Source of the DNA: a virus
DNA length: 44,175 nt
Virus record (IMG/VR): IMGVR_UViG_3300041409_000074
Location: 1 to 44,175 of that record
Direction: 5' to 3' (one strand)
The translations under genes were made by a program, and so were the position numbers. Positions 1-44,175 of this stretch are shown one piece after another. The notes below the pieces were generated by a model. The model was not told the origin of the DNA. It ran no database searches and worked only from the letters and a program-made list of their open reading frames with translations. Positions within the stretch are counted from its first letter, which is position 1; every line of letters begins with the position of its first letter.

Positions 1-61
1 AACGTGTCGGACAGCGTCGCCACCTTGCCGGCGGTATAATCCGTGATCAGAGGGGTGTGAC
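1..61. repeat. Terminal direct repeat (circle closure)
   Basis: Bases 1-61 are identical to bases 44115-44175. The overlap lies inside one open reading frame that continues in phase across the join, so the repeat marks closure of a circular assembly and not two biological copies. The unique genome length is therefore 44,114 bp. A lambda-type terminase is present, so a true long terminal repeat is not expected. Confidence 0.95.
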
Positions 62-518
62 CGACGCCCGCGCCAGCCGTGATGATCAGCGGCATGCCGG
101 TGTAGAGCTGGGCAGTGCCGGCGTAGCCGGTGCCGAGGGTGCCGCTAATGGCGGTGCCGGCTGTAAGGACTGCGGTGGCAATGGCGGCGGTGAAGAAGCC
201 CGGCATGCCGCAGGCAGCAAAGAGCTGGTGGTACGGCGGCTTGATGCCCGACGTGTATGTGACGCCCGCCCCAGCGCCCTTGATGCGACTGCGGAACCGC
301 AGCGTGACCGGCTGGCCGACGACTAGCGGCGCCGCCTTCACGAGCGACGCCCCCACCTCGTTGGACGGATCGTTCTTGAACGGGCCGCTGTAGCTTAGGC
401 TGTCAGCTTCGAACGGCACAGCATCGGCCGCCGCAGAAGGGACCGCGGGCGTGCCTTCGGCGGCCTGCAGCTTGAAGAGCAGCACCGAATTTTGCGGGCG
501 AATTACTGGATCGGTCAT
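1..518 (-). CDS. Major tail (tube) protein, N-terminal part across circle junction
   Basis: This is the first 172 codons of a 412-residue protein that continues at the other end of the window (43394-44114). The start is the ATG at 518 (MTDPVIRPQN), just after the tail completion gene. The reading frame passes through the shared 61 bases without a break (reading HTPLITDYTAGKVATLSD). Its place between the tail completion protein and the tail assembly chaperones is the position of the major tail tube subunit in lambda-like siphophages. The chain is rich in Gly, Ala and Thr, with no signal peptide or membrane segment. The role is inferred mainly from gene order; no catalytic motif is expected. 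Confidence 0.75.
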   Translation of the reverse strand, partial: MTDPVIRPQNSVLLFKLQAAEGTPAVPSAAADAVPFEADSLSYSGPFKNDPSNEVGASLVKAAPLVVGQPVTLRFRSRIKGAGAGVTYTSGIKPPYHQLFAACGMPGFFTAAIATAVLTAGTAISGTLGTGYAGTAQLYTGMPLIITAGAGVGHTPLITDYTAGKVATLSDT

Positions 519-529
519 GACGTAGCTCC

Positions 530-982
530 TCAGGCAGTAAGCAGGATGGAGGGATCGCCACGCGGGGTGGCGTAGATGACGGCGAAGTCTTGGGCGAAGC
601 CGAGCCGCCGGGCGGCACCGAGCTTCGGGCTGGCAACGCGGCGCTGTCCGGAAATGGCGATGCTCTCGACCAGCCCGCCCAGGTTGCACCCCGCGTCACC
701 GCAAAGCGCCTTCACGGCCAGAGCGTGCAGGTCGTTCAGATCGTCGTGGGCAGCAGCGCCGCTGTATGCCTGAACAAAGCCCTCGACATGGAAGATCAGG
801 AGAAGGCGCGTGACGCCGACTTCACCGCCCTCGGGAATCTCCTGGGTGTCGCCGTCGTCGTAGACGTGCAGCGTCCAGAACCTTGCTGGGTCGCCCGTCG
901 GCATCCGCTCATATTCGAGCACGCCCGGCAATGCGGACAATCGGACGTCGACCTCGCCGAATATCTGGGAGAGCGCACTCAC
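530..982 (-). CDS. Tail completion / tail terminator protein
   Basis: The protein has 150 residues and would cap the tail tube and help join it to the head, like lambda gpU or the gpZ class. The preferred start is GTG at 982 (VSALSQIFGE). It has a GGAGAT ribosome site about 8 bases upstream and overlaps the stop of the preceding gene in a GTGA junction. An upstream start at 1009 would lie inside that gene and is less likely. The fold looks mixed alpha/beta, with a strand-rich middle around LLLIFHVEGF. It is placed between the head-tail joining gene and the major tail gene, and the function rests on this synteny. Confidence 0.6.
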   Translation of the reverse strand: MSALSQIFGEVDVRLSALPGVLEYERMPTGDPARFWTLHVYDDGDTQEIPEGGEVGVTRLLLIFHVEGFVQAYSGAAAHDDLNDLHALAVKALCGDAGCNLGGLVESIAISGQRRVASPKLGAARRLGFAQDFAVIYATPRGDPSILLTA

Positions 983-1302
983 GGGGCAATCTCCACGACG
1001 AGGACCCATGCGCCAATATCATCGCGGGGCGTGAGGTCGTTGACGCGCCATGCCGTGCCCTGGCCGTCGGCTTCCGTGATCTCGTCGCCCTTGTCGGGAT
1101 CGGCGGGTAAGTCAGCCTTCTGCACCTCGAAGCTGACCCGGCGAAGCGTGTTGCCCTCGCCCATATAGTCTGCCGCTGGCTCGTCGCGCTTGACCACCAC
1201 GAGCGGCGCGTTGACCAGCCCGGCGCCGGTGTAGCGCACGGGCTGGTCCTCTGCGAACGCGGCATGAATGGCGGCGAGGCCCGCCGCGTCCTGAGGGCGC
1301 AT
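979..1302 (-). CDS. Head-tail attachment protein (lambda FII-like)
   Basis: This is a small protein of 107 residues beginning MRPQDAAGLAAIHAAF. After a short N-terminal helix it is a compact beta-rich domain ending WVLVVEIAP. Size, shape and position (directly before the tail completion gene and after the capsid genes) fit the FII-like head-tail joining family, which forms the ring to which the finished tail docks. It starts just inside the end of the upstream gene, so translation is coupled, and its own stop forms the GTGA overlap with the next gene. The family assignment is by resemblance and gene order, with no diagnostic motif. Confidence 0.55.
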   Translation of the reverse strand: MRPQDAAGLAAIHAAFAEDQPVRYTGAGLVNAPLVVVKRDEPAADYMGEGNTLRRVSFEVQKADLPADPDKGDEITEADGQGTAWRVNDLTPRDDIGAWVLVVEIAP

Positions 1303-1305
1303 GGA

Positions 1306-1674
1306 TCAGGGCGCGACTTCGGTGGGAGGCTCGACCGGCGGCAGTGCAGCCAGCAACTCGGCCACGCGGGCTCGCATCGCAGCCTTGCCCCGGATGTTCT
1401 CGGCGCCGTCCAGCCCGGGGCCGGTGATGTCGTATCGACCGATCCCGGCCGTGGCGACATTGAACGGCGAAGGATCGAACGCATCGTCTGCCGCCGCATT
1501 CGAGCGCTTCTCCGCAGTCAGCGAGAGGGCGGCGCCGCGCCCCACCAACTCGTTCGCGCGATCGAGGCTGATGACGCCATCCTTGGCGTCGTCGCCGATC
1601 TCCAGCTCGGAGCCCGCGTCCTGGAAATTGCCAGCGTTGTCGAGCGCCGGGCCGTGAAGCACGATCTGTTTCAT
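1306..1674 (-). CDS. Hypothetical head protein
   Basis: The start chosen is ATG at 1674 (MKQIVLHGPA), which has an AAGGAT ribosome site about 6 bases upstream. A longer reading from 1740 has an Arg-rich, improbable N-terminus. The product is 122 residues, acidic, with a C-terminal helix rich in Ala, Glu and Arg and a Pro-rich tail (PPVEPPTEVAP). It lies between the cement protein and the head-tail attachment protein, the place of small head completion or scaffold-related proteins in related phages. I do not recognise a specific family. Confidence 0.7.
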   Translation of the reverse strand: MKQIVLHGPALDNAGNFQDAGSELEIGDDAKDGVISLDRANELVGRGAALSLTAEKRSNAAADDAFDPSPFNVATAGIGRYDITGPGLDGAENIRGKAAMRARVAELLAALPPVEPPTEVAP

Positions 1675-1759
1675 GGAATGATCCTTGTTGAAGTCGAGCA
1701 GGAGAGACGGGCGACGGCAAAAGCGCATCGCCCGTCTCATCTGTTGGGCCGCGTCCAGC

Positions 1760-2089
1760 CTAGGCGACGATGCCGAGCTTAACCCGGCCGATGGCGTCGC
1801 CCGATGCCTGGATCTGCGCCGCGACGCCGATCAGCGTGTTGGCCGCCGACGTGGTGGTGACGTTCTTCGCGGTGTTGTCCCAATAGACCTTGGCGCCCTG
1901 CGTCCAGCCGGCGCCCGTGGCCTTCGTCAGGTCGAAGACGCCGCGCGTGCGACCTTCGACGGTGGCGCCGCTGAGCGCCGCCGCGGTGGCGACTGCGAAG
2001 AGTGAGCCGACCAACATGCCGGCGCCCGAAGCGACGTCATAGGGAGCGGTGAGGGGGAGGACGTCGCCGTCCTGGACGTAATTGCGCAT
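1760..2089 (-). CDS. DUF2190-family capsid cement protein
   Basis: The protein has 109 residues beginning MRNYVQDGDVLPL. It shows the DUF2190 pattern: an N-terminal DG(D)xL segment, SGAGMLVGSLFAVA, then GVFDLTK and GAKVYWDN, ending in GVAAQ...GRVKLGIV. Family members decorate or cement capsids, playing the part of lambda gpD at lattice symmetry axes. It lies directly downstream of the fused protease/capsid gene and a small linker gene, the usual position. The start is a clear ATG with a purine-rich upstream region. It acts in the assembled head as a structural protein and has no enzymatic motif. Confidence 0.85.
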   Translation of the reverse strand: MRNYVQDGDVLPLTAPYDVASGAGMLVGSLFAVATAAALSGATVEGRTRGVFDLTKATGAGWTQGAKVYWDNTAKNVTTTSAANTLIGVAAQIQASGDAIGRVKLGIVA

Positions 2090-2128
2090 GGCTGTTTCCT
2101 TTCGCTTGGAACGATGGAGCAGGCCGGC

Positions 2129-2422
2129 TTACTTGCCGGCTGGCTTGGTCTTGGCGGTCTTGTCGCCCTGCGGCGCGACCTCGGCTTGGTGGGGGGCGGG
2201 TTCGGAGCCGAGCGCCGCCTGGGTGGCCGTGTCAGAAGCGGCGAGCGATTCGGTCGGCACCTTCTTGTTCTCGGCGGCGGTGAAGTCGTCGGTGACATCT
2301 TCGCCGGCTTCGCCTTCGATCAGGCGATCTGCCTCATCGTCTTCGAGGTGGAGGACGCCCTCGTGCGGGTGCCGAAGCAGGCCATTCACGCGGGCGGAGG
2401 TGAGGAGTTTGACGAACTTCAT
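2129..2422 (-). CDS. Small acidic hypothetical head-operon protein
   Basis: The start is set at ATG 2422 (MKFVKLLTSARV) because an AGGAGA ribosome site sits about 6 bases upstream; a longer form from 2473 lacks this. The 97-residue product has a short N-terminal beta/alpha segment (LLRHPHEGVLHL), an acidic stretch (EDDEADRLIEGEAGEDV), and a low-complexity tail rich in Ala, Pro, Glu and Lys ending KTAKTKPAGK. Small proteins of this type often sit between the capsid and cement genes in siphophages. The function is unknown; a structural or assembly accessory role is inferred from context only. Confidence 0.75.
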   Translation of the reverse strand: MKFVKLLTSARVNGLLRHPHEGVLHLEDDEADRLIEGEAGEDVTDDFTAAENKKVPTESLAASDTATQAALGSEPAPHQAEVAPQGDKTAKTKPAGK

Positions 2423-2497
2423 GGCGGGTCTCCTGGGGGATTGGACGGGCCCAGCCGGAGCCGGACCCGTCATTCAGGCTGAGGGAATTGGCGCGAC

Positions 2498-4756
2498 TTA
2501 CGCGCCGACATCTTTCGCGGCGGCGCGGTAGTTCATGCCGCCGACGCCGTAGTCGAGCCGCACCTTCCATTCGGTGCCGTCGACCTTCCAGCCCTCCTCG
2601 CTGTCGAGGAAGGGCTCCTCGACGCCGTCCAGGAAGGCAACCTCGATCGCGGGCGCGATCATCGGGTCGGCGAACGCATACCAGGCGGTGCCGGTCAGGC
2701 GGGGCGTGTCGACGATGTCGTCAAAGATGCCGAGCGCGATGTTCATGCGCTGCAGCTTGTTCGCCGTTTCCGGATCGAACTGGCTACCGTTCGTCACGCG
2801 CGCCTGGCCACCCAGGCTCAACGGGCCCAGGAAGATCGACGGGCGGATTTCGAGGAACTCGTTGCCGCTGAGATCCTTCTGCGATCCCATCAGCTGCCGG
2901 ACGGCATCGACCTCGGACACGGTCGGCGCGGCGCCGGGCGTCTTGAGGTTGCCGTGGGCGGCCGAGAAGAACGCATTGCCGTCCTGCGTGTTGGGGTTGG
3001 CGTTGATGAACGCATAGACGTCCACCTCGATCGTCAGCTTGGCGGCGCGGCCGAGGTCGGTGGCGATGTCGGAGAAAGCGCCCAGATCGTCATTGACGAT
3101 CGCCTGCCGCGAAAGGGAGATAATGTTGCCCTTCGTGGTGGCCTTGATCTTCTCCTTCGCGCCGTCCGGGATCGGCTTCTGCTTGAACTCGCCCAGCTCG
3201 TTGACGTTGTCGAGCACGCCGAAGGTGCCCTTCAGGTAACGATTGTGATCGCGGAAGTCGGTGACCGTACCCTTGCCGCAGAAGCGGCTCCACGTGTCCG
3301 GCGTGACCGCGTAGGACGACTGCAGGATCTTGTGGAGGGTGTTCTCCAGGAGGATGCTGAAGTCGCCGGTGCCCTGCGTGATCGCGTTGCGAACGGTGAA
3401 CGCAGCGCCGACGATGTCGCGCGGGTTGCGGGATTGGACGCGGACGCCGGCCATGGTCAGGGCCTCGCGAGCGAGGTCCACCATGCTGACGCCGCGGAAC
3501 TCGCCCGGCTCGATGACGAGCGTCTCACCGCGAGCCTTGGCGGCGCGGGCCACCACGCCGGCCGTGCCCGAGCGGACCATGATCCAGTTGGCGGCGCCCT
3601 GGAGCCACTTCTGGCGCGCATCCTGGCCGACGACGATCGGGCCATTGAAGCCGATCTGCTCGGACTCCTGGCGATCGGCGAGCTTGTCCAGGACCTTCTC
3701 GCGCGCACTGGTGAGCGAGCAGGCACGGTCATTGACCAGCGTGTCGGCGAAGTCTTCGCCGAGGCCGTGCTTTTTCACCATCGCACGAATGCCGGTGATG
3801 CGCTCATGCTCGGCCGCGACGGCGCGGTCGGCCGCGGCCTGCACGTCCGCGGTGGTGATCGCGGCGGGCTCGGTCGTGGTGGCTGGCGCGGGCGCCTGGG
3901 GAGTGGCCAGTGCGCCAGTCGCGGGCAAGGCGTCCTGCGCATTGAGGGCGACTGCGGACTTGGCGATCTTGTCGATCTCGTCCTGCGTGCCGCCGTCCTT
4001 CTGGAACTTGGCGATTGCGGCAACCAGCGCCGCACGGGTCGTGTAGAGGTCCATGATGGTTTCCTTCGATTGAGGCGCGGGAGCGGTCGCTTCCCTTTCC
4101 TTCGGCTTTAGAATGGCGGCGACCGCCGACGAGATTCCCGCTGTCGCGCCGCCGGTGATGATCGACTGGATCACAGCCGCCGGTGACAGGACGAGGTGCG
4201 GGGTTTCCGGGGCCTTGCGGAACCCGAATGAGGAGACGTCGACGGCGGCGGCGGTAAGCGCCTCGCTGATCGACGTGACGAACTTCTGCTCGAGCGCCTG
4301 CTCGGCGGTGAACCACGTCTCAGCGTCGAGCATGGTCTTGAGGTCATCCGCGCTGATGCCGGTCTTTTGCGAATAGATCTTCACCAGCTGGTCGCGGATC
4401 AGGTCCAGCTTGTCGGCGGCGCGGCGAAGCTCCGCGGCGTCGCCCATGGCGACATCCCACGGATTGTGGATCATCATCAGCGCATTGTCGGCGATGACGC
4501 GCTCGGCGCCGACCATGGCAATAACCGACGCCATCGATGCGGCCAGGCCGTCGACGTAGGTGGTGACCTTTCGCCCATCCTGCTGGGCGCGCGAAAGCGC
4601 GTTGAAGATCGCCAGCCCTTCCATGACGAAGCCGCCTGGACTGTTGATCCGGACGTCGAGGTCGCCCTCGCTCTCCGAAATCAGCGGTACGATCGTGTTG
4701 GCGTCGAGACCGTCCCAGCTGTCGCCGACGATCCCATAGATCAGGATTTCAGCCAT
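2498..4756 (-). CDS. Prohead ClpP-like protease fused to major capsid protein
   Basis: One 752-residue protein joins two normally separate functions. Residues 1 to about 190 are a ClpP/S14-type prohead protease: INSPGG at 37-42, the nucleophile Ser74 in GLAASMAS and the catalytic His97 in MMIHNP, followed by a LDAETWFTAEQA block. A low-complexity Ala/Pro/Thr linker and a helical, scaffold-like region (about 250-400) follow. The C-terminal third, beginning near DFSILLENTLHK, is a gpT-like major capsid domain. The start overlaps the portal stop by 8 bases. Such protease/capsid fusions are a known arrangement in some phages; the protease would presumably cut itself off and remove the scaffold during head maturation. 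Confidence 0.9.
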   Translation of the reverse strand: MAEILIYGIVGDSWDGLDANTIVPLISESEGDLDVRINSPGGFVMEGLAIFNALSRAQQDGRKVTTYVDGLAASMASVIAMVGAERVIADNALMMIHNPWDVAMGDAAELRRAADKLDLIRDQLVKIYSQKTGISADDLKTMLDAETWFTAEQALEQKFVTSISEALTAAAVDVSSFGFRKAPETPHLVLSPAAVIQSIITGGATAGISSAVAAILKPKEREATAPAPQSKETIMDLYTTRAALVAAIAKFQKDGGTQDEIDKIAKSAVALNAQDALPATGALATPQAPAPATTTEPAAITTADVQAAADRAVAAEHERITGIRAMVKKHGLGEDFADTLVNDRACSLTSAREKVLDKLADRQESEQIGFNGPIVVGQDARQKWLQGAANWIMVRSGTAGVVARAAKARGETLVIEPGEFRGVSMVDLAREALTMAGVRVQSRNPRDIVGAAFTVRNAITQGTGDFSILLENTLHKILQSSYAVTPDTWSRFCGKGTVTDFRDHNRYLKGTFGVLDNVNELGEFKQKPIPDGAKEKIKATTKGNIISLSRQAIVNDDLGAFSDIATDLGRAAKLTIEVDVYAFINANPNTQDGNAFFSAAHGNLKTPGAAPTVSEVDAVRQLMGSQKDLSGNEFLEIRPSIFLGPLSLGGQARVTNGSQFDPETANKLQRMNIALGIFDDIVDTPRLTGTAWYAFADPMIAPAIEVAFLDGVEEPFLDSEEGWKVDGTEWKVRLDYGVGGMNYRAAAKDVGA

Positions 4757-6269
4757 TCTGCCCTCGCTTGTCCATTTGCTGGACCGTCATGCCGACGGCA
4801 TTGCCGACCTGGGTGACCCTGCGGGGGTCGCTGTCGAAGATGAGGCCAAGCTCATCGAGCCGCTTGGCGTCCTCCGCCCATTCGGCGAGGAAGACGTCGG
4901 GGTCCTCGCCGCGCTCGCGGCACGCGCCAGAAATGGTTTGCTGCCCTGACCGGATCGCGTCGCGGGTCGCTGGGATCGCGGTCTCCGGACTCATCTCTGC
5001 GAACCTCGGAGGCGTCCATTTGAAGGAGGCGCCCTCGACATCGACCCCGGCCATGGCCGCGGCCTCGAGGAACCATTGCCCCGCCGGCTCGCAGAATTGG
5101 GGAATGAAGACTGACCACTGCCAAAATTCGAGGTCGGTCTTGAACTGGAGGCGACCGAGCCGGCCGGAGATGAAACTGACTTTGGACAGGTCGCCCGTCA
5201 GCACCTCGTAGGGAATGCCGACGCCGGCCGAGATGGCCTGAAGCGAGATCCGCGAATATGGCTCATAGCCGTCGACGCCCGGCGGCTCCGCGAACTTGAT
5301 GTCTCCACCGTCGGGCAGATCCTCAATGATGCCGGGCTCGAGGTTTTCCAGATAGGGCGACGGGTCGATCGGGTCGCCGTTTGAATCTGCCGGCGGCACG
5401 GTGCCGTCGTCGCCCGCGCCACCGATGCGGAAGGCCGTGAAGCATGCGGCGATTTTCTGCCGGACGAGCTGGGCGTCCTCATAGTCGCCGAAGTCCTTCA
5501 TTCGAAGGATCACCGGCGCGAACCATGTCGCCCCATGCTGCTGCTCAGGCCGATCGGCGCGGAAAAAGTGCGCAATATCCTCTGCGGGAATGGCCTTCGA
5601 TTCGATGGCGCCGGGGTTCGACGAGCCGGGGTGCGCTGAATAGAGCCAGTATGCCGAGCGCTTCCCGATCGGGCTGAACTCGATTCCGAAGACCTGAAAG
5701 GCGCCGCCGCGCAGCACGCCATGGCGCGACATGTCGATATAGTCGGGCTCGAGAAGCTGGATCTGGAACGGAACCGGGAGGCCATCGGCTGCGCGCCGCC
5801 ACCGGCGGCGAGCGAGCCCCGCACCGCTGACGGCCATGGATCGCGCCGCGAGCGTCTGGAGGCCATAAAGATTGTGCCGCCCCTCAGCGTCGCAGGCCGT
5901 GCTGTCGAAATGCCGGCGCGCCAATAGCGTGAGGTCTGCGTCGACCTTACCGTTGCGGTAGACCTGAAAAGTGATGCCGGCGCCGACCAGGTTGTTCGCT
6001 ATGGCCGTCGCTGCCCTCGCGGCGAACGGGTTATTGCGAACCATCTCGTGAGCGATGCCGCGCAGCGCGACGGTAACTGGACCGCGCAATTCCTGATTGG
6101 CGTCGCGGGTGCGGCGCTTCCAGCCGAGGGACCGCCGGCCGTAGGTGGCCCCATCATATTCGGCGCGTGCCCGCAGGCCATTGAGCCGGGCACGGTCGCG
6201 CTCGCGCTTCAGTGCCCACCCGGGTGCGACGCCGCCGACGACCCGGTCCAGCCAATTCGGGCCGGCCAC
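4749..6269 (-). CDS. Portal protein, lambda gpB family
   Basis: The protein has 506 residues and forms the dodecameric channel at the capsid vertex through which DNA is packaged. Lambda-family portal features are visible: an N-terminal helical stretch, ELRGPVTVALRGIAHEMVRNNPFAARAV-like segment near residues 60-95, LLEPDYID in the middle, and the conserved-looking HFFRADRPEQQHG segment followed by a long helix. It lies between gpW and the capsid fusion gene, the lambda W-B-C-D order. It overlaps the capsid fusion gene by 8 bases at its 3' end. The C-terminus (GMTVQQMDKRGQNG) is hydrophilic. Confidence 0.92.
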   Translation of the reverse strand: MAGPNWLDRVVGGVAPGWALKRERDRARLNGLRARAEYDGATYGRRSLGWKRRTRDANQELRGPVTVALRGIAHEMVRNNPFAARAATAIANNLVGAGITFQVYRNGKVDADLTLLARRHFDSTACDAEGRHNLYGLQTLAARSMAVSGAGLARRRWRRAADGLPVPFQIQLLEPDYIDMSRHGVLRGGAFQVFGIEFSPIGKRSAYWLYSAHPGSSNPGAIESKAIPAEDIAHFFRADRPEQQHGATWFAPVILRMKDFGDYEDAQLVRQKIAACFTAFRIGGAGDDGTVPPADSNGDPIDPSPYLENLEPGIIEDLPDGGDIKFAEPPGVDGYEPYSRISLQAISAGVGIPYEVLTGDLSKVSFISGRLGRLQFKTDLEFWQWSVFIPQFCEPAGQWFLEAAAMAGVDVEGASFKWTPPRFAEMSPETAIPATRDAIRSGQQTISGACRERGEDPDVFLAEWAEDAKRLDELGLIFDSDPRRVTQVGNAVGMTVQQMDKRGQNG

Positions 6270-6484
6270 TAGGTGCCGCTCCGGACGACGCCGAATCGCC
6301 TGCGCACAATGCCGCTGGCCGATCGCGCCGCCATCTCTATGGCGGCGGCGATGACGCGCTCAGCTGCTATCAGCTGGTCGAGCGACTGATATTCAATCGT
6401 CCGACCGTCCGAGTAGGTTACGCGGCGCGTGCCGGACGCAACGTGAGAGCGGATCGTGTCGAGATCGGTCTGGGTCCAGGCCAT
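6269..6484 (-). CDS. gpW-like head-tail joining protein
   Basis: A 71-residue protein beginning MAWTQTDLDTIRSHVASG. It has the gpW pattern of an N-terminal helix, a beta hairpin (RRVTYSDGRTIEYQS) and a second helix, ending in basic residues (IVRRRFGVVRSGT). In lambda, gpW binds the portal after packaging and completes the head for tail attachment. The gene sits between the large terminase and the portal and shares its boundary bases with both, exactly the lambda A-W-B order. Length matches the family (about 68 residues). Confidence 0.85.
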   Translation of the reverse strand: MAWTQTDLDTIRSHVASGTRRVTYSDGRTIEYQSLDQLIAAERVIAAAIEMAARSASGIVRRRFGVVRSGT

Positions 6485-8487
6485 TAGCGCCCTCCCTGCA
6501 AGAATGAGCCGCGGGCCCGGCCGGTGAGCCGGTTGACTGCGCGGCGTTGCGGCGTTCCCGCTGCCTGCTCCGCTGGTGGTGAGGCCGTCCGAAATTCTGA
6601 GGCGGGCTCATGTCGCGGAGCCTTGCGAACATCGCCGATCGCTTGAGCCCATTTCTTCACCGACCAGCGATCGACACCGAGCGCGATTGCAACGGCGCGC
6701 GCATAGACCGCGTTGTCGAGAGCCTCGTTGCGTTCTCGCAGCTTGTGCCATTCGCGCCGAAAACCTCCCCGGCGCAGCTTCACGACACGCAGCTCTTCGG
6801 CGACCAGCTGCTTGATCCATTCGTCCGACGTGCCGTCTGGGAGATATACAAACCCCTCGGGATACGCCTCGCCGTCGATCGGCTTCTCGAGCGCGAGCTG
6901 GCCGTAGAGCTCGAGCTTCAGCATCGATGTGCCGACGGTCCATAGTCGCGCGCCGCGGCGAATCTTCCGGCCGCCGATCGTGATGTCGACCCACGTCGGG
7001 CCGGCTATGGCTTGCGACGCGGCCAGGGACTCGCGCCCCTTAAGCGCCATCACGAAACCCGGATGGCGGCGCGCCCATTCATAGACGGCCATCGTGTTCT
7101 CGCCGTCGCCGCTGTCCACGCCGGTGCGGGCCAAGCGAAGGAAGCGACCGTCCTCAGTTTCCCATTCGCGGGCCAATTGCTCGTCGACCTTCACCCAGGT
7201 CGCCTTGTCCGAGATTGCTCCCTCTACCTCGATGTGCTCGACGAATGCGCGGCGGCGACCCTGCCCGAATGCCCAGACGTCGATCTCGACGCGGCCGGCG
7301 CCGCCGCTGCCGCGCTGCACGTCCGCCGCCGCCACCAATAGGCCGGTCCAGGCCGGCGGCGTCCCGATCTGCATGGGCTTCTCGCGGCGATCATAAAGGC
7401 GCTGCCATTCCGGGGATTCGCCGCGCTCGGCCCATGCCTCGCCCAGCACCTGGTTGACGAAGGTTTTGAGCAGGTTCGGATCCTTGCGGACCTCAAGAAA
7501 CTCCTTGGCGATCTCCAGCCAGGCCGCGCCCTCGTGCTGGCTGTACGCCGCCCAGATATGAAACGATCGATGCCGGGGCCCGGCCGCTGGGTTGTGGGCG
7601 CGCCATTCGCCGTATTCGTCCATCCATGCTTTGGACGCCTCGTCGACGTCGCACCCGGTCTCGCACCTGTACCAAGCGCGGGTCGGCTGGTGCCGGGGTT
7701 CCCAGCGTATGCCGGGACCGGTGCCGTCTCCGAAGACGAGAACCTGCAGGTGCCCGCATGTCGGGCACGGCACGTAGCGAAATTCTTGGGTCCCCTGTTC
7801 GAAGAGGTTGTCGATCCGGCTGTAGCCCTTGATCTTCGGCGTCGAGCCTGCCGCGCTAAAGCGGCGCGGGGAGGTGAGGTTGCGCTTGAAGGCGAGGCGC
7901 GCCGGGTCACCTTCCTCCCGTGCCGACCAAGGGTAGCCGTCGGGCTCCTCGAGCAAGACGTCGTCGGCGGTGACGCGCCGAAATTCCTTCGGGCTGTTCG
8001 CGCCCTTGATCTGGATCCAGCCGCCTTTGTAGCGCTTCGCCCGAATCTGGTTATCGCGGTGCCGGGCCTTGAAGGTAGCGACCGCGCGGACAGCAGGCCA
8101 TTGCAGCACCGGCTCGAGATCGTCGCGGCTATACTTCTCGGCGTCATCGATCGTCGGCTGGTAGATCAGTGACCGGGCCGGATCGCGGCTGATGCGATAC
8201 GCGAGGAAGCATTGGACGATGGTCGAATAGCCGATGCGGCTGCTCTTCCGCACGGTGGTCTGCAACGTCTCGGGATCGGTGAAGGTATCCGCGATCTCGT
8301 TCTGGAATGGGAACGGCCTGAGCTTGCTGCCGTCATCCAGGCGGCCTTCCTCGGCCATGAACTGGGAGAGCGGAATCCGCTTCTTCGGCTTGAAGACCGA
8401 GAGCCAGTCCCGGACCGCTGTCGCAATATCCGTTCCGCGGACGCGGATCGGCTCAGACGTCGGCTTCGGCTTCTGGGCTTTCGTCAT
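6484..8487 (-). CDS. terL: Terminase large subunit, lambda gpA family
   Basis: The 667-residue packaging motor cuts concatemeric DNA and pumps it into the prohead. A Walker A-like segment RKSSRIGYS lies at residues 80-88 and a Walker B-like acidic segment DDVLLEEPDGYP at 175-186, both in the form seen in gpA enzymes. A four-Cys zinc site (C241, C244, C275, C279) lies between the ATPase and nuclease regions. The C-terminal half carries AADVQ and GVDSGDG acidic segments expected of the RNase H-like nuclease. It begins inside the end of the small subunit gene (35-base overlap). GpA-type enzymes usually package from a cos site. Confidence 0.95.
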   Translation of the reverse strand: MTKAQKPKPTSEPIRVRGTDIATAVRDWLSVFKPKKRIPLSQFMAEEGRLDDGSKLRPFPFQNEIADTFTDPETLQTTVRKSSRIGYSTIVQCFLAYRISRDPARSLIYQPTIDDAEKYSRDDLEPVLQWPAVRAVATFKARHRDNQIRAKRYKGGWIQIKGANSPKEFRRVTADDVLLEEPDGYPWSAREEGDPARLAFKRNLTSPRRFSAAGSTPKIKGYSRIDNLFEQGTQEFRYVPCPTCGHLQVLVFGDGTGPGIRWEPRHQPTRAWYRCETGCDVDEASKAWMDEYGEWRAHNPAAGPRHRSFHIWAAYSQHEGAAWLEIAKEFLEVRKDPNLLKTFVNQVLGEAWAERGESPEWQRLYDRREKPMQIGTPPAWTGLLVAAADVQRGSGGAGRVEIDVWAFGQGRRRAFVEHIEVEGAISDKATWVKVDEQLAREWETEDGRFLRLARTGVDSGDGENTMAVYEWARRHPGFVMALKGRESLAASQAIAGPTWVDITIGGRKIRRGARLWTVGTSMLKLELYGQLALEKPIDGEAYPEGFVYLPDGTSDEWIKQLVAEELRVVKLRRGGFRREWHKLRERNEALDNAVYARAVAIALGVDRWSVKKWAQAIGDVRKAPRHEPASEFRTASPPAEQAAGTPQRRAVNRLTGRARGSFLQGGR

Positions 8488-8944
8488 CCAAGCCCCCGCC
8501 CATCTGCTCGACGCGAGTGACGCTCAGCTCTTCCAGGGCATCAGTGATCGCCGTTTCAATCCTGGTGCGCAGCGCATTGTCACTCTTCGCCACTCGGGCC
8601 GGAACCTGCATCAGCCGCGACACCGCCAGCGAAATGACGGTCATCACGGCCACGGTCATGTCAGGTAGGGAGGCCAACTCCTTGCGTCGCTCGGCATTGT
8701 CCATCGCCTTGGCGTCGGCCTGCTCGCGCGCCAGGCGCGCGCGCTCGGCGTCGAGACTGATGCCGTCGCCGGACTGGGGGTCGCGACCATACTTGTAAAG
8801 CGCCCAAGCCTCGATGTTTTCGAGCAGTGACGCGCCGTCGACGGGCATCGCGCCCTTGGCGCGCAGCTCGCCGATCCACCGGCTGGAGCAGCCGAACACC
8901 TCCGCAAGCTGCGGTCGAGTCGGTTCGGCGAGGTCTATTTCCAT
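8453..8944 (-). CDS. terS: Terminase small subunit, Nu1-like
   Basis: A 163-residue protein. The N-terminus is a helix-turn-helix (TRPQLAEVFGCSSRWIGELRAKG, split here by description) of the Nu1 type that recognises the packaging site. The middle is a long charged helix (LDAERARLAREQADAKAMDNAERRKE region) suited to oligomerisation, and the acidic C-terminus would contact the large subunit. It directly precedes and overlaps terL. The presumed packaging site should lie in the gene-free stretch just upstream (8945-9153). Confidence 0.88.
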   Translation of the reverse strand: MEIDLAEPTRPQLAEVFGCSSRWIGELRAKGAMPVDGASLLENIEAWALYKYGRDPQSGDGISLDAERARLAREQADAKAMDNAERRKELASLPDMTVAVMTVISLAVSRLMQVPARVAKSDNALRTRIETAITDALEELSVTRVEQMGGGLDDESPEAEADV

Positions 8945-9153
8945 GACTTCCCCGGAGGTGGCGCCCTAACCCCGCAGAAAACCTAGGGTTTCTTGGCTTA
9001 GGAGGAAGAACTATGCGCGGTCTCGCGCCTAGCGTTTTGTTGGCCCTTTGGCCCCCGTATACGTTTTGGCGCTGGAAGGACCCAAGGGTGGGGGTGGGTG
9101 CGCGCCGCTCGTATGTCAGGGCGTGTCGGCGGATTGAGGGGCGGCGGGGATGA
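8945..9153. other. Gene-free stretch upstream of terS, candidate cos/packaging region
   Basis: No gene of convincing composition lies here. The stretch contains a near-palindrome AAACCTAGGGTTT around 8979-8993, a purine-rich AGGAGGAAGAA tract, and G-rich repeats (GGGTGGGGGTGGG). In lambda-like phages the cohesive-end and terminase-binding site sits immediately before the small terminase gene, so this is the place to look for it. Neither a nick site nor terminase boxes can be proven from sequence alone. Confidence 0.3.
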
Positions 9154-9227
9154 TGGCGGGGGCAGGAGTTGAACCTGCGACCTCCGGATAATGAGTCCAG
9201 CGAGCTACCGGGCTGCTCTACCCCGCA
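9154..9227 (-). tRNA. tRNA-Met (CAU), initiator-like
   Basis: A full cloverleaf folds on the minus strand in 74 bases without an encoded CCA. The acceptor stem has G2-C71 to G7-C66 paired, with a T1/C72 mismatch like the unpaired first base pair of initiator tRNAs. The D arm (AGCAGCCCGGTAGCTCGCT) is of initiator type. The anticodon loop is CTCATTA (anticodon CAU) on stem CTGGA/TCCGG, and the T arm is GCAGG-TTCAACT-CCTGC. The anticodon stem lacks the three G-C pairs typical of initiators (third pair A-T). It lies between the NusG-like gene and terS and would be transcribed with the late operon. Confidence 0.9.
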
Positions 9228-9400
9228 TTTCGGATGGGGTAGGCGCCGCGACGTTGGCCTGGCCGGCCTGTCGCTTTCCCCCATGTCTCTAGATTCCGCG
9301 AGAAGCAGGCGCTTCCATCGCGGGATTGGCGAGGTCTGCACTGCCCGAGATCGGGCCCAGATCGAAATGCTCGCCGGCCGCTTATGCGGCGGTGCCCTCA
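9228..9400. other. Spacer between tRNA and NusG-like gene
   Basis: This 173-base spacer holds no convincing gene. A short hairpin GCCGCTTATGCGGC occurs near 9378-9391 at the end of the NusG-like gene and might slow or end some transcripts. I see no strong T-tract terminator on either strand. Confidence 0.4.
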
Positions 9401-9970
9401 TCAGGCTTGTCCGCCGTTTGCACCATTTGGGTTCAAAAGGAAAGTCTCAATTTTCAGCCGGAAGTTTCCGAGCTGGAGATCGGTCGTGTTGCCATTGCTC
9501 CGCAGCACCTCGCCGTGGACGCCACCGAAGATGCCATCAGGCACCGAGGCCTTTGATCCTTTGGGTAGGACTGGGCGGTCCTTCGCCGGCACAGCCCGCT
9601 TCTCCGACACGCGCAGCTCGTCGAGCGCCGCATCCCTTACGGTCGGGATCCGCTCCCGATCGTGGAAGATCGCGAAGCGCGAATGGCCGGCCTGACGGAG
9701 CCCGGCGCCGCGCCGCGGTTGGACCGGCATGGCCGCCAGCTCAAGCATGTCGATCAGGTGGACCGCGCGAACGAAGACGATCCCAGCGAGGAGGGGTAGC
9801 GTAACCCGGCGCTTCACGTTCGCCCTGGGCACGGTGTAGGTCTTCACATAGCTCGGCGCCCACGCGTCGAAGCCGTCCTCCTTCAACGACGTGACAAGGG
9901 GCAGGGTGCAGCGCCCCGCCGTTCGCAGAATAATCCAATCGGCGCTCGCCGCCGCCGCATCCCTACTCAT
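9401..9970 (-). CDS. NusG/RfaH-like transcription antiterminator
   Basis: A 189-residue protein. Residues about 10-90 match a NusG N-terminal domain: DWIILRTAGRCTLPLVTSL, GFDAWAPSYVKTY, RRVTLPLLAGIVFVRA. This is the pattern W-x-[VI]-x-R-(7)-L...G-x-x-(A)-[YW]-x-P followed by the PLFPGYVF-like strand. A KOW-like module (GIFGGVHGEV...TTDLQLGNFRLKI) forms the C-terminus. NusG paralogues bind RNA polymerase and make it resist pausing or termination. The gene lies between the replication block and the tRNA/terminase/late operon on the same strand, where lambda has Q, so it probably allows late transcription. It starts near 9970 with a weak upstream ribosome site. Confidence 0.75.
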   Translation of the reverse strand: MSRDAAAASADWIILRTAGRCTLPLVTSLKEDGFDAWAPSYVKTYTVPRANVKRRVTLPLLAGIVFVRAVHLIDMLELAAMPVQPRRGAGLRQAGHSRFAIFHDRERIPTVRDAALDELRVSEKRAVPAKDRPVLPKGSKASVPDGIFGGVHGEVLRSNGNTTDLQLGNFRLKIETFLLNPNGANGGQA

Positions 9971-10024
9971 TGCACAAACCTCCCCGCCCTTTACCCGAAG
10001 CCCCCACGTGGGACTTGACCTGGA

Positions 10025-10066
10025 GGGGGCACCGGGGGTAGCGCGTTAGCGCGCACCCCCGCCCCC
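10025..10066. other. Large GC-rich hairpin upstream of NusG-like gene
   Basis: GGGGGC (10025-10030) pairs with GCCCCC (10061-10066), then after a three-base bulge GGGGGT (10034-10039) pairs with ACCCCC (10055-10060), then after one bulged A, GCGCG pairs with CGCGC round a TTAG loop. In all 17 base pairs form on either strand. No T-tract follows, so it is not a textbook intrinsic terminator, but minus-strand transcripts from the replication operon must pass it before reaching the NusG-like gene. A pause site or antitermination target is possible. Confidence 0.7.
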
Positions 10067-10156
10067 GCCGGCCCCACAGCCCCGCTGCACGGCCCGAAAT
10101 CCCTGAAAATCCGACCTGAAAAGCCCCTTTTGGCGCGCCCGCGCCGGCGGGGCCGG

Positions 10157-10273
10157 AACTGTCACAAGAACTGGCACGTGACGCCTGTGCCAGATGCGGT
10201 GCCTGCCCCCGAAAATGGCGGAAAACTGCCAAGGTGAATGCCACGCGTGACAGTTGTGACAGTTGTGCCAAAT
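10157..10273. repeat. Iteron-like cluster GTGMCAGTT
   Basis: Six copies of a nine-base motif lie in 117 bases. GTGACAGTT occurs twice in tandem (10247-10255 and 10256-10264) and is followed by the variant GTGCCAAAT (10265-10273). GTGCCAGAT lies at 10187-10195. The inverse copies AACTGTCAC (10157-10165) and AACTGGCAC (10169-10177) are on the other strand. The cluster is in the gene-free 306-base stretch (9971-10276) beside the primase and helicase genes. Direct and inverted nine-base repeats are typical of replication origins or initiator binding sites, so this is the best origin candidate. Confidence 0.5.
10217..10232. repeat. 16-bp sequence shared with 21830-21845 (copy 1)
   Basis: The sixteen bases GGCGGAAAACTGCCAA are identical at 10217-10232 and 21830-21845, the two main gene-free regulatory stretches of the genome. 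The sequence has short self-complementary ends (GGC...GCC). An exact 16-base match between two non-coding sites in a 44-kb genome is unlikely by chance. Confidence 0.6.
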
Positions 10274-10276
10274 AGG

Positions 10277-10711
10277 TCATTTCCCCGCTTTCCGATCATC
10301 GAATGTCCAGAGCAGCGACGATCCGGCCGGCATGTGCGGGCGGTGGATGACGTAGCGGGTGCCGATGCGAATCACCGCCTCGGCCGAGTCGATCTTCGCC
10401 AGCACGCCTCCGCGCATCGCAACGGCCAGCCCGAAGAAACCGTCCGCCTGATCGGGCTCGAAGCCGAACAGGTTCTCCATCGACCATCCGGCCGGAACGA
10501 CAATCTCCGCATAATGGGTGGCCAGCTGCAGCGCGTCCGCCACGATTTGAGCCCAACGCTCTGGCGTGGCGCCACGCGGGACCGTCCGATCATGTAGTAG
10601 CACCAGGCCGTGTTCCCAATCGTCCGGGATCTGGCGCAACGGTACGACATCGGCCGGCCGCTCCGCCCGCTCGACAAAGCGGTCGGGATCGAACTCGAAG
10701 GCGCCGCTCAT
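10277..10711 (-). CDS. Hypothetical replication-operon protein
   Basis: The protein has 144 residues, beginning MSGAFEFDPDRFVERAE. Visible segments are ADVVPLRQIPDDWEHGLVLLHD, a helical middle around RWAQIVADALQLATHYAEIVV, and a C-terminus with strands (VIRIGTRYVIHRPH). I see no known catalytic motif and no membrane segment. It starts inside the stop of the helicase-like gene in an ATGA overlap, so it is the last gene of the cro-primase-helicase operon and probably serves replication or its control. The function is unknown. Confidence 0.8.
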   Translation of the reverse strand: MSGAFEFDPDRFVERAERPADVVPLRQIPDDWEHGLVLLHDRTVPRGATPERWAQIVADALQLATHYAEIVVPAGWSMENLFGFEPDQADGFFGLAVAMRGGVLAKIDSAEAVIRIGTRYVIHRPHMPAGSSLLWTFDDRKAGK

Positions 10712-12228
10712 GCCTCGGCCTCGGCGTCATCGGTGAGGACGGTGAAGGCCTCGCGAGCCACGTCCTTCTTGCCCTTATAGACGATCTCGACCGGGCCCGT
10801 GGTGATCGGCGCGAGGTGCTTCATGTCGACCAGCAAGTTGATGGCCCGCTCGCGGTCGGTGCCGTTCATGCTCCGCCCCGGGCCATACCGACCTAGGAAG
10901 CGCCGGCCGACGATCGGGATGGACTGGGCGCGGATCCACTCGATCATTGCCGAGGCGCGCTCGGTATCGTCATCGACCGACCCGACGCCGAATAGGCGCA
11001 GCGCCTCGCCGGCATAGAACTGCGCGAGCTTAATGCCCGCGGCGAGCGCCCGCCCACTGATCTCGACGACACTGCGGTCTTCGAAATAGGCCATCACGGC
11101 GGCGATGCGGACCGAATGTTCGGGTAGCTTGGCGGCGAAGCCCGAGATCTGTTCGAACTTGCCACCCTTCTTCAGGTCGATCTCGACGGCGTCGTGCCAC
11201 AGGATGAACATCCTGCGGGCCTCGTCCGACAGCCGAAGCTCCTTCGGCTTCAGCTCGCGCGTCACCGGCTCCATCGGCATGGGTGATCGCAGTAGGTGGA
11301 AAAGCCGAGCCCCGTATTGCTCGAGCGCCAAGCGGGAGTCGTCGGCGGCCTCGTGCCACATTCGCTCGCCCTTACGGCTGGTCGGGTGGCAGACCAGCAT
11401 TCGGGACATCAGGCCCTGGCTGGCCAAGTCGGCGTCGCCGAACAACTTCTTTGCGATCCGCTCCTGGATCATCAGGTGCAGCGACAATCGCCGCCCCCGC
11501 AGGATTGTGAACCCGTCCGCGCCGCGCACCCGCTTGATCGGGGCGCCATCCCATAGCTTCGACAGGGCCGCGCCGGTCGCGACGCGATTGTCCTCTTGCA
11601 TCGAATATCCGCCCAGCCATTGCCCCCCCTCGTCGGAGAACAGGCCGAGTGACGGCATGGCTTCAGCGAATAGCTTCTGGAGGCCCGGGAGCGTGCCCTC
11701 GTCGGACAGCAGCATTGGTGTCGGCGGCGCCACGGGCTCCTCGCCGCAGGCCTCGATCGCTTGCTTGATTGCGGCCCGGGTCTTGTTCGCCCCGGTCTCA
11801 GCTTTCTTTCGGGCAGCACGATATGCGGCGGCATCCGCCGTGTAGCCCGACTGGGCCTCCATATGATCGCGCTGCATCTCTTCCTCGCGCTGGCGCACGG
11901 GGTAGAGGGCGAGCTTGTCGGCGGACGATTTCCTTTCGCCTGAAGCCGCGACGCTGACCATGAAAAGGCTGGCCGGCACGCGCTCGCCGGTGGGAAGGAT
12001 GACGTCGACATAGGGCTGAACGCCTAGCGCCGCCGCGGCCAGGACGGATTGCCCGGCGATTGCCGCGGGCAGCTGCACCTTGTCGATGATCGCGCGCGCC
12101 GCCTCTTGAAGCTTCGGGCTCAGCGCGTCGATCGGATATTCGCCCGGCTCGGCGACCGGCGGGCGGATGGGTATCGGCTGGGCGGGCAGCGGCTCGACGT
12201 TGTCGAACTCCTTGGCGAAGGCACCCAT
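10708..12228 (-). CDS. DUF3987-family helicase-like replication protein
   Basis: The start is ATG at 12228 (MGAFAKEFDN), which overlaps the primase stop in an ATGA junction; a longer form would run into the primase gene. The 506-residue protein resembles DUF3987 (YfjI-like) proteins, which occur beside primases in phages and plasmids. A P-loop-like segment ASGERKSSAD lies near residues 95-104, followed by a long charged helix and acidic segments (LLSDEGTL, GLFSDEGGQWLGG) suited to a Walker B/sensor role. The C-terminal part includes a likely winged-helix region (AINLLVDMKHLAPI). It probably acts as the replicative helicase or loader. Confidence 0.8.
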   Translation of the reverse strand: MGAFAKEFDNVEPLPAQPIPIRPPVAEPGEYPIDALSPKLQEAARAIIDKVQLPAAIAGQSVLAAAALGVQPYVDVILPTGERVPASLFMVSVAASGERKSSADKLALYPVRQREEEMQRDHMEAQSGYTADAAAYRAARKKAETGANKTRAAIKQAIEACGEEPVAPPTPMLLSDEGTLPGLQKLFAEAMPSLGLFSDEGGQWLGGYSMQEDNRVATGAALSKLWDGAPIKRVRGADGFTILRGRRLSLHLMIQERIAKKLFGDADLASQGLMSRMLVCHPTSRKGERMWHEAADDSRLALEQYGARLFHLLRSPMPMEPVTRELKPKELRLSDEARRMFILWHDAVEIDLKKGGKFEQISGFAAKLPEHSVRIAAVMAYFEDRSVVEISGRALAAGIKLAQFYAGEALRLFGVGSVDDDTERASAMIEWIRAQSIPIVGRRFLGRYGPGRSMNGTDRERAINLLVDMKHLAPITTGPVEIVYKGKKDVAREAFTVLTDDAEAEA

Positions 12229-13232
12229 CAGGAACGTCCCACCCGAAGCTGGTCGTTCCAATCGTCGAACTCTTCGGCGGGCGCGGCGTGGCCGACGTCG
12301 AGGCCCCGGTTGGTTAGTGCGATGGCGGCCTTGTTCGAGGCGACCCGGCCGGCGGTGTTGTTCTGCCTCGCGATGATCACCCGCTTCACGATCGGCGGGA
12401 ATTGAACCTGCGGCATCATGCTCGTGCCGAACGGGATCCAGACGGGAAAGCCTGGCCCCTCCTGCATGATCGACAGCCCGTCTTCGGGCGCCTCGGGCAG
12501 GATGACCGTCGCCTCGGCTGGGCCCAGCCGGCAGACCGAGCCCCGGATATTGCCCAAGCTCAATTTGCAGTCCGCCTTGCCCAGGCGGGCGTCATCATCC
12601 TGGAAGAATACGCGCTGGACTCCGACGATCGCGCCGGTGAGATCCTCGGCGCCGAATATCAGCGCAGGCCGCTTCCGACCCCATTCGCCAGTCTCCTTAT
12701 TTCGCCACGATGGGATCAGGCCGAAGCGGACGGTGGCCGGCATCGAGACCGTGATCCCGCGGGCGCGCAGGTAGACCTCGCCGTCGGTGCCGGCGACGTC
12801 GACGCCCTCCTTGTAGAAGCGGCGCGCATCCTCCTCATTCCTGAGTTGGTCGAGCCGCTCTTCCGCCTGGGCGACCGCACGCTCTTGCGGCGTCCATGAC
12901 GGGAGGTCCTCGTTGGCGAGTCCGCGCCAAGCATCCCGAAAGCCGATGCCATGCAGGTCCATGGCGAATCTGAAGATGTCGCCATGCCAGCCGCAACCGA
13001 AGCAGTGGGCCCACTCCTTCTCGTCGACGACGGTGAAGCTGGGTGTCTTCTCGTGATGGAACGGGCAGAGGCCCTTAAATTCTCGGCCAGTCTTCGTGAG
13101 CTTGATGGCGGCGCCGACGACGCCGGACATGCGCAGGTGCGCTTTCAGCGCATCGCACCGGCGGCGAAACTCCTCATCGGCAAGCCGAGAGCTTAGCTGA
13201 CCGCTACCGGATTGCCGGTGCGCGCCCCCCAC
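12228..13232 (-). CDS. DNA primase with CHC2 zinc finger and Toprim domain
   Basis: The 334-residue protein carries a DnaG-type zinc finger: C56, H59, C77 and C80 in GLCPFHHEKTPSF and AHCFGCGWHGD. The middle contains a primase core region (ARGITVSMPATVRFGLIPSW; RPALIFGAEDLTGAIVGVQR), and the C-terminal third (VILPEAPEDGLSIMQ; VKRVIIARQNNTAG) matches a Toprim fold in which the usual EG is PEDG and the usual D residues are partly replaced. It would make RNA primers at the fork. The start is a GTG at 13232, close behind the Cro-like gene; the ribosome site is weak, so coupling to cro is likely. Confidence 0.88.
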   Translation of the reverse strand: MGGAHRQSGSGQLSSRLADEEFRRRCDALKAHLRMSGVVGAAIKLTKTGREFKGLCPFHHEKTPSFTVVDEKEWAHCFGCGWHGDIFRFAMDLHGIGFRDAWRGLANEDLPSWTPQERAVAQAEERLDQLRNEEDARRFYKEGVDVAGTDGEVYLRARGITVSMPATVRFGLIPSWRNKETGEWGRKRPALIFGAEDLTGAIVGVQRVFFQDDDARLGKADCKLSLGNIRGSVCRLGPAEATVILPEAPEDGLSIMQEGPGFPVWIPFGTSMMPQVQFPPIVKRVIIARQNNTAGRVASNKAAIALTNRGLDVGHAAPAEEFDDWNDQLRVGRS

Positions 13233-13237
13233 CGGGC

Positions 13238-13438
13238 CTACTCCGCCGCTTCTGCGACGAAGTCGTCGGCGGTGACCTTTCCCTCGGTTTCTCGGCGGAT
13301 CGCCGCAAGCGCGTCCCCTCGCGGGAAGCGCTGGCCCTTGGCGTACCGCTCGACGGTGCGCGGATGCTTGGTCCCGATCCGCTTGGCGAACTCGGTGTAG
13401 GAGAGCTTGGTCTCCTCAAGGAAAGTGGAAAGCTTCAT
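13238..13438 (-). CDS. cro: Cro-like HTH repressor
   Basis: This 66-residue protein is a single helix-turn-helix domain: YTEFAKRIGTKHPRTVERYAKG carries the two helices, followed by FPRGDALAAIRRETEG. It is divergent from the cI-like gene across a 122-base operator region, the classic cI/cro arrangement. It is the first gene of the minus-strand early operon (cro, primase, helicase). The expected role is to bind the TAGCC-N5-GGCTA operators and turn off the repressor during lytic growth. The C-terminus is acidic and short, with no other domain. Confidence 0.85.
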   Translation of the reverse strand: MKLSTFLEETKLSYTEFAKRIGTKHPRTVERYAKGQRFPRGDALAAIRRETEGKVTADDFVAEAAE

Positions 13439-13450
13439 AGTGATACAGAT

Positions 13451-13465
13451 TAGCCAATCCGGCTA
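13451..13465. promoter_or_regulatory. Repressor operator O1 (TAGCC-N5-GGCTA)
   Basis: TAGCCAATCCGGCTA is a perfect inverted repeat with 5-base arms. It lies just upstream of the cro start on the minus strand, inside the expected cro promoter. Related sites occur at 13491, 13514, 14146, 14182 and 21938. Confidence 0.75.
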
Positions 13466-13490
13466 GAAATGGAAGCGTGAAATTCCTTAA

Positions 13491-13505
13491 CCACCTTTTT
13501 GGCTA
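13491..13505. promoter_or_regulatory. Repressor half-operator O2
   Basis: CCACC-TTTTT-GGCTA keeps one perfect arm (GGCTA) and a degenerate second arm with the same 5-base spacing. It lies between O1 and O3 in the cro/cI intergenic region and is probably a weaker site. Confidence 0.45.
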
Positions 13506-13513
13506 TCGCCCCT

Positions 13514-13528
13514 TGGCCGAACTGGCTA
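13514..13528. promoter_or_regulatory. Repressor operator O3
   Basis: TGGCC-GAACT-GGCTA differs from the consensus at one arm base. It is nearest to the cI start (13561), so binding here would be expected to affect repressor expression, as lambda OR3 does. Confidence 0.6.
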
Positions 13529-13560
13529 AATGCCACGCTTCGCACGGGGAGTAGATCGCC

Positions 13561-14142
13561 ATGGAGAACAATATTCGGAAGCTGCGCCAGGAGCGCGGCT
13601 GGACCCAGCAGGAGCTGGCTGATCGCATTGAGGGCAAGCCTCACTTCGCGACCATCCACAAGCTGGAGAGCAACATCCGCGGGCTCACGACGAAATGGAT
13701 CGAGAAGATCGCGAAGGCTCTCGGAGTACCCGAGGAGGCGATCACCACCCCCGCGCGGAGCGCCGACCAGCCGCGCCAGGTCCCGCTTATAGGTCAGATT
13801 GCAGCCGGCGCCTGGAGAGAGGCGATTCACGCGCCCGTGGACTTTGTGTGGACGACGGGTGGCGGGCCCCGCGTCTTCGGCCTCCTGCCTGTCGGCGACA
13901 GCATGAATAGGCTGATCCCCGAGGGCGCTCACGTCCTGGTCGACCCAGACGATGTGGAGCTGAAGGACGGCAAGGTCTACGCGGTGCGGAACGATGCCGG
14001 CGAGGCAACCATAAAGCGCTATCGAAGCGATCCGCCGCGCCTCGAGCCAGTTTCCGACAATGCCGAGCACCAGCCCATATTCTTCGGGCGCGAAGCCTTC
14101 GTCATCATCGGCCGCGTCATCGCGCAGGGCAGAAATATGTGA
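13561..14142 (+). CDS. cI: CI/LexA-like phage repressor (XRE HTH + S24 peptidase)
   Basis: The 193-residue repressor has an N-terminal XRE helix-turn-helix (residues about 3-58: RQERGWTQQELADRI ... HKLESNIRG). A C-terminal S24 self-cleavage domain carries an Ala82-Gly83 cleavage site in IAAGAW, the nucleophile Ser114 in GDSMN and the general base Lys152 in ATIKRYR. It should maintain lysogeny and be inactivated by RecA-stimulated self-cleavage after DNA damage. It is preceded by a GGGGAG ribosome site. Operator copies flank it on both sides (13451-13528 and 14146-14196), so it should control cro, itself and the downstream operon. Confidence 0.92.
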   Translation: MENNIRKLRQERGWTQQELADRIEGKPHFATIHKLESNIRGLTTKWIEKIAKALGVPEEAITTPARSADQPRQVPLIGQIAAGAWREAIHAPVDFVWTTGGGPRVFGLLPVGDSMNRLIPEGAHVLVDPDDVELKDGKVYAVRNDAGEATIKRYRSDPPRLEPVSDNAEHQPIFFGREAFVIIGRVIAQGRNM

Positions 14143-14145
14143 ACC

Positions 14146-14160
14146 TAGCCATTATGGCTA
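14146..14160. promoter_or_regulatory. Repressor operator O4
   Basis: TAGCCATTATGGCTA is a perfect-arm TAGCC-N5-GGCTA site beginning 3 bases after the cI stop codon. Confidence 0.75.
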
Positions 14161-14170
14161 AAAAGAATGG

Positions 14171-14200
14171 TTGACGAACATTAGCCAGATTGGCTAGCCT
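14171..14200 (+). promoter_or_regulatory. Promoter with embedded operator O5 for the plus-strand operon
   Basis: A -35 box TTGACG (14171-14176) is followed at 18 bases by a weak -10 TAGCCT (14195-14200). Operator TAGCCAGATTGGCTA (14182-14196) fills the spacer and touches the -10, so repressor binding would block polymerase. This is the only evident promoter before the operon that starts at 14327. The remaining stretch to 14326 shows no gene and would be the leader. Confidence 0.6.
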
Positions 14201-14326
14201 TAGCTCGTTACCTGATCTCCTCCGGGACGAAGACGGTAGCGAGCAGGAAGGCTCGGCGCGCTGATTGCGCTGTGTAGCGGATAGCCTCCGCCGATCCCCC
14301 TGCGACCAATCGTAGGGAGACCATCA

Positions 14327-14950
14327 GTGAACGCTCAATCTCGCATTGCGACCACGGCGCCGCCCACCAGCGTGCCGCTGCCCACGCTCCGAGAGCGCTG
14401 GGAGCATGCCCGGCAATTTTACGCCGAATCCTGCAGGGCGCTCGACGCCCTCGGCACCGACTATGAAGACGCCGCACTCGATGCCGCCGTGGACATCATG
14501 GTCGCGGGATTCGACCCGCTGATGCTGACCCCCGCGCCCGGATCGGCCGAAGTCATCGAGAAGCTCGACTTGCTCCGGCATCGCTTCGGTGCCCGGCACG
14601 ACTGCAGCCTCGAAATACCGAACACCGTGCTCGCGGCGATCGTCGACGACATTCGGCGGCTGGCACCGCCCCCGGCCGACACGGCGCGCTGGGACACGGC
14701 ACTCGCGGAATATCAGACCGCGACCACCGCCGTCGAAGCCATCCCCGACGAAGACGAGGATGCGCAGATGAATGCGGTCACGATCGCGACCCGCGCCTTG
14801 GAGGCGCTGATTGCGATCCCCGCCCCCGACAACGCCGCCTTTGCGACCAAGCTGCGCATCATCGACGACGAAGGCTATCAAGGCGAGGCCCGCGTCTGGG
14901 GCGCGGTCATCGCCGATGCACGGCGCCTCGGCCCGACGGTGTCGGCATGA
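14327..14950 (+). CDS. Hypothetical protein, first gene of accessory operon
   Basis: The GTG start at 14327 follows a GGGAGA ribosome site. The 207-residue product is mostly alpha-helical and acidic, with repeated Ala-rich helices (DAALDAAVDIMVAGFD; AVTIATRALEALIAI) and a segment DEDEDAQMN in the middle. There is no signal peptide, membrane segment or known motif. It is the first gene behind the operator-controlled promoter and ends in an ATGA overlap with the next gene. The function is unknown; the position suggests expression only when the repressor is absent. Confidence 0.75.
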   Translation: MNAQSRIATTAPPTSVPLPTLRERWEHARQFYAESCRALDALGTDYEDAALDAAVDIMVAGFDPLMLTPAPGSAEVIEKLDLLRHRFGARHDCSLEIPNTVLAAIVDDIRRLAPPPADTARWDTALAEYQTATTAVEAIPDEDEDAQMNAVTIATRALEALIAIPAPDNAAFATKLRIIDDEGYQGEARVWGAVIADARRLGPTVSA

Positions 14951-15420
14951 GCGGCGCCCAGCAGCCCGGCCTCCGGTCGTTCATCGTCTATGATGAGCTT
15001 CCGGCTGGCCACGTCGCCCACGTCCTGAGAGGGGGCGAGGCCGACCCGCACATCATGCCCGGCGAGGTTGCGGTCATCGATCCAGCTCAGCGGGAGCCTG
15101 CCGAGCGCGAATTGTTCCTGATCCAGTTTCAGGCGCGGCGGCCCGAGGAGGCCGATCGACATCGCCGGATCGTCGAGGCTCGGCAAGACTTCGGCGGCTG
15201 GATGGTCGCGGCGGTCGCCGGCCAAGCGGTCATCAACCTCGCCACCGGGCGTCCGCTTGAGGGCAGGGACCGGGTCCGTCTTTGGGACGGGCCTTACCCC
15301 GCCGACTACCTCGCCAACATGCTGCTCGGCAGCGTCGTCGGCATCCTGAAAACAACCTTCGAAGAACCGCGCCGGGCCGCCTCGGCGGCGCCGGCCGCAC
15401 GCCCAGGGAGGCCGCTATGA
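14947..15420 (+). CDS. Hypothetical protein, possible degenerate S24-like fold
   Basis: The protein has 157 residues. The order MPGEVAVIDP ... ELFLIQFQ ... VRLWDGPYPADYL ... LLGSVVGIL resembles the strands of S24/LexA peptidase domains (PGDxVxVD ... GxVVGV), but no Ser/Lys pair is evident where the catalytic residues belong. The protein at 16412 shares the DGPY and G-x-VVGI segments, so the two may be distant paralogues. It has no HTH. Both ends overlap neighbours by 4 bases. The function is unknown; the fold assignment is inference. Confidence 0.7.
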   Translation: MSGAQQPGLRSFIVYDELPAGHVAHVLRGGEADPHIMPGEVAVIDPAQREPAERELFLIQFQARRPEEADRHRRIVEARQDFGGWMVAAVAGQAVINLATGRPLEGRDRVRLWDGPYPADYLANMLLGSVVGILKTTFEEPRRAASAAPAARPGRPL

Positions 15421-16415
15421 GGTTTTCAAATTCGATCGCATGGACGACGGCCCGCGCCGCCCACGAGTCTGCCTACGCCGCTCACAACCTGTTCGCCAGC
15501 GCGGGCGACGACGGCATCAAGTCCGGCGGGAGCGCCGAGGCGGATGCGGCATCGGCGGCGGAATATGCCGCCCTCAACCACCTGTTGCTCCTACCCTGCG
15601 ATCACCCGCTCGACATCGCCGAGAAGCTCACGATCGTCGAGCAGCGGGACGTCACCAATTGGGATGTTTGGGATGACGTGCGGGCCCGCATTGATGCCGA
15701 CCTCCGCGCGATGGCTCGGCCATCGGCATCGCCGGAGATGGCCACCGCCTTCGCCCGCTGGGCAGCGGCGCGGCTGATACACTTCCAGCCTGGAATGCAC
15801 GATGGCACCGAGGAGGCGTCGGAGGCGGCGTCGGCCGCGTATAGCGAGGCCTTCCAGGCGCTACATGCCGAGCCCTGCCGCACCCCCGGCGACTTCATCA
15901 TCAAAGCCTACACGAACCTGCTCGACGAGGTCGGAAGCTCGACCCAGGTCGAACGCGGCTCGCCATTCGAGTTCGACGTCTACGAGCCCAGAATGCCAGA
16001 TGGCAGCGGGCATGACGACCATGCCATCAAGGCACAGATCCGGGACATCGGTGAGACTGACCTCGGTCGGTGCATGATGATCTTGGGACGGGTCGACTTC
16101 GATGCGGCGGCTTGGGTTGCCACCGTCAGGCGTGCCGAGGCGCACGTCCACGTGATGCTGCACGTGGACGGCAAGCAGAGCCTCAGCTTCGCGATGTACA
16201 CGGGGCCCGGTTACGGGCGCGGCATCGAGCACGACAGCCCGCTCGACAATGCCCGGCTGCACAACCTTCTCGCACTGACGGCCGGCGGTCTCGGATATTC
16301 CGACGAGCGCCTAGCAGCCATCGCCGACGAGATCGTCGCCAACCACCCCGACATGGTCGTCCACACCGGGACGACCTCCGATCACCAGCTTCCGGTCGCA
16401 GAGGCGGCGGAATGA
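15417..16415 (+). CDS. Hypothetical protein, 332 residues
   Basis: The start is ATG at 15417 (MRFSNSIAWTTARAAHES), which overlaps the previous stop in an ATGA junction; a longer in-frame extension lies wholly inside the upstream gene and is rejected. The N-terminal half is helical and Ala-rich. The C-terminal half has strands with HVHVMLHVDGKQSLSFAMYTG and a final helical region (YSDERLAAIADEIVANHPDM). There is no recognised motif. It is a middle gene of a tightly coupled operon and the function is unknown. Confidence 0.75.
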   Translation: MRFSNSIAWTTARAAHESAYAAHNLFASAGDDGIKSGGSAEADAASAAEYAALNHLLLLPCDHPLDIAEKLTIVEQRDVTNWDVWDDVRARIDADLRAMARPSASPEMATAFARWAAARLIHFQPGMHDGTEEASEAASAAYSEAFQALHAEPCRTPGDFIIKAYTNLLDEVGSSTQVERGSPFEFDVYEPRMPDGSGHDDHAIKAQIRDIGETDLGRCMMILGRVDFDAAAWVATVRRAEAHVHVMLHVDGKQSLSFAMYTGPGYGRGIEHDSPLDNARLHNLLALTAGGLGYSDERLAAIADEIVANHPDMVVHTGTTSDHQLPVAEAAE

Positions 16416-16882
16416 ACGCCCTCGTCCAAATCAGGCCGGGTAGCGCCATCACGCCGCCCGCGGCGGGCTTCGAGCTTTCCGGACTTTCGATCTTCACGGC
16501 CATCCCGGAACATCGTCACGGCATCGTCGCGATGCGCGGCATGGTGGTGGTCTACGCGACCGATCTGATCGGGCGTGAAGGCATCATCGAGGGCGCCTTC
16601 TATGTCAGGGAGTCGCAGCGACCTCCCTCTTGCCTGCCATGGGCAACTTGGCTGCGGGAAGCGGTAGCCGACGAGGCGCAGCGCCGCGTCGTCGGTCCCC
16701 TCAGCCCGCTGACCATCCGCCGAGAAGTCGTCCAGACGATCCGCTGGCCCCGCCACGACGACTGGGCGGTCCGGTTGGAAAGCGGCTGGGTAGATGGCCC
16801 CTATCACGATTGGGCCTTCGGCCACGATCTCATCGGCAAGGTGGTGGGCATCTACCATCCAGGCGCGGCGGGCGCCGCATGA
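16412..16882 (+). CDS. Hypothetical protein, possible degenerate S24-like fold
   Basis: The start is ATG at 16412 (MNALVQIRPG) in an ATGA overlap. The 156-residue product includes HGIVAMRGMVVVYATDLIG, a middle segment WPRHDDWAVRLESGWVDGPYHDW, and a C-terminal strand DLIGKVVGIYHPG. The last is the pattern that ends S24/LexA-type domains, and the gene at 14947 has a similar order. No Ser-Lys dyad is evident. It may be a DNA-damage-independent relative of repressor C-terminal domains; this is inference and the function is unknown. Confidence 0.7.
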   Translation: MNALVQIRPGSAITPPAAGFELSGLSIFTAIPEHRHGIVAMRGMVVVYATDLIGREGIIEGAFYVRESQRPPSCLPWATWLREAVADEAQRRVVGPLSPLTIRREVVQTIRWPRHDDWAVRLESGWVDGPYHDWAFGHDLIGKVVGIYHPGAAGAA

Positions 16883-17871
16883 TCCAGCCGCTCAACTACA
16901 CCCCGAAGGTGATCGAGGCCTTTGAGGGATATCAGCAGACGGCCACGCCGCTCTCCCGCATCGCCTTCGGTTACCTCCTCGGCAAATTGCGCCAGGCGCA
17001 GGTATTCCTCCTGCCCGATCACGGCGAGCTGCTCGAGCGTGACAAACCGCGGCCGGAAATGCCGGGGCTGGTGTTCAAGCCGCCCTATCCGGTGACGGTG
17101 CTGGAATATGCATCGCCGCCTGGCCGCGCCGAAACGCCCGGCATGGACTGCCCGTGCCCGAAGCGTGTCGTTCTGGCTTGGGAATGGATGGATGACGCGC
17201 CGCCGCAGCTGCGGCCATGGATCCCGGCCGACCTTGGCGCGGGCGTGGTGGTGGCATCCATAACCTACGTCGACTCGACGCAGATGTGGATCCCAGTCCC
17301 GACCGCTGCGCACTTCGCGTATGACGATGAATGGGTGCCGGCGAGCAGCGTGCCGGTGGGGCCCCTTCGGCAGGCGATGATCGACACGCGCCGAATCCGG
17401 CCGACAATTAGTGCGGGCACGACCTATCGGACCCGCCCCTTCGCCCTACTCCCCGAAGCGCTAGCTGGAATGTGGCAGGCCGTGGGCGAGGCCCGCGCCA
17501 CGGATATGCTTTGCGCCGATCTGATGGACGAGCTGAATGCCTATTCGGACTTCAGCTTCGCGCTCGCATGCCGGAACGTCACCGTTGAAAGCCACCCTGC
17601 GCCGTCGCGGCTGAACGCCGCGCGCGCAAAAGCGGGGAAGGCGCCGCTGTTCGACCACCATGTCCTGAAGCTCTCAGACGCCGACGGCGCGCGCGGCACG
17701 GCAGTTGGCGAGCGCGAGCACGGTAGCCCGCGCCCGCACCTCCGGCGCGGCCATATCCGCCACCTCCGCCACCTCGGCCCAGATCGCATCACGTGGGTGA
17801 ATGCCTCCATGGTTCGCGGGCACGGGCGCGGCTTCGCCCGCAAGGACTACGCGATCGGAGTCGGGACATGA
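16879..17871 (+). CDS. Hypothetical protein with C-terminal His/Arg-rich motif
   Basis: The start is ATG at 16879 (MIQPLNYTPKV), again in an ATGA overlap. The 330-residue protein has a Pro-rich first half with two Cys in GMDCPCPKR, a helical middle (LCADLMDELNAYSDFSFALAC) and a striking C-terminus, SPRPHLRRGHIRHLRHLGP followed by ITWVNASMV. A terminal RRGHxRxL...WV module of this kind is seen in other uncharacterised phage proteins. It could bind nucleic acid or metal, but no function is established. Confidence 0.75.
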   Translation: MIQPLNYTPKVIEAFEGYQQTATPLSRIAFGYLLGKLRQAQVFLLPDHGELLERDKPRPEMPGLVFKPPYPVTVLEYASPPGRAETPGMDCPCPKRVVLAWEWMDDAPPQLRPWIPADLGAGVVVASITYVDSTQMWIPVPTAAHFAYDDEWVPASSVPVGPLRQAMIDTRRIRPTISAGTTYRTRPFALLPEALAGMWQAVGEARATDMLCADLMDELNAYSDFSFALACRNVTVESHPAPSRLNAARAKAGKAPLFDHHVLKLSDADGARGTAVGEREHGSPRPHLRRGHIRHLRHLGPDRITWVNASMVRGHGRGFARKDYAIGVGT

Positions 17872-18068
17872 TCGGGAGCCTGAAGCGCGTGATCGGGCGG
17901 GTCGAGCCCTATTACGACTGGGGCGCCAGAACGACGTTCCGCATGGACGCCAAGCGCGAGGAAGACGTTACCGAGGGCGAGGTCCGCTTCTTCGAACTCC
18001 AATGGCTCGGCCTGCACTTCGAGGTGCAGGTCGGCAGGACGCCGCCGCGGGCGGAGGACGCGATATGA
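17868..18068 (+). CDS. Small hypothetical protein
   Basis: A 66-residue protein that starts in an ATGA overlap at 17868. It is probably one small alpha/beta domain: VEPYYDWGARTTFRMD, then an acidic KREEDVTEGE turn, and strands EVRFFELQWLGLHFEVQVG. There is no membrane segment or known motif. It is coupled to both neighbours; the function is unknown. Confidence 0.7.
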   Translation: MIGSLKRVIGRVEPYYDWGARTTFRMDAKREEDVTEGEVRFFELQWLGLHFEVQVGRTPPRAEDAI

Positions 18069-18241
18069 GCGCCGCCGACGCCGCCTACGAAACCTATGCC
18101 GAGGAGGTTCAGCGCCTCGTCCGAGTCGAGCGTGACCCGAAGGCCACGCCGGGGCAGCGCCGATCGCAGGCGCATATCGTTGCCAGGGCATGGGGCCACT
18201 TCCTGCGCACCTTCACGAAGGCGGAGGCAGCCGATGGGTGA
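18065..18241 (+). CDS. Small helical hypothetical protein
   Basis: A 58-residue protein from ATG 18065 (MSAADAAYETYAEEVQRL), overlapping the previous gene by 4 bases. It appears to be two amphipathic helices joined by PKATPGQRR. No known family is recognised. It was chosen over longer in-frame readings that lie inside the upstream gene. Confidence 0.65.
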   Translation: MSAADAAYETYAEEVQRLVRVERDPKATPGQRRSQAHIVARAWGHFLRTFTKAEAADG

Positions 18242-18563
18242 CCTCTTCGACACCTATCCGGATCACCCCGGCTTCAAGGCCCGCGAGACGTCGGCCGCGG
18301 CGGCGGCGGACATGGCCGAGACCGCGCCGATCCTGCGCGCCCGCTGCCTGGCGGTGCTGGAGCGATCGAACGGCCTCACCGCCGACGAGGTCGCCGGCCG
18401 GCTCGGCCTGTCGATCCTGTCAGTGCGCCCGCGAATTTCGGAGCTGACGCGGCTGAGCAAGGTCCGGGACAGCGGGCACCGGCGCCGCAACGCCAGCGGA
18501 AAGAATGCCATCGTCTGGGCGGCGATCCAGCCTGCCCGGCTCAATCGGGAGAATTTCGGATGA
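18234..18563 (+). CDS. Winged-helix DNA-binding protein
   Basis: The start is ATG at 18234 (MGDLFDTYPD), overlapping the previous gene by 8 bases. The 109-residue protein has a winged helix at about residues 35-85: LRARCLAVLERSNGLTADE, VAGRLGLSILSVRPRISEL, and a wing LSKVRDSGHRRRN. Such small MarR-like domains occur often in phage accessory operons as regulators or as partners in DNA modification. Its place just before the Ntn hydrolase gene is notable. The DNA target is unknown. Confidence 0.75.
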   Translation: MGDLFDTYPDHPGFKARETSAAAAADMAETAPILRARCLAVLERSNGLTADEVAGRLGLSILSVRPRISELTRLSKVRDSGHRRRNASGKNAIVWAAIQPARLNRENFG

Positions 18564-19129
18564 CGTGTATTGTTGCCGTGGCCCAAGGGGGCGTCGTCTG
18601 CATCGGCGGCGATAGCGCGGGCGTCGCCGGCTATGGCCTCACGCAGCGCGCCGACGAGAAGGTTTTCGAAAATGAGCGCTACCTCTTCGGCTTCACCAGC
18701 AGCTTCAGGATGGGGCAGCTCCTGCGGTATCGCTTCAAACCGCCCAGGCGGCACCCCGATGACGATCTGGTCAAATTCATGTCGACGGAGTTCGTCGACG
18801 AGGTTCGCAAGTGCCTGAAGGAATATGCCTACACGACCATCAAGGACTCGGTCGAGGAGGGCGGGACCTTCATCGTCGCGATCGAAGGGCGCATCTTCAA
18901 GATCGAGAGCGACTTCCAAGTCGGGGAGAGCATTCACCCTTACGATGCCTGCGGCTGTGGCGAGGATCTCGCGCTGGGCGCCTTACACGCGATCCATCGC
19001 TATTCGGCCGGCGAGCATCTGGTCGACCCGAAGATGATGGTCCAGATGGCCCTGCAGGCCGCCGAGCAATTTAGCGCCGGTGTTCGCGCGCCCTTCCACA
19101 CCCTATCATCGAAGGCGCCTGCGGCATGA
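18560..19129 (+). CDS. Proteasome-type Ntn hydrolase (HslV/20S beta-like)
   Basis: The 189-residue protein begins MTCIVAVAQGGVVCIGGDSAG. After removal of Met1 the N-terminal residue is Thr1, and Asp17 (GGDSAG) and Lys33 (DEKVF) fall at exactly the positions of the proteasome beta-subunit catalytic triad T1-D17-K33. The following FGFTSSFRMGQLLRY matches the strand-loop-helix after Lys33 in proteasome subunits. Length is close to HslV (about 175). The enzyme should be a self-compartmentalising peptidase or a stand-alone Ntn hydrolase. No HslU-like ATPase is encoded in this genome, so any unfoldase would be the host's. It sits in the coupled accessory operon between a winged-helix protein and a ParB-like protein. 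Confidence 0.8.
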   Translation: MTCIVAVAQGGVVCIGGDSAGVAGYGLTQRADEKVFENERYLFGFTSSFRMGQLLRYRFKPPRRHPDDDLVKFMSTEFVDEVRKCLKEYAYTTIKDSVEEGGTFIVAIEGRIFKIESDFQVGESIHPYDACGCGEDLALGALHAIHRYSAGEHLVDPKMMVQMALQAAEQFSAGVRAPFHTLSSKAPAA

Positions 19130-20298
19130 GCGGGGACCCAACCTGGACGAACAAGCCGGGCGCCACGATCCCGGATTGGCTCGCGCCGCATATGGTCGGC
19201 GCGCAAGAGGTGAACGGCACCCTCATGATCCGGACCCGCTGCGGCAAGCAGTCGGCCCATGCCCGCGTCCATGTCGGCAATCTGGTCATCCTGCGCGCCG
19301 GCACCGCCTACACGGCGACGCCCGAAGAAGCTTCAGCGCGGATCGATGCGCTGGAGGCGGAAGACGCTACGCCGGTCGTGAACATCGGGCCCGGCAAATC
19401 CTGCCAGGCAGGCATGACCGGTCCCGGCGTCCAGCCCAGTCGCAAGAGCAGGGTAGCTGAGCAGGCGAAGGGCCTGACCCGCGCGGGCGCGCCGCGCAAG
19501 ATTGCCTATTCCCCGCCGCTCGGCGCGCGGCCGACTATCGAGTGGATCCCGGTCGGCGACCTATCGGTCGACGAAGCCTATCAGCGCCGAACCGACAATG
19601 ATGCTTCGCGCCGGCTGATCGCCAGCATCGCGGCCAAGTTCGACTGGCGGCTGTTCGGCATCCTGCTCGTGTCGCGACGGCCTGATGACACCCTCAAGGT
19701 GATAGACGGCCAGCACCGCTGGTCGGCTGCGGCGGCTCGAGGCGACATCGACCAACTTCCCTGCGCGCTGTCCAGGTTCGGCACCGCCGAGGAGGAGGCC
19801 CGCTTCTTCATCGTCGCCAATCGCGCTCGCAAGCCGATGAACCGGCTCGACGACTTCCACGCCGCGCTCGCCGCCGCAGACGACGATGCGCTCGAAATTC
19901 AGCGGTTGGTGAACGAAGCGGGTCTGGCCGTCGCGCGCAACACCGCGTCGAGCGCCTGGGCGCCAGGCGAGATCGCGTTCACTGCCGCCATCGCACGCGC
20001 CTTGCGCATGCACGGCGCCGCAGTCGTCTCGGCCGCGCTGACCAACATCGCCGAGGCATTCCCTGACCAGCGGCTCAATCACGGCGGCTCGATCTTCAGC
20101 GGCCTCGTCAAGATCTTTGCCCACCCGCCCGAGGGCTTCGATCCGGACCGCCTTTTCAAGGCCCTGCTCGCATTCGACGCCGACGGTTGGGGCAGCTTCA
20201 TGACCGGCCTGAAGGGCGGCGACACCCGCGCCAGCGCCATGCGGCAAGCAATACTGGAGGCCTATAGCGAGGCGCCGGCCGAGCAGGCAGCGGAATGA
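19126..20298 (+). CDS. ParB-like (Srx-fold) domain protein
   Basis: The 390-residue protein has an N-terminal unknown region (1-120) and a central ParB/Srx-like domain. IEWIPVGDLSVDEAYQR at about 138 is followed by VIDGQHRWSAAAARG with the ParB box near residues 192-205, then a helical C-terminal region. The domain binds CTP in chromosome-partition proteins and acts as a nuclease or kinase in others. Here it lacks an evident HTH after the box, so it is not a typical partition ParB. It may act on DNA or a nucleotide in the accessory operon. Both ends overlap neighbours by 4 bases. Confidence 0.8.
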   Translation: MSGDPTWTNKPGATIPDWLAPHMVGAQEVNGTLMIRTRCGKQSAHARVHVGNLVILRAGTAYTATPEEASARIDALEAEDATPVVNIGPGKSCQAGMTGPGVQPSRKSRVAEQAKGLTRAGAPRKIAYSPPLGARPTIEWIPVGDLSVDEAYQRRTDNDASRRLIASIAAKFDWRLFGILLVSRRPDDTLKVIDGQHRWSAAAARGDIDQLPCALSRFGTAEEEARFFIVANRARKPMNRLDDFHAALAAADDDALEIQRLVNEAGLAVARNTASSAWAPGEIAFTAAIARALRMHGAAVVSAALTNIAEAFPDQRLNHGGSIFSGLVKIFAHPPEGFDPDRLFKALLAFDADGWGSFMTGLKGGDTRASAMRQAILEAYSEAPAEQAAE

Positions 20299-20555
20299 CA
20301 GAGCCCCAGCTCAGCTGCCTGGAGTTCATCCGGGAGCGCATCCGCCGCGACGGCCTAGCGCCGACCTATCCGCAGATCGCAGAGCATCTCGGCATCAAGT
20401 CCAGGAGCAGCATTTCCGCGATGGTGCAGCGCCTCGTCCGCGATGGCCATCTGCTCAAGACCCGTTCGGGACACCGAAACCTGCGACTGCCCGGTGCGGA
20501 CCTCGCCGTGGTGCCGACCGAGGACCTAAGAGCCGAATTGGAGCGTCGAGCATGA
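20295..20555 (+). CDS. LexA-type HTH protein without peptidase domain
   Basis: An 86-residue protein almost identical in layout to the LexA DNA-binding domain: QLSCLEFIRERIRRDGLAPTYPQIAEHLGIKSRSSISAMVQRLVRDGHL, described here in parts, then RNLRLPG. There is no self-cleavage domain; the chain ends with LRAELERRA. It could compete with host LexA at SOS boxes or bind a phage site. It starts in an ATGA overlap with the ParB-like gene. Confidence 0.8.
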   Translation: MTEPQLSCLEFIRERIRRDGLAPTYPQIAEHLGIKSRSSISAMVQRLVRDGHLLKTRSGHRNLRLPGADLAVVPTEDLRAELERRA

Positions 20556-20809
20556 TGACAGCCCCACCAATCCGAATGCACCGCGTTAAGGCGATGGCCG
20601 ACTGGCTGGACACGATCCCGCCAGACCCGCCGTTCCACAGCCGGCCGGAATTTCGATTCTATGCCGACCTCACAGACGCCGAGTTTGACGCGGTGCAGGC
20701 GCTTATGCGCCAGCGCGCCGAGGAAGCTCTTGGCGAGGCCGGCCGCCTCCAGGCCGAGCTAGACCGGCGTGCCGCGAACCATGACTCCGAACCTCCGGAG
20801 GCGGCATGA
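20552..20809 (+). CDS. Small hypothetical helical protein
   Basis: The 85-residue protein starts MMTAPPIRMHRVKAMADWLDTIPPDPPF and ends with a long charged helix (TDAEFDAVQALMRQRAEEALGEAGRLQAEL). There is no known motif. It overlaps both neighbours by 4 bases and lies between two DNA-binding proteins. A dimerising accessory role is possible. Confidence 0.65.
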   Translation: MMTAPPIRMHRVKAMADWLDTIPPDPPFHSRPEFRFYADLTDAEFDAVQALMRQRAEEALGEAGRLQAELDRRAANHDSEPPEAA

Positions 20810-21033
20810 TCCGCGAGAACGATAATATCCTCCGGCTCAAGGATGTCCTCAAGCGGGTGCCGCTGGGCCGGTCAACGCTCTACCGCCGGATGGATGCGGG
20901 AACCTTCCCGCGACAGGTTGCGCTCGGCTCCGATCCGAACGGCAACGCGACGTTGGTTGGCTGGTACGAGGCCGACATCAATGCATGGGTCGCCGACCCG
21001 ACCGGCTGGCGGCCGGGCGAAGCGGCCTCCTGA
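20806..21033 (+). CDS. AlpA-like regulator / putative excisionase
   Basis: A 75-residue protein with an AlpA/MerR-like HTH: ILRLKDVLKRVPLGRSTLYRRMDAGTFP, given here in two parts, followed by GWYEADINAWVAD. In the CP4-57 prophage AlpA controls the P4-type integrase, and the fold is that of lambda Xis. Since this genome has a P4-type integrase 1.2 kb downstream and no other Xis, an excisionase or recombination directionality role is likely. It is the last gene of the coupled operon. Confidence 0.8.
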   Translation: MIRENDNILRLKDVLKRVPLGRSTLYRRMDAGTFPRQVALGSDPNGNATLVGWYEADINAWVADPTGWRPGEAAS

Positions 21034-21062
21034 AATTCGCCGTGTAGGTCCCCCGCGGCGAG

Positions 21063-21100
21063 GAGCGCCCCGGCCAATGCCAACCCCGGCCGGGGCGCTC
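21063..21100 (+). terminator. Perfect 13-bp hairpin after the accessory operon
   Basis: GAGCGCCCCGGCC (21063-21075) pairs with GGCCGGGGCGCTC (21088-21100) round a 12-base loop, with no mismatch. It is 30 bases after the AlpA-like stop. No T-run follows, so it is either a T-poor terminator or an attenuator separating the operon from the two small genes downstream. Confidence 0.55.
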
Positions 21101-21151
21101 ACATATTGCCGATCCGCGCCGCGACGGTAAGGTGCGGCGAGGAGGTTCGAA

Positions 21152-21346
21152 ATGGCTGATCGATTAGAAGAGGTGATCGACGCCCAGCTCGCGCATATGC
21201 GCAAGGCGCTCGCGATGATGGAGACCGGCGTCATGAAGACCCGGACGAGCAACGTCGACACGACGCAGGAATCGATCGACGAGCATCGCGTCTGGATCGG
21301 CGAATTGGAAGCCGCGCTGTCGTTTCACAGGCAGCGCCGAGCATGA
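21152..21346 (+). CDS. Small coiled-coil hypothetical protein
   Basis: A 64-residue protein preceded by a strong GAGGAGG ribosome site. It is predicted by eye to be almost all helix (DRLEEVIDAQLAHMRKALAMM; ESIDEHRVWIGELEAALSFH) and probably forms a helical hairpin. The function is unknown. It overlaps the next gene by 4 bases and lies in front of the integrase region, behind the 21063 hairpin. Confidence 0.7.
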   Translation: MADRLEEVIDAQLAHMRKALAMMETGVMKTRTSNVDTTQESIDEHRVWIGELEAALSFHRQRRA

Positions 21347-21705
21347 CGCCCGCGCAGCTCGAGGAGCAGATCACCATTAATCAGCGGGCCTTCGAGTTCC
21401 ACCTGGCTCGGCTCAACGGACTGGAGGATGACGCCAACCCGGCCGAGATCGAGACGGCCTTCCAACGCGCTGCCAACGCGGCCTCGATCCTCACGGCGCT
21501 GAAGGGCCTGCGGCACTTTCCCGTCCCGGCGCACGTCCAGGCCGCCGTCGACGCCGCCGGTCGCCACCTTATAGCCGAGGGCGAGCGGAACGGCTGCACC
21601 GCTGACATCGACGAGGGCACCGCCCAGGTCGATGGCAGCTTCGAGCTGGAGCCGCTGGTGCGGGTGATCATCGCTGCCGTCACGATAGCCGACGCAAGCG
21701 GCTAG
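21343..21705 (+). CDS. Hypothetical helical protein
   Basis: The 120-residue protein starts in an ATGA overlap. It has two or three long helices (LEEQITINQRAFEFHLARLNGL; IETAFQRAANAASILTALKGL) and a C-terminal part with a helix ending in VRVIIAAVTIADASG. There is no known motif. Together with the previous gene it forms a two-gene unit before the attachment-site region. Confidence 0.7.
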   Translation: MTPAQLEEQITINQRAFEFHLARLNGLEDDANPAEIETAFQRAANAASILTALKGLRHFPVPAHVQAAVDAAGRHLIAEGERNGCTADIDEGTAQVDGSFELEPLVRVIIAAVTIADASG

Positions 21706-21829
21706 GGTTCGGCGGACGAGTCGGGATTATAACCCGCGAAATGGGGGTATCGCAGGACCCCGCGAAAAATAAATTTCGGAGCGTGGGGGTAGCCTTGGGG
21801 GTATCCGCCGCACCGGCTCCCGCAAGAAC

Positions 21830-21845
21830 GGCGGAAAACTGCCAA
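21830..21845. repeat. 16-bp sequence shared with 10217-10232 (copy 2)
   Basis: GGCGGAAAACTGCCAA here is identical to the copy beside the iteron-like cluster. It lies within the candidate attP region between the first and second groups of TGGGGGTA repeats. Confidence 0.6.
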
Positions 21846-21920
21846 AAATGGCGCATCTTGGGACGGGCTCCGTCTCCGCCAGAACCCTGTTCCGACCACG
21901 CCCAATCCATCCCACAGCCC

Positions 21921-21952
21921 TTGATTTTCCTGCCGTTTAGCCATATTGGCTA
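21921..21952 (+). promoter_or_regulatory. Integrase-region promoter with repressor operator O6
   Basis: A -35-like TTGATT (21921-21926) is followed at 17 bases by TATTGG (21944-21949). Operator TAGCCATATTGGCTA (21938-21952) covers the -10. The arms match the cI/cro operators exactly, so the same repressor probably represses transcription towards the integrase. Confidence 0.6.
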
Positions 21953-22059
21953 GCGTAAGCTGTCCCAGACAGTCCCGACCAATCGCACGAAGGGTGGGGG
22001 TATTCTGGGGGTAGCGAAACCGAAATTGGGGGTATTATCCCCCCAAGGCGGAGGGAAAG

Positions 22060-22218
22060 ATGCCACGGAAAATCTTCGACTACGGCAAGGGAATCGAGTG
22101 CTGGCTGCTCGACGGCGAGTTCTACGTCTACGGCGTCACGCTCAGCGGTGACCCGCGCGTCTGCCATTCTGAGGGAATGGCACGCGAGCTGGCGGCGGGA
22201 GGCGTGTCATGTCGCTGA
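22060..22218 (+). CDS. Small hypothetical protein upstream of integrase
   Basis: A 52-residue protein beginning MPRKIFDYGKGIECWLLDGEF, with a GGAGGGAAAG ribosome site directly before the ATG. Segments FYVYGVTLSGDPRVCH suggest a small beta-rich fold. It overlaps the integrase start by 10 bases, so the two are co-translated. The function is unknown; small partners of integrase or excisionase are often found here. Confidence 0.65.
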   Translation: MPRKIFDYGKGIECWLLDGEFYVYGVTLSGDPRVCHSEGMARELAAGGVSCR

Positions 22219-23561
22219 CCGATATTCAGGTTCGCAAGGCCGCCCCCGGTGACCGCGACTATAAGCTGGCCGATGGCGGCGGGCTCTTCCTCCTTGTCAC
22301 GAAGTCCGGGGCGAAGAGCTGGCGGATGAAATACCGCTATGCCCGGCAGGAGAAGCTGCTGACCTTCGGGCTCTACCCCGAGGTGTCGCTTACCGAAGCC
22401 CGCGACCGGCGCGACGAGGCGCGGAAGCTCCTGCGCGACAATATCGATCCCGGCCTGGAAAAGGCCAAGGCGAAGCTGACCGTGCTGGAGCAGGCGGGCC
22501 AGACGTTTGAGAAGCTGGCCCGCGAATGGCACGACGCCGAGAAAGGCCGCTGGTCGAAGATCCATGCCGGCGACGTCTTGCATAGCCTCGAGCGCGACAT
22601 CTTCCCCGAGATCGGCTCGATGCCGATCAGGCAGATCGACGCCCCGATGGTGCTGGCCGCGCTCCGCAAGATCGAAGATCGCGGATCCATCGAAACCGCG
22701 AAGCGGTGCCGCCAGCGCATCTCGGCCGTGTTCGTGCGCGCCATCTCGGAAGGCAAGGCGAAGGACGATCCGGCCGCCGTCGTGATGAAGGCCCTCAAGC
22801 CAAAGCCAAAGGCCGGGAAGCAACCGGCGATCGTCGACCTCGAGAAGGTACGCAAGGTGCTGGTCGCCGCCGAGACGGCCGGCGCCTATCCGGTCACGAA
22901 GCTCGCATCGCGCACACTCGCCCTGACGGCGGTTCGGCCGAGCATTGTCCGCTGCGCCGAGTGGACGGAGTTCGAAGAAATTGACTGGGACGTGCCCGCC
23001 GCACCCGGCAGTCACCCCAACGCCCTCTGGCGCGTGCCTGCGGCCAAGATGAAGCTGATCCTGGACCGCAAGGACGAGGATGCCTTCGAGCATCTGGTCA
23101 CGCTCTCCTGGCAGGCGGTGGCCTGCCTGCAGGCGGTCCGCCGCCTGACTGGACGCACCCCGCTAGTCTTTCCGAATCAGCGCTTCAGCCACCGGCCGCT
23201 GAGCGAGAACGCGATCGGCTATCTCTACAACCGCGTCGGCTACCACGGGCGCCACGTCCCGCATGGCTGGCGGGCCGCGTTCTCGACGATCATGAACGAG
23301 CATTGCGAACGCGAGGCCCGCAAGGCTGGCCAGCCCCTGCTGGCGCAGCTCGACGCCAAGGTCATCGACATGACGCTCGCCCACGTGCCGAAGGAGAAGG
23401 TCGAGGCCGCCTATAACCGCGCCACCTTCATGGAGCGTCGGCGCGAGCTGGCGCAGGAATGGGCCGATATGCTGTGCGAGGGCCTGTCGTCCGCCGAGGA
23501 TCTGTTGTTCGGCCCCAGGCGCGGTGTAGGCGGCTCAGCCGACCTTCCGCTGGCCGCTTAG
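22209..23561 (+). CDS. int: Tyrosine integrase, P4 type (DUF4102 arm-binding domain)
   Basis: The 450-residue recombinase has an N-terminal DUF4102 arm-binding domain (YKLADGGGLFLLVTKSGAKSW; LTFGLYPEVSLTEAR), a core-binding SAM-like domain, and a C-terminal catalytic domain. Visible catalytic residues are Arg243 (TAVRPS), His352 and Arg355 (HGWR), His392 (LAHV) and the nucleophile Tyr402 (AAYNRA). It integrates the phage into the host chromosome, usually at a tRNA or tmRNA gene for this class. It follows a repressor-controlled promoter and the TGGGGGTA array, and is full length for the family. Confidence 0.93.
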   Translation: MSLTDIQVRKAAPGDRDYKLADGGGLFLLVTKSGAKSWRMKYRYARQEKLLTFGLYPEVSLTEARDRRDEARKLLRDNIDPGLEKAKAKLTVLEQAGQTFEKLAREWHDAEKGRWSKIHAGDVLHSLERDIFPEIGSMPIRQIDAPMVLAALRKIEDRGSIETAKRCRQRISAVFVRAISEGKAKDDPAAVVMKALKPKPKAGKQPAIVDLEKVRKVLVAAETAGAYPVTKLASRTLALTAVRPSIVRCAEWTEFEEIDWDVPAAPGSHPNALWRVPAAKMKLILDRKDEDAFEHLVTLSWQAVACLQAVRRLTGRTPLVFPNQRFSHRPLSENAIGYLYNRVGYHGRHVPHGWRAAFSTIMNEHCEREARKAGQPLLAQLDAKVIDMTLAHVPKEKVEAAYNRATFMERRRELAQEWADMLCEGLSSAEDLLFGPRRGVGGSADLPLAA

Positions 23562-23905
23562 GGTGGGTCGGGCTCCTCGCCCTCGATGTTGAGGGCGAGG
23601 ACCGCGCTCAGGGGAAGGCCGGTGCGTCGACCGCCGCCCAGCTTCCCAATAATGGCGCGCACCGGATAGCCGCGGTCCATCTTGCTCCCGATCCAGGCGC
23701 TGCGGTCGGCGCCGACATATCCGATCTGGACTCGCCGGCAGCTATAGACCGCGACTGCGCTCGGATCGTGCGGGTTGCTGGGCTCCCGGATAAGCTCGAC
23801 GGGCTCGCCGACCGCGCACCGAGCTAACTCCTCCTGCCGGCTGGAGCCGTCTTCATTGTCGAATCGCTCTCCGACCAGGCGGAGGCGGAAGTCGTTGATT
23901 CCCAT
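23558..23905 (-). CDS. HIRAN-domain protein
   Basis: The protein is almost entirely one HIRAN domain: FRLRLVGERFDNEDGSSRQEEL, EPVELIREPSNPHDPSAVAVYS, then IGYVGADRSAW. HIRAN domains bind single-stranded 3' DNA ends or stalled forks in HLTF/Rad5-type proteins and also occur alone in bacteria and phages. The start at ATG 23905 (MGINDFRL, 115 residues) is preferred because the domain begins there, but it has no good ribosome site and an earlier start up to 24007 is possible. It converges on the integrase with a 4-base overlap and diverges from the next gene. Confidence 0.78.
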   Translation of the reverse strand: MGINDFRLRLVGERFDNEDGSSRQEELARCAVGEPVELIREPSNPHDPSAVAVYSCRRVQIGYVGADRSAWIGSKMDRGYPVRAIIGKLGGGRRTGLPLSAVLALNIEGEEPDPP

Positions 23906-23929
23906 CGTGGTCGAGTCGTAGCAGAAGCC

Positions 23930-24358
23930 GTGGAACGAATTGAAGGGCCTCCTAGCGACCTGATCCGACGGGTGAACGAATATCATCTCGACCCGGAGCT
24001 GTTGCACGAAGCCATGGCTTCCATTGCCGAGGCGAGGCCGGAGGAGCGGGCGACGTGGGAGGGGTGGCGAGACGTTGCCCTGCGTGCCGTCCTGGCATTT
24101 GGCCTAAGCGGTGAGGTGGCTGACATCGCCACCATGTCGATTCAATTCCGCTACAGCGCCCTGGCTCGACTGTTCAGGGCCGGTGGAGGCCAAGGCTTCT
24201 CGACACCCGCGAACCCCGGGACGCGCAACCTTGACGGCGCGATCGTGCGCTGCGCCGCCGAAGAGCCATTGCTCGAGCGAGATGGGCCCGTCTCGTTTGA
24301 TGTCGAGAGCTTCGACCGGCGGCTCCTCCGCCTCGCTTCGCCCGTCGGAAGGGCCTGA
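23930..24358 (+). CDS. Hypothetical protein divergent from HIRAN gene
   Basis: The protein has 142 residues from GTG 23930 (VERIEGPPSDLIRRV), or about 114 from ATG 24014 (MASIAEARPEERATW). Helical segments (EGWRDVALRAVLAFGLSGEVADIAT) are followed by a mixed C-terminal region. Codon-position bias and amino acid make-up favour this strand over the opposite one. No family is recognised. Only 24 bases separate it from the HIRAN start, so one of the two starts is probably set too early. Confidence 0.55.
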   Translation: MERIEGPPSDLIRRVNEYHLDPELLHEAMASIAEARPEERATWEGWRDVALRAVLAFGLSGEVADIATMSIQFRYSALARLFRAGGGQGFSTPANPGTRNLDGAIVRCAAEEPLLERDGPVSFDVESFDRRLLRLASPVGRA

Positions 24359-24364
24359 ACGCAA

Positions 24365-24398
24365 AAAGGCGGCGCCGGCCGAAGCCCGCACCGCCTTT
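24365..24398. terminator. Bidirectional terminator between convergent genes
   Basis: AAAGGCGG (24365-24372) pairs with CCGCCTTT (24391-24398), with A-runs before and T-runs after, so it works as an intrinsic terminator on both strands. It separates the plus gene ending at 24358 from the methylase gene ending at 24418. Confidence 0.8.
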
Positions 24399-24417
24399 CC
24401 CCCTTATGCCGCCGCAC

Positions 24418-25245
24418 CTATTCGGGACCGGGCAGCGCCATATTGCTGATGATCAACTCGCCAGCTTTCTTCCCGGCGCCGGCCGACGCCGTCGACAGCG
24501 TATAGGTGGTCTCGACCTCTTCCAGCATGAACTCGCCGAAGGCCTTGCGCGCGCCAAGCGTGTCATTGATCGAGAGGATGAACTTGCCCGAGATCCCGGC
24601 CAGCTGGTCGGCCAGCCGCTCGAAGTCGGCCTGGCTGAAGACGCCTTCGCCATAGTCGTCTTCGCAATCCCAATACGGCGGGTCGAGGTAGAACAGGGCG
24701 CCGGCATGATCGTAGCGGCGAATGAAATCCACGTAGGGTAGATTTTCAATCGAGACTGGCGCCAGCCGCTCGTGAACGTCGGCGAGCATGGGCTCGAGCT
24801 TCGTCAGATCGAACCTGGCCGAATTGCGCGCGGAGACGCCGAACGTCCTGCCCGCGACCTTGCCGCCGAACGCGGCGCGCTGCAGGTAGAGGAAGCGGGC
24901 GGCCCGCTCCAGATCGGTGAGCGTGGCCGGGTCGACCAACATCAGGCGGTCGAACTCGGCGCGGCTGGATAGCTGCCATTTCAGCATGTCCAGGAACGCT
25001 TGGTAGTGGCGCTGGAGAATGCGGAAGAGCGTCACGACGTCGCCGCTGATGTCGTTGATCGCCTCGGCCGGCGGCCGGCGCCCGCGGCGCAGGAATATTC
25101 CGCCCATGCCGACGAACGGCTCGGCATAGCTGTGGTGCGGGATCTGATCGATGATTGCGACAAGGCGGCGAGCGAGGTTGCGCTTGCCGCCGATATAGGG
25201 AGCGACCGGCACGACAGGCCGGACGCGAACAAGATTCGACTCCAT
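24418..25245 (-). CDS. DNA adenine-N6 methyltransferase, D12/Dam class
   Basis: The 275-residue enzyme carries an N-terminal PYIGGKRNLARRL segment (residues 17-29), the S-adenosylmethionine motif AEPFVGMGG (41-49) and the catalytic DPPY (188-191). This order is that of D12-class methylases such as Dam and DpnM. It would methylate adenine in phage and host DNA, either against host restriction or to affect regulation. No cognate endonuclease is nearby, so it is an orphan. The start ATG 25245 (MESNLV) lacks a strong ribosome site; a GTG at 25281 is the alternative. Confidence 0.9.
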   Translation of the reverse strand: MESNLVRVRPVVPVAPYIGGKRNLARRLVAIIDQIPHHSYAEPFVGMGGIFLRRGRRPPAEAINDISGDVVTLFRILQRHYQAFLDMLKWQLSSRAEFDRLMLVDPATLTDLERAARFLYLQRAAFGGKVAGRTFGVSARNSARFDLTKLEPMLADVHERLAPVSIENLPYVDFIRRYDHAGALFYLDPPYWDCEDDYGEGVFSQADFERLADQLAGISGKFILSINDTLGARKAFGEFMLEEVETTYTLSTASAGAGKKAGELIISNMALPGPE

Positions 25246-25495
25246 GGTGGTTTTTATTCCAGATGGTCCCGCCCGTGGCACGGGTGCGGGATCGCGTAGC
25301 GCAGGCCGGCTGCGCGTGACGAGTTGGTCCTCGTCGGTGGCCGTGTTTCAGCACGGTCCCCCCGCCCGGCCTTGGGCCCAGCGGCAGTGTTCGATTGGGG
25401 GAATGGGCCGCTCCTGCGGCTCCAATAATTATTTACGTCATAACCGGTGCTGACCCGGAGGCGCGACGTCCTGCGCTTCCGGAAAGGAATGCACC
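25246..25495. other. Gene-free leader region with several hairpins
   Basis: No convincing gene is seen. Hairpins include TCCCGC/GCGGGA with an inner CCG/CGG (near 25265-25291), GACGAG-TTGGTC-CTCGTC (25319-25336) and CCGTG-TTTCAG-CACGG just after it. An A/T-rich patch (AATAATTATTTACGTCATAA, 25423-25443) stands out from the GC-rich surroundings and may hold a promoter for the methylase or for the small reading frame at 25496. Confidence 0.5.
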
Positions 25496-25579
25496 GTGAT
25501 CGATCTCAATGACGCGCGGGCGGTGAAGGAAGCCTCGCAGGCCAATCGCTCCACCCGTAAAAAAACGCGAAAAAAATAG
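25496..25579 (+). CDS. Possible 27-residue basic peptide
   Basis: A short reading frame from GTG 25496 encodes VIDLNDARAVKEASQ followed by a very basic tail ending RKKTRKK. A GGAAAGGA ribosome-site-like sequence lies 8 bases upstream. The stop codon TAG is the first part of the first palindrome at 25577. It may be a leader or regulatory peptide, or chance. Confidence 0.35.
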   Translation: MIDLNDARAVKEASQANRSTRKKTRKK

Positions 25580-25589
25580 GCTCAGCCCA
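25577..25589. promoter_or_regulatory. Palindromic operator copy 1 of XRE unit
   Basis: TAGGCTCAGCCCA matches the perfect palindrome at 25609 in 12 of 13 positions. The two sites are 32 bases apart, about three helical turns, so they lie on the same face of the DNA. Confidence 0.65.
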
Positions 25590-25591
25590 TT

Positions 25592-25607
25592 TTTCCGCTT
25601 GCGGAAA
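25592..25607. promoter_or_regulatory. Inverted repeat TTTCCGC-TT-GCGGAAA
   Basis: A perfect 7-base inverted repeat with a two-base centre lies exactly between the two TAGGCTCAGCC sites and overlaps the -35 box. It is a likely protein binding site. Confidence 0.6.
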
Positions 25608-25627
25608 GTAGGCTCAGCCTATATATC
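25599..25627 (+). promoter_or_regulatory. Promoter with operator copy 2 in the spacer
   Basis: TTGCGG (25599-25604), a 17-base spacer and TATATC (25622-25627) form a good sigma-70-like promoter. The perfect palindrome TAGGCTCAGCCTA (25609-25621) fills the spacer, so a repressor bound there would block transcription. The predicted start, near 25634, coincides with the first base of the hairpin series that follows. The XRE protein encoded at 25817 is the natural candidate for autoregulation. Confidence 0.65.
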
Positions 25628-25634
25628 TCTCTTT

Positions 25635-25787
25635 GTCAGACGGCAATCCCGCCGCTGACGAACCGGAGAAGTGAGATGCTTACTCTCACAATCCGGTTTC
25701 GGTGGAAGCAGATCGAGGTTGCATTCGTAATCTGCTTCTAACCTGAACCGGGGCCGGGAACCGCCGAAAGAAGCGGGACCGGCTCCG
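25635..25787 (+). ncRNA. Four-hairpin structured RNA / 5' leader
   Basis: Four hairpins follow one another. H1 (25635-25659): GTCAG/CTGAC plus CGGC/GCCG. H2 (25661-25698): AACCGGA/TCCGGTT plus GTGAG/CTCAC. H3 (25705-25738): GAAGCAGAT/ATCTGCTTC, 9 perfect pairs. H4 (25749-25787): a 9-pair stem with one G-U, plus CCGC/GCGG. Together they account for most of the leader between the promoter and the XRE gene. No known riboswitch or tRNA shape is recognised. It may be a regulatory leader, a stand-alone small RNA or an antitoxin-like RNA; the pairing is seen, the role is inference. Confidence 0.5.
25676..25741 (+). CDS. Possible 21-residue peptide inside the structured RNA
   Basis: ATG 25676 opens MLTLTIRFRWKQIEVAFVICF and stops with TAA. 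A GGAGAAG ribosome site lies 5 bases upstream. In hairpin H2 the GGAG is paired in the stem and the ATG is in the loop, and hairpin H3 covers the second half, so folding would control access. The peptide is basic and hydrophobic. It may be a leader peptide or a small toxic peptide, or chance. Confidence 0.35.
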   Translation: MLTLTIRFRWKQIEVAFVICF

Positions 25788-25816
25788 ACAAGGTAGATAG
25801 AGGAAAAGGCGTTAAA

Positions 25817-26260
25817 ATGCAAGATGAGCAGCCCCAGACCCAAGCCAACGCCGCGCGCGACGCTGGCGAGCGGCTGAAGCTTCTCCGGAAAGAGCGGCGC
25901 CTTACCCAGGCGCAGGCCGGCGAGCTGCTCGGCCTGTCGGCCGCGTATATCGGCGAGCTGGAGCGCGGCGAGAAGGTGATCGACGCGCGCCTGCTTCGCC
26001 GCATCAACGATGCGCTGCGGACCCGGATCGACGTCAGCTTCAGCGAGGGGCTGGGGGGCTGGACCGTCTCAGTCTCCGCGCCGATCGGCAGCGGCGGCGG
26101 CCCTCCCGGCCGACGGCACACCGTCATCGGCAAATATGCGGACCTCCCCGAGGCCAAGGGCGTTGCCGAGCACATCGCAGCGAACCGCGAGCTGGGCGCG
26201 AGGATCATCGTCTATCCACGTGCCACCCCGGCCACCACGACCAATCCGAGCGGCATTTGA
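25817..26260 (+). CDS. XRE-family transcriptional regulator
   Basis: The 147-residue protein has an XRE helix-turn-helix at about residues 17-72 (ERLKLLRKERRLTQAQAGELL; LSAAYIGELERGEKVIDARLL). The C-terminal half begins VSFSEGLGGWTVSVSAP and probably forms a small beta-rich dimerisation or ligand domain. It lacks an S24 cleavage domain, so it is not SOS-sensitive in that way. It lies behind its own operator-bearing promoter and the four-hairpin leader, and is coupled to a small gene at its 3' end. It is likely a second, independent regulator, possibly controlling its own unit. Confidence 0.85.
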   Translation: MQDEQPQTQANAARDAGERLKLLRKERRLTQAQAGELLGLSAAYIGELERGEKVIDARLLRRINDALRTRIDVSFSEGLGGWTVSVSAPIGSGGGPPGRRHTVIGKYADLPEAKGVAEHIAANRELGARIIVYPRATPATTTNPSGI

Positions 26261-26421
26261 AGCCCGGCACGCCAACGAAGTTCCGATGGCGTCAAGGCCC
26301 GCGTGCTGGCCGCTGGTGCGCGACACGGGCCGAGGCCGAGTCCGCTGCGGTCAAGGCCAAGGTGGCGACCCGCGATGAATATGACCGCACTCGGATTTGG
26401 TGGCGTCTTCACCGAGATTGA
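26257..26421 (+). CDS. Small basic protein coupled to the XRE regulator
   Basis: A 54-residue frame starts at TTG 26257 in a TTGA overlap with the XRE stop. The product begins MKPGTPTKFRWRQGPRAG and ends DYDRT-like EYDRTRIWWRLHRD. It is very basic, with five Trp/aromatic residues and a central Ala-rich helix (TRAEAESAAVKAKVATRDE). The amino acid make-up looks like a real protein, and the two other plus frames here give short broken readings. It could be a partner, cofactor or antirepressor of the XRE protein. Confidence 0.55.
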   Translation: MKPGTPTKFRWRQGPRAGRWCATRAEAESAAVKAKVATRDEYDRTRIWWRLHRD

Positions 26422-26456
26422 GGAACGGCCGGACCCGGCGCCCTAGCGCCCATTCC

Positions 26457-26876
26457 CTATTCCGTGCGCTGCCAGCGCGACCGATCGCATTCTGGCGGGT
26501 GAGCGGCGGCGCCTGCGCCCGTGGCCGCATTTGCGCACTGCAATGCGCTCAATCGATAAGCGTCGGCTCGCGCTGCATGAGCCGGGAGCGGGCAATGAGC
26601 GTCTCGCATTAGGTCAAGGGTCATTGCCGCCTGCGCCAAGTCATTCGAATCCCTGATGGCCCGCATGGTCGCCCGGGGTGCGCTGTCGTCACCAACGCCG
26701 ATCGCATAGGTGGCGGCCATATTCATTTCGATGTTTCGATAATCCGTCGACAAGGCCTCGCAACGGGCGCCGGCAGGCGCGACAGGCGCGGCCTGCCGCG
26801 CCGGCCGTGCTGGCTGAGCTAGCGCTGGTTGCGACAAGCTACAGACAGCAACGGCAATGATTAGGATGCGCTTCAT
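26457..26876 (-). CDS. Secreted hypothetical protein of lysis region
   Basis: The 139-residue protein has a clear signal peptide (MKRILIIAVAVCSLSQPALA, cut after ALA). A short Pro/Ala linker and a helical mature domain follow, with cysteines in ARCEALS, DAHCPLP, LQCANA and PECDRS that could form two disulfides. It is the last gene of the lysis operon, 49 bases after the small membrane protein gene. A periplasmic role at lysis or in surface exclusion is inferred from place and export signal only. Confidence 0.75.
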   Translation of the reverse strand: MKRILIIAVAVCSLSQPALAQPARPARQAAPVAPAGARCEALSTDYRNIEMNMAATYAIGVGDDSAPRATMRAIRDSNDLAQAAMTLDLMRDAHCPLPAHAARADAYRLSALQCANAATGAGAAAHPPECDRSRWQRTE

Positions 26877-26925
26877 TGGACCCTCCCAAATGGAGGGCCA
26901 GACTTCGCACCGGGCGCCCGCATGA

Positions 26926-27045
26926 TCAAGCCGGTTGGAAAACCAGCCAGAGGATCACCGCAACGATGAGCACGGCGCCGACGACATATGGCAGGCATCC
27001 TCGCAGGTTTTCCTTGAAGGCCGCGTCAACGGGGTCGTCACTCAT
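26926..27045 (-). CDS. 39-residue single-span membrane protein
   Basis: A short gene starts at ATG 27045 in an ATGA overlap with the outer spanin stop. The product MSDDPVDAAFKENLRGC is followed by one hydrophobic segment (LPYVVGAVLIVAVILWLVF) and ends QPA. It is probably an N-in membrane peptide of the lysis cassette, for instance a small holin-like, antiholin or disrupting peptide. Tight coupling to the spanin gene supports that it is translated. Confidence 0.7.
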   Translation of the reverse strand: MSDDPVDAAFKENLRGCLPYVVGAVLIVAVILWLVFQPA

Positions 27046-27335
27046 GACGGGTTCTCGCAAGCCCGCATCGCCGCCTCGGCCGCGTCCTCGCGGGCCATCC
27101 TGAGAATCCGACCCGCGAGCAGCAGGCCGACCTTGGCCGCGATGTCCGGCGCGGCGGCAATGGCAGCGGCGGTGTCCGGATAGATCGGCCGCGGGCCGAT
27201 TCGCTCCAGCGCCGGGCAGGGCTGCGCGACCGGCACCCGGACCTCCACGGTGCGGACCGTCGGCTCAGTCGCAATATGCGCGGTCGTCGCGCAGCCGGCG
27301 AGGAGCGCGGTGGCGAAGATGGCGAGGCGGGTCAT
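27042..27335 (-). CDS. Rz1: o-spanin (Rz1-like lipoprotein)
   Basis: The 97-residue protein has a lipoprotein signal peptide with lipobox LLAGC at residues 11-15, so mature Cys15 would be lipid-anchored in the outer membrane. The mature part includes a Pro-containing segment (VPVAQPCPALERIGPRP) typical of outer spanins and a C-terminal helix. Its start overlaps the inner spanin stop by 4 bases. With the inner spanin it spans the periplasm and fuses the two membranes in the last step of lysis. Confidence 0.82.
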   Translation of the reverse strand: MTRLAIFATALLAGCATTAHIATEPTVRTVEVRVPVAQPCPALERIGPRPIYPDTAAAIAAAPDIAAKVGLLLAGRILRMAREDAAEAAMRACENPS

Positions 27336-27793
27336 TGCACGTTCTCCCTGATTAGCGCCTCAGCGTCGGCGCAGTGGTCTCCGGTCCCGCGATGGGCGAG
27401 AATCGCGTTTGCGCGCTCCTGCGCCGTCTGGGCTGCCTGGCGGGACGCGGCGGCGGCATGGTCGAGCGCAGCTATCCTTGCCGCACCATCCCGCTGAAGC
27501 GCGTCCACGGCCACGTTCTGGGCGGCCACGCCCGCCTCGAGCCGAGCGCCATTCTCGCGGCACGTGCGAAGATTGCCGGCGAGCTGGGCGACGATGCGCG
27601 GGGCATCGGCCGGCGCGAGGGTCCGCAGATCAGCCGCCGTGGCAACGGCGCTGGTGATCACCTCGGTCTGGTGCTTCCAGCCGGCGCGAAGATGGTCGAC
27701 GCGGAGGCCCCATGCGAGAAGGAGCGCGACGGCGATAGAGGCGCCGAGCCCAATCAGGGCCCTCGGCGTAAGAAATGCGGACAGGAAACCCAT
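27332..27793 (-). CDS. Rz: i-spanin (Rz-like)
   Basis: The 153-residue protein has one N-terminal membrane segment (LIGLGASIAVALLLAWGL, about residues 13-30). A long periplasmic coiled-coil region rich in Ala, Glu, Gln and Arg follows (AALDHAAAASRQAAQTAQERANAIL) and there is no other domain. This is the inner-membrane spanin layout, and the next gene is a lipoprotein of o-spanin type. The start overlaps the upstream gene by an ATGA junction. Confidence 0.8.
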   Translation of the reverse strand: MGFLSAFLTPRALIGLGASIAVALLLAWGLRVDHLRAGWKHQTEVITSAVATAADLRTLAPADAPRIVAQLAGNLRTCRENGARLEAGVAAQNVAVDALQRDGAARIAALDHAAAASRQAAQTAQERANAILAHRGTGDHCADAEALIRENVQ

Positions 27794-28194
27794 CAGGCGA
27801 CCCTTTCGGTTGCGAGCTTTTCAAGGATGAAGTCGCGCAGGCCGTCCCAGTCGACACCGCCGATGATCGGCCGCTCGTTGGTCCGGACCCAGCGCTGGAG
27901 AGCCTGCGCGGCAATCTCCTCGTACGCGGCCTCGTGCGGCGACGGGGGGAGATTGTGGGCGAGCCCCCAGATGATCCTGCTCGGGCGGTTGTGGAACCAC
28001 TCCTCGCCGATCAGGTGGCAGGCTTCATGCTCCCGGCAATAAGCCAGGAGATCGTCGCCGTAGCCGCAGCGGTGGGCGATGACGTGATAGTGCGGCGTGT
28101 CGTGCGGAACCGCGCCATAGCTGGTGCCGTCGGGAAAGCGAGTGACGCACCCTTCAGGCGTGAACTCCAGGTTAGCGAATCGGAATGCGATCAC
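27793..28194 (-). CDS. HEXXH-motif hypothetical protein of lysis cassette
   Basis: The protein has 133 residues from GTG 28194 (VIAFRFANLEF), overlapping the holin stop as GTGA. The motif HEACH in CREHEACHLIGEEWFHN is an HEXXH zinc-binding signature, followed by EEWFH and later acidic residues (AAYEEIAAQALQRW) that could give the third ligand. Earlier His residues (HDTPHYHVIAHRCG) add to a metal-rich first half. It may be a zinc-dependent hydrolase, or the motif may be structural. No signal peptide is seen. Its place between holin and spanin suggests a role at lysis, but the family is unknown to me. Confidence 0.7.
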   Translation of the reverse strand: MIAFRFANLEFTPEGCVTRFPDGTSYGAVPHDTPHYHVIAHRCGYGDDLLAYCREHEACHLIGEEWFHNRPSRIIWGLAHNLPPSPHEAAYEEIAAQALQRWVRTNERPIIGGVDWDGLRDFILEKLATERVA

Positions 28195-28637
28195 TGCCCG
28201 CCTCCCGTCCGGCCGGCCTCCTCCTCGGCGGCGCCGGCAACGCGATCGGCGGCGGCCTCTGGGGTCTCACCGCCGTTCGCGGCGGGAGCCGCGTCGAGCG
28301 CCTTGGAGGCCAGGTCGACGAGATTGGCAGTGTTGTCGGCCCGCTTGGCGTCGTTGTCGGCGCGCTGGGCCTCCAGCTCCTTCTCGCCGGCCTTCGACGT
28401 GTAGTGGTAGGCGACGATCCCGGCCGCGAAGCCGGAGAGCTGGCCGATCATGTAGGTGACGATCTGCTCGTTGCCGCGCGGGATCGGAATCACGAACAGC
28501 GCGAACAGCGCCCCCAGGAAACCGAAGACCAGCGAGCAGCCAATCACGTTGGCGAGCAGCCGCGCGTTGCCCGTTCGCGCCAGCTTGAGCTGGGAGCGAC
28601 GCTCGCCGACCCGGTCGAGATATTCCCAGATCTTCAT
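28191..28637 (-). CDS. Holin-like membrane protein
   Basis: The 148-residue protein has two membrane segments, about residues 27-51 (LLANVIGCSLVFGFLGALFALFV) and 60-80 (IVTYMIGQLSGFAAGIVAYHY). A basic N-terminus precedes them, and a long charged, Ala/Glu/Asp-rich cytoplasmic tail follows. It lies directly behind the endolysin gene with a 4-base overlap and before the spanins. A holin that releases endolysin is the most likely role, although the long C-terminal tail is unusual for a holin. Confidence 0.65.
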   Translation of the reverse strand: MKIWEYLDRVGERRSQLKLARTGNARLLANVIGCSLVFGFLGALFALFVIPIPRGNEQIVTYMIGQLSGFAAGIVAYHYTSKAGEKELEAQRADNDAKRADNTANLVDLASKALDAAPAANGGETPEAAADRVAGAAEEEAGRTGGGQ

Positions 28638-29512
28638 CCCAGCGCCGCCCAGGTGGCGGCGCCGACGATGCCGTCCGCGCCGAGGCCATGCCCTTGCTGG
28701 AAGGCCCTGACCGCCGCCTCGGTGCCTGGCCCGAAGATGCCATCAGCCGCCAAGCCGAGCTTGCCCTGCAGGACCCGAACATTGTCGCCGCGCGACCCTG
28801 CGCGCAGGACCGGGTGCATGGAGCTTCCGCCTGCCCCGCCGAGAAAGGCCAACGCCTTCGTTCGCAGCGCCGCGACATTCTCCAGCCCGATCGCGCCGCC
28901 ATTGGTGCGGCGCCGGGCCTCGCGATAGTCGCCGCGGTCGATCGCCTCATTGACGCGCGCCTCCTTGAAGAAGGCAAGCGCGATCAGGGTGCCGCTTGCC
29001 GCGTCGGCGGCCATGTCCGGATTGGCTTCCAGTGGCAGGCCGGTCAGCTCGCCATAGCGGCGGTATGCCGCCCGGCCGGTGAGCTGCAGCGGCCCCCTGC
29101 CCCGGAAGACCCAGCCATCCTGGCTCGGATAAGGCGCATTGCCCATCCGGCCGCCATAGGCGCGCGAGGCGATCTCGATCGGGTTGCCGTGAGCAGCTTC
29201 AGCCTGGGCCCGGGTGAAGTGCGAGGGCCATTGTCGGACCAGCACGTCGGCGCGGTAATTCAGGTTCTCGACGAAGCGCCGGAACCCGCCAGTCTCATTC
29301 GCGATCTGCGCGACGAACTCCGCCAGGCGCTCGCGGGTCGCATCCTGCGCGTATGCCGGCGCATGGACGGCAAGGCTGCGCGCCATGTCGATGATCACCG
29401 CGTCTGCCGATCGGCCGGCGACGTGGGCGAGCAAATCGACATAGCGGTCAGGGGCTGGAGACGCGGCGGCGTCACCGGCGCCCACGAGGCCCGGTCCGAC
29501 AGAGTCGGTCAT
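28634..29512 (-). CDS. Endolysin: GH19 muramidase/chitinase-like + peptidoglycan-binding domain
   Basis: The start is ATG 29512 (MTDSVGPGLV), with an AGGA ribosome site 6 bases before it. The 292-residue enzyme has a GH19-type catalytic domain: the catalytic Glu about residue 73 in ANETGGF, followed by ENLNYRAD, GNAPYPSQDGWVFRGRGPLQLTGR and RTNGGAIGLEN. A C-terminal peptidoglycan-binding domain (about 236-292: GSRGDNVRVLQGKLGL, DGIFGPGTEAAVRAFQ) follows. It cuts peptidoglycan glycan strands at lysis. It has no signal peptide, so it needs the adjacent holin. Confidence 0.93.
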   Translation of the reverse strand: MTDSVGPGLVGAGDAAASPAPDRYVDLLAHVAGRSADAVIIDMARSLAVHAPAYAQDATRERLAEFVAQIANETGGFRRFVENLNYRADVLVRQWPSHFTRAQAEAAHGNPIEIASRAYGGRMGNAPYPSQDGWVFRGRGPLQLTGRAAYRRYGELTGLPLEANPDMAADAASGTLIALAFFKEARVNEAIDRGDYREARRRTNGGAIGLENVAALRTKALAFLGGAGGSSMHPVLRAGSRGDNVRVLQGKLGLAADGIFGPGTEAAVRAFQQGHGLGADGIVGAATWAALG

Positions 29513-29544
29513 AATCAATCCTTTCGGTGGCGGCGGTGGCGGGC

Positions 29545-30150
29545 CTATTCGGCCGACAGCGGTGCGAGATCCTCGATGTGCGTAATGTACCCCGCGTAGG
29601 CGACGGGGATGGCTTTGACCCGGACAGGGAACTTGTGAACGGTCACCTGCCTGCCTTCGACCGCAACCGTGGCGCGCGCCTTGCCATCAGCACGCTCGCG
29701 CGACTGGGTGGCGAGCTGCGCGAGCGTCTTGCAAAAGGCAGGCGCCCATAGAGCGTCGCCAGTCTTCCCGATCATGTCACGATAAGTCCGGCCCTTTGGC
29801 TCCAGAAACTGCTTTTCGAACTCACGATTGACGAACAGGTAACGGCCCTCAAGATCGATGATCCAATGAGGAAACGGGTCCAGGTCGCGCGCGAGACGCA
29901 AACCCTGGACCTCCAATTCCAGCATTTCAAACTTGCGGTCGTAAGCCCCGATCTTCGTATAAGCTTCGTCCCGCTGGCGGGTGACGAGATCGATGATGAT
30001 CTGAAAGTCGTCGCGACGCTCTTCCCGCGCCGTCTCGTGCTCTTCCAAGCTGAGGCGCCGCCCGTCGAGCTTATATTTCAGCAGCACGCCCAGGAGGCCG
30101 CCGCTTAGCAGCGTCACCAGCAGGGCGGAGACGAGCTGAAGTCCGTTCAT
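29545..30150 (-). CDS. Membrane-anchored PAS-domain protein
   Basis: The 201-residue protein has an N-terminal membrane segment (about residues 5-24: LVSALLVTLLSGGLLGVLLKY). A coiled coil follows (SLEEHETAREERRDDFQIII and onward to about 85), then a PAS domain at about 90-195: PFPHWIIDLEGRYLFVNREFEKQF ... GKTGDALW ... VEGRQVTVHKFPVRV ... VAYAGYITHIEDL. There is no kinase or other output domain. PAS domains sense small ligands, redox or protein partners and are rare in phages. It lies at the head of the lysis cassette, so a signal-dependent effect on lysis timing is a testable inference. Confidence 0.8.
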   Translation of the reverse strand: MNGLQLVSALLVTLLSGGLLGVLLKYKLDGRRLSLEEHETAREERRDDFQIIIDLVTRQRDEAYTKIGAYDRKFEMLELEVQGLRLARDLDPFPHWIIDLEGRYLFVNREFEKQFLEPKGRTYRDMIGKTGDALWAPAFCKTLAQLATQSRERADGKARATVAVEGRQVTVHKFPVRVKAIPVAYAGYITHIEDLAPLSAE

Positions 30151-30196
30151 GGCTTCGGCCTTTCGGAGTTACGCGGACAAAGGGGTGCGCCGGGGT

Positions 30197-30436
30197 TCAG
30201 CCTGCGGGCTTCGAGAAGGTGAGCGTCACGTCCTCGTTGACGACGAAGAAGCTGGCCGCGTCGTCATTGTCGAACGGCCACGAGAACGCCGGCATCGGCT
30301 GAACTGCGGGATCGTCGCTCGCCGGGACTGCGGAGACCATGACCCGGTCGGGCTTCGCCTCGATTCCTGGCCCCGCGGCGATCGGGGCGGCCTCGATGCG
30401 GGTGATGCGAAAATTTTGGGCAATGGTTGCGGGCAT
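30197..30436 (-). CDS. Small hypothetical protein
   Basis: The second ATG (30436, MPATIAQNFRITRIE) is preferred because GGAG lies 7 bases before it; the first ATG at 30442 is only one base from the ribosome site. The 79-residue protein is Pro/Ala-rich with a short beta-rich C-terminus (ASFFVVNEDVTLTFSKP). It lies between the tail and lysis genes. The function is unknown. Confidence 0.7.
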   Translation of the reverse strand: MPATIAQNFRITRIEAAPIAAGPGIEAKPDRVMVSAVPASDDPAVQPMPAFSWPFDNDDAASFFVVNEDVTLTFSKPAG

Positions 30437-30459
30437 GATCATTCTCCTTCGGCGGTGGG

Positions 30460-31113
30460 TCAGGTGGATTTCTGGGGGGCTTTGCGGCGACTGCGATCGG
30501 CCGCATTGCCTGGACCTCGTTCCAAGCCGAGCAGGGCAGCAGCCGAAAACAGGTCGTCGTTCTCCGTCGCTGTCACGCTCGAGATGGCATGGAGGATGGA
30601 CGAGTTGAGCCTGGCCTCTGCGGACCAGCCGATCATCGGCCGCTCGGTCATGTCAGGGTAGTGGACGAAGCCCGGAGGAGCCTTCCAAGGGTTCTCTCGG
30701 TAGTCCTGCTCACTCGTGGCGATCTCGGGGTGGGCCGCGTCTGCGGGCGCAGGGGCGATCGGCACCATGGTCGGCGCCTCACCGAGAACCGCCAGCAGGC
30801 CTTCCCTGGCCAAGGCCTCCACGCCGAACGCCTCGAGGTCGTGCGGGGTGCAGGAGTACGGCAGGACGGTCTCGACCTCCGCCCTATTGCCAGTGCGTCT
30901 CGTTGACCCGTCATCCTCGATCAGGCGAGCCCAAGCCATGAAAGCTATCCCGCCATTGTTGGGCAGCCAGCGGCGCTCAACGGACACCGCCACCGTCTCG
31001 CCGGTGCCGATCTCCACTACTGTCTCGTCCTGGTAGAGGCCGGGGCCAACATCCTCATACGCGAGCGCGGCGTCCCGGGGCGGCAGCTTTCGGCTGGATT
31101 TGGAGAAGGTCAT
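30460..31113 (-). CDS. Hypothetical tail-region protein
   Basis: The protein has 217 residues beginning MTFSKSSRKLPPRDAAL. The first half is beta-rich (GETVAVSVERRWLPNNGGIAFMAWARLI). The middle has an Asp/Pro-rich linker, and the C-terminal region includes MIGWSAEARLNSSILHAISSVTATENDDL followed by a basic tail. No family is recognised. It immediately follows the giant tail-tip gene, where tail-fibre chaperones or small tip proteins are often found. Confidence 0.7.
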   Translation of the reverse strand: MTFSKSSRKLPPRDAALAYEDVGPGLYQDETVVEIGTGETVAVSVERRWLPNNGGIAFMAWARLIEDDGSTRRTGNRAEVETVLPYSCTPHDLEAFGVEALAREGLLAVLGEAPTMVPIAPAPADAAHPEIATSEQDYRENPWKAPPGFVHYPDMTERPMIGWSAEARLNSSILHAISSVTATENDDLFSAAALLGLERGPGNAADRSRRKAPQKST

Positions 31114-31120
31114 CCGCGCC

Positions 31121-34100
31121 TCACGGTTTCGGGTTTGAGGGGTTGTGGGTCAGAATGGAGCGGCCGGCCTCGTTGCCCGCCGCGTAGGTGCGCTGCCCGA
31201 CGATGATATGGGCGACTTCGATGTTCCCGATCGCGAGCGCCGTGCAAGCCTCCCAGCGGAAGCCGTCCGCGTCGCAGACCGGCAGCTCCTGGCCCGCTAT
31301 ATCTGCCACCCGCGCAAGCGACCCATCGCGGAGGGTGATAGGGGTGGACTCCGCGAGGCTTAGCTCGATGCCGGATGCCGACCGGAGCAAGTAGGCCCGT
31401 GCCGGGGATGGTGAGTTGCGTTCGCAGGCGAACCACTCTGTGCCCTCGCGATCGGAGCTGAGCACGCGGAGCCGGTCACCGGCGCGGATCTCGCTTGCCG
31501 GAACGAAGCCACGCTCAAAGGTCTCCACCAGGGCGTCGGAGGCCACGCAGGTCCCGCCGCCACCGCCGCCGCCGCCGCTTCCTCCGCCAAAGGTCGGGTA
31601 AGAGACTGAGCAGGATCCGATATAGACCCTGGCGTTGTTAGAGTAGATGTCTGCCGCGGTCGTCGTGGCAACGAGGGTCTGCGCGCCGCCCGCGAACGAC
31701 GGGTCGTCGACGTAGAGATAGTAATCGACGATCGTGCCGCCGGTCCCGGTCGTGTTGACGCTCATCGCGCTATAGGAGACGGTGCTGGAGCCAATCAGGC
31801 AGGAGCCGGCGGCGACGGAGATAGTCGCCGTCGCCGGAGTGCCCGTCGCCGAGGTGTACGAGATCGCTCCGTTGAATTTGTAGCCGAGGTTCATCGCCAT
31901 GATCGGCTGCGAGTTGCGCGGGTCGCCGAGGCGGTATCCGGACCCAGCGACCTCAAGGCCACGGTCGACGTACGGGCGGAACTGGAGGCCGAGCGGGCCT
32001 GCGAACGAATTGCACGCGAAGGCACCTCGGAACGTCAACCCAGCGCCGACCGCCACCGTCCGCATGACAGTGCGGGTGCCGTTCGCCTGGTCCCGCACGT
32101 AATAGACGTTCTTGCCGTCGTAGACGACTGAGAAGACGTCTCCTGCGACCCAGCTGCCCATATTCACGCCGCCGCCGCCGCTCTCATAATAGTAGACGAG
32201 CCCGCCCGAGTTGATGAAGCAGGCGTAATCGATCTGGTTGTAGTTGTTGGCCGCGTTGGTGATGACCCCTTGGTCGAGACCGACCATGTAAGTGTCTGTC
32301 GTGCCGGAGGTCGTGAACCGGACCTCCGCATTGCCCGTCAACGTCTCTTGTGTGTAGCCGCCGTTGGTCCATGCGCCGGCAACGAGGGGGGTGATGGTGT
32401 TGCCGACGAATGAGAGCTTGGCCGTGTCGACCGCCACCAATGTGAGGGCCGTGCCTGCGTTATTGGCGGGCTTGCCCGTGCCGCCGATTCGCGACCAAGC
32501 ATTCTCGCTCCACGGCCCGTAGAGGATGTCGATGACCGAAAGGGCCGCGCCGTTGTTGTGGTAGTCCAGCGTCTTGGGGTAGAACTTGAGGCCAGCCGCG
32601 ACGCCCGTGATCGTCGCCAGGACGACGCCGTCGACGATGGCGTAGATGCTCGTCCCGTCGTAGACGAGCGACATGCGGCTGGCTGCGGTAAGGCCCGATG
32701 CCGTCCCCGTGAACGTCACCGACGCGCCCGTCTTCAGGTACCAGGTATAGCCGCCGCTGCCCGAAACGATGATGGCCATGTTGTAGAGGTTGGCCGTGTC
32801 GGTCACGCTGGTTGCGTCGTCGTCTAGGGCGATGCAGGTTAGCCAGCTGCCGCCCGCCACCGCGTTGATGATGGACGAGGTCACGAAGGCCGAGCCGAAC
32901 TGGGGCACGCCGACTGTCCCGCCCTGGAAGGCGCCGTGCGTCCCACCGCTCTTGTAGGTCGAGTTGCCGGTGATCGTCGTGAAGCTGCCGATCGCCGTCA
33001 GGGCGCCAGACGTCCCGGCGTTGTCCGCTGGCTTGCCAGTCCCGCCAAGGCGCGACCAGGCGTTCTCGCTCCAGGGACCGTAGAGGATGTCGGTGAAGCC
33101 ATTCGGATAGCCGACGACGCCGTTGTAGTAGAAGTCCAGCACCTTCGGGTAGAGCGTCTGGCCCGCCGTGGTGGCCCACTGGGTCTTAACGGCGCCGTCG
33201 ATCACCCCGTAGAAGTTCACCCCGTCGTAGAGGAGGAGCGCTCGGCTGTTGACAGTAAGGCCGGTGCCGGTGCCCGTGTCCCTCTGAATGCCGTTCGTCG
33301 TGTAGAGATACCAGGAGTAGGCCCCGGCGACACCGCCATTGCCAGTGATGACGCGGAACATGACGTCGGAGGTCGCATTGGTGAAGCTCGTGTTGTCGCT
33401 ATCGAGAACTAGGCGGGTCTCGTAGCCCCCGAGGCCGGTCGGGTTCTGGATGCTCGATGTTATGAAGGCCGTCCCGTATAGGGCCTGGCCGACGCATCCA
33501 CCCTGCTCGGCGCCATGCGTTCCCGTGCCAGGCTTGGACATGGTGTTGCCGACGAGGGCCGAGTTGGCCCCGATCAGGGTCAGGATGCCCGATGTGCCAG
33601 CGTTATCGGAGGGGCGCCCGGTGCCACCCACATCGATCCAGATGCTGCTGTTGAACGGGCCAGCCTTCAGGCCGGTCGCGTAGAGCGTGCCTCCGTTGTA
33701 GTCATGCCACTTAGGCCACAGCGTGAACGTCGGCGACGTGGCGGGGATGTCCGTGCCCAGCTGGGTGCCGTTGACGAAGGCCCGGAAGCGGATGCCGTCG
33801 TACGCGAGCCGCACCTTGCCGACCACGCCTGCGCCCAGGCTGCCCGAGGCCACCGTCACGTTGTTGGTGTAGACCGTCCAGGCTCCCGTGGACTGCAGGA
33901 ACTGGACGATGACCGCCATGCTGGCGAAGGCGAACGTGGTCGCGTCCTCGTCCAGGCTGATGAAGGTGTAGCCACCGGCGACGACGTCCGCCTCCACGGT
34001 CTGCGGGCCGGTGATGGCCACGCCGCGGACGCACGCGTTGAAGTCGGCGCTTCCCGCTGCCCTGAGGAACGTGTTGCCCACGATGCCAGAGGCCTGCGAG

Positions 34101-36559
34101 CCGATCGACACCAGGGATATGTCGGCGGTCGCGTTGTTGGCCGGCACGTTGGCGCCGCCCTGGTCGCCCCACAGGTTGCTGCCCGCGCCCTGCGAGGCGT
34201 TCAGGCCGGTGAAGGTGGCCGGGGCGTTGTAGCCGTACCAGCGGGGGTAGAGCGTCTGGCCCGCCGTGGTGGCGAAGTCGCCTCCGTACTTGATGCCACC
34301 GACGTAGCAGCGGAACCGGACCCCGTCGTACGTGAGGGTCAGCTTGCCCACGACGCTCGCGGGGACGGCCGGGCTGGCCGCGGCGGCGCCATTGACGTAG
34401 ATCGCCAGGGTGCCGCTGGTGTAGTTGTACTGGGCGTAGAACTTGGTGCTCGCGACATCTCGGAGATAGTTGGTCGATCCGCTGTCAAAGCCCACCATGG
34501 TGTAGTTGGCACCCGTGGCGTTGATGTCCATCTCGGCCATGATGGCGCCCGTGTACGCCGGGCCGCCCATGGCCACATCGAACGCGCCTGCCGTGGAGGT
34601 CTTGGTGAAGCTATTACCGACGATGGTGTAGGCGCCCGTCCCGAGACCAGTCAGGGGGACCGTCGTTCCCGCATTATTGGCTGGAACATTCGCGCCACCG
34701 ACATCAGCCCACAAATTGCTGGTGCTGGTCATCTGGCGGAGGCCCGTGAGCACCTGTCCGCTGTTGTACGACCACCATTTAGGCCAGAGCCGCAGGCCTG
34801 CGGCGGCGGGGATGTCTGCGCCCTGCTGTACCCCGTTCAGCCACACCCGGTAGCGAACCCCATCGTACGAGATGCCAAGCTTCTGGCCTCCGACCGCGCC
34901 GACGACCGCGTTATACACGTTGGTCCCGTTGCCGACGTAGACTTGGATGCCAGAGCTGGAAGCGCAGTGAGCGACCACGTCCATCACGTTGTAGTTCGTG
35001 CTGGTCGCGTCGTTGTCCAGGGCGACCATGGCGTAGTTGCCGCTGCTCGGGATCTCCACCTCCGCGTAGAGCTGGCCGACGGACGGCGCGCCGATCACGC
35101 AGGCCGTGTAGTCGCCGGAGCCCGCATTGCGCACGATGGTATTGCCGACAATCGTCAGCGCCGTGCTGCCGATCGATGTCAGAGTGAGGTCAGCGGTTGC
35201 CCCGCTTGCGATCCCGCCGAGCTTGGGATCCAGGGCCTTCCAGTAAGCACTCGAGGAGATCGGGAGCGTCGGCGGAGCATTGCTGCTCGACGCCGTCGGA
35301 TTGATGTAGAGCCACGAAATGCCCTGATCCTGGGTGATATGTCCTTCGCGGTACGTCTCGGTCGAAACGTACGCGCCGCGGTCAACGAGAAGTGCTTGAA
35401 AGGCGATGTCGCTATATTGGTGGACGTCCCAAGTTCTCTCGGTCTCGATGGACATCCGCCAGAAGGGCGGGTCCATTTCGATCTGCTCAACCTTGCCGAT
35501 TGCTGGCAGCGTCGAGCCGTCCGTGTTCAGCGTCACCGCAGGCGATCCGACCAGCGAGGGCAGCGGTGCCACGAAAAGCTGGCTCAGCCAGGAGACCCCC
35601 GCCACCGCGTTGACGCTGGCCGCGATCCGCTGGATCGCTTCCCGAGCGGTGATCTGGTCGGTCATCTGCCAGCTGATGTTCCAAGGCCGGGCAGCGTCCA
35701 GCGCATCCACACTGGCCTCGCTAAACCTCCCCGCTCCGCCCGCGATCAGCGCCAGGCGCTTGATGACCTGGCCGGGCAGACGCACCCAGCCGTCGGGCCC
35801 TGCTTTGTCTCCCTTCAGATGGTAGACAAAGCGCCCGCCCGGGGCCGGTGGCGCGCCGTGGCGGATCATGCCGACGGCCTTGGCTGTCGCCCATTGGCCC
35901 GGCCGGATCGTGGCCGCGATCAGAGCGGCATAACTGCCATAGTCGCCGGCCGAGGCGCCAAAGCGCAGGATCCGCTCGAAAGCGACTTCGACGTCCTCGA
36001 TCAGGCCTGACGAAACTTGGAAAACGTTGTTCGTGCCGTCGATCATCCGCGCGGGGGCAAACCGGGGCGCGCCAATCGAGAGGGGCTTCGGCTGGCCCTT
36101 CAGCGCCGCGTCGCCCTCGGCCCCGGTGGTGCCAGCATAGAGGGCGAGGAGCGGCGTATCGAGCCAGCGATCGTCGACTGCTATCGTCAATGTCGCCCGT
36201 CCAGCGGCCACGCTGGGCTGTGCGGTGCAGCGCCCGTCAAATCGCAAGGTCCAAGGCCATGCATCGCCAGCATTGCCGGTCCAGATGCGGACCCTGGCGT
36301 CGGAAAGCTGGTAGCGGGGCAGATTGGGGAAGGGCTCGACAGCCAGGACTATCTGCGAGGATGGCGTGTCGACCCGGCCGCTGAAGGCGGCGTCGACAAG
36401 GTCATAGCGCAGCTCGGGCAGCTGGGCGACCGCCGGCCAGAAGATGCCGTTCGCCCCGTCAACATGGCAGACGCGATCGTCATCCACGTTCGACGCGCGC
36501 AACGAAACAGCGCCGGGCAGGGCGGGGTCGTAGCCGTCGATCTGGATCAGGACAGGCAC
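31121..36559 (-). CDS. Giant tail-tip / receptor-binding protein with six repeats and C-terminal Hint domain
   Basis: The 1812-residue protein has three parts. Residues 1 to about 450 resemble a central tail-tip hub (MPVLIQIDGYDPAL; WLRL-type strands; GPDGWVRLPGQVIKRLALI). Residues about 460-1500 contain six imperfect repeats of about 170 residues, each with a [YD]G-x-x-[FVY]-x-x-x-[VY] core such as YDGVRFRCYVGG and a linker like VGGxNVPANNAG; the fold looks like a SPRY/lectin-type sandwich. The C-terminus has a Gly run, then a Hint domain beginning at Cys1671 and ending THN at 1804-1806. It lies where lambda gpJ lies and probably binds the host surface. Confidence 0.82.
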   Translation of the reverse strand: MPVLIQIDGYDPALPGAVSLRASNVDDDRVCHVDGANGIFWPAVAQLPELRYDLVDAAFSGRVDTPSSQIVLAVEPFPNLPRYQLSDARVRIWTGNAGDAWPWTLRFDGRCTAQPSVAAGRATLTIAVDDRWLDTPLLALYAGTTGAEGDAALKGQPKPLSIGAPRFAPARMIDGTNNVFQVSSGLIEDVEVAFERILRFGASAGDYGSYAALIAATIRPGQWATAKAVGMIRHGAPPAPGGRFVYHLKGDKAGPDGWVRLPGQVIKRLALIAGGAGRFSEASVDALDAARPWNISWQMTDQITAREAIQRIAASVNAVAGVSWLSQLFVAPLPSLVGSPAVTLNTDGSTLPAIGKVEQIEMDPPFWRMSIETERTWDVHQYSDIAFQALLVDRGAYVSTETYREGHITQDQGISWLYINPTASSSNAPPTLPISSSAYWKALDPKLGGIASGATADLTLTSIGSTALTIVGNTIVRNAGSGDYTACVIGAPSVGQLYAEVEIPSSGNYAMVALDNDATSTNYNVMDVVAHCASSSGIQVYVGNGTNVYNAVVGAVGGQKLGISYDGVRYRVWLNGVQQGADIPAAAGLRLWPKWWSYNSGQVLTGLRQMTSTSNLWADVGGANVPANNAGTTVPLTGLGTGAYTIVGNSFTKTSTAGAFDVAMGGPAYTGAIMAEMDINATGANYTMVGFDSGSTNYLRDVASTKFYAQYNYTSGTLAIYVNGAAAASPAVPASVVGKLTLTYDGVRFRCYVGGIKYGGDFATTAGQTLYPRWYGYNAPATFTGLNASQGAGSNLWGDQGGANVPANNATADISLVSIGSQASGIVGNTFLRAAGSADFNACVRGVAITGPQTVEADVVAGGYTFISLDEDATTFAFASMAVIVQFLQSTGAWTVYTNNVTVASGSLGAGVVGKVRLAYDGIRFRAFVNGTQLGTDIPATSPTFTLWPKWHDYNGGTLYATGLKAGPFNSSIWIDVGGTGRPSDNAGTSGILTLIGANSALVGNTMSKPGTGTHGAEQGGCVGQALYGTAFITSSIQNPTGLGGYETRLVLDSDNTSFTNATSDVMFRVITGNGGVAGAYSWYLYTTNGIQRDTGTGTGLTVNSRALLLYDGVNFYGVIDGAVKTQWATTAGQTLYPKVLDFYYNGVVGYPNGFTDILYGPWSENAWSRLGGTGKPADNAGTSGALTAIGSFTTITGNSTYKSGGTHGAFQGGTVGVPQFGSAFVTSSIINAVAGGSWLTCIALDDDATSVTDTANLYNMAIIVSGSGGYTWYLKTGASVTFTGTASGLTAASRMSLVYDGTSIYAIVDGVVLATITGVAAGLKFYPKTLDYHNNGAALSVIDILYGPWSENAWSRIGGTGKPANNAGTALTLVAVDTAKLSFVGNTITPLVAGAWTNGGYTQETLTGNAEVRFTTSGTTDTYMVGLDQGVITNAANNYNQIDYACFINSGGLVYYYESGGGGVNMGSWVAGDVFSVVYDGKNVYYVRDQANGTRTVMRTVAVGAGLTFRGAFACNSFAGPLGLQFRPYVDRGLEVAGSGYRLGDPRNSQPIMAMNLGYKFNGAISYTSATGTPATATISVAAGSCLIGSSTVSYSAMSVNTTGTGGTIVDYYLYVDDPSFAGGAQTLVATTTAADIYSNNARVYIGSCSVSYPTFGGGSGGGGGGGGTCVASDALVETFERGFVPASEIRAGDRLRVLSSDREGTEWFACERNSPSPARAYLLRSASGIELSLAESTPITLRDGSLARVADIAGQELPVCDADGFRWEACTALAIGNIEVAHIIVGQRTYAAGNEAGRSILTHNPSNPKP

Positions 36560-36562
36560 GGC

Positions 36563-37384
36563 TCAGACCGCCTTCGGAATCGCGACGAGGTCGATCATGC
36601 TGACGCGCCACTCCCAGGCGGCGGCGTTTCGCCAGATAGCGCCCATGTCGCCGACCATCGGCCCAAACCAGCAGCGCAGCTGGCGATCAGCATCGGCGGT
36701 CGGATCGGACACCAGGGCGACGGGCTCCTGGCCGGCACACATCTCGAGGAGGGGCTGGACCTTCGCGATGATCTCGTCCTTGCGGACCCAAGAGAAGGTT
36801 ACGCCCAGCGTGCGCAGCTTCGCGGCCCGCCGACGAAGTGGGACGCCCTGGATTGAGAAGTCGAACGACCCAAAGTCCCGCACCCCCAGCGCGGCACCAA
36901 AGCCGAAGTTGCGCTCGAGGATTAGCCGGGTGCCGAGCACGAGGCGCCCGACCGTCACAGCGGCGCTCGCGAGGCTGGCGAAGGTGAATCGCCAGTAGCG
37001 GCGTGCCGGCGGCGCCGATGCGGCAGTCCAATACCCGACGCCCCGACCATGGGTCGGCATGGTCGTCCCAGCTAGGAATTGCGCTGCGGCGCCGGCTGAC
37101 CAGTAGTTCGTGGCGAAGTCGGCGCTGTCGGCCGCGTCGACGGCAAGCGTCCAGGCGGTGACCGCCCCCGTGCAGCCGAAGAACAGCGCCGCGTCGGGCC
37201 CTGCGGCGTTCCCGGCGCCCAGGTCGATCGTCAGCGTTCGTGATGCTGCGCCTGTCGGGCTCTTCCAGACCACGCCCAAATAGTCGTTCAGGACATAGCT
37301 CGGGTCATAGCCGGCCGCCGTGGCACTGGCGGTCATGGTGCCGGTGAGGGGGCGGACCGCCCATGCGGTAGAGGCGTTCGCCAT
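36563..37384 (-). CDS. Distal tail protein-like
   Basis: The 273-residue protein has a beta-rich first half resembling a discoidin/galactose-binding-like sandwich (ASATAAGYDPSYVLNDYLGVVWKSP; YWRFTFASLASAAVTVGRLVLG). The C-terminal part is GFGAALGVRDFGSFDFSIQGVPLRRRAAKLRTLG and ends EWRVSMIDLVAIPKAV. The order TMP - this - giant tip protein is that of distal-tail/hub proteins in siphophages. It is coupled to both neighbours. The role comes from synteny. Confidence 0.65.
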   Translation of the reverse strand: MANASTAWAVRPLTGTMTASATAAGYDPSYVLNDYLGVVWKSPTGAASRTLTIDLGAGNAAGPDAALFFGCTGAVTAWTLAVDAADSADFATNYWSAGAAAQFLAGTTMPTHGRGVGYWTAASAPPARRYWRFTFASLASAAVTVGRLVLGTRLILERNFGFGAALGVRDFGSFDFSIQGVPLRRRAAKLRTLGVTFSWVRKDEIIAKVQPLLEMCAGQEPVALVSDPTADADRQLRCWFGPMVGDMGAIWRNAAAWEWRVSMIDLVAIPKAV

Positions 37385-37746
37385 TATCCGAAGACCTCGT
37401 AGCTCGTGGTTTCGTCTTCGAGGCTCAGCGCGATGCGAGCTGGTATCATATTGGCGTCCACCGCCTGCTCGGCGTCAGTAAGCTTCACCAGCGGGATGCC
37501 CGCGGTGAGGTCATGCCAGATCAGGTCGAAGGCGGGGGCGGTGAACCGGCGGCGCTCAGTGCCGAAAATGACGGCACGCGCCGTGATCGCGGTGTTGCCG
37601 TCCGCGTAGGCATCGAAGAAGCCCTCGGCGGGCGAGGCCTGGCCGTCGCGCGCATTCGGATAGCGAGCCTTCACCGCTGCGTCGGACCATGTTTCAACCT
37701 GCGCCGCGCGGGTCGCTGCGGCGATGTCGCTGACGGTGGCTGGCAT
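37384..37746 (-). CDS. Tail protein, hypothetical
   Basis: The 120-residue protein begins MPATVSDIAAATRAAQVETW. Strands such as TAITARAVIFGTERRRF and IPARIALSLEDETTSYEV suggest a small beta domain. It is placed between the tape measure and the distal tail protein, the position of small tail-tip assembly proteins. No family motif is recognised. Confidence 0.7.
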   Translation of the reverse strand: MPATVSDIAAATRAAQVETWSDAAVKARYPNARDGQASPAEGFFDAYADGNTAITARAVIFGTERRRFTAPAFDLIWHDLTAGIPLVKLTDAEQAVDANMIPARIALSLEDETTSYEVFG

Positions 37747-37749
37747 GGT

Positions 37750-40700
37750 CTAAGCGGCCTGCACGTTGCTGAAGCCGCCGCCGCCGCCGATGAAGCTGCT
37801 GCCGGCACTGACAGTAACACCGCCCATTCCCGCGGCGATCCTCCCTAGGAGGTCGATGATGTTCGTATTCTGATCAACCAGCGTCGCCGTGTTGCCGGCC
37901 GTCGCCTCCACAAACGGGTCGACCGCCGTGCGGATCGGAACCGCGCTGTCGATCTTATCGATTGCCCGATTCGTATAGTCCTGGATCTTGTCCATCGCCT
38001 CGAAGAAGGCGCCGGTCGAGCCGTTAAGCTGGCGCTCGATGTCGAGATAGGATTGCGCGGCGGACTGGTAGCCCTGCTGATCGATGCTGCCACCAGCGTC
38101 GATCTGATCAAGAAACGGCTGCAATGCGGCAGCGGCCTGGGCCTCCTGATCGCGCAGCGAATAGGGGCTGCTCGATCCGAAGTTAAGGCTCTTGAGAAAC
38201 TCCTTCAGCGACGCGGACGCCTCGGCCGTTTGCGCGACCGTGTCCGCCAGCTCGATCTTGTACAGCTTCTGCGCGTCGGCCATCTGCTCGGTCGATGCGC
38301 CGCCCTCCTTCAAGGCCGCGATCGTCTTTGCCCATTTCTCATTGAGATCGTCGAGCGCGGCGCCGACCGGGTCGAGATGCTGCTTCAGCAGCTTCGGGAT
38401 CGACTCGATCATCGTGGCCTTCTGGATCGCCTTGTCGAGATCCTGACCAGACTGGAGGATGTGCTGCGAGGCATCGCTAATGCCGGCTATGACGCCGTCC
38501 TTGAGCGCGTCGGCGATTGCGAAGCGGACAGCCGCCTCCTGATCGTCGCCGAAATCCTTTGCGCCCTTTTTGGTCTTCGTGATGCCGTGGCCCGTGGTGT
38601 CGACGCGCCAGTTGCCGTCCCGCTGGCCGATCGAGACGGAGCCGCCGCCGGTGACCGACCCCCCCAAGGTTTCGGCGATGCGATTGAGGCCGTCTACGAC
38701 CGAGCCGAGTGCGCCGGTCGCGTTCCCGATGGAGGTGCTGTCATTCCCTCGGGTTGAGCCGACGCCCAGCGAACCGCCCGACATGCCCAGTGTCGCGCTG
38801 CCGCGCTTCGCTGAGGAAAAAACGCCGAGCTGCTGAAGGATGGTGAAAGCGGCGTAGGCCGCAGCCGCATAGGGCCCAGCAGCGGAAATCGCGCTGCCGG
38901 CTCCCCCGAGGCTGCCGAGGAGGCCGCCCGCCTTGCCACCGGACGCAGGGCCGAGCAGGCCGAGGATCGATTCGATCGGGTCGCCCTTCGCGGCACCGCC
39001 GCCGCCGCCGGCACTGCCCTTGCCGGTGAACATCCCGAGGATGGAGCCCAGAGGCCCAAGGTTCCCGCCGGCCCCCATCGAAGACACGGTCGCGCCGAGA
39101 TTGAATTGCTGGCCCGTCATCTGGGCGAGGGTCCAGGCGGCCGCAATTTCGGCGATGGCGCGCAGGCCCGCCCGCTTGAAATCCTTCCAGATGTCGCTGG
39201 TATGGCCGCTGAAGAGCTGCTCGTAGAGATCGGCGAGCCCGCGGAACTGATCCTCCTGGCGGCGCGTGGACTCGTCTTTGATGCGATCGAGTTCGTGCTG
39301 CGCCTTCTCCTGGGCCTCCAGGCTGAACGCGGCCACTTCCGCCTGCTTGCGGGCGGCGGCGGCGCCGTCCTCCATCGCGTCGCTAATATGGTGCTCAGCG
39401 GTCACCGTGGCGGTGCGGATGGCAAGGTTGTCGGCGGCCGTGGCCTTCATCGCGTTGGCAGTGGCGAGCGTGCCGTTCATGGCCGCCGCCGCTGCGGTCT
39501 CGGCGGCGCGATCGGCGGCGGAAAGCTTGGCGCGGTCCCCGTGCTGGCGCAGGAGTCCCGCGTAGGTGGTGGCTTGCTGTTGAAAGATGCCGAGCTGGGC
39601 CTGAAGACCGTCGGTTTCCTTCTGCTGATCGTCGCGGCGCGTGACGTCCAGTCGCGCTATCTCCTGCTCGTAGCCGCGCCTGGCTTCGCTCAGCGCCCCT
39701 TGGAGCGACGCCTCATGCGTCAGCCCTTCATTGCGCTGGGTTCCCAGGCGAAGCGCTTCGACCTGCTGGTCAGTCTGGGCCGCCATAGTGCGCAGGATCT
39801 GCTGCTGCTGCTCTAGGCTGTGCTGCTCCTGCTGGGCCTGATCGGCCGGGCTGGGCGCTCGGCGATAGCCGAGGACGTCGCGGGGGTTGGCGGTGGTAAT
39901 GCCGACGCGGTTATTTGTGTTTCCGCCAAGGACGCGAACGCCTCCGTGCGCATCAGTCCCCTCGTAAAAGCCGACGTGGCCTTCCTGCTCATTGTTGCCG
40001 CGCCGCAGGACTACGATGTCGCCCCGGTGCGGGTCGGTAGTCGCGGTGCCGTAATTCAGGAAGGAGCGGGCGCCGAGCGACGCGCTGCCATCCGCATTGT
40101 GTACGGTCGGAAGGCCGTTCGTCGCCAGCACCGCCTGCACGAACGCGGCGCACCATTTGACCATGTTCGGGTCGATGTTGATGTTGGCTTCGCTGAAGAG
40201 CGAGCGCAGCGTGCTGTTGTCGCCCCGTTCGCTAAGGCCCGTGAACCGCTCCGCCGTCGTCGCGAGTCGGCTCGCCAGCTCAATTGCGATCTGGTCGCCG
40301 GGGCTCGTATGGTGGCTCGGCGACAAGTCCAGGGACTGGTCGCCGGTGTCGCCCCCGTTACGGCGCGACGCCCCGCTGCTGTAAGACAGGAAGGGCCCGC
40401 CGCCCGGCGAATATCCGCCTCGGGCATTGCGGCGCTGCAGTTCGTCCAGCGCCTGGTCGAGTGCCCGATCCTGCGCCGCGCGATCGTACCGGTCGGCGAA
40501 GTTGAAGGTGTGATCGGCGCCGCCGTGGGGGATGATCGGCTGATAGGCCGGAAGCTGCTGATTGGTGGTAAGCGGGTTCATCCCCGGCACACCGGCAGAG
40601 CCATAGACCAGCATGTTGCGGCCGAGCCGGCCGGCACCGTCCATGAAATCGAGAATGTGATCGCCGAGCCCGCCGAGGCCGTTGAACAGGTCCTGGAACT

Positions 40701-41526
40701 CATGGAGGAAGAGCGAGATGTCGTGAGACACGCCATGGAGGCCGGCGGTAACGCGCTCGAAATTGCGCTCCGCACCATCCGCCATTGGGTCGAACATGCC
40801 CTCGAGCCCGGCCGCGACCTGTTCGATCTGGGGGATCAGATCAACGATCGCCATGCCGAGGCGCGTGCGCAACGTGAGGGCCAGAGCCGCCAGTTTGTCC
40901 TGCGCTTCGTCGGCCTTGTCCGCCATGTCGGCGGTGATCAGGCCGGCGCGCCGCGCCGCGTCGGCCATTTGCTCGTAGCCCGCCGAACCCTGGACGAGGA
41001 ACGGGATCATCTCGGCCGCACCGCGACCCATCAGGCGTTGCGCTGCGGCGGCCTGTTCGGACTGGGTCGCGAGGCCCCTGATCCGATCCATGACGGTCGG
41101 CAACACTTCGCCCGCGTCGGTGAACTGACGCGGGTCAATCCGCAGGGCGCGGAAGGCCTCCACCGCGGCCGGGACGCCTGCGCGAGCCTGGCCCAAGGTG
41201 CGATTGAGGATGGCCACAGAGCGGCTCATGCCCTCCTGGCTTGAGCCGTTCTCGATCGCAGCCCGGGTGAGTATCTGATACTGCTCGACGGTGACGCCGA
41301 TCGCGCGCGACGTTTCGCCGAGGCTGCCGGCATAATCGAGCGCGGCCTTCGCCACCTGCTCGATCTCGGCGACGCCGATGCCAACCCCGAAACCGCTCAG
41401 CAGCCCCGTGATGCGGCGGCTCGCCGAGGCCACCGTATTTTCGATGCCGCTCATGCGGCTGTTGAACTCGGACGAGAATTGGTCCGCGTTCAATCTGAGA
41501 CGGGCGACAATGTCGGCAGTTGCCAT
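37750..41526 (-). CDS. Tape measure protein with embedded NlpC/P60-like peptidase
   Basis: The 1258-residue protein sets tail length and enters the cell envelope at infection. Residues 1-400 are helical with tape-measure signatures (ARLRLNADQFSSEFNSRM; SLGETSRAIGVTVEQYQ; MADAARRAGLITADMADKADEA). At about 420-545 an NlpC/P60-like (TIGR02594-type) domain is embedded, with Cys459 in KWCAAFVQ and His517 in EGHVGFYEG. A long coiled coil (AATQ-, Glu- and Gln-rich) and a Gly-rich hydrophobic stretch (GGAGSAISAAGPYAAAAYAAF) follow. The peptidase would cut peptidoglycan locally during DNA entry. Confidence 0.88.
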   Translation of the reverse strand: MATADIVARLRLNADQFSSEFNSRMSGIENTVASASRRITGLLSGFGVGIGVAEIEQVAKAALDYAGSLGETSRAIGVTVEQYQILTRAAIENGSSQEGMSRSVAILNRTLGQARAGVPAAVEAFRALRIDPRQFTDAGEVLPTVMDRIRGLATQSEQAAAAQRLMGRGAAEMIPFLVQGSAGYEQMADAARRAGLITADMADKADEAQDKLAALALTLRTRLGMAIVDLIPQIEQVAAGLEGMFDPMADGAERNFERVTAGLHGVSHDISLFLHEFQDLFNGLGGLGDHILDFMDGAGRLGRNMLVYGSAGVPGMNPLTTNQQLPAYQPIIPHGGADHTFNFADRYDRAAQDRALDQALDELQRRNARGGYSPGGGPFLSYSSGASRRNGGDTGDQSLDLSPSHHTSPGDQIAIELASRLATTAERFTGLSERGDNSTLRSLFSEANINIDPNMVKWCAAFVQAVLATNGLPTVHNADGSASLGARSFLNYGTATTDPHRGDIVVLRRGNNEQEGHVGFYEGTDAHGGVRVLGGNTNNRVGITTANPRDVLGYRRAPSPADQAQQEQHSLEQQQQILRTMAAQTDQQVEALRLGTQRNEGLTHEASLQGALSEARRGYEQEIARLDVTRRDDQQKETDGLQAQLGIFQQQATTYAGLLRQHGDRAKLSAADRAAETAAAAAMNGTLATANAMKATAADNLAIRTATVTAEHHISDAMEDGAAAARKQAEVAAFSLEAQEKAQHELDRIKDESTRRQEDQFRGLADLYEQLFSGHTSDIWKDFKRAGLRAIAEIAAAWTLAQMTGQQFNLGATVSSMGAGGNLGPLGSILGMFTGKGSAGGGGGAAKGDPIESILGLLGPASGGKAGGLLGSLGGAGSAISAAGPYAAAAYAAFTILQQLGVFSSAKRGSATLGMSGGSLGVGSTRGNDSTSIGNATGALGSVVDGLNRIAETLGGSVTGGGSVSIGQRDGNWRVDTTGHGITKTKKGAKDFGDDQEAAVRFAIADALKDGVIAGISDASQHILQSGQDLDKAIQKATMIESIPKLLKQHLDPVGAALDDLNEKWAKTIAALKEGGASTEQMADAQKLYKIELADTVAQTAEASASLKEFLKSLNFGSSSPYSLRDQEAQAAAALQPFLDQIDAGGSIDQQGYQSAAQSYLDIERQLNGSTGAFFEAMDKIQDYTNRAIDKIDSAVPIRTAVDPFVEATAGNTATLVDQNTNIIDLLGRIAAGMGGVTVSAGSSFIGGGGGFSNVQAA

Positions 41527-41530
41527 GGCA

Positions 41531-41558
41531 TTGCTCCCGCGACCGAATTTGATAGAAT
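41531..41558 (+). promoter_or_regulatory. Promoter of zinc-ribbon moron, leaderless
   Basis: TTGCTC (41531-41536), a 16-base spacer and TAGAAT (41553-41558) form a good sigma-70-like promoter on the plus strand. The expected transcript start, 6-8 bases after the -10, falls on or next to the ATG at 41565, so the message would be leaderless or nearly so. Confidence 0.55.
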
Positions 41559-41564
41559 GGGGGG

Positions 41565-41813
41565 ATGTGGCAGGATCCCGCGAAGCTGAAGCAATGTCCC
41601 CGCTGTGCGGAGAGGGTCCAGCCTGAGGCGGTGATTTGCCGCGGTTGCTCTTACGGCTTCACCGCCGGAGACGACAACAGGGCCTATAACCGACAAGTGC
41701 AGGCGATCCTCGTTCGGATCGTTGCTGGAGTCATCGTCGTCGGACTTGTGGTCGCATGGCTCCAGAATCAGGGCGGGGCCGAGGCCCTGGCCAACTTCTT
41801 CGCCGGCCACTAA
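41565..41813 (+). CDS. Zinc-ribbon membrane protein (moron)
   Basis: The 82-residue protein has a zinc ribbon with two CxxC pairs (C11, C14, C25, C28 in KQCPRCAERVQPEAVICRGCSY, shown here in part) and one membrane segment (about 48-67: AILVRIVAGVIVVGLVVAW). The ribbon resembles the UPF0547-type zinc ribbon. It is the only plus-strand gene in a long minus-strand tail block and has its own promoter, the marks of a moron expressed in the prophage. It might alter the host envelope, for instance in superinfection exclusion; this is inference. Confidence 0.75.
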   Translation: MWQDPAKLKQCPRCAERVQPEAVICRGCSYGFTAGDDNRAYNRQVQAILVRIVAGVIVVGLVVAWLQNQGGAEALANFFAGH

Positions 41814-41818
41814 CCCAG

Positions 41819-42463
41819 TTACGGAATCGCCTGCAGCCGCCTGAGAAGGTCGGGAGCGATACGCCCGCCGCGCCGATCGATGATCGGGCCCGAGGCCACG
41901 TTATTCGAGAACGACACGCTGGGCATGCCGACGAAGATGGGGATGGTGGCCGTGCGACCTTGGGCGCGGGCGCGAACACCCGCCAGCCGGCCGCGTTGCG
42001 CCTTGCCAGCAAGGCGGCCCTCGTCGAGCACCAGCATGGGCGAGTGGCCTGGGCGCTGTACCAATCGCAAGGTTGCGCCGTGCGCGCGCTCCCAATCCTG
42101 GGGCGTCAGCATGCCGTTCGGCCTTCGCCCGGCGGCGGGGAGTGGGATCCAAAGAATTTCGCCATGCGGCCGAATATTCCCGGCCGTGGTCTGAAACCGA
42201 ATCGCACCCTGGGTCCGTTCACCACCGTTGACGAACACGGTGCCCGTCGGGTCCCTGGCGATACCGCTGCGGGGGAAGGTCTTGCTGCCCCACGCCCGAT
42301 AAAGCTTGCCCCGAGTGACGGCCTTGGTGGCGGACTCCAGATCAAGCTCAAGGCCACGGGTGGTCTCGACGATCGTCTCTCGCCCTGCGGTTAGATATGC
42401 CCGACCGATGCGCTGCTTATGGCGCTCGATCTCAGCTCGGTCGACGGTCAGGGAGGTCTGCAC
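41819..42463 (-). CDS. DUF6441-like minor tail protein
   Basis: The 214-residue protein starts at GTG 42463, with AAGGAAG 9 bases upstream and directly after the frameshift product's stop. It resembles the DUF6441 phage family in its pattern: helix with a basic face, LYRAWGSKTFPRSGIA, AGNIRPHGEILWIPLP, and a C-terminal VSFSNNVASGPIIDRRG. It lies between the tail chaperone and the tape measure and is probably a minor tail structural or assembly protein. Confidence 0.7.
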   Translation of the reverse strand: MQTSLTVDRAEIERHKQRIGRAYLTAGRETIVETTRGLELDLESATKAVTRGKLYRAWGSKTFPRSGIARDPTGTVFVNGGERTQGAIRFQTTAGNIRPHGEILWIPLPAAGRRPNGMLTPQDWERAHGATLRLVQRPGHSPMLVLDEGRLAGKAQRGRLAGVRARAQGRTATIPIFVGMPSVSFSNNVASGPIIDRRGGRIAPDLLRRLQAIP

Positions 42464-42466
42464 CGG

Positions 42467-42748
42467 TCAGTCTTCCTTTGCCATAATATCCAGCCTCGCG
42501 AAGGCGTCCATCAAAGCCGCCGGCTGATCGCCCGCGCCGCCAGCGGCCGGCAGGGCGGTGAAGGTGCCCATCATCCCGCCGCCGCGGCGACACGTCAGCC
42601 AGAGGTTCAGCACGCCCCAGATATGTGGAGGCAGTGTAAGGCGCGGGTTCTCCGGCCAGTGCCGGCCTGCGATCTCCCAGCCTCCTTCTACTTTGCGTCC
42701 GAAGTTGAAGTCGCCGGGCCTTTTTCGGACGATGAAGGCCGCGCGGAG
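42467..42748 (-). CDS. gpT-like frameshift extension of tail chaperone (fusion gpGT)
   Basis: This stretch is open in the -1 frame relative to the chaperone gene and has no usable start codon near its beginning, so it should be made by frameshifting. The fusion would have 212 residues from the chaperone plus about 93 here (305 in all). The extension contains GDFNFGRKVEGGWEIAGRHWPENPR, WGVLNLWLTCRRGG and ends ARLDIMAKED. A strong GGAGG follows the zero-frame stop but no start codon is placed for it. As in lambda gpG/gpGT, the ratio of the two products would matter for tail assembly. Confidence 0.7.
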   Translation of the reverse strand, partial: LRAAFIVRKRPGDFNFGRKVEGGWEIAGRHWPENPRLTLPPHIWGVLNLWLTCRRGGGMMGTFTALPAAGGAGDQPAALMDAFARLDIMAKED

Positions 42749-43383
42749 TTTCCCTCGTCTTCTACGGCGTAAAGCAGGGTATAGGCGTGATAGCCTGCCG
42801 CCTTCATGTCCATCGCCGGCACCGCCTTGGCCGAGGCCTCCGTAACGAGCCCGTCAGGCCCGATGTCGCATTCCGACTTAAGCCCCGTCCAACCAGAGCA
42901 GAATTGCCGGAACGCGAGCAGCGGCACCATCGCATGGCGCCGGGCGCGGCGGCGGTGAAGAGCGGCATAGTCGGGCCAATGGTCGCGGACGATGCGGTCC
43001 GCCTCCTCCAGCGCCTGGCGATCGGCGGCCGGCAGCTCTCTGCTCTCCAGCTTCACGAAGTCGGCCCGATCAGGTTCAGGAAGCGACTGGGCGCGATTGG
43101 CGACCTCGTTGTTATGCTCGACGATCTCGCGCTCGGCGGCGCGCAGCTCGTGCAGCTCCGCAAGCTGAGCGGGTGAATCGGCGAGCAGGACGGCCAGGCC
43201 CTCCGAGAAGGCTGCGTCCATTTCGAACGAGGTCACCGGACCGGCATTGTACTCGCCAGCCAGGTCCGCTTCGAACATCTCACGGTCGGTGACGCCGCCG
43301 GCATGGATCATGAAGACTGGGCCCTTGCCGTCCTTATGCCAGGGCGCAGTGTAGGGGCGTGGCTGGGTGGTCAATCGAATCAT
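42688..43383 (-). CDS. Tail assembly chaperone (gpG-like)
   Basis: The start is ATG 43383 (MIRLTTQPRP), with GAGGATT as ribosome site; a longer reading from 43602 lies inside the major tail gene. The 231-residue protein is rich in charged helices in its second half (HELRAAEREIVEHNNEVANRAQS; DRQALEEADRIVRDHW). It follows the major tail protein and precedes the tape measure region, the position of lambda gpG, and it contains a slippery site for -1 frameshifting near its 3' end. It coats the tape measure during tail assembly. Confidence 0.75.
   Translation of the reverse strand: MIRLTTQPRPYTAPWHKDGKGPVFMIHAGGVTDREMFEADLAGEYNAGPVTSFEMDAAFSEGLAVLLADSPAQLAELHELRAAEREIVEHNNEVANRAQSLPEPDRADFVKLESRELPAADRQALEEADRIVRDHWPDYAALHRRRARRHAMVPLLAFRQFCSGWTGLKSECDIGPDGLVTEASAKAVPAMDMKAAGYHAYTLLYAVEDEGNSARPSSSEKGPATSTSDAK
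42748..42754 (-). promoter_or_regulatory. -1 ribosomal frameshift site GGGAAAC
   Basis: On the minus strand the zero-frame codons read GAG GGA AAC, giving the heptamer G GGA AAC, a canonical X-XXY-YYZ slippery sequence one base different from the lambda G-T site GGGAAAG. Both tRNAs can re-pair after slipping back (GGG and AAA). The zero frame stops 61 bases later at TAG (42688), while the -1 frame stays open for another 93 codons. Confidence 0.75.
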
Positions 43384-43393
43384 CAGCCAATCC

Positions 43394-44175
43394 TCAATAG
43401 AAACAGATGATGCGGTCGAGGTCGCGATCTTGCGCGTCCCGGCCGTTCGACAGCGCGCGATAGTTATTCTGGTGCGAACGGTAGGATCCGCGCGTGCCTG
43501 GCTGGAGATCGACCGGCTGCGCGACCGGGTGCAGGAGCGACCAGCGATTGCCGGCAGTCCCGCCGAAGCGCAGTGCGATCGGATATTGCGAGAAGGCCGC
43601 AATCTCCGCGAGCGTGTTGCGCGTGGCGATCAAGGTCGCGAGCGGGTCCGCGCCGAACATCGGTTCGCGCGCAGTGATCTGACCGGCAGCAAAGCCCTGC
43701 TGGGTATTCGGATCCTCCGGGCTCTCGATCTGGCCGCCGACGGTGGAAGACCATTTCGAGATCGGAAGGCCCTTGCGGTTGACCAGCATTGCCGGCGGTG
43801 TGCCGGCGCCCTGAACGAGCATCGGACCGCTGTGATTGGCGAGCACGACGCCGGTGGGCACCGCAACATCGGAGCCGGTGCCGACGTAGATGCCGGTGAA
43901 CTGGAACGATCCGAAGCCGGGCCGGGCGGTATCCCCGTCCAAGTCGCAGATGCCGCGGCAATCGACGAACTGGTGAAGCACGCCATCCTCGTAGAGATAG
44001 GCAGTGCCGGCGGGGTGCTGCGCCGCGCGGGTCGCCGCGTCCCGCGGCGAGCTGCCCGCATAGGTCCAGTTGGCCGGAAGCGAGACCGAGGTGGTGACGT
44101 CGAGAACTGGCGAGAACGTGTCGGACAGCGTCGCCACCTTGCCGGCGGTATAATCCGTGATCAGAGGGGTGTGAC
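43394..44175 (-). CDS. Major tail (tube) protein, C-terminal part across circle junction
   Basis: This is the continuation of the gene that starts at 518 and reads through the circle join. The last 61 bases repeat the first 61, so 43394-44114 gives the remaining 240 residues of the 412. The segment includes WTYAGSSPRDAATRAAQHPAGTAYLYEDGVLHQF, FGSFQFTGIYVG and VNRKGLPISKWSSTVG, and ends DLDRIICFY before a TGA stop. The repeating beta-strand character suits a tail tube fold with an added surface domain. A call of a separate 247-residue gene starting at the internal GTG near 44137 would be an artefact of the cut. Confidence 0.78.
   Translation of the reverse strand, partial: HTPLITDYTAGKVATLSDTFSPVLDVTTSVSLPANWTYAGSSPRDAATRAAQHPAGTAYLYEDGVLHQFVDCRGICDLDGDTARPGFGSFQFTGIYVGTGSDVAVPTGVVLANHSGPMLVQGAGTPPAMLVNRKGLPISKWSSTVGGQIESPEDPNTQQGFAAGQITAREPMFGADPLATLIATRNTLAEIAAFSQYPIALRFGGTAGNRWSLLHPVAQPVDLQPGTRGSYRSHQNNYRALSNGRDAQDRDLDRIICFY
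44115..44175. repeat. Terminal direct repeat, second copy
   Basis: This is identical to bases 1-61 and is the closing overlap of the circular assembly. Confidence 0.95.

Follow-up and report, generated by a model that had tools for sequence, protein, structure and literature searches.

Fuchs, Alva and Lupas described 22 new proteasome-like families in 2021; AAH, one of them, was already reported in phages, with neither a co-occurring AAA+ partner nor a telling gene context found for it (PMC8665760). It was among the families named without a known function or informative gene context, and our reading of the literature turned up no assay of an AAH protein. The best-studied relatives, BPH and Anbu, have no protease activity in standard tests (PMC5777263). 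BPH has no propeptide, its start methionine is removed, epoxomicin binds its Thr1, no partner is known, and the residues of the HslU interface have been lost (PMC5777263).

The AAH-type gene studied here lies in the window, that is, the whole 44,175-nucleotide stretch of viral DNA that was analyzed (IMG/VR record IMGVR_UViG_3300041409_000074). The layout of the record is lambda-like, with cI, a coupled operon, and then an integrase gene:

13450..13466, candidate CI operator upstream of cI
13513..13529, candidate CI operator upstream of cI
13561..14142, plus strand, CI-type repressor (phrog_4, E 5.6e-41)
14145..14161, candidate CI operator CTAGCCA-N3-TGGCTAA, upstream of the AAH operon
14181..14197, candidate CI operator TTAGCCA-N3-TGGCTAG, after a -35-like hexamer, TTGACG, at 14172
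14327..18241, plus strand, seven ATGA-chained operon genes upstream of the winged-helix gene (starts 14327, 14947, 15417, 16412, 16879, 17868, 18065)
18234..18563, plus strand, small winged-helix/HTH protein (phrog_1123), its stop overlapping the AAH start (ATGA)
18560..19129, plus strand, AAH-type proteasome-like N-terminal threonine peptidase (ATG start, 189 aa)
19126..20298, plus strand, ParB-like/DUF6551 protein (phrog_1033), its start overlapping the AAH stop (ATGA)
20295-20555, plus strand, LexA-type HTH protein, in the coupled operon
20552-20809, plus strand, small ORF, in the coupled operon
20806-21033, plus strand, AlpA/excisionase-like protein, in the coupled operon
22209..23561, plus strand, integrase, at the end of the cI-operon-int arm

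The AAH gene appears intact. Its translated product (ORF 18560-19129, plus strand) starts with MTCIVAVAQGGVVCIGGDSAGVAGYGLTQRADEKVFENERYLFGFTSSFRMGQ and follows the pattern MTCIVAVAQGG...GGDSAG...RADEKVF...FGFTSSFRMGQ, with threonine directly after the start methionine and no N-terminal propeptide. In numbering that includes methionine, the catalytic residues are T2, D18 and K34, with G44 as the oxyanion glycine; counted from the threonine with methionine off, they are Thr1, Asp17 and Lys33. The original prediction had claimed this triad and its match in number to that of HslV, and both are correct, as HslV also has T1/D17/K33. Conservation of the three residues among relatives had been set beforehand as one of two points on which the claim could fail. 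In a set of 134 non-identical relatives, Asp18, Lys34, Gly44, Arg50, Gly132 and Pro178 are present in every sequence and Thr2 in 132; the two exceptions are a gene truncated at a contig end (L067) and one with a mis-set start (L143), so that Thr2 is found in every relative with an intact start and the claim withstands this check. The further claim, that FTSSFRMGQ matches the 20S and HslV sequences, has to be withdrawn: HslV has a GFAGG-type sequence there, and FTSSFRMGQ is a signature of the AAH subfamily. The position of proteasome Ser129 is Cys133 in our protein, according to a profile alignment to BPH and HslV, and among the relatives it is Cys in 116/134 and Ser in 15/134. With Cys at this position in most AAH sequences, the chemistry may differ. 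Arg50, which follows the oxyanion loop, is invariant in the set, and together with C133 it could alter catalysis or specificity.

Sequence searches placed the protein close to the proteasome-type peptidases. PHROG_1040, annotated "peptidase HslV family", matches residues 1-182 (E 5.7e-22), and BPH was found in the PDB with the single sequence (9e-4); with a profile of 110 relatives, the PDB matches were BPH (2.2e-7) and HslV (3.3e-7). A Pfam search with the protein returned no match, and its score against the curated TIGR03690 model of the 20S proteasome beta subunit, 16.2 bits, is under the 191.9-bit cut-off. An AlphaFold2 model built with the 110 relatives (pLDDT 95.5, pTM 0.90) predicts a strand core with four flanking helices (49-57, 70-88, 135-149 and 157-171) and a short C-terminus, which corresponds to a compact group I subunit with H1-H4 and without insertions or a C-terminal H5. 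In Foldseek, the top hit of the model was BPH (5ovt, TM 0.80), followed by HslV (0.6-0.7) and then 20S beta subunits, and among viral models there were phage proteins at TM 0.85-0.91. Given the PHROG_1040 match, the PDB profile matches and the agreement of the modeled fold, the likeness to proteasome subunits is more than chance. In the model, the product has a proteasome-type Ntn fold. The structure prediction and comparison with HslV that had been proposed thus point to an Ntn hydrolase, a class that a different fold would contradict, and the original assignment gains from a predicted fold that houses an intact, conserved active site.

The operon comprises 13 genes, including AAH at 18560, with starts from 14327 to 20806 and mostly 4-base ATGA overlaps. 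The longest ORF of the winged-helix gene begins at 18096, and its ATGA-coupled start is 18234. None of the seven genes in 14327..18241 (plus strand) gave a confident family match. As had been described from the sequence, winged-helix (phrog_1123) and ParB-like/DUF6551 genes flank AAH with ATGA overlaps, and the description of a repressor-controlled coupled operon agrees with the CI-type repressor and candidate operators that we found. The palindrome TTAGCCA-N3-TGGCTAA has five matches in the record, where 0.57 would be expected, and four of the five are around cI; the candidate at 14181..14197 would overlap the operon promoter (TTGACG at 14172). Since the operon is ATGA-coupled and preceded by two such palindromes, AAH is probably an early gene. 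Judged from these motifs, the AAH operon is most likely repressed by CI, early, and released on derepression. A fifth operator-like palindrome (21937-21953) lies by itself upstream of the integrase gene, at a distance of about 250 bases. A search of the 44-kb record for AAA or AAA_2 domains, run with positive controls, found none, which agrees with the earlier claim of no ATPase partner for a record that may be a fragment.

The opposite strand encodes a primase, a helicase, an antiterminator, terS, terL, portal, and a head protease/capsid protein. The 752-aa protein at 2498-4756 (minus strand) matches phrog_133 (head maturation protease) and phrog_4523 ("major head and protease protein"), and because these matches cover most of its length, protease and capsid protein seem to be fused. 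This strand also has a tRNA-Met (CAT) gene in the lytic arm (9154-9227) and, at 31121-36559, a gene for a 1812-aa protein that matches phrog_8917, a family of unknown function, over its first 405 residues.

The search for homologues of the AAH protein gave hits in 206 phage records, 26 plasmids, 163 IMG/VR stretches (80 of which were kept for analysis) and 66 bacterial genome loci. For the genome scan, the single protein as query found nothing; the profile used was the closer 8-row alignment, the 15-row alignment being too divergent. One related contig of phage origin, L016, keeps the order wHTH-AAH-ParB (65-79% identity). A conserved partner gene was considered and rejected, as the two neighbors recur only in L016, with ParB weakly also in L117. 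Elsewhere, AAH is directly beside terS, terL, portal, head protease or capsid genes in 25 of the 80 viral loci and is flanked by head/packaging genes on both sides in 16 of these, in varying slots of the cassette (terS|terL, terL|portal, portal|protease). Loci with AAH inside or at the edge of a head/packaging cassette include L001, L022, L036, L039, L052, L063, L065, L066, L069-L071, L088 and L095. With the remaining same-strand genes of these loci as the reference, the excess is modest (23 adjacent vs. 16.5 expected, p 0.007); the excess of genes flanked on both sides was set aside, as the loci are centered on AAH. On the AAH tree, adjacency to head genes switches 20 times, vs. 20.8 with shuffled labels. 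The location of AAH relative to head genes is therefore without phylogenetic memory. A gene that moves this freely is unlikely to depend on one neighbor, and its movement, with head/packaging genes beside it in less than a third of the loci, argues for a self-sufficient enzyme.

The most surprising part of the analysis is outside the viral record: AAH is linked to the NifA regulon. Cellular AAH sequences are nested among viral ones on the tree (15 changes of label, of which starred branches force at least 6), and the rhizobial clade is strongly supported. The copies in nodulating rhizobia are carried on symbiosis plasmids; in Sinorhizobium americanum and its kin, the gene is located between nifQ/rpoN and nifS/nifV/nifW/fixAB. 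The near kin of the rhizobial copies include an IMG/VR contig whose protein is the same as that of a Mesorhizobium loti gene (L018 = L101); this M. loti sequence, classed as viral, is 67-73% identical to the four rhizobial copies tested. The rhizobial loci are L012, L011, L010, L097-L122, L155 and L157. Among 16 non-redundant upstream regions of rhizobial AAH genes, 12 contain a strict sigma54 site (-24/-12) no more than 200 bases from the ATG, at -111 to -124 and typically about -117; shuffled sequences gave 0. A NifA box (TGT-N10-ACA) is present within 400 bases in 11/16, with about 1 expected, and both elements occur together in nine. No strict sigma54 site was found upstream of phage AAH copies, the sole entry listed on the phage side, L118, being a Sinorhizobium genome. 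In Paraburkholderia phymatum, AAH is BPHY_RS37925/Bphy_7682 on plasmid pBPHY02 (L014 6001-6591), with a sigma54-like site 502 bases and a NifA box 790 bases upstream. A published RNA-seq table lists Bphy_7682 as a hypothetical protein with a log2 change of -2.52 in nifA-mutant bacteroids (PMC8305402), which is a 5.7-fold fall.

The gene nifH is present in 5/5 and 29/48 AAH-bearing genomes vs. 14/249 in a sample of one rhizobial family, in a comparison where genomes were picked for having AAH and the clades are related. Many of the nifH-negative AAH genomes are actinobacteria or have copies without nif context. In the family sample (n=249), AAH occurs in 8 genomes, nifH in 14, and both in 3, including the center genome, and so few co-occurrences indicate that the nif link belongs to one AAH clade and not to the whole family. 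We do not claim independent take-ups by alpha- and beta-rhizobia, since a single clade is not rejected (p-AU 0.47), and the argument from symbiont take-up is further limited by several Frankia that have AAH without nifH. The Frankiaceae sequences (L119, L123-L125, L131, L132, L136, L142) form a clade of their own, with nifH in 5/8 genomes; none of the tested nif/fix genes was found in the fetched flanks of these eight loci. On balance, we lean towards the view that a phage-borne AAH was taken over by nodule bacteria as a symbiosis gene that NifA and sigma54 activate in bacteroids. If so, a proteasome-like peptidase would work in nodules during nitrogen fixation.

For the viral gene, the reading that we hold to be best, and reasonably probable, is that of an accessory threonine peptidase that is made early, needs no ATPase and acts on a narrow range of substrates. 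By analogy with BPH (PMC5777263), host methionine aminopeptidase would remove Met1 and expose Thr1, which would attack peptide bonds with the aid of Lys33 and Asp17, and the backbone of Gly43 (Gly47 of the proteasome) would hold the oxyanion. The coupled operon lies between cI and int and has two candidate CI operators over its start; it would be shut in the lysogen, and AAH would be made on infection or induction. The enzyme would work without a dedicated ATPase, probably as a small homo-oligomer or ring, and its substrates may be a narrow range of peptides or unfolded proteins, as proposed for BPH. It would be cargo that helps the phage and not a fixed part of the phage machine. The parts of this reading that the analysis shows are the AAH signature, the conservation of the active site, the predicted fold, the layout of the operon with its operator sequences, and the mobility of the gene. 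Against the reading stand the standard tests in which BPH and Anbu had no protease activity and the Cys that most AAH sequences have at the Ser129 position. The independence from an ATPase has points against it, as the record is possibly incomplete and a host ATPase may serve as partner. One could speculate that infected cells and bacteroids, which both remake their protein content under another program, are settings that suit a peptidase for leftover or unfolded proteins.

Other roles for the gene have to be weighed against this peptidase. The original prediction suggested a protease for counter-defense or host takeover, with a single host protein as its target. An early CI-controlled operon among unknown accessory genes would suit this idea, as would the behavior of AAH as mobile cargo and its wide spread in phages and prophages. 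However, the rhizobial cellular copies belong to a nitrogen-fixation regulon and not to phage conflict, AAH is within the late head cassette in many phages, and no defense or anti-defense gene was identified beside it, which leaves the idea unlikely. We also see little probability in a part for AAH in head assembly or DNA packaging, for example in trimming a scaffold or portal protein. The head/packaging neighbors in 25/80 loci and the adjacency excess are what would be expected of such a role, but the slot in the cassette varies, these cassettes carry their own head protease, cellular copies occur without phages, and in our record some 10 kb separate AAH, in its early operon, from the head genes, which are on the opposite strand. 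With a modest excess and no phylogenetic memory, a head-assembly partnership is weakened as a general explanation.

The enzyme might instead pair with one of the AAA+ unfoldases of its host, for example HslU or ClpX, for ATP-dependent proteolysis. Both are common in proteobacterial hosts, and the predicted HslV/BPH-type fold would be compatible with such a pairing. However, AAH is just about 18-20% identical to HslV, the loss of HslU-interface residues in BPH, the closest solved relative, speaks against it (PMC5777263), and no co-occurring AAA+ is known for AAH (PMC8665760), so that we regard the pairing as improbable. A protein that keeps the Ntn fold could also be a connectase-like ligase/transpeptidase or a small-molecule amidase. 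Connectase proves that the family is capable of such chemistry (PMC8665760), BPH and Anbu are without measured protease activity, and the Ser129-to-Cys change and invariant R50 would be in keeping with it. The model of AAH, however, retains H1/H2, which are absent in connectase and present in ring-forming members (PMC8665760), and the inserted helix pair of connectase is not predicted. This makes a non-protease quite doubtful.

The contexts found here, of a CI-controlled early gene, free-moving cargo and a NifA-controlled rhizobial gene, make the function of AAH testable, and root-nodule bacteria with a NifA-controlled copy are open to genetic work. If the enzyme is self-sufficient, it would also be relevant to how compartmental proteases worked at a stage when they had no ATPase partners.

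Among known systems, PHROG_1040 is a broad cluster of phage proteins, and among its annotated members are T5-like proteins that are distant, at about 31-35% identity. HslV (ClpQ) has the fold in common with our protein at the low identity given above, with Ser at the Ser129-type position and a GFAGG oxyanion loop where AAH has Cys and GFTSS; its partner HslU has no gene in the viral record. BPH (PDB 5ovs, 5ovt, 5ovu) is the closest solved fold (TM 0.74-0.80), and both proteins are without a propeptide or known ATPase. However, they are only 21-25% identical, and Lys33 and the Cys of AAH correspond to Lys37 spacing and Ser139 in BPH. A long acidic pore loop has been described for BPH. PPH is likewise phage-borne and of group I, but it is shorter, at about 140 residues, and has no helix H2, whereas our protein, with 189 residues, helix 70-88 and both helix pairs, is excluded from it by length and H2. 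With AAH as described, it has in common group I membership, the absence of a propeptide, the T-D-K active site and no ATPase partner. The described hosts (Alphaproteobacteria, Actinobacteria, and Firmicutes via phages, plus phages themselves) agree with the distribution of the relatives found here, and nothing was found that sets the protein apart. Judged from described features and distribution, it fits the AAH subfamily, and, as a compact group I subunit with H1-H4, it is not a new kind of protein. The AAH family and its phage copies are thus known; what is new is the ATGA operon preceded by candidate CI operators, the free movement of the gene, and the rhizobial copies linked to sigma54 and NifA.
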